This document shows, one piece after another, positions 1-25,102 of a stretch of DNA of 25,102 nt. The stretch is from the IMG/VR virus record IMGVR_UViG_3300044293_000677, positions 1-25,102 of that record. One strand, written 5' to 3'. Numbering within the stretch: position 1 is the stretch's first letter; the number at the start of each line of letters is the position of its first letter. The translations under genes were made by a program, and so were the position numbers. The stretch comes from a virus. Under the pieces are notes generated by a model. It ran no database searches. It saw nothing but the letters and a program-made list of their open reading frames with translations, and had not been told where the DNA came from.

Positions 1-96
1 CCTACCCCTACACCTACACCTACACCTACACCTACACCTACACCCACTCCCATACTTAATAATAACTATATAGGATGGTATGTAATAAATGAATAG
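1..96 (+). CDS. C-terminal end of a protein with a Thr-Pro repeat (partial)
   Basis: Frame 1 is open from the first base and ends at TAG 94-96. It reads about eight Pro-Thr pairs and then a short tail ending in Ile-Asn-Glu. The hexamer CCTACA is repeated in bases 7-42. The stop overlaps the start of the next gene (ATG at 89) by 8 bases, so the two are probably co-transcribed and translationally coupled. The repeat is the same kind as the linker inside the next gene, so this is probably another virion-surface or fibre protein, but no domain is visible in this fragment. The gene begins upstream of the window. Confidence 0.7.
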   Translation, partial: PTPTPTPTPTPTPTPTPILNNNYIGWYVINE

Positions 97-3000
97 TAAA
101 CTTATTTTACCCACTATACCCTCTTTAGACTATATTCCTGATGAACTAGGAAGATACAAATTTTTAGTAACTTGTAGAAATGAAAATGATATTTTAGAAA
201 TTTTTAATATGCTTGTTACCCCAGGAGAAGGAGAAAGTTCATTAAAAGATAGTATAGTGTGTAGTGAATACAGATATGATGATGATTATAGCTGTGTATT
301 CCTGCTTACAAATCTACAGAAAGAAGAATTATCTAAAGACAGCAGAGTTATTCAGATAGAAAATTATCCTCCCAGCGAAGCTATAAAATGTTTGGTTCAA
401 AATCTTTCAGTTAATAGGATAGATTTTTCAAATAATGGTAATGAAGATAATTTTGCTTTATCAAGATGTATAGAGTTGACGGGAAGTAATACTAGCTATC
501 CAAATATATATAATTATACTCTTACAGGTTCAGGAGTAGACGTAGTAATAGTAGATACAGGTATAGTTTCTGATCATCCCGAATGGTTGAGCAGAGCTAC
601 CGGTCAATCTAGATTACAGCAAATAAACTGGACTAATTTCTACAGCGTAACATCTAACACGTCTCAAACAGTTACTGTAGAAGGTAATGTAATGTATTTA
701 AATTCTGTTTTAACCCCTACAGTATTATGTTGGAATAATAAGAGATTGAGAGATGGCTACAATACTACGGGCATAGGCAAACCTCTTGTTTACTCTTTTG
801 ACGTAAATGCATTGAATTCTCTGAATAAAATTTTTGTAATATCAGAATCAGTATATGGTTCTCCCTATACTTCTGTCTCAGGGTACATTAGTAATAATGC
901 TTCACAAACTGGAGTGATTAGTCTTACAGCTCAATATTTGAATGATAGCCCTATACCGACTACATTATATTATTTTCTCTCTACAATAGGTGGGACATAT
1001 ATTCCAGGATATGGTATAATTACTAACACTAATTATAATACACAAAATCTTCAGTTTTATAAAGATTTTGACGGCCACGGTACACATACTACAGGCACAG
1101 TTGCAGGCTCTTCTTTTGGATGGGCAAAAGAAGCTAATATTTACTTTATTACCGGTATAGATACACTAAATGGATTTAACATATCGGAAAATTGGGGATT
1201 AAATTTATTGTTAGAATGGCATAAATGGAAATTAACGCAACCCTCTATAAGTGCTAGACCTACAGTATCTAGTCATAGCTATAGAAGATTAGCAGCTGGG
1301 GGTATTAACTATTCCCCCGTCTTACGTGCTAATGTATATTATCCGCATAGTAATAGTATTAATAATGTAGTAAAAGAAATGGTACTTAATGGTGTACACT
1401 TTGTAAGATCGGCAGGAAATGAAAATATAGTATTAGTACCTTACGGACACTGGTTATATAATACCGGCTTTATTTATGGAAATAATTATAGCTATAGACC
1501 AGGAACACCGGGATGGCCAACAGATGAACCGCAGGGACCTATAATATTTGTAGGGGCAACTAGGGCCTGGACGGGGGTTAATGCGCTAGAAAAAAAGGCA
1601 TATTTTAGTAACAAGGGGCCTTTTATTACAATATATGCACCGGGTGAATATATACAAAGTTCTTGGAATACTCCTTCGTATGCTATTTATAGAGGTGGGG
1701 CATTAGGAAATTTTGGAACCAGAAAGATTAGTGGAACATCGATGTCGGGCCCTCAGGTTGCTGGAATGATAGCAACTATATTAGAGAAATATCCAAAAAT
1801 GACACCTCTTGAGATAAAAAATCTATTACAAGCTAATGCTATCTTAGGGTCTATAGAGGACGATAAAAACCTCTATTCCGGTTACACTTACTATGATTTG
1901 GCAAGTGGGGTTAATATGTTTTTATATCAATTTCCTGGAAAACAATATTTTTTCAGTGATAAAAGTTCCGGAAATATTAATCTTGGTACTTATAGCTATA
2001 AATTAAGCGGTTCTTTTCTTGGCGCTTCCTCACCTTTATCAGGAATATTACAAGAATATTCACATACTTTTTCTACTCTTAGTGCATCTCTATCAAGCTT
2101 TATATTATCTTCTCCCCCGCCATCAAATATTTTTAACGTAACACATGCTAATGGCAAATATATAATAAATGGGGTTGAAAACCCCACCTTAAATTTAACT
2201 AGAGGGGTTGAATATATTTTTAATCTCAATGCTCCCGGACATCCTTTTTGGATAAAGACAACTCAAACTCCAACAGACTCTGATCGATACGATACAGGGG
2301 TTATTAATAATGGTGCAGAAACAGGGCAGATTACGTTTACGGTACCTTGTGATGCCCCCTCACCCCTTTATTATAATTGTCAATATCATGAATCGATGAG
2401 AGGCGTTTTAAATATATCAGGTACATGTACTACACCTACACCTACACCTACACCTACACCTACACCTACACCTACACCTACACCTACACCTACACCTACA
2501 CCTACCCCCACTCCTACTCCTACTCCCACTCCCACTCCCACTCCTACTCCCACTCCTACCCCTACTCCCACTCCTACTCCTACCCCTACTCCTACTCCCA
2601 CTCCTACCCCATCAAATATTTTTAACGTAACACATGCTAATGGCAAATATATAATAAATGGGGTTGAAAACCCCACCTTAAATTTAACTAGAGAGGTTGA
2701 ATATACTTTTAATATTAATGCCCCCGGACATCCTTTTTGGATAAAGACAACTCAATCTACAACAGACTCTGATCAATACAATACAGGCGTTACTAATAAT
2801 GGTATACAAGACGGGCAGATTACGTTTACTGTACCTTGTGATGCCCCGGAACTCCTTTATTATAATTGTCAATATCATGAATCGATGAGAGGCGTTTTAA
2901 ATATAACAGGTACATGTACTACACCTACTACTGGGATCGCCCCTGTCAGAACCAATAATACCCCGGATAGTAATAAAAATATAGCGCTGTATAATAATCA

Positions 3001-4912
3001 GCCGTTAGACAGTTACTCCGACTGTATTATCTCTTTTGAGTATGCAAGGTATAACGTAAATGCATCTCCCACGGGTGGTTTTGCGGTAGTATTTTTTGAT
3101 AATATTATAGATATGCCTAGAGATGGTGGTCCAGGTCATTCACTAGGCTACACCCCATCCAGCATTGTCACGGATACTTGTAGACTAGACGGATATAGAG
3201 GATTGCAGGGCGCATTATTAGGTATAGGGTTTGATTCTCAAGGAAAATTTGCCCTAGAAACTGATATGGTTAATGGGATATCACTTAGTGCACTAAAGCC
3301 TCAACCAACAATAGCTGTAAGAGATAGTAATGCACAAAATTATAGATTATTATATAATTTATCAGATAACAAAACTTTGAATGATATACCCGGTTTGGAA
3401 AGCTTTACAATTGATCAATCATTATCTTCTAATCAAGAACCACAGTATAGAGCGGTTAGAATAATAACTGCAAAGCAGTTTGAAGAGATTACTGTGCAAT
3501 TAAAACAAAATTTAAGTGACGATAAATTTGTAAATGTTTTTCAGATTAATTTATTTGGCGTAAAGAGACGATCATTTAAAATAGCATTAACAAATACTAC
3601 AGATGATTCTACTACTAAATTTTTAGTTAAAAACTTTAATATTGCAGGATTTCCTGGAACTGTACAAACTGCTAATTTAATATCCTCATGTAGTCAGATA
3701 ATTGAACTAGAAAATTATTCGCCAGATAGTAAGCTTGGAATGGGACAAGAGTTTATTGCACTACCAGTAGGCTCTAAATTAAAAAATTATACTACTGATT
3801 TAAATCAATACAAACTTGAAAATACTGTATATACCGGTGGCGGTATCAAGATATTGGGACAAGACTCTAATATATTAGTTGCAAAACAGCCAGGTAATAA
3901 AGAAGTAATATTACTAGAATACCTCGGACAAAAACTAGCTAAGGTCGCTACTGTACCTACACCAGACTTAGCAGAACCATCAGCTGCAGATATATATGAT
4001 AATACATTAGTTATATGTACGCAAGCAAATCCTGACTTAGGTACACCTGGCGGGATTTTTATATATACCTCTGTTGACTATAGTACAAATCCTTCTTTAA
4101 TTGGTTCGTGGAATTTGTATCAAACTATATTACCTAGATTTGTACTTTCCGGCGAAGGTCTAGGAATTAGCGTAGAAGTTAATGATGAAAATTTAATAAT
4201 CGGCAATTCTAACCAATATGTACATGCATTTCAAAAGAACACTTCTAATATTTGGGATTATCACAGTACTATTTTTTCGCCAATATCAGGAACTTCAAGA
4301 TTTGGCTATACATTAAGTCTAGATGGTAGAGATCTAGTTGTTGGTGCACCTTATGCCATGAAGTCATCATTTCAAAATTTGGGCCAAGGAGAAGTATATC
4401 ATTACTATCTTTCCAGACAAACAAATAAATGGAATTTAATTATGCCTTTGGGTGAATATTATGCTATTAATAGCATTGCAGGTAATTTTGGTACTTCAGT
4501 GAAATTATCCAATAATACGTGTGTCGTTGGTTCACCTTGTGAGGCTTATCTCCTAGATGGTAATGCGTATGAAACACCTAATGTTGGTAGGGTGTATGTA
4601 TTCAATAAAACAACCGGGGGAATATTTACTCAAGGTACAGTATTATCACCTGGTCCCGGTTCAGTAGAAAAATACATGTTTTATGGTCAATCAGTTAATA
4701 TATATGAAAAGTATATATCTGTAGTTGCACCTTACACAAATAAATTTACCAAATCATATTTGTTTGTATATGATATGGATTGCTTATTTAATTCACCTCC
4801 AGCACATCAGGCAATACCAGATTGTGCCATTGGTATAATTGACAGTAGTGGATATGTAATAGATCTAGAAAACTTCACGTACATGCTTAACTTAAGTTGC
4901 TTACTATCATGA
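89..4912 (+). CDS. Subtilisin-like (S8) protease fused to two cupredoxin-like domains, a lectin-like domain and an FG-GAP-like propeller; virion/tail protein
   Basis: This 1607-residue mosaic has no signal peptide. Residues about 20-95 resemble an inhibitor-I9-type subtilase propeptide. The S8 catalytic domain follows with all key residues: Asp156 in VDTG, His330 in DGHGTH, oxyanion Asn444 in AGN and Ser551 in GTSMSGP. About 170 residues separate Asp and His, far more than usual, so an extra domain is inserted there. Residues about 679-780 and 842-943 are two near-identical cupredoxin-like domains (candidate copper ligands H718, C764, H767, M770 and H881, C927, H930, M933), joined by a Thr-Pro linker at about 782-841. 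Residues about 960-1190 look like a legume-lectin-type sandwich, and about 1240-1600 contain FG-GAP-like repeats such as DLVVGAP. I infer a fibre or baseplate-associated adhesin with depolymerase or self-processing activity. The stop overlaps the next ATG (ATGA). Confidence 0.9.
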   Translation: MNSKLILPTIPSLDYIPDELGRYKFLVTCRNENDILEIFNMLVTPGEGESSLKDSIVCSEYRYDDDYSCVFLLTNLQKEELSKDSRVIQIENYPPSEAIKCLVQNLSVNRIDFSNNGNEDNFALSRCIELTGSNTSYPNIYNYTLTGSGVDVVIVDTGIVSDHPEWLSRATGQSRLQQINWTNFYSVTSNTSQTVTVEGNVMYLNSVLTPTVLCWNNKRLRDGYNTTGIGKPLVYSFDVNALNSLNKIFVISESVYGSPYTSVSGYISNNASQTGVISLTAQYLNDSPIPTTLYYFLSTIGGTYIPGYGIITNTNYNTQNLQFYKDFDGHGTHTTGTVAGSSFGWAKEANIYFITGIDTLNGFNISENWGLNLLLEWHKWKLTQPSISARPTVSSHSYRRLAAGGINYSPVLRANVYYPHSNSINNVVKEMVLNGVHFVRSAGNENIVLVPYGHWLYNTGFIYGNNYSYRPGTPGWPTDEPQGPIIFVGATRAWTGVNALEKKAYFSNKGPFITIYAPGEYIQSSWNTPSYAIYRGGALGNFGTRKISGTSMSGPQVAGMIATILEKYPKMTPLEIKNLLQANAILGSIEDDKNLYSGYTYYDLASGVNMFLYQFPGKQYFFSDKSSGNINLGTYSYKLSGSFLGASSPLSGILQEYSHTFSTLSASLSSFILSSPPPSNIFNVTHANGKYIINGVENPTLNLTRGVEYIFNLNAPGHPFWIKTTQTPTDSDRYDTGVINNGAETGQITFTVPCDAPSPLYYNCQYHESMRGVLNISGTCTTPTPTPTPTPTPTPTPTPTPTPTPTPTPTPTPTPTPTPTPTPTPTPTPTPTPTPTPTPTPSNIFNVTHANGKYIINGVENPTLNLTREVEYTFNINAPGHPFWIKTTQSTTDSDQYNTGVTNNGIQDGQITFTVPCDAPELLYYNCQYHESMRGVLNITGTCTTPTTGIAPVRTNNTPDSNKNIALYNNQPLDSYSDCIISFEYARYNVNASPTGGFAVVFFDNIIDMPRDGGPGHSLGYTPSSIVTDTCRLDGYRGLQGALLGIGFDSQGKFALETDMVNGISLSALKPQPTIAVRDSNAQNYRLLYNLSDNKTLNDIPGLESFTIDQSLSSNQEPQYRAVRIITAKQFEEITVQLKQNLSDDKFVNVFQINLFGVKRRSFKIALTNTTDDSTTKFLVKNFNIAGFPGTVQTANLISSCSQIIELENYSPDSKLGMGQEFIALPVGSKLKNYTTDLNQYKLENTVYTGGGIKILGQDSNILVAKQPGNKEVILLEYLGQKLAKVATVPTPDLAEPSAADIYDNTLVICTQANPDLGTPGGIFIYTSVDYSTNPSLIGSWNLYQTILPRFVLSGEGLGISVEVNDENLIIGNSNQYVHAFQKNTSNIWDYHSTIFSPISGTSRFGYTLSLDGRDLVVGAPYAMKSSFQNLGQGEVYHYYLSRQTNKWNLIMPLGEYYAINSIAGNFGTSVKLSNNTCVVGSPCEAYLLDGNAYETPNVGRVYVFNKTTGGIFTQGTVLSPGPGSVEKYMFYGQSVNIYEKYISVVAPYTNKFTKSYLFVYDMDCLFNSPPAHQAIPDCAIGIIDSSGYVIDLENFTYMLNLSCLLS
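2120..2427 (+). repeat. Direct repeat, copy 1 (encodes cupredoxin-like domain 1)
   Basis: This stretch recurs 489 bases downstream at 2609-2916. The first 85 bases of the two copies are identical. Over the roughly 100 encoded residues I count about 14 substitutions, and every candidate copper ligand is kept. Each copy contains the inverted repeat GGGGTT-GAA-AACCCC (2171-2185 here). Confidence 0.9.
2429..2611 (+). repeat. Hexanucleotide repeat encoding a Thr-Pro linker
   Basis: About 30 Thr-Pro pairs are encoded. The 5' part is nearly perfect CCTACA repeats; the 3' part drifts to other Pro and Thr codons (CCC/CCT with ACT/ACC). Because the unit is 6 bases, gain or loss of units keeps the frame and only changes linker length. 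A similar tract ends the preceding gene (bases 1-50). Such Thr-Pro runs are typical extended, protease-resistant spacers between adhesin domains. Confidence 0.95.
2609..2916 (+). repeat. Direct repeat, copy 2 (encodes cupredoxin-like domain 2)
   Basis: Second copy of 2120-2427, directly after the Thr-Pro tract. The GGGGTT-GAA-AACCCC inverted repeat is at 2660-2674. The encoded domain keeps His881, Cys927, His930 and Met933. Confidence 0.9.
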
Positions 4913-5871
4913 ACAATATAAAAGACATATTTTTAACATCTACAAGTTTATCTAGCTTAGATTACTGTGACTTTTTAGATCATTATATTTTTAGTGATCC
5001 ATTGAGCGGGGTTAATATTTTCTACCCTCTAACTGCTTTTGGTGGCCCCTTTACAGGTGAAGTAAGTTTTACTAGTGTAACTTCTGGCGGTCCGTTAGAA
5101 GATATTTGCTTTCAAGATTATTGCTTTAGATCAACTATTATTGATCCAATAAAAATTTATTGTGTAACAACTGTTAACTACAAACTAAGCGGTTTAGATG
5201 AATCGGACGGAAAAGTTATAAAGATTATATACGATTTTGGAGATAATAGTGAAGTAAGGGAAATTTCTTTTGCGAGAAATAATAATACAGACATTTCTCC
5301 TAAAGACATAACAGTGAGCAAGACATATTACCCAACAGATAAATTAGCTACAACATATCTACCATCTATTAGTGTTATTAGGAGTGATTGCTGCATCAAT
5401 ACCTATAGATTGACGCTTAGTACCTTCAAGTGTAGTATCTTGGAAATTTATGAAGACGTTGTTTTACATAATGCACAGCAGACAAAGGGATTTGATATAG
5501 TAATGACTATGGAAAGACTTAATTCGCGACAACTGTTTAATAATGCGCTCAATATTAATGATCTAGAGTTTGCAATTCCTACCCTATCTTCATTACCATA
5601 TTTGGTTGAACCGGTACCACCGTCAAAGAATAAACCCAATCCGGGCCCTGTTGATCCAAAGCAGCCCTCACAACCCATAGATCAGAACCCTGTCATTGCG
5701 CCTGAGCCAGGTTATTATTATACCGAGGGCGACGGTATTGATATGTCCCCGAATTACTTCAGGATAGTTCCTTCAGAAGACATAGAAACAGTTGATACCT
5801 CTGGCATTACTATAAGTGGTGATGGACCACCTTATATGCCAGGAGAAGGCGTAGATATTCGGTATACTTAA
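4909..5871 (+). CDS. Virion structural protein with PKD-like segment and shared Gly-rich C-terminus
   Basis: I place the start at ATG 4909, which overlaps the previous stop as ATGA; an in-frame TTG at 4897 is less likely. The 320-residue product has no signal peptide. Residues about 100-115 read IIYDFGDNS, the core of a PKD/Ig-like fold. A Cys-rich middle follows (a CC pair and several single Cys), then a Pro-rich spacer at about 235-265. The last 50 residues carry a module (YYY-x-EGDGI-x4-PN ... GITI ... PPY-x2-GEGV-x-I) that also ends two other proteins in this window, coded at 9287-11119 and 11879-14014. Its position between fibre-like genes suggests a tail or baseplate accessory protein. 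I do not recognise the whole protein, so the exact role is unknown. Confidence 0.8.
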   Translation: MNNIKDIFLTSTSLSSLDYCDFLDHYIFSDPLSGVNIFYPLTAFGGPFTGEVSFTSVTSGGPLEDICFQDYCFRSTIIDPIKIYCVTTVNYKLSGLDESDGKVIKIIYDFGDNSEVREISFARNNNTDISPKDITVSKTYYPTDKLATTYLPSISVIRSDCCINTYRLTLSTFKCSILEIYEDVVLHNAQQTKGFDIVMTMERLNSRQLFNNALNINDLEFAIPTLSSLPYLVEPVPPSKNKPNPGPVDPKQPSQPIDQNPVIAPEPGYYYTEGDGIDMSPNYFRIVPSEDIETVDTSGITISGDGPPYMPGEGVDIRYT

Positions 5872-5877
5872 TCCCGG

Positions 5878-5885
5878 ATAAATAT
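5878..5885 (+). promoter_or_regulatory. ATAAATAT motif 3 bases before a start codon (possible T4-type late promoter)
   Basis: The 17-base gap before the gene at 5889 holds GATAAATA, 7 of 8 matches to the T4 late-promoter core TATAAATA. The same octamer ATAAATAT stands at the same distance before gp21 (15468-15475). If it is a promoter, transcription would start at or very near the ATG. It could instead be only an AT-rich initiation region. Confidence 0.3.
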
Positions 5886-5888
5886 AAT

Positions 5889-8800
5889 ATGCTATCTAGC
5901 TTTCTAACATCAAAAAATTACAAAAGCCTTAGTGCTAGCTATCTCTATGATGATCAATTAGATTTTCTTAATTATGAAGTTTCGGTCGAAGGTAATCTTA
6001 ATATATTTCTGTCGCCAATTTTCCTGGAAACAAATGATTTTGCAAATAATAATTATAGCTTTTTACATCTAACTAAGCCGTTAAATTTAGCTAATATAAC
6101 AGACTTTAAGACTCCTGAAATATTGAATAAAATTATTTTCTGTACAGTAAGAAATAATTTAGGTAATTATCTTTATTTTACAGATAAAGGTGATGACTTT
6201 ATTACACAAACTATTATATATGATCAGTTAATTAATGGCACCGTTTCCGGGATAAACGATAGTTATTTTTTCGATTTAGATGTAACTGATTCATATACTG
6301 CTAATTTAGGTCATTTATATAATAATGTTCAGTTTTATTTAGCATACAACCCTGCTAATTATAATTTAAACTTTGTTGTTGCAAGCGCGTTTAATGCAAC
6401 CACAGAGCAGACCAAAGATTTTGTTTATGCATTTGATGAAAATACAAACGTTTTGACACTACAGACAATAATTAGAGGTATTACTTATTATGTTATATAT
6501 GATAATACAACTTCTAGATTAGTATTAACAGCGGCAAGCGGCTTTAGATTCAATAGACCAGAAAGATTTTTTAATATTGATAGGTTCAGTTCCCCTGCAG
6601 CTTTAGAGGTAACTAATGATTGGGGTACTTATGAAACTACATATAATCAAAACAATTTAAATATTAACGTTGCAGATAGTTTTTTTGGTATTGATAATAA
6701 CTTTTTAGTACATACAGAATATAATAATCTAGAAGGTTCTACGTTAAAAACAAATATTCTTACTTTAAAGAACCAGCTTAATATTAAAAATCTTCAAGGT
6801 CGCGGAAATGTTTTTTTTCAAGAAATACCAGTAAATTATAGAAATTATAACACTATTTTTTCTGGAAGAAGACAGGAGCAAGGATATGAAAAGCTTCACT
6901 TACAATATGATTGCTACTCTACTCCATACACTTTTGAGCAAAGCAAAACTACATGGTTTCATACACCGCAAAACATGTACCCTTATAAAAGATTAAATAT
7001 TAAAACCTCAAAGCTAGTTGAATCAGGGGCTGTTGCCGGTAATCATCCATTAAAGAGTGATAAAGTATTTAAAAAATTAGGAAACTATCGTTCAACTAGC
7101 AATCAAGGCAATGCAACTAGTGAACAAACAGGTCAGTGGTTTTGCTCTTGGCTTTCCGGTGGTAATACTAAAGATGTTAGACCGGTGTGGGTAGATAGGT
7201 ACTTTAATCCAACTCGAAATACAATGTTCGAGGCTTTAAGTGCATCTGATGGTAATGTTACTTATATACCTTCTTTTGACTGCTATAATTTAAAGTCTGG
7301 TATAGTCGATACACCATCTAGTCTTACTTTTGAGCCTGGCTGCTGGTATGCTTACAGTAGAATAGGTAAAACCGATGCAATTAATTATATAAAAACTCTT
7401 AAACCGACTTTGCAGCAAAAAAATCTCACTGGTTATAATTCAAGTAAAGAGTCGCCACTAGATCCTTTAATTAGTGAAAACTTAACAACATATTCTCTTG
7501 ATGGTCAAAATTATGGCTACATAGATATTGATAATATCAAGCTTAATAATAATACGTTTACAATATGCTTTTGGGCTAACTCACAAGATTGGAGTCGACC
7601 CATGGGATATGAAATTGCTGGTAATTATAATGATTACGGATTAGGTATTTTTAATCATTTTCAGGTTACACCATTTTTAAATTATACAAAAAACGGCTCT
7701 ATATTATTTTATAATACTGATATAGATCTTATTGATACATTTAATAGTGCGTTATCTACTTTTGGTAGCGCAGAATTTGTATTGCGTAGAGATGCACTTA
7801 ATACCTTTCATGTAATTACTGATAAAATGCAATTGGTTGAGTACGATATTCGCGAAATTATAGTCGATGCTACAGATGCTTTGTCTGCAAATAAAAATGA
7901 CGTCAGTATTATATATGCATCCAATGATGAAGCTCGTGGCTATGTATTATATTCGGATAAAAGTCTTAGAGCAGTAGATTTAGTTTCTAATTTACTATAT
8001 CCTATCTCAGCTAATATAGTAATAGGTAAACGCAGCGATGCTAAAGAAGTAGTTAGATCATTAGATGGTAAAATTGTAATACATGATGGGAAGTACAGTA
8101 TGGCGCGTGGAGAAGGGGTATATTTCTTAAGCGGGGGAATAGTTTGTAACTATAATACCAATACTAGCACTTTGTGTAATGTTATTGGAAGTAAAGGTGC
8201 ATATACCTTTTTTAATATTGACAAATATAATAATCTATGGGTAGGGGATGATGAATTTATTGCAAAATTTAATGCGCATCAAGAATTAGTCTTTACCACT
8301 AGTCTAACTGCTACATCTTCATTTTCTTTAAAACCGGTGGATATAAAAAATCTCACGTTTATAGAAACTTTTTATAACGGCAGCCTGAATGAAACTGTTT
8401 TGGTGACTGCAAGCGGGTCTGATACTAGAAATGCAATTATTTTTAAATTAGATTATGATGGTAGTATATTAGAAACATTTAAAATTGACACTTCAGGTAA
8501 TTTAAATCTTAACATTGAGCCGACTAACCATATCTTTAATCAATCTTATTTGAGATATCGCTACGGTGACGGTACGTTTACCTTTAAAACCAGACTTTAT
8601 AATCAATTTAATAATGAAGATATCGAAATACCATCTATAACGGTAAATTCAAATGATCTAGATGCTGGTTATCATCATTTTGCAATAATACTAAACCCCC
8701 CTCAAGGCTACATGAAACTTTATCTAGATGGTGAACTTTATGATACTATAAATTTTGAACAAGCAAAATATAATTATATACCACTAGTTGTAAACAGGCT

Positions 8801-9287
8801 ATTTGTAGGAGCAACACCGTTTTATAACGGTATATTGTTAAGTAAGTTGTTAGATAAGGAAAAAGACTTTAAAACTAGCTATTTTGTAAAAGATTTAGAG
8901 GTTGAAAATATATATATCTATTCAACAGAATTGGATTATTTTGACATTGGTATGCATTATAAAGAAAAAATATATCCAAACAATTTGATTTTTGATATGC
9001 CCTCTGGCCGTAGAAATTTTATGGATGTTGTAACAAGGTACTTTAAACACAAGGTTCCTGGTGCTAAGAGTACTCTATATAATGTCTATATAAATGATAA
9101 TATACTTGATGATACATGTAGGAGTAGATTAGGGGTGGCCATTATAAACAAACTTAAAGAGCTGACACCAGCATATTCCAAACTAAACTCCTTAAATTGG
9201 GTGACTACCTTGCCAAGTCAAAGTGCGGATTATTTACAACCATATTTCCCGGGTAATACACTAACTAATGCGGGACAAAGGTCATAA
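5889..9287 (+). CDS. Large virion/tail-fibre protein with LamG-like domain interrupted by propeller-like repeats
   Basis: The product has 1132 residues and starts at ATG after a 17-base gap. Residues 1-470 show no family I can name. Residues about 535-600 look like the first half of a LamG/concanavalin-type sandwich (YSLDGQNYGYIDI, FTICFWANSQDW). The second half returns only at about 895-990 (YHHFAIILNPP, MKLYLDGELYDTI). Between them lie about 300 residues of short strands ending in Val, Asp and Asn-rich turns (for example YVLYSDKSLRAVDLVSN and NLWVGDDEFIAKFNAHQ), resembling beta-propeller blades. The C-terminus (about 1000-1132) is more helical. LamG domains bind glycans, so I infer a receptor-binding fibre or baseplate decoration. 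The stop overlaps the next start (TAATG). Confidence 0.8.
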   Translation: MLSSFLTSKNYKSLSASYLYDDQLDFLNYEVSVEGNLNIFLSPIFLETNDFANNNYSFLHLTKPLNLANITDFKTPEILNKIIFCTVRNNLGNYLYFTDKGDDFITQTIIYDQLINGTVSGINDSYFFDLDVTDSYTANLGHLYNNVQFYLAYNPANYNLNFVVASAFNATTEQTKDFVYAFDENTNVLTLQTIIRGITYYVIYDNTTSRLVLTAASGFRFNRPERFFNIDRFSSPAALEVTNDWGTYETTYNQNNLNINVADSFFGIDNNFLVHTEYNNLEGSTLKTNILTLKNQLNIKNLQGRGNVFFQEIPVNYRNYNTIFSGRRQEQGYEKLHLQYDCYSTPYTFEQSKTTWFHTPQNMYPYKRLNIKTSKLVESGAVAGNHPLKSDKVFKKLGNYRSTSNQGNATSEQTGQWFCSWLSGGNTKDVRPVWVDRYFNPTRNTMFEALSASDGNVTYIPSFDCYNLKSGIVDTPSSLTFEPGCWYAYSRIGKTDAINYIKTLKPTLQQKNLTGYNSSKESPLDPLISENLTTYSLDGQNYGYIDIDNIKLNNNTFTICFWANSQDWSRPMGYEIAGNYNDYGLGIFNHFQVTPFLNYTKNGSILFYNTDIDLIDTFNSALSTFGSAEFVLRRDALNTFHVITDKMQLVEYDIREIIVDATDALSANKNDVSIIYASNDEARGYVLYSDKSLRAVDLVSNLLYPISANIVIGKRSDAKEVVRSLDGKIVIHDGKYSMARGEGVYFLSGGIVCNYNTNTSTLCNVIGSKGAYTFFNIDKYNNLWVGDDEFIAKFNAHQELVFTTSLTATSSFSLKPVDIKNLTFIETFYNGSLNETVLVTASGSDTRNAIIFKLDYDGSILETFKIDTSGNLNLNIEPTNHIFNQSYLRYRYGDGTFTFKTRLYNQFNNEDIEIPSITVNSNDLDAGYHHFAIILNPPQGYMKLYLDGELYDTINFEQAKYNYIPLVVNRLFVGATPFYNGILLSKLLDKEKDFKTSYFVKDLEVENIYIYSTELDYFDIGMHYKEKIYPNNLIFDMPSGRRNFMDVVTRYFKHKVPGAKSTLYNVYINDNILDDTCRSRLGVAIINKLKELTPAYSKLNSLNWVTTLPSQSADYLQPYFPGNTLTNAGQRS

Positions 9288-11119
9288 TGAACTTAATTAT
9301 AAATGAATTTAATAACGCTGGACTAATATTTGACCGTATAGTTAATGATAGCTTTGAGCTTCCTTTTAGCTACGAACAAATTGCCATACAACCTAATGAC
9401 CTGGCTATAGCATCAACTATAAATCAAAAATTAGAAAAAGTTTATATAAATTTTCTCTATCTTTACAAGCTCTGTAATGTAGCAAATTATGAAATTCCAA
9501 AAGAATATACCGGTTGGGTAGGATGTACCGGTACAAATACGTCACCGGCAAGCACATTTCTGGTAACTAAGTTTGCTAATACGTATTCAATAAGCTCTGC
9601 TGTTAGCTTTGTTAGCGCTGGTAATAAATTTTCTAAACTAAATGATAGTCGTCGCGCAGTTTCTTTTTCGAGTAATTTATTCAATTCACCCGTTCTTGTT
9701 GCAGCGAACAATAATACTCTTACCTTGATAGCTTTCTTTTACGACTACACAGTACGTAGTTTAATGGGTGAGCCTTTTGTTATTTCACAATCAGTTATTG
9801 ATCCGCTCTCGGGTAGCTTGTCTTTTAGTAATATTACAGGGTTAGCTGTTGATTCAAAAGAAGAAATAATTTTTGTTGCAGATCAAAATTTAGGTAACAT
9901 TTATGCATACGATATAACAGATACCATATCTTCAGATATAATACGGTCCAAAAAAATATTTTTATCTGATTTTATAGGTGGAAAAGGCACAGCGTTTGAC
10001 AATACAAAATTTAACCTACTCAATACTATCGCATATACAGGTGATGTGTTGTATGCAGAAGATTCTGGAAATAAATGTATAAAAGTGTATGACAAAAACT
10101 TAAATTGGCTGAATACTACTATCTTAAAAAATCTATTTAGCGATATAGAGAGGTTCAATGTAATGACCTATAATAAAGCTAACAACCAACTATATGCTTG
10201 TAGTAATAAAAAATTATATGTTTTAGATATTACCACAGATCATCAAATCTTATCAGGCACTACATACAATTATTCAAATATTGTTTTAGGTACAGATAGA
10301 ATAATAGATTTAAAATTCTCTAATTATGATCCTAGAATTTTTTATATATTAACTCAACAAAGCTTAATTAAGAAATGGACAACTAAACTTAATGCAACTA
10401 TAGGAATTTATCCAAATAATAATTTACGCTCTAATACCTTTAAGTGGTTAACCAATGTAAGCAATCTATCGTCTGATACCTTATTATTGTACAACACTTC
10501 AAGTAATTTGTCTAGTAGTAATATAGCGCTTTTTGAAGATAGTCTAGACTTGGTATCGCTATTGAAGGATAATGATTTCACAGTATATGCAAAAGATGAT
10601 ATTTTGATCAATAAGGATGAATACAACCAGGCGTGGGTATATAGTAAGTCGTTTAAAAAAATTCTCTATAATATACTTCGTCTTACCAGTAATATTGGCT
10701 ATCGGTTTTTTGAAAGTAAGACAATATCAAATATTAATACATATTTTACAAAAAGATATAATACTTTTTTTACTACTGATACAGCTGTAGATGTAAATAC
10801 TTTTGCAAACGTGTGTGTAAACGAAAATTTTCAAGCTGCAACACTTAATAGAAATTTGAAAAAGATATACGATTATCAATATCAAATATTAACTTCAGTA
10901 GTTAATCAGGAAAATATTAAGAAGAACTTACTACCCACTACTGTTCGTGGTAATAATCGTATGTTTGATTATACAATTTATTACCAAGGAAATGGTATTT
11001 CTATGAATCCAAATGGGTTTAAGATGTATAGCAATACAGACGGGTTTGTTGGCCCAGGTGATCTGACTATTTCAAGTTTAGCACCTTATAGCAGTGGAGG
11101 TGGCATAATTATTATATAA
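9287..11119 (+). CDS. Virion protein with NHL-like beta-propeller and shared Gly-rich C-terminus
   Basis: The product has 610 residues; its ATG overlaps the preceding TAA. The N-terminal 100 residues carry a helical segment and a VGCTG motif. Residues about 135-370 contain blade-like repeats typical of NHL or six-bladed propellers, such as GLAVDSKEEIIFVADQ followed by GNIYAYDI, then VLYAEDSGNKCIKVYD and QLYACSNKKLYVLDI. Residues about 430-560 look helical. The last 50 residues (YYQGNGISMNPNGF ... DLTISSLAPYSSGGGI-x-I) match the C-terminal module of the proteins coded at 4909-5871 and 11879-14014. I infer a tail or fibre component; a propeller could bind glycan or protein. No enzymatic residues are evident. 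Confidence 0.8.
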   Translation: MNLIINEFNNAGLIFDRIVNDSFELPFSYEQIAIQPNDLAIASTINQKLEKVYINFLYLYKLCNVANYEIPKEYTGWVGCTGTNTSPASTFLVTKFANTYSISSAVSFVSAGNKFSKLNDSRRAVSFSSNLFNSPVLVAANNNTLTLIAFFYDYTVRSLMGEPFVISQSVIDPLSGSLSFSNITGLAVDSKEEIIFVADQNLGNIYAYDITDTISSDIIRSKKIFLSDFIGGKGTAFDNTKFNLLNTIAYTGDVLYAEDSGNKCIKVYDKNLNWLNTTILKNLFSDIERFNVMTYNKANNQLYACSNKKLYVLDITTDHQILSGTTYNYSNIVLGTDRIIDLKFSNYDPRIFYILTQQSLIKKWTTKLNATIGIYPNNNLRSNTFKWLTNVSNLSSDTLLLYNTSSNLSSSNIALFEDSLDLVSLLKDNDFTVYAKDDILINKDEYNQAWVYSKSFKKILYNILRLTSNIGYRFFESKTISNINTYFTKRYNTFFTTDTAVDVNTFANVCVNENFQAATLNRNLKKIYDYQYQILTSVVNQENIKKNLLPTTVRGNNRMFDYTIYYQGNGISMNPNGFKMYSNTDGFVGPGDLTISSLAPYSSGGGIIII

Positions 11120-11126
11120 GGACCTT

Positions 11127-11882
11127 ATGGCAGGAACATTTAAATTTCATAGTAAATTACATCGGGCTAGTCACCACACGGCTGCAACAAATATTGCAGT
11201 AGACGCAGGTCTAGATTCTATTGCATCACAAGATTTACCATTTTTAGGTATATTTTATACCATATTAACTGATAACAATAGAACCTACAATATACCTACT
11301 AATAGCTTTGAGTGGTGGTCTACCTATAGTACGGTAAACACCCTTTCTACTAACTGGGCTAATACTCTATCTCTATATACAACAGTAAATTCATTATCTG
11401 ATGCATGGAATTTGGGTTATGTCGGTTATACGGTTTTTAATCCCAATAGTGCTAGTTATACATCTGTTTATACAACAGTTCAAACATATAGCGCTGAATG
11501 GAATTCGCCTTATATAATGTATGTTCAGCAGGTTCAGGAGTATACTGCATCAAAAACTTTTAGTGGTACTAATTTAACTAATATAACTGCACCTAGCACA
11601 GTTAGCTGGGATCTAAATTATAACCAATGTACATTCTTGACTATGACAAGCAGTTATTTTATTGCTAATCCTTTTAATATGAAAAAAGGCGGTATTTACA
11701 CACTAACCTGTGTACAAACTAATGTTGGAGATAAGGATGCAAAATTTGATACCGCTTATAGATTTAACGGCACTCCATTATTAGAAAACATTATTAATAG
11801 GGATGCAAGTACGCGTACTGTAATTACTTTTGTTTCTGATGGAACCTTAATGTATGGAGACGTTACAAAATACCTTGAATGA
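11127..11882 (+). CDS. Short tail-fibre protein, paralogue of the following gene
   Basis: The product has 251 residues with a good ribosome binding site (AAGGA at 11118-11122). The N-terminus has a His-rich module (FHSKLHRASHHT, then GLDSIA and PFLGIFYTI) shared with the next gene, and is probably the part that docks to the baseplate or a partner. Residues about 65-135 hold three imperfect repeats of the form YSTVNTLSTNW, YTTVNSLSDAW and YTTVQTYSAEW, like the repeats in trimeric phage fibres. The last 90 residues form a beta-rich C-domain (SWDLNYNQCTFL ... GGIYTLTCVQ ... FVSDGT) that also aligns with the next protein. It overlaps the next gene as ATGA. I infer a short fibre or fibre base segment; no enzymatic domain is visible. 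Confidence 0.8.
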   Translation: MAGTFKFHSKLHRASHHTAATNIAVDAGLDSIASQDLPFLGIFYTILTDNNRTYNIPTNSFEWWSTYSTVNTLSTNWANTLSLYTTVNSLSDAWNLGYVGYTVFNPNSASYTSVYTTVQTYSAEWNSPYIMYVQQVQEYTASKTFSGTNLTNITAPSTVSWDLNYNQCTFLTMTSSYFIANPFNMKKGGIYTLTCVQTNVGDKDAKFDTAYRFNGTPLLENIINRDASTRTVITFVSDGTLMYGDVTKYLE

Positions 11883-14014
11883 GCAATACATTATTTCACA
11901 ACAAATATCATCTAACGAATCATCATACTGTTTCGAGTGGTGGCTATCCTGATAGCGGAATAGATCCTATTGCAGGCCCAGAAGATCCATTTCTGGGTAC
12001 TTTTTACAATATTATTCAATCTAGAACCCCAAACATAACAACTAATAGTGTAGAGTGGTATTCAACTTATACAACTTTATGCAGCAATAGTGGTACTTAT
12101 TTTCTATATGTAACAACCCGCAACACGGTTACAGCCTTAAGCTCTAACTGGCAAGGTGGTGCTTCTTTCTACCAAACCTATTCCCCTCTCTCAGGTTCGT
12201 TAAATAGTCTTTATACCTTTACAAATTCTAATAGTTCTAATTGGCCGTTTTTAGCAACAACATTAAGACTTAATATACCTCAAGAAAGTACCGGTGCAAA
12301 AACGTTTGATGGCGTTACTCTTACCCCTACAACATTGTCTGCAGTGATATTTGCAGATTTTCTTAACGGGCTTACAAATGCAGTTTTATTGACAGGAAAC
12401 TTTGGAACATTTTATAGAAATTCATCCGCTTCTTATACCGATTACAACGGTTATATACAGTTTGTTGATATTAATAAACCAAGATCTGATTATCTGTATA
12501 GTACTGCAACTAGCGCTTGGGAGCCTCAGGGATTATTAATTGAAAGAGCAAGAACAAATTTAATTGTCCGTAGTGAAGAGCTTGATGATGCGGTATGGGT
12601 AACTGAAGGTAGTGTAGTGTTAATACCAGATGTAGTTTTATCGCCATCAAATCTTCTCTCAGCTGATCAATTAATAGTAGGGAATCCAAGCTCGAATAGC
12701 GGTATATATCAAACTATATCAGTTAGTCCTAACAAAACATATACTGCATCTGTTTATGTAAAGCTAGATACTCTACCCGCAGAATTCTATAAAATTGCAT
12801 TATATGATGTCACAAATGCTGTCTTTTTTGCACAGGATGTAACACCAGATATTATACCTAATAAAAACACGTGGTCAAGAATAGTATATACCTTTGTTGC
12901 TCCAGCAGGTTGTAATAGTATCAGATTCTACCCGTATGCAAATACTTCACCTACTGTTGGTAATTTATTTTTATGGGGGGCACAAGTCGAAGAATCACAG
13001 TATGCATCATCCTATATTCAAACAGCAGATGCTATATATACTAGGGAAACCGAATATGGGTATTTGTCGGGTGATGTCTATAATAATGCACAAGGTACAT
13101 TTTTATTTGAGACAAAACTAGTCGGAGTAACAGCAGATACCGGTTTTACAATACTAAGATTTTTTGGTAAAGATGCATTAAATGTAGATAATGATATATT
13201 TTTAAGGTATTCGGGTCAGCGTAGCGTAAATGCACGAGGATTAATTAATAATAGCTTTGCTTTAACATACAACATCACCTCACCTATAACAGCTTACAAT
13301 TACCCAAGGTCTATCGCTTTAAGCTATAGCAGAAATAATGTTGTTCTAGCTGATTCAGGAAATATAGCTGGTATTGATATTTCTTCACTAGTCCCCAATA
13401 GTCTTAGCAGTGCCTATATCGGTCTATCTGCTCCTGACACGTCCGGAGACGTTTTTAATGGTTATATAAGACGCTTTGCATATTATCCGCGACAACTTTC
13501 TAACAATACCTTAAAATTTTTAACACTTTCTAGTTTTGAATATTCAAATATAGATGAAGTACAAGTAGTGAACTGGAACCTATCATCAACACAAGTTGCA
13601 TTTTTAAATCTTTCTGCAAATTCGTTTCTTCAAAACCCTTTGCAACCTGCAAACAAATTAAAAGGTGGTGAATATATTCTAGTAATAAAACAAAATCAAG
13701 CTGGTAACAATCAACTTCTTTTTGATAGAGATTATGTATCGGTATCAGGCTTAAGCGCGACAGATATCGTTAGTTTATCTTCTTTTAGTGTAACAGTTAT
13801 AAGATTTATTTGTGATGGTAATAAGCTATTTGGCAAGCCAACAAAATATTATTATGGGTTTCCAGACCAATATACATATTATAGTGGTGGCGGAATTGTT
13901 ATTAATCCAAACCCTGCTGGTCTTAATGCTGGCGCGTCTTTTGAACCTAAAGGAGGATTAACTATTGGTGTAAGTGCACCTTATTCCGAGGGGAGCGGTA
14001 TAACTATTATATGA
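11879..14014 (+). CDS. Long tail-fibre protein with inserted carbohydrate-binding-like domains and shared Gly-rich C-terminus
   Basis: The product has 711 residues. The N-terminus (FHNKYHLTNHHT, DSGIDPIA, PFLGTFYNI) and the segment near residues 560-660 (VNWNLSSTQVAFL ... GGEYILVIKQNQAG ... FICDG) align with both ends of the preceding 251-residue protein. Between them lies an insertion of about 380 residues. It has an ERARTNLIVRSEELDDAVW stretch and a jelly-roll-like section (YQTISVSPNKTYTASVYVK), which resemble CBM-type modules of marine phage fibres. A LamG-like part follows (GTFLFETKL, YIGLSAPD, GYIRRFAYYPRQLS). The C-terminus carries the shared module (YYSGGGI ... GGLTIGVSAPYSEGSGITI). 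I infer the main receptor-binding fibre of this set. Overlaps on both sides are ATGA type. Confidence 0.85.
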   Translation: MSNTLFHNKYHLTNHHTVSSGGYPDSGIDPIAGPEDPFLGTFYNIIQSRTPNITTNSVEWYSTYTTLCSNSGTYFLYVTTRNTVTALSSNWQGGASFYQTYSPLSGSLNSLYTFTNSNSSNWPFLATTLRLNIPQESTGAKTFDGVTLTPTTLSAVIFADFLNGLTNAVLLTGNFGTFYRNSSASYTDYNGYIQFVDINKPRSDYLYSTATSAWEPQGLLIERARTNLIVRSEELDDAVWVTEGSVVLIPDVVLSPSNLLSADQLIVGNPSSNSGIYQTISVSPNKTYTASVYVKLDTLPAEFYKIALYDVTNAVFFAQDVTPDIIPNKNTWSRIVYTFVAPAGCNSIRFYPYANTSPTVGNLFLWGAQVEESQYASSYIQTADAIYTRETEYGYLSGDVYNNAQGTFLFETKLVGVTADTGFTILRFFGKDALNVDNDIFLRYSGQRSVNARGLINNSFALTYNITSPITAYNYPRSIALSYSRNNVVLADSGNIAGIDISSLVPNSLSSAYIGLSAPDTSGDVFNGYIRRFAYYPRQLSNNTLKFLTLSSFEYSNIDEVQVVNWNLSSTQVAFLNLSANSFLQNPLQPANKLKGGEYILVIKQNQAGNNQLLFDRDYVSVSGLSATDIVSLSSFSVTVIRFICDGNKLFGKPTKYYYGFPDQYTYYSGGGIVINPNPAGLNAGASFEPKGGLTIGVSAPYSEGSGITII

Positions 14015-15003
14015 TGGTATGCTCTGATGTTGAACCAGTAAGTGCTTTCTATAGTACTAACTTACAATCTAAGATAGAAAGCTATGAAAGACTTGGTCAA
14101 CGTATATGTCGTGCGCTTGGTGCGCCTCTTGTTAATCTTGAGATCCATGCAGATCAATTAAATGAATTTATAGGTATAGCGTGTGAGATGTTTACTAAAT
14201 TTGCCGGGTATACTCAAGAATATCTAGTTTTTAATAGTGAGCTATATGAGAAGGGTGCTGGTCTTCGTTTAGATGTTTTGTTCAGCTTAACAAAAGATTT
14301 TAATTTTAGAGCAAAATTTAAAAATGTATCTTCTGATATACGAGCCCTTTATAATATTGGTAAGATGGTTATTGGTGATCCAGGTAATCCGTATCTCTTC
14401 CAGGTAGTAGATCAAAATAGGCCAACTGAACTTGAACTATTAAATAGTTATGATTATTTGCTAGACGACTATAGACGAGTAATAGATGTAACTGATTTTG
14501 AGGAAGGCAGTAATGATGGAATCAACACATTATTTACTATCGAACAAACTTTAGCACAACAAACATACTTTAGCTATTCTTTGGGTAATTATGGATTTGA
14601 TTTGGTTAGTTGGAACATTCTTAAAAATTGGCTAGATACTAGAGAAAAAGTTTTAGCCTTAAGAAGAGATGTGAGGTTTGATCCACGCACCCAATATATG
14701 CAATTATTTCCTGAACCTCGTGATAGTAGATTTTATGGCATAGTAACAAGCTACGTTGAGCGCCCACTTACCGATATAATTAAGGAGCCTTGGGTATATC
14801 AATATGCACTAGCTTTAACTAAGATTGCCATTGGGTCAGTTCGCGGTAAATATACCAATGTACAGCTATTCGGAGGTGGCACAATTAATTACAACGATAT
14901 GTTGAGTAGTGGCCGTGAAGAAAAAGCTGAATTGGAGAGAAAGCTGTACGAGCGTGCACCTGGTTTTGGAGATGCTGCACCTCCAGAATTTTTTGTTGGA
15001 TGA
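14011..15003 (+). CDS. gp13: Neck protein, T4 gp13-like
   Basis: In T4, gp13 joins the head portal to the tail and completes the neck. The 330-residue product (T4 gp13 is about 309) has two recognisable blocks. Near the N-terminus, ICRALGAPLVNLEIHADQL corresponds to the T4 segment RLGAPIINVELTPDQ and is followed by a helical stretch. At the C-terminus, a WVYQYALALTKIAIGSVRGKY block is followed by GGGTINYNDMLSSGREEKAEL and a final PPEFFVG, corresponding to the T4 tail that ends PPFGILVG. The start is ATG 14011, overlapping the previous stop; ATG 14014 is an alternative. The middle (WNILKNWLDTREKVLALRRD) contributes further helices. gp14, gp15 and the portal gp20 are not in the window. Confidence 0.85.
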   Translation: MMVCSDVEPVSAFYSTNLQSKIESYERLGQRICRALGAPLVNLEIHADQLNEFIGIACEMFTKFAGYTQEYLVFNSELYEKGAGLRLDVLFSLTKDFNFRAKFKNVSSDIRALYNIGKMVIGDPGNPYLFQVVDQNRPTELELLNSYDYLLDDYRRVIDVTDFEEGSNDGINTLFTIEQTLAQQTYFSYSLGNYGFDLVSWNILKNWLDTREKVLALRRDVRFDPRTQYMQLFPEPRDSRFYGIVTSYVERPLTDIIKEPWVYQYALALTKIAIGSVRGKYTNVQLFGGGTINYNDMLSSGREEKAELERKLYERAPGFGDAAPPEFFVG

Positions 15004-15455
15004 AGTTTACAATAAAAAATAGTAAGTACGTTCAGGGTATTTTTAAACCCACCCATATAGAGAAATATAAAGGCCACGACTTACCTAGATATTTGAGTAG
15101 CTGGGAGCTAAAACTATTTAGATGGTGTGACACCAACCCAAATGTACTAGAATGGGGTAGTGAGAGTATTGTTATATCATACTTAAACCCTGTAGATAAT
15201 AAACCTCATCGTTATATTGTCGACGCAGTTATTAAGCTAAAAACCTCCGAAGGTATTAAGAAGTTTTTGGTTGAAGTCAAACCTTTTAAGCAAACTATTA
15301 AACCCTATACAACCCCCGGTAAGCATAAGAAAACTCTTTTGTATGAACAATTAACATATATTCAAAACATGGCTAAATGGGAAGCTGCAAAAAAATGGTG
15401 TAAAAAGAGAGGTTTTGAATTCACTGTTTTAACTGAAAAAGAATTGAGAAAATAA
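15000..15455 (+). CDS. gp4: Head completion nuclease-like protein, T4 gp4-like
   Basis: The product has 151 residues, nearly the same length as T4 gp4 (about 150), a protein needed to finish DNA-filled heads. It has the TnsA/PD-(D/E)xK-type layout: a basic N-terminus, SSWELKLFRWCD, then WGSE (Glu55), YIVDAVI (Asp75) and VEVKP (Glu92, Lys94). These match the acidic and lysine positions expected of this nuclease fold. KPHRYIVD matches the phage family pattern in which a phage-specific loop precedes the catalytic Asp. The start overlaps the gp13 stop as ATGA. In T4 this gene sits away from gene 13, so adjacency here reflects a different arrangement. Whether it cuts DNA cannot be told from sequence. 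Confidence 0.85.
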   Translation: MKFTIKNSKYVQGIFKPTHIEKYKGHDLPRYLSSWELKLFRWCDTNPNVLEWGSESIVISYLNPVDNKPHRYIVDAVIKLKTSEGIKKFLVEVKPFKQTIKPYTTPGKHKKTLLYEQLTYIQNMAKWEAAKKWCKKRGFEFTVLTEKELRK

Positions 15456-15467
15456 CATGAAAAATTA

Positions 15468-15475
15468 ATAAATAT
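15468..15475 (+). promoter_or_regulatory. ATAAATAT motif 3 bases before the gp21 start (possible T4-type late promoter)
   Basis: The 23-base gap between gp4 and gp21 contains AATAAATA, 7 of 8 matches to the T4 late core TATAAATA. Octamer and spacing to ATG are the same as before the gene at 5889. No Shine-Dalgarno sequence is evident, so initiation at gp21 may depend on this AT-rich context. Confidence 0.3.
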
Positions 15476-15478
15476 TAT

Positions 15479-16153
15479 ATGGCTCTAAAACTATTAGTTG
15501 AAGCACCTTATCCAGAAGATCAGTACGAATACGTTATTGAAGAGAAAAACGGTAATCAACCTAGCACAATGTATATAAAGGGGCCTTATATGCAATGCGA
15601 AGAGGTTAATAAAAATAAACGTGTATATGATTCGCATGAAATGGATAGAGAAGTAAATCGCTACATCGGGGAAATGGTAAAAACAAATAGAAGTATGGGA
15701 GAGTTAAATCATCCCACAACTGCTGAGGTTAATTTAGAGCGTGCCTGTCATCTTGTAACAGAATTACATAGGGAGGGGAATGTATATTTTGGTAAATCAA
15801 AAGTTTTAACAACGCCAATGGGTCAGATTGTTCGTAGTCTTATTAACGACGGTGTTCGAGTAGGTATGAGCTCTCGCGCACTAGGCACATTGCAGGAGAT
15901 GAGCAATGGTGTTAACCGTGTTAAAGATTTTAGACTTGTAGCTGTTGATTGTGTAGCAGATCCGAGTTTCCATAAAGCGTTTGTAAATGGTATTCTCGAG
16001 TCAAAACAATTTGTTGTTAGACAGGATGGTAAATATGAAGAAATTTACGATTCATTTAGCAACAGACTTCGCAATTTACCACGTAAAGATGTTGAATGTT
16101 ATCTTAGGGAACAAGTATTAGATTTTCTAAGCAAGATAAGTAAAGTTTTATGA
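15479..16153 (+). CDS. gp21: Prohead core scaffold protease, T4 gp21-like
   Basis: gp21 is the serine protease that degrades the scaffold and trims capsid proteins inside the prohead. The 224-residue product (T4: 212) aligns along its length. YIKGPYMQCEEVNKNKRVY corresponds to the T4 block YIEGIFMQAEVVNRNKRLY. GELNHP gives the catalytic His78, VGMSSRALG the catalytic Ser131 or 132, and VAVDCVADPS the acidic residue around 157-161. The C-terminus is acidic and basic helix, as expected for a part removed on activation. It lies upstream of its expected substrates gp22 and gp23, and overlaps the next gene as ATGA. Confidence 0.95.
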   Translation: MALKLLVEAPYPEDQYEYVIEEKNGNQPSTMYIKGPYMQCEEVNKNKRVYDSHEMDREVNRYIGEMVKTNRSMGELNHPTTAEVNLERACHLVTELHREGNVYFGKSKVLTTPMGQIVRSLINDGVRVGMSSRALGTLQEMSNGVNRVKDFRLVAVDCVADPSFHKAFVNGILESKQFVVRQDGKYEEIYDSFSNRLRNLPRKDVECYLREQVLDFLSKISKVL

Positions 16154-16602
16154 GTAAACAATTAAATGAATTTGTTCCTGCACTAGCAGCCATTGCTGGT
16201 GAATTAGCTGGAGCTGAAGTTGCCGCGACAGCTGGGGAGGGTCTCGCTGGTAGACTGGCGGCGGGTGCCGCCTCTAAGGCTGTATCAAACAAAGTGGAAG
16301 ACATTTTATCTAAAAAAGGTGAAAATGAGACCGAGGAAGCAGGTGAATCTTGCGAGTGTAAAGAAAATGGGGAGGAAGCTGGTTGTGATTGCTGCAGACA
16401 AAAAGTTGTCCAAAAAAAGCGAGATTTAGGGACATTGAAGAATAAGTATAATATAGAGATGAAAGAACGTATTGAAATTGTCAAATTTCTTAAGCATTTA
16501 AATGAAAAAAATTATGCTGAGGCACATAAATATTTAAAGAACATTATGGATGCTAAACTACAAAAAAGAATAGCCGCCAATAAAGGTGTAAAGGTATTTT
16601 AA
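16150..16602 (+). CDS. Small prohead-core-like protein with a cysteine cluster
   Basis: The product has 150 residues and sits between the prohead protease and the scaffold gene, a region where T4-like phages carry small core proteins (gp67/gp68 in T4, there upstream of 21). The first 45 residues are Ala/Gly-rich and helical (FVPALAAIAGELAGAEVAA). An acidic linker holds five cysteines at 68, 70, 79, 81 and 82 (CEC, then CDCC), unusual for a scaffold part. The C-terminal 60 residues form a basic helical block (KFLKHLNEKNYAEAHKYLKN) of a kind seen in other phage prohead-core proteins. Overlap with gp21 is ATGA, and one base separates its stop from gp22. Assignment as a core protein rests on position and composition more than on motif. 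Confidence 0.6.
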   Translation: MSKQLNEFVPALAAIAGELAGAEVAATAGEGLAGRLAAGAASKAVSNKVEDILSKKGENETEEAGESCECKENGEEAGCDCCRQKVVQKKRDLGTLKNKYNIEMKERIEIVKFLKHLNEKNYAEAHKYLKNIMDAKLQKRIAANKGVKVF

Positions 16603-16603
16603 T

Positions 16604-17473
16604 ATGAGCGATATTAAAACAATACTAAAAGAAGCAACACAGGATCTTCTCTCTGATGAAGTTCTTAAAGAAATCGAAAACGCTTTTAATACAAGCGTAA
16701 ATGAAAAAGTACAAGTACATGTTACTAAGGCTTTAACTGAACAAGATGAAGATTATTCTAAGAAGCTAGAAACACTTCTAGAGGCTATTGATGCTGATCA
16801 TACTTTGAAATTACAAAAAGTAGTTGAAGCCATTGATACAAATCATGCAGATAAATTAAAGAATATTGTTGAAAAATATTCCAAGGTAATTAAAGAAGAA
16901 GCTGCTAAATTTAAGAATGAAACAATCAACAATATTAGCACCTATCTCGAGGCTTATATTGATGAGACCATTCCCTCTGAGGAGATTAAAGATGCAGTTA
17001 AGAACAAGCGTGCATTTGAGATTCTTGGTCAAATTAGAAATATTTTGGGTGTTGATGCTGCCCTTGCGAAGGAATCCGTTCGCGAAGCCGTTATAGACGG
17101 AAAGAATCAAATAAATGAAGCTTCTAAGAAGCTTGAAGCCGTTACAAAAGAGCTAGCCACTGCAAAAGCACAATTGGCTGCTCGTGATGCAGAGCTTACT
17201 TTCGAAAAGAAAACAGCAAGTCTCTCGCCCCGTAAACGTGATTATGTTAATAAGGTGATGAACGGCAAATCCGCTCAATTTATTACCGAAAACATTGATT
17301 ACGCTCTCAGTTTGTTTGATAAGACTGAGAAAGAACGGCTTCAAAACATCAAGGAAGAGGCTGTAACTGAAGCCACCTCAACACAAGTTGATCGCCCCGT
17401 AGTAGAAGAGAGCGTTCAAGTTGATGAGAAAGCTCAGATGAACCCTTACCTTGCTGAACTATCCAAATACTAA
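16604..17473 (+). CDS. gp22: Prohead core scaffold protein, T4 gp22-like
   Basis: gp22 forms the internal scaffold on which the gp23 shell assembles and is then digested by gp21. The 289-residue product (T4: about 269) is almost entirely predicted helix or coiled coil and is rich in Glu, Lys and Ala. A helical unit is duplicated (LETLLEAIDADHTLKL then LQKVVEAIDTNHADKL). The C-terminal third has the SPRKRDYVNKVMNG and ITENIDYALSLFD blocks typical of T4-like scaffolds, and the end is acidic (PVVEESVQVDEKAQMNPYLAEL). Several Leu/Ile-x-Glu sites fit gp21 cleavage. The gene directly precedes gp23. From about 17150 on, its codons shift toward the GC-richer style of gp23. Confidence 0.9.
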   Translation: MSDIKTILKEATQDLLSDEVLKEIENAFNTSVNEKVQVHVTKALTEQDEDYSKKLETLLEAIDADHTLKLQKVVEAIDTNHADKLKNIVEKYSKVIKEEAAKFKNETINNISTYLEAYIDETIPSEEIKDAVKNKRAFEILGQIRNILGVDAALAKESVREAVIDGKNQINEASKKLEAVTKELATAKAQLAARDAELTFEKKTASLSPRKRDYVNKVMNGKSAQFITENIDYALSLFDKTEKERLQNIKEEAVTEATSTQVDRPVVEESVQVDEKAQMNPYLAELSKY

Positions 17474-17550
17474 TTTTAGTGTTGAGGCAATTGCCTGATT
17501 AATATTGCAGTTTAACTGCAGGTCGAAAATTAAGGAGAACTTATTTAACT
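17474..17550 (+). promoter_or_regulatory. gp23 leader: two inverted repeats and a Shine-Dalgarno sequence
   Basis: The 77-base gap before gp23 contains the palindrome GGCAATTGCC, then TGCAGTT-T-AACTGCA (7-base arms around one base), and AAGGAG at 17532-17537, 13 bases before ATG 17551. The hairpins may affect mRNA stability or processing for this highly expressed gene. A T4-type late promoter core is not obvious here. Confidence 0.5.
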
Positions 17551-19020
17551 ATGAAATCTATAAGACCCACAACGGCTTATATCGATGAGTCTCGCGCTAA
17601 GGCACTATTAGAAAAGTGGAAGCCAGTATTGGATTACACATCTGATAATGTCAAGCCTATCGGTGACGATCATACTCGTTTGAATACCGCCATGCTCTTG
17701 GAAAACCAAGAATCCTGGTGCATCAACGAGGCTAACGTCGCTGGTGGAACAGGCTCGGTATTCGGTGGTGCATACTCTCCCGCTGGATTGGGCGGTCAAG
17801 GCGGTGCCTTTGGCAACGCTTACCCCCAAGGCGATTGGTATGCTCAAGGCGATACCCGCTTGCCCAAGATCCTCATCCCTATGATTCGTAGAACGTTCCC
17901 CGAGCTAATCACCAATGAAATCGTAGGCGTACAGCCCATGGGCGGTCCAGTAGGACTAGCCTTTGCTCTGCGTTACAAGTACCTCGCTAATCAGCTTGGC
18001 AACGATGGCGTCGATGGTTCCGGTACCAATGCTGGTGCCGCACTATCCAACCCTCAAGCCGCTGCTCAAGCCAAGGAACTCGGTTATCAGTTTCTCGACA
18101 CCCGTTATACGGGTACATCGAGTGCTAAGCTTTCTGGTGGCGACGGCATTGCCGCTTCTCTCTTCCCCTCCATCGGAGTGGATCAAGGTGTTGCGCAAGT
18201 CCTTGCCAACTTTGAGCTCACCGGTAAGATTCCTCAAATCGAAGTTTCGTTTGAGAAAACTGCCGTTGAAGCTGGTACACGTAGACTTGCTGCTCGCTGG
18301 TCGGTAGAGCTCGAGCAAGATCTTAAGAACATGAACGGTATTGATATCGATACTGAGCTCACAAACGCTATGTCGTATGAGCTTCAGGCCGAAATCGACC
18401 GTGAAATGATTGTTCGTATGATTCAAGTCTCGCTAAACGCTGGTCATGGCACAGGATACTCTGTCTGGTCCCCCGCTTCTGCGGACGGTCGCTGGCTGGT
18501 AGAGCGCAATCGCGACTTCTATCAAAGGTTGATCATCGAGGCCAACAGAATTGCTGTTCGTAATCGTCGTGGTGCTGCTAACTTTATCGTTGCAACACCT
18601 CGCGTTTGTGCGATTCTCGAGATGCTTCCCGAGTTTCAATGGGTACCAGTCCAAGGCAATGTCAACACTCAACCTGTTGGTGTAGCTAAGGTTGGTAACC
18701 TAGGTGGTCGTTTCAACGTATACCGTGATACACGCACGGAAGCCCAATTTGAGGGCGGCTTGCGTGGTACGCGTGTAGAGTATGCCCTATTAGGCTACAA
18801 GGGACCAGAGTTTTATGACACTGGTATCATCTACTGCCCATACATCCCGGTTATGGTACAACGTACAATTGGCCCCAATGACTTCAGTCCCCGTGTTGGT
18901 CTCTTGACCCGCTACGGTGTTGTTGATAACATCTTTGGCGCTAACCTGTACTACCACACCATTCTATTGAGCGGTCTCGGAACAGCGTTCACACCTGGCA
19001 CACAGTCTGTGTACTTCTAA
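17551..19020 (+). CDS. gp23: Major capsid protein, T4 gp23-like
   Basis: The 489-residue product (T4: 521) forms the hexamers of the head shell. Family blocks include WKPVLDYTSDN near the N-terminus, RRTFPELITNEIVGVQPMGGPVGL, KTAVEAGTRRLAARWSVELEQDL, then ELQAEIDREMI and a C-terminal YGVVDNIFGANLYYH. A prohead protease site is visible at CINE-ANVAGG, so cleavage after Glu60 would fit the Leu/Ile-x-Glu rule (T4 cuts after Glu65). The gene is notably richer in G+C than those around it: in bases 18001-18060 I count 35 G or C of 60, against 12 of 60 in bases 20041-20100. This fits codon selection for very high expression. A strong terminator follows. Confidence 0.97.
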   Translation: MKSIRPTTAYIDESRAKALLEKWKPVLDYTSDNVKPIGDDHTRLNTAMLLENQESWCINEANVAGGTGSVFGGAYSPAGLGGQGGAFGNAYPQGDWYAQGDTRLPKILIPMIRRTFPELITNEIVGVQPMGGPVGLAFALRYKYLANQLGNDGVDGSGTNAGAALSNPQAAAQAKELGYQFLDTRYTGTSSAKLSGGDGIAASLFPSIGVDQGVAQVLANFELTGKIPQIEVSFEKTAVEAGTRRLAARWSVELEQDLKNMNGIDIDTELTNAMSYELQAEIDREMIVRMIQVSLNAGHGTGYSVWSPASADGRWLVERNRDFYQRLIIEANRIAVRNRRGAANFIVATPRVCAILEMLPEFQWVPVQGNVNTQPVGVAKVGNLGGRFNVYRDTRTEAQFEGGLRGTRVEYALLGYKGPEFYDTGIIYCPYIPVMVQRTIGPNDFSPRVGLLTRYGVVDNIFGANLYYHTILLSGLGTAFTPGTQSVYF

Positions 19021-19064
19021 TCCGAATCTCGGTAGACGAAAAAAATTCCAGTATGTCCTGGTTT

Positions 19065-19091
19065 AAAAGAGGCCTTCGGGCCTCTTTTTTT
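19065..19091 (+). terminator. Rho-independent terminator after gp23
   Basis: A 10-base-pair stem (AAAAGAGGCC / GGCCTCTTTT) is closed by a stable TTCG tetraloop and runs into a T7 tract (19085-19091). It ends the late virion operon 45 bases after the gp23 stop. Confidence 0.95.
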
Positions 19092-19092
19092 G

Positions 19093-19120
19093 TTGAAATC
19101 ACAAGAGTTTATATTATAAT
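19093..19120 (+). promoter_or_regulatory. Sigma70-like promoter
   Basis: TTGAAA (19093-19098, 5 of 6 to the -35 consensus) is followed after 16 bases by TATAAT (19115-19120, a perfect -10). It sits directly behind the gp23 terminator and would start transcription near 19127, about 15 bases before the GTG of the next gene. A terminator plus host-type promoter marks the next two genes as a separately expressed unit. Confidence 0.65.
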
Positions 19121-19140
19121 AATATATATTATAATAATAT
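19111..19140 (+). repeat. Perfect 15-base tandem duplication containing TATAAT
   Basis: ATATTATAATAATAT occurs twice head to tail, 19111-19125 and 19126-19140. Each copy includes a -10-like TATAAT. Only the first is properly spaced from a -35-like element. The second ends one base before the next start codon. Confidence 0.9.
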
Positions 19141-19141
19141 A

Positions 19142-19750
19142 GTGAAATTTAAAGATATATTTATCTTCGAAAAAAGATTGGCAGAATTTTCAGGAGCTCC
19201 ATTTGCTGTATCTACAAGTTGTTGTACACATGCCTTAGAATTGTGCTTTCGAATTCTCAAACCTAGTTATGTAGAGTTTTCATGTCGTACTTATATGGGT
19301 ATCATTATGATGCTCAAAAATCTACACATTCCTTTTCGTATGATTAATGAGCAATGGCAAGGTGAATATAATTTTCATAATAGTCCCATCTGGGATTGTG
19401 CCAGGAAGCTTACTCCTAATATGTATTTGCCTGGATCTTACAAATGTGTTAGTTTTGGTGAAAATAAACCCCTTGATTTAGGTCGTGGAGGCGCAATTTT
19501 ACTGGATAACGAGCAGCATTACAAACTTTTAACCATGTTAAAATTTGATGGAAAAGATGTAAGCTATGAGCCGTGGATCGATCAACAATATTTTGATGTG
19601 GGGTATCACTATAAAATGAATAACCGCGAATGTATTGTTGGTTTAGACCAGCTTAATAAATTTATAGCTAAAGGTGATTTTTCTCATTCTCATTTACCAT
19701 ATAGAGACTGTCGTAGAATGATAGTTAAAGATATGCCTCCGTTTATATGA
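19142..19750 (+). CDS. Minimal DegT/DnrJ/EryC1/StrS-type PLP aminotransferase
   Basis: Members of this family transfer an amino group to nucleotide-linked keto sugars using PLP. The 202-residue product starts at GTG with no clear Shine-Dalgarno sequence. Family landmarks are present in order: FEKRLAEFSGAPFAV, then STSCCTHALELCF (the SGT-AL phosphate-binding turn, altered), IWDCAR (Asp85, which pairs with the PLP pyridine), SFGENKPLDLGRGGAI (Lys109, the PLP-linking lysine, then GRGG), and GYHYKMNNRECIVGLDQL (the family's NYRM block). It is far shorter than the usual ~370 residues: the middle of the PLP domain is condensed and the C-terminal domain is missing. Either this is a compact working version or a binding remnant. 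It overlaps the next glycosyltransferase gene by 4 bases. Confidence 0.8.
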   Translation: MKFKDIFIFEKRLAEFSGAPFAVSTSCCTHALELCFRILKPSYVEFSCRTYMGIIMMLKNLHIPFRMINEQWQGEYNFHNSPIWDCARKLTPNMYLPGSYKCVSFGENKPLDLGRGGAILLDNEQHYKLLTMLKFDGKDVSYEPWIDQQYFDVGYHYKMNNRECIVGLDQLNKFIAKGDFSHSHLPYRDCRRMIVKDMPPFI

Positions 19751-20616
19751 AGATAGATTACGTATTTTCGTTCGCTAATCATTTTTATAAAGATTTGTAT
19801 AAACAGTACTTTAATTGTATTCTTATTAATCCGCGTAATGTTTATGAATTACAGTCTGTAGATACAACAAAAAATATTATATTTTTATTCGGAGATCCAT
19901 TTACTCTTAATTATATTAATAGAACTAATCTTTCTGGTACAAATATAATGTTTTTAAGACGACATGAGTTTTATGAAAATAATTTTGAATTATTACAAAA
20001 AAATCGTTTTAAAATTAAGTACTTTTTTACATTAAATTCTTTTTTTCAAAAAAAGTTAAAAGACCTGTATAATATTGAATCTACAATAGAACGAAATTAT
20101 TTAGATGAGCGATTATGGTCTTACAAAGAAAGAGCGCATGGTAAAGAAATTGCATGGGTAGGTGAATTTCAGCAACGTAAATCCCCTGACTATATTAGTG
20201 AATTGTTATCATATTTTCCTAATTATAATTTTCATTGCGCTATTTCTCCAGGTCCTTCAAAACATCTATATATAGATTTTTTAAAAAACTATGGCCATAA
20301 TAATCTTTTTTTGTATGAAGATATTAATACACAGGAAAAAATGAATGAATGGTTAGATAGTAAGAATTATTTAATAACTACATCTATTTCGGAAGGCTTA
20401 CCTAATAATGTTCTTGAGTCTTTAGCAAAAGGTATAAAGCCAATCATAAGAGATTATCCAGGAAATATTTTTAATAAATTTTCATATAGAAATATATTTC
20501 AATTAAAATCACATTTATTAGGTGAATATTGCTCTAAAGATTATCTACATATTGTTAAAGAAAATTATGGGTTAATGCATTTTTTAAAATTTAGAGATAA
20601 GATTTTAAGAATATGA
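19747..20616 (+). CDS. GT-B fold glycosyltransferase (GT4-like)
   Basis: The product has 289 residues. The N-terminal half is a reduced Rossmann-like domain (FLFGDPFTLNYI, FLRRHEF). The C-terminal half has the donor-binding features of GT4 enzymes: IAWVGEFQQRKSPDYI at about 135-150, and an E-x7-E motif (Glu216 to Glu224) within SISEGLPNNVLESLAKGIKP. The enzyme would move a sugar from a nucleotide donor to an envelope glycan or a phage protein. ATGA overlap with the aminotransferase gene suggests that amino sugar synthesis and transfer are linked. The 3' end overlaps the opposing gene by 12 bases, and no terminator hairpin is visible there. Confidence 0.85.
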   Translation: MKIDYVFSFANHFYKDLYKQYFNCILINPRNVYELQSVDTTKNIIFLFGDPFTLNYINRTNLSGTNIMFLRRHEFYENNFELLQKNRFKIKYFFTLNSFFQKKLKDLYNIESTIERNYLDERLWSYKERAHGKEIAWVGEFQQRKSPDYISELLSYFPNYNFHCAISPGPSKHLYIDFLKNYGHNNLFLYEDINTQEKMNEWLDSKNYLITTSISEGLPNNVLESLAKGIKPIIRDYPGNIFNKFSYRNIFQLKSHLLGEYCSKDYLHIVKENYGLMHFLKFRDKILRI

Positions 20617-21564
20617 TTTTTGTATTTTCATGTCAAATAAATGAGGACAAGCATCTTTAGGACAAATTATTGGATAGTCAAATAGCTTTACTCTAAGATG
20701 AGGATTTTCTTGTAAATTACCAAAATATCTCTGTCTACAACAAGCTCCCCACACAGACCCATCTTCCTTTATATTCATTCCATTTACGCCTGCATTACAT
20801 TTTATTCCCCTGAAATTATGATAATTATTTGCTAGAATCTCTTGACCATCTAGATGTGAAGTTTTTCTCCCATCAAAATACTCAACTTCTATTTTATCAT
20901 GTAAAGTAAAAACCGCACTTTTATTAGATGGTTTATTTTTGATGTATTCTATTTGTTCAAATGTATATTTTGGAGTAAACTGTCTTTTCCAGTTGTTTAC
21001 ATCGAGAATACCTTTATTATTAACACCGATATTACCCATTTTAAAAAATTCTTCTGAAGCCTCTACAGCTCTATCCCAATATTCCGGATCCATTAAAATA
21101 TGAAGTTCTATAAATTTATTTTTATTTAGAAAAATCTTAAAAACTTCTTTAAAATAATCTATATCAGCATATCTTGGATGAAAACTAGGGTAAAGAATAT
21201 CAATTAAGTCTGCTGCTCTATTCCAAAACTCTAAATTGTTACCTAAATTAGTATTCATTGCAACCAAAAAATCTATAGATTTTAAGTAAGACATTACGTC
21301 TTCTACGCCTTTATAAAAACTAGGCTCTCCCCCAGTAAGGGTTATTTTTCTTTGAGGCACTTGACGTATAAAAATATTATCATGATATAAATTTTTAAAA
21401 AAATTAATATATATATCAGAAGGAATATGTGGAAACAAACCTTTATGAAGAACAGGAGGACAATAATTACATCTCTGATTACATAGATTATTAATAACAA
21501 AATTAATACTAAAAGCATTATTTTTTATGCTTTTTATTATAGGTTTATGTATTGGTAATTGCAT
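20605..21564 (-). CDS. Radical SAM enzyme with SPASM-like C-terminus (third of three)
   Basis: The product has 319 residues. I start it at ATG 21564 because GGAGG (21572-21576) lies 7 bases upstream; the GTG at 21570 would be only 1 base away. The SAM-cluster motif C-x3-C-x2-C is Cys28, Cys32, Cys35 (NLCNQRCNYC), followed by the SAM-binding LTGGEPSFY. The C-terminus has further cysteines (KCNAG, GACCRQRYFGN, CPKDAC) arranged like a SPASM or twitch domain, which holds extra 4Fe-4S clusters. Family members oxidise peptides, sugars or other small substrates by radical chemistry; the substrate here is unknown. It ends the minus-strand operon and overlaps the previous gene. Confidence 0.9.
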   Translation of the reverse strand: MQLPIHKPIIKSIKNNAFSINFVINNLCNQRCNYCPPVLHKGLFPHIPSDIYINFFKNLYHDNIFIRQVPQRKITLTGGEPSFYKGVEDVMSYLKSIDFLVAMNTNLGNNLEFWNRAADLIDILYPSFHPRYADIDYFKEVFKIFLNKNKFIELHILMDPEYWDRAVEASEEFFKMGNIGVNNKGILDVNNWKRQFTPKYTFEQIEYIKNKPSNKSAVFTLHDKIEVEYFDGRKTSHLDGQEILANNYHNFRGIKCNAGVNGMNIKEDGSVWGACCRQRYFGNLQENPHLRVKLFDYPIICPKDACPHLFDMKIQKSYS

Positions 21565-22354
21565 GGTCACACCTCCAACATAAAGTACCAGATTTATTAT
21601 TATTTAACGAATCTATAATATGTTTATATTCCTTTGAATTAACAATATCCTCATATGTATTTTCTAATAAATTTCCTAGTCTGTGCTCTAAATTCCAATC
21701 CATACAACAAAGATATACATCCCCATTAGGAAGAAGTACATGTTGTTTTATTTTGTTTGCTGCACATTTTATGGTTTTATTTGCAGTATTATCAATTTTT
21801 TTAAAACCATTAACGTTTCCAGCTCTACTATTCCAGTTGGAATAATCAGGCTCTAAAAAATAAACTTTTCCTTGAGTTTTTTCTAATAAAGGTGCTATCA
21901 TAGGATGAGGGGTTTTTCCAAAAAAAACAATAGCATCTATATTTTTTAAACTTTTTAAACATTTTTCAATATTTTGAATATATGTTTCATTTACTACTAA
22001 ATTCATTGAATTATCTTGTACTGGTAAATGTAGTGTAATTTTATTATATACTTGATTTAAGATGGTATTAATATTATCTTGAGATGCCTTATACAATGTC
22101 GTGGATATTTTTGTATAATGTCCTCTCTCTTTACACAGAGCTACCATTTTATAGCAATCTTTATGAAAAAAAGGTTCAGAAAACCCTGTAAAATGAATTC
22201 TAGTTAAAACTGGTAATTTGTTTATAATAATATTAAATTCTTCTAAAGATAACTTTTTTTTATTAGAATTATATTTAAACAAAAATGAATCTTGAGGGCA
22301 ATAAGAACAGTTAATACTGCATCCAGCAATAGTAGTTATTTCTAATGCATCCAT
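21545..22354 (-). CDS. Radical SAM enzyme with twitch/SPASM-like C-terminus (second of three)
   Basis: The product has 269 residues, short for the family. The cluster motif is almost at the N-terminus: Cys12, Cys16, Cys19 (GCSINCSYC), with no extra domain before it. FTGFSEPFFHKD is the GGEP-type SAM-binding motif, in the SEP form common to glycan-cluster members. The C-terminus (KCAAN ... GDVYLCCMDWN ... RLGNLLENTYEDI, then CWRC) has five cysteines in a twitch/SPASM-like arrangement. It starts at ATG three bases past the previous stop, and its 3' end overlaps the next radical SAM gene. The substrate is unknown; the context points to sugar or glycan-related chemistry. Confidence 0.9.
   Translation of the reverse strand: MDALEITTIAGCSINCSYCPQDSFLFKYNSNKKKLSLEEFNIIINKLPVLTRIHFTGFSEPFFHKDCYKMVALCKERGHYTKISTTLYKASQDNINTILNQVYNKITLHLPVQDNSMNLVVNETYIQNIEKCLKSLKNIDAIVFFGKTPHPMIAPLLEKTQGKVYFLEPDYSNWNSRAGNVNGFKKIDNTANKTIKCAANKIKQHVLLPNGDVYLCCMDWNLEHRLGNLLENTYEDIVNSKEYKHIIDSLNNNKSGTLCWRCDHAITNT
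21572..21576 (-). promoter_or_regulatory. Shine-Dalgarno sequence that sets the start of the third radical SAM gene
   Basis: GGAGG on the minus strand, inside the 3' end of the preceding gene, 7 bases from ATG 21564. It is the clearest ribosome binding site in the minus-strand operon and favours that ATG over the upstream GTG. Confidence 0.75.
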
Positions 22355-22357
22355 AAA

Positions 22358-23251
22358 TTAATAGTTAATAACGTTATTTCTACTTAATATTCTTCTATCA
22401 ATTGGACAAACTTTACAAATATTATTTTGCTTTCTATCTCTTAATATTTGAGCAAAAAAATCGTTTGATTCTTTAGAATTAAATATTTCATTAATAGTTT
22501 GTTTGTTTGCGTCTCCTATTAATATCTGTCCTTGATAATCATGACAACATGGATTACATTCTCCATTCCAATTTATAACAAATGAACCGGAAAAAATAGA
22601 ACAACTATTAGGTATAGCTTCTATAACTTTTTGTTGTGTCTGTTTATTTATTTCATTAGTTTCGTTAAATTCTACCATATTAAAGTTGGGCAGTTTATAG
22701 TATATATTATCGTATAAACCTAAAAATTTGTTCTTAATATTAGTAAGATCATCGGAATTGTAAGAAAATAAAACTGTTTGTATTTTAATTTTTGGACGAG
22801 ATTGAATATTTTTATATTTTTCAAAAAAATATTTTAACCCATCATAAATTTTATCTAAATCTACACCTTTTCTATATTTTGCGTTCAATTCTTTAGTTGA
22901 TCCATCAATACTCACAACACACTCATTCAATTTACTTTTGGCTAATAAATCTATTTCCTCTTGTTTGTAGAAAACTAATCCGTTTGTAGATGTTCTATGA
23001 TAAGAATTTTTTGGTATCATTTCGTATAGCTGAAACCACTTGGGATGTAAAAAGGGCTCTCCGTAATTAAAAGACACTATTTGTAAATTGTAATCTAAGC
23101 TCTTAACCTCATTCATTATTTTTCGAAACAATTCAATAGAAATAAACCCCTTTTTTCTTTCTAAAGAATCTGAGCCTGTGGGGCAAAGAGGACATTTAGC
23201 ATTACATGTATTAGTAAGCTCAATCATAATAGCACTAAGACGTCTATTCAT
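22358..23251 (-). CDS. Radical SAM enzyme with SPASM-like C-terminus (first of three)
   Basis: I start this at ATG 23251; a TTG at 23266 would only add five residues. The product has 297 residues. The cluster motif is Cys16, Cys20, Cys23 (ELTNTCNAKCPLCPTG), a context typical of MoaA/PqqE-type and glycan-cluster radical SAM proteins. VSFNYGEPFLHPKW is the SAM-binding motif. The C-terminus carries several cysteines (SCSIFSG, ECNPCCHDYQG, NNICKVCPIDRR) and a LIGDANKQTINEIFNS segment matching the usual SPASM pattern, so an auxiliary Fe-S cluster is likely. The 5' end overlaps the glycosyltransferase gene by 8 bases. The substrate cannot be read from sequence. Confidence 0.9.
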   Translation of the reverse strand: MNRRLSAIMIELTNTCNAKCPLCPTGSDSLERKKGFISIELFRKIMNEVKSLDYNLQIVSFNYGEPFLHPKWFQLYEMIPKNSYHRTSTNGLVFYKQEEIDLLAKSKLNECVVSIDGSTKELNAKYRKGVDLDKIYDGLKYFFEKYKNIQSRPKIKIQTVLFSYNSDDLTNIKNKFLGLYDNIYYKLPNFNMVEFNETNEINKQTQQKVIEAIPNSCSIFSGSFVINWNGECNPCCHDYQGQILIGDANKQTINEIFNSKESNDFFAQILRDRKQNNICKVCPIDRRILSRNNVINY

Positions 23252-23975
23252 ATATAGGGTGAACAAATTTATATTTCTGTAATTTTTCTTTTGCTTCTTT
23301 ATGGTCTATAAACTCGTTATAAAAATAGCGATTTCTCCTTTTCATATAAATTATAGCATAAAAATCAGGATGATCATATAATTCTATATTAAGATCTTTA
23401 CATGCAATACTCATTAATAATTCTGTAGATAAATTATATTCTCCTGGAAGCCCGTGTGCAAGGTATTGTTTTATTCTACTAATTAGAAAATTATCATCTT
23501 CGAAGTATTTAGTAGAGTTAAAAGTTTTAAAAATATTAGATCCAATACCGAATATTCCATTTTGTATAAATTCCGGTCTTATTAAGTTAATAAGCGATTT
23601 TCCATCATAAATTTTTCTATTTATAGTTGATTTAAATAAAGTACCGAATACAGTAGATTTTAATTTGCTAGAAAAATCTATTACGCCTCTAACTCTTGAA
23701 TCGGGATCAGCCTTTATTATAACATCCGTGTTCATATCGCTATACACAGTTATTATATTTCTGAAGAAAGCACCAGGCGTTTTATTGGAGTATGAATGTT
23801 TAAAAAGATAATAATTTAATTTATTTTTACTGCAATACTTTTTTATCTCTGAATCATCATTGCCATCGCTCATAATAGATATAGGACTATCTGGGTAATG
23901 TATCTGTATTTGCGGCACACTTATTTTTAACAATTCAAAGTCTTTGTAAACCGGAATAATAAAACCTACATTCAT
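23244..23975 (-). CDS. GT-A fold glycosyltransferase (GT2-like)
   Basis: The product has 243 residues. The N-terminus FIIPVYKDFELLKISV is the nucleotide-binding start of GT2-type enzymes. After SIMSDGNDD comes VIIKADPDSRVRG with Asp90-Pro-Asp92, a DxD-type metal and nucleotide-sugar site. FGIGSNIFKTFN and EDDNFLISRI could form the acceptor side, with EDDN near the usual catalytic-base position. No membrane segments are visible, so a soluble cytoplasmic enzyme is expected. The start overlaps the previous stop as ATGA, and its own end overlaps the first radical SAM gene. The acceptor is unknown. Confidence 0.8.
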   Translation of the reverse strand: MNVGFIIPVYKDFELLKISVPQIQIHYPDSPISIMSDGNDDSEIKKYCSKNKLNYYLFKHSYSNKTPGAFFRNIITVYSDMNTDVIIKADPDSRVRGVIDFSSKLKSTVFGTLFKSTINRKIYDGKSLINLIRPEFIQNGIFGIGSNIFKTFNSTKYFEDDNFLISRIKQYLAHGLPGEYNLSTELLMSIACKDLNIELYDHPDFYAIIYMKRRNRYFYNEFIDHKEAKEKLQKYKFVHPIYE

Positions 23976-24895
23976 ATTTCTAGAAGTTCTTTAAATATAA
24001 CGTTATTGTGTTGTCTGGCTTTATTTTGTAATAAAGCAAGTTCATCTATTAGTTTATTGTATTTGTCTTTATTTTGAAAAGCTTCTTCTATATCGCTATT
24101 ATAAAGACTTAATTGTAATAATCCATTATGGCTTAGGAAATCTGTATTTGCAATCAATGGAATTTTATGTGCTATACTATGTGTCAATGATTCTGATGTT
24201 TTTATGCTAGTATATTCCCTCTTATCACAGTCATAAGGAATTAATAATACCTTGAGTTTAGAAATTTCAGTAAAAAATATTGTATGGTTACAAAGATCTA
24301 TAGCCTTGACTCTATCGTTGTTTATATATTTGGCAATAGAGTTTGAACCTTCTCCAATTAAGTGAAAAATATATTCTAATTTTTTTGTTGCAAAATTAAT
24401 AAAATCTATAGATATTTTATTTTCAAAAAAACGCGAAGTAACACCTATAATATTTTTTCTATTATTTTGTAGAAGTATAGGAGACTCTGTTTGATAGAAA
24501 TATCTCTTACTATACGGTTTTTCATATATACCGTTTGCAATATTTTTAGCAAACGGAAAGTATTTCTTAATTATATTCTCTTTTAGATGTAAAGGTCTGT
24601 GATGTACAAAGATAAAATCACATTTTTGTCTAAAGACAGGATCATAATGATAGCCGGGAATTATATTGTTAGAATCTATGGCGGTAATGACTATAGCTTT
24701 TTCGAAACAAACAGCTGTTGTTAAAGGAATTTTATATTCACTGCATAGTTCTTTTAAATTATATTTGTCAGTTGGATTATTATAGTAAATAATTGATGAT
24801 AAATTTAAAAACTTTAGAGTTTGATAAATTGATAAAGCAGTTGCATGATGATATTCTGTATTAACTATTATTCCAACTTTATCGGTACTTTTCAT
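23972..24895 (-). CDS. GT-B-like glycosyltransferase
   Basis: The product has 307 residues. The N-terminal half starts with VGIIVNTEYHHATALSIY, a Rossmann-like opening, and has FVHHRPLHLKENI, where the acceptor side of GT-B enzymes usually starts. The C-terminal half has IGVTSRFFENK, FHLIGEGSNSIAKYI and REYTSIKTSESLTHSIAHK, which contains an E-x7-E pair (Glu227 to Glu235) followed by IPLIAN, as in GT4-type donor sites. Similarity is weaker than for the plus-strand glycosyltransferase. The 5' end overlaps the GT8-like gene by 17 bases, and the 3' end overlaps the GT2-like gene by 4 bases. Confidence 0.7.
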   Translation of the reverse strand: MKSTDKVGIIVNTEYHHATALSIYQTLKFLNLSSIIYYNNPTDKYNLKELCSEYKIPLTTAVCFEKAIVITAIDSNNIIPGYHYDPVFRQKCDFIFVHHRPLHLKENIIKKYFPFAKNIANGIYEKPYSKRYFYQTESPILLQNNRKNIIGVTSRFFENKISIDFINFATKKLEYIFHLIGEGSNSIAKYINNDRVKAIDLCNHTIFFTEISKLKVLLIPYDCDKREYTSIKTSESLTHSIAHKIPLIANTDFLSHNGLLQLSLYNSDIEEAFQNKDKYNKLIDELALLQNKARQHNNVIFKELLEI

Positions 24896-25102
24896 ATAAA
24901 TTTTTAAGATGTTTTAAAATTTTATCTGGGTCTTGACCAGATTTAACTAACAATTTAGGAACAAAATCGCTAAAACATTTTTTTGTATCTTCGTAAAACC
25001 AAGGTTTAAGAGGACCATGAAAATGCAGAATTGATATATGATTTAAATTCTCCGTGGTCACTTCACTAGATACTGTATTATATTTTTCAGGAAGAAAAAA
25101 TA
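24879..25102 (-). CDS. GT8-like glycosyltransferase, C-terminal end (partial)
   Basis: The frame is open to the right edge of the window; GTG 25061 is inside the gene, not its start. The visible end reads LPEKYN, then ILHFHGPLKPW, matching the LP-x2-YN and H-x2-G-x2-KPW signatures of GT8 (glycogenin/LgtC-type) enzymes, in which the His and KPW line the metal and nucleotide-sugar site. About 45 residues follow, ending in a basic helix. LgtC-type enzymes add galactose or glucose to LPS. It is the first visible gene of the minus-strand operon, so the promoter lies beyond the window. Confidence 0.8.
   Translation of the reverse strand, partial: FFLPEKYNTVSSEVTTENLNHISILHFHGPLKPWFYEDTKKCFSDFVPKLLVKSGQDPDKILKHLKNLYEKYR

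Follow-up and report, generated by a model that had tools for sequence, protein, structure and literature searches.

A radical SAM gene trio in a fibre-linked sugar-gene block of a T4-like phage

The sugar-gene block and its surroundings

The window analysed here is the whole stretch of 25,102 nucleotides (positions 1 to 25,102), a fragment of a T4-like phage in which the gp23 capsid gene adjoins a sugar cassette. The assignment to the T4-like myoviruses is based on the gp23-type major capsid protein (17551..19020, plus strand; Pfam 4.3e-89, PHROG 1.7e-83), which serves as a context gene, and on PHROG matches to a prohead protease, head closure and the baseplate wedge. A cyanophage identity judged by psbA was rejected; the gene (PF00124) was absent from each of the six viral records examined, namely five from the clade and that of L044, all of which may be incomplete. 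Only 2 copies of the T4 late-promoter octamer TATAAATA occur where 9 are expected, an under-representation that makes it uninformative on expression.

Three intact radical SAM genes, designated rS3, rS2 and rS1, lie closely packed at positions 20605-23251 on the minus strand; rS3 and rS2 overlap by 26 nt, and rS2 and rS1 are separated by 3 nt. The trio sits in a fast-changing block of sugar genes that adjoins the tail-fibre gene. A preliminary description of this DNA had placed the trio behind three glycosyltransferases. GT8 (24879..25100, minus strand; Pfam 0.0011) is represented in the window by its C-terminal end, a 73-aa fragment truncated where the contig stops; the complete gene in contig L004 (positions 2884-3663; 259 aa) is a clear GT8 (Pfam 3.2e-25). 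GTa (23972..24895, minus strand) has no Pfam match and is predicted to adopt a GT-B fold (AF2, pLDDT 85.4), with Foldseek matches to UDP-GlcNAc 2-epimerases and to the glycosyltransferases Gtf3/GtfC. GTb (23244..23975, minus strand) is a putative GT-A-type glycosyltransferase, recognised by alignment and by its co-occurrence with rS1 and GT8; neither a family match nor a credible PDB match was found for it, and its assignment as a glycosyltransferase depends on the DPD (DxD-type) motif in KADPDS.

The convergent aminotransferase/glycosyltransferase pair that had also been described directly follows gp23. It consists of a short DegT/DnrJ/EryC1 aminotransferase homologue (19142..19750, plus strand; Pfam 6.1e-16) and a group 1 glycosyltransferase, GT1 (19747..20616, plus strand; Pfam 2.9e-7), which converges with rS3 and is present in all lineages. 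The DegT homologue is not of full size: it has 202 aa vs the approximately 360 aa of a fold-type I PLP enzyme and lacks about the last 120 residues, with the catalytic PLP lysine retained in the alignment. No transmembrane segments were predicted in the cassette enzymes.

The three radical SAM enzymes

All three proteins carry the CxxxCxxC and SAM motifs of the radical SAM superfamily (rS1, CNAKCPLC and GEP; rS2, CSINCSYC and SEP; rS3, CNQRCNYC and GGEP), and the cluster cysteines and the glutamate of the SAM motif are invariant in alignments of the relatives of each. Pfam matches agree with this assignment, that of rS3 being below the cut-off and accompanied by matches of its AF2 model to radical SAM structures. 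Where dS was computable, dN/dS of the radical SAM genes was 0.03-0.20, which indicates purifying selection and hence selected genes rather than chance frames. The early account of three consecutive, close-packed radical SAM genes is thus confirmed by coordinates, motifs and dN/dS. An origin by tandem duplication of a single gene was rejected: identity between rS1 and rS2 is approximately 21% (3e-6), and rS3 matches neither of them significantly. An identity as prokaryotic viperin (pVip) or another defence protein was rejected because the matches to viperin models are partial, covering only the N-terminal core, and below the cut-off (rS3, 36 bits; rS2, 22 bits; NCBIfam viperin score of rS3, 33.5 bits vs a cut-off of 180).

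rS1 (22358..23251, minus strand; 297 aa from the ATG) and rS2 (21545..22354, minus strand; 269 aa) combine a radical SAM core with a BtrN-like twitch domain. Pfam recognises Radical_SAM and SPASM in both (rS1, 6.5e-15 and 6e-13; rS2, 6e-7 and 5e-12), and BtrN is the top PDB match of each profile (1.7e-13 each), spanning core and twitch. The characteristic sites are C16/C20/C23, GEP 64-66 and the auxiliary cysteines C217/C235/C279/C282 in rS1, and C12/C16/C19, SEP 59-61, R177 and C197/C216/C259/C262 in rS2. Both sets of auxiliary cysteines align exactly with BtrN C169/C187/C232/C235, the four that fully ligate the one auxiliary cluster of a BtrN-type twitch. SPASM domains proper follow the pattern CX9-15GX4C-gap-CX2CX5CX3C-gap-C, with seven cysteines and two auxiliary clusters (PMC6231123); rS1 and rS2 have CX9-15GX4C and the final CX2C and lack the CX5CX3C extension, although the Pfam SPASM model still matches. 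The earlier label 'SPASM-like' is therefore better replaced by 'twitch' for the C-terminus, which has one auxiliary cluster and not the seven-cysteine set.

BtrN, the 2-deoxy-scyllo-inosamine dehydrogenase of the butirosin pathway (PDB 4m7s/4m7t), likewise consists of a radical SAM core and a twitch. It oxidises an alcohol to a ketone on a sugar-like aminocyclitol ring and is the closest solved structure to both phage proteins, although the similarity is remote (E about 2e-13, low identity) and the top rank may be a default, since few short twitch enzymes have solved structures. R177 of rS2 aligns with BtrN R152 and, like the core and auxiliary cysteines of rS2, is conserved in every aligned viral and cellular homologue; the match is only suggestive of a BtrN-like dehydrogenase activity, and R152 has no counterpart in rS1 in this alignment. 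Twitch and SPASM similarity has been explicitly stated to be a poor predictor of the reaction (PMC6231123). The phage enzymes also differ from BtrN in their setting, an operon with glycosyltransferases.

rS3 (20605..21570, minus strand; 321 aa) belongs, by its sequence features, to a separate and divergent subfamily. Its Pfam Radical_SAM match is below the curated cut-off (3e-5), no Pfam SPASM match was obtained, and its C-terminus can be called twitch-like only, because the four invariant cysteines (C258/C278/C303/C308) are spaced differently from those of BtrN; the core sites are C30/C34/C37 and GGEP 80-83. The AF2 model (pLDDT 75.7) matches mainly RiPP maturases (SkfB, SuiB, TigE, EpeE), together with BlsE and MoaA, at TM scores of only 0.3-0.5. 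The best weak NCBIfam match is the peptide maturase WgkB.

Recurrence and relatives of the cassette

Thirteen further viral contigs carry the locus, eight of them with rS1-rS2-rS3 and five with rS2-rS3 but no rS1. The recurring order is fibre gene, geneA, GT8, GTa, GTb, rS1, an antisense sulfotransferase-like gene, rS2 and rS3, followed by the convergent GT1/DegT. The tail-fibre gene, geneA, GTa, rS2, rS3 and GT1 were constant in all lineages examined; rS1, GT8 and GTb are gained or lost jointly, and the short DegT (absent in the three lineages L011/L043, L022 and L042) and the sulfotransferase-like gene are optional. In the window, no remnant of the latter was found beyond the overlap shared with the end of rS1, and comparison of geneA with PDB sequences gave no credible match. 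The cassette follows the fibre gene in every contig covering that side, also in L009 and L011, where linkage to the capsid gene is lost. Identity between lineages is mostly 75-96% for structural genes vs 31-65% for cassette genes. These data support the cassette as a conserved multi-gene unit with a modular structure, not a chance grouping. The search for homologues and neighbours met no characterised pathway, and within the clade the genes are not scattered singly.

Cellular homologues of rS2 sit in polysaccharide clusters, next to genes for GT2, GT1, GT10, GDP-mannose dehydratase/epimerase, FkbM and sulfotransferases; in L078 (Gemmatimonadota), the order is rS2, a GT2-like gene, a sulfotransferase-like gene and geneA. 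Enrichment of these families was judged against general expectation, not a background tally; glycosyltransferases make up no more than a few per cent of genes. Neither rS1 nor rS3 was found near rS2 at any cellular rS2 locus examined. For rS3, two of 398 genomes of the phylum of G022 reached the threshold, one over almost the full length, and none of approximately 590 genomes of two further phyla did so; this rarity leaves no clear donor. The best cellular relative adjoins genes for HlyD and a C39-peptidase ABC exporter. Viral relatives of rS3 adjoin sugar genes, and in the unrelated virus L083 an epimerase, a full DegT and an rS3-like gene are consecutive.

Possible roles and comparison with known phage systems

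The phage trio probably serves to place an unusual sugar either on the fibres of the phage itself or on the surface of the host. On balance, we consider it somewhat more likely than not that the locus is a recombining, tail-fibre-linked cassette for glycan tailoring, in which a sugar is altered by radical SAM chemistry and attached by the glycosyltransferases, more likely to phage fibres or the virion than to host glycans. The constant rS2 and the optional rS1, each with one fully ligated auxiliary cluster, would use the 5'-deoxyadenosyl radical to abstract hydrogen from a sugar carbon, which would be oxidised from alcohol to ketone, as by BtrN, or epimerised; rS3 would alter this glycan at another C-H position. 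In phages that encode them, the short DegT homologue would aminate a keto group, and the product of the antisense sulfotransferase-like gene would add sulfate. GeneA, GTa and GT1, with GT8 and GTb in the presence of rS1, would build and attach the sugar. The acceptor, a fibre or other virion protein, would be glycosylated in the cytoplasm before assembly, altering adsorption or shielding the virion; such an acceptor is favoured by the position of the cassette behind the fibre gene and by its enzymes having no predicted membrane segment. The RiPP-like fold matches of rS3, its exporter-linked relative and the three lineages without DegT count against this reading. The multi-step sugar pathway proposed at the outset is consistent with the conserved unit, the BtrN-like rS1 and rS2, the polysaccharide neighbours and the gene order in L083, but a single three-step pathway was not borne out, since rS2-rS3 persist without rS1 in five of 13 contigs and the enzymes need not act in series. 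We regard it as unlikely that distinct twitch radical SAM enzymes make, in the course of infection, a non-host sugar for the phage's own fibres, with modules exchanged among phages (rS1+GT8+GTb, DegT, sulfotransferase) diversifying the virion glycan.

The cassette might also act on the envelope polysaccharide of the host (LPS or capsule), changing the receptor and so preventing superinfection or keeping progeny from re-adsorbing to debris. This is possible, if doubtful: rS2 homologues in cellular polysaccharide clusters and the co-variation of cassette and fibre gene, as in a receptor arms race, agree with it, as does the argument that pelagimyophages, whose most represented glycosyltransferase family is GT8, modify the host O-chain (PMC7029224). 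However, family and transmembrane predictions recognised no flippase, polyprenol transferase or membrane protein in the cassette, and its late position by fibre and capsid genes suits virion assembly at least equally. An improbable alternative is that the radical SAM enzymes, chiefly rS3, modify a virion protein directly, by side-chain cross-linking, epimerisation or a comparable reaction, as RiPP maturases do, with the glycosyltransferases acting on that protein too. The SkfB, SuiB, TigE, EpeE and WgkB matches and the exporter genes beside the cellular relative of rS3 point in this direction, but the non-peptide enzymes BlsE, MoaA and SpeY score in the same range against the model, Pfam finds no RiPP-recognition domain, no precursor peptide was noticed, and viral relatives have sugar genes as neighbours. 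T4-like phages glycosylate DNA, and radical SAM enzymes are thought to be used in some phage pathways of base hypermodification, so that a restriction-resistant, glycosylated DNA base could be the product. This is very improbable, as the cassette lies in the late structural region and not among nucleotide-metabolism genes, its glycosyltransferases belong by their matches to families GT8 and GT1 or have a predicted GT-B fold close to that of adhesin glycosyltransferases, and polysaccharide genes surround cellular rS2.

Since 2010, radical SAM genes of phages have figured among the auxiliary genes without an explanation. The locus defined here has swapped modules, conserved partners, fibre linkage, a structural relative acting on a sugar-like ring, and relatives in the polysaccharide clusters of cells. 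For what had been a metabolic gene of unexplained use, it thereby offers a claim open to testing, namely that radical chemistry diversifies virion or host-surface glycans. The predicted fold of GTa resembles that of Gtf3/GtfC, which glycosylate adhesin proteins. The preliminary statement that no phage system with this gene set had been described was too strong. Campylobacter phages CP220/CPt10 have 11-12 radical SAM genes (PMC2853527), and in phage F379 a single cluster combines several of them with an amidinotransferase, in place of DegT, and an annotated nucleotide-diphospho-sugar transferase, without an annotated GT8/GT-B set. These Campylobacter myophages share the tandem arrangement; tblastn matches of rS1 there reach only approximately 26% identity, rS3 matches folds from CP21/IBB35, and no rS2 match was found in Campylobacter phages. 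In the T4-like pelagimyophages, cassettes of glycosyltransferases and radical SAM genes are inserted in the variable tail-fibre, host-recognition region; the part of the source consulted describes them as gene content, without a conserved rS1-rS2-rS3 arrangement or twitch analysis (PMC7029224). Synechococcus phage DSL-LC02 (OR032571) has an rS2 relative (32%) beside a mannosyltransferase and between tail-fibre genes; it is a single rS2-type domain fused to FkbM, and the stretch compared matches neither rS1 nor rS3. The gene set is thus new in its details, but phages with related clusters had been described before.

Cassette layout and its three radical SAM genes

The 25.1-kb fragment of a T4-like phage carries baseplate wedge, tail, head-closure, prohead protease, scaffold and gp23 capsid genes (gp23, 17551-19020) on the plus strand, followed on that strand by a short DegT aminotransferase homologue and a GT1 glycosyltransferase gene (19142-20616). 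Facing this pair on the minus strand are the radical SAM genes rS3, rS2 and rS1 (20605-23251), the putative glycosyltransferase genes GTb and GTa, and a GT8 gene truncated by the contig end. The genes are packed with overlaps of 4-26 nt and a single gap of 3 nt, and the G + C content of the cassette (19142-25102) is 27%, versus 35% in the upstream structural genes. The DegT homologue (19142-19750) has only 202 aa, a length kept in several phages; its PLP lysine is aligned, and about 120 C-terminal residues are absent. A small head-region protein (16150-16602) contains a cysteine-rich stretch (CECKENGEEAGCDCC) that is not retained in relatives.

The CxxxCxxC and SAM motifs noticed in the preliminary description are present in all three radical SAM proteins, which also match Radical_SAM (Pfam; rS3 under the curated cut-off), and between-phage dN/dS is 0.03-0.20 where computable. 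rS1 and rS2 share only about 21% identity, while rS3 has no significant sequence match to either, which rules out copies of a single gene and indicates three real, distinct subfamilies brought side by side. The SPASM-like C-termini also described were confirmed in part: rS1 and rS2 match SPASM (Pfam), but the seven-cysteine pattern, as defined in PMC6231123, is incomplete in both, which makes them twitch enzymes.

The top solved-structure match of both the rS1 and the rS2-family profile was BtrN, a twitch-domain aminocyclitol dehydrogenase (1.7e-13 for both), covering core and C-terminal domain. BtrN cysteines 169, 187, 232 and 235, which we take to be the auxiliary-cluster ligands, align with rS1 217, 235, 279 and 282 and with rS2 197, 216, 259 and 262. 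R177 of rS2, aligned with BtrN R152 (presumably the contact to the substrate alcohol), is invariant, like the core cysteines, across the aligned viral and cellular rS2 homologues. That this auxiliary cluster of BtrN has four cysteine ligands is confirmed by PMC6231123. rS1 also matches BlsE, a sugar-nucleoside decarboxylase.

The four invariant C-terminal cysteines of rS3 are spaced unlike those of rS1 and rS2. Structure prediction, as proposed earlier, yielded an AF2 model (pLDDT 75.7) matching radical SAM proteins of several uncultured phages (TM 0.73-0.76) and SkfB, SuiB, BlsE, MoaA, EpeE and SpeY (TM 0.3-0.5); the modelled fold does not separate sugar from peptide chemistry.

Conservation and divergence among related phages

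In IMG/VR scans, rS1-rS2-rS3 recurred in eight further contigs: one encodes identical proteins, and the others share 74-84% identity (except rS3 of L011, at 62%). Another five contigs (L022, L042, L041, L024, L025) carry rS2-rS3 but lack rS1. Since some contigs are near-duplicates, these represent about ten distinct phages. The search for conserved neighbours revealed a recurrent order: fibre gene, geneA, (GT8), GTa, (GTb), (rS1), antisense sulfotransferase-like gene, rS2, rS3 and convergent GT1 and (DegT), parentheses marking genes not in all lineages. GT8, GTb and rS1 are all present or all absent; DegT is absent from L011/L043, L022 and L042. The sulfotransferase-like gene (L005:5127-5822, minus strand, and equivalents; weak Pfam support, E 0.048) lies between rS1 or GTa and rS2, always on the opposite strand; it is absent from the window, and L042 keeps only a 35-aa match. 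geneA, whose product contains the DxD motif FWxDxDV, was judged by inspection only to encode a GT-A transferase. Fibre-gene linkage is retained in every contig where that side is available; the capsid gene, by contrast, does not border the cassette in L009 or L011.

Across lineages, most structural proteins share 75-96% identity, the exception being a small head protein at 50-67%, whereas cassette proteins of rS1-less lineages are 31-65% identical; between L042 and the window, gp23 is 96%, rS3 63% and GTa 36% identical. The disparity shows that the cassette is either swapped or diverging far more rapidly than the backbone of the virion.

In L008 (12848-13933), L041 and L022, the interval separating gp23 from the convergent glycosyltransferase pair encodes a protein of 361 aa, in which an N-terminus resembling that of fibres is followed by a carbonic anhydrase domain of the LCIB type (Pfam 3e-23), possibly virion-borne; other relatives encode just the 71-aa N-terminal part.

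Relatives outside the clade

Cellular relatives of rS2 were found at 34 loci spread over many phyla, most of them with 26-36% identity. In a raw tally of 98 neighbouring proteins, taken without matched background, the commonest families were GT2, SAM-dependent methyltransferases and GDP-mannose dehydratases/epimerases, together with GT1, GT10, FkbM and sulfotransferases. One Gemmatimonadota locus combines rS2, GT2-like, sulfotransferase-like and geneA relatives. Among other phages with rS2-type proteins, one, Synechococcus phage DSL-LC02, has the protein fused to FkbM, adjoining a mannosyltransferase and between fibre genes. This fusion protein (L012:10636-12789), annotated only as FkbM methyltransferase, has a C-terminal radical SAM and twitch half homologous to rS2. 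rS3 relatives adjoin geneA, with a sulfotransferase near, in an unrelated 121-kb virus (L044), and an epimerase and full-length DegT in L083.

A 121-kb relative (G009) has, elsewhere (L095:6222-9464), a second radical SAM gene with an N-terminal cysteine-rich domain, adjoining a dioxygenase-like gene and other small genes. In another phage (L045:2407-4857 and 7983-8918), rS1-like radical SAM genes alternate with genes for apparent PP-loop (SGG) enzymes, possibly a different modification pathway.

Proposed function and known systems

Most likely, the radical SAM enzymes would tailor a sugar that the glycosyltransferases then attach, with DegT and the sulfotransferase-like protein as optional finishing steps. 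Action on a peptide is a rival to this reading, and an rS3 relative that adjoins HlyD and C39-peptidase ABC export genes speaks for it; it occurs in one of 398 genomes sampled from the phylum to which the Beijerinckiaceae genome G022 belongs. For the tailored sugar, the preferred acceptor would be the phage's own fibre, because the cassette stays linked to the fibre gene, because no membrane segments were predicted in its enzymes and neither a flippase nor polyprenol machinery could be recognised in it, and because the fold of GTa resembles Gtf3/GtfC (sequence match weak, E 0.1; fold match, E down to 5e-7), glycosyltransferases that act on adhesin proteins. Modification of the host surface is a serious rival.

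In the literature examined, we found no prior description of the conserved rS1/rS2/rS3 modules, the twitch assignment or the BtrN link. The broader suggestion that no such phage system had been described does not hold. Virion glycosylation is known from mycobacteriophages (cited in PMC12619734). Multiple radical SAM genes occur in Campylobacter phages of the same general kind, with 11 in CP220 and 12 in CPt10 (PMC2853527), and in 2020 radical SAM cassettes were reported from pelagimyophages, inside a variable region rich in glycosyltransferase genes (PMC7029224).
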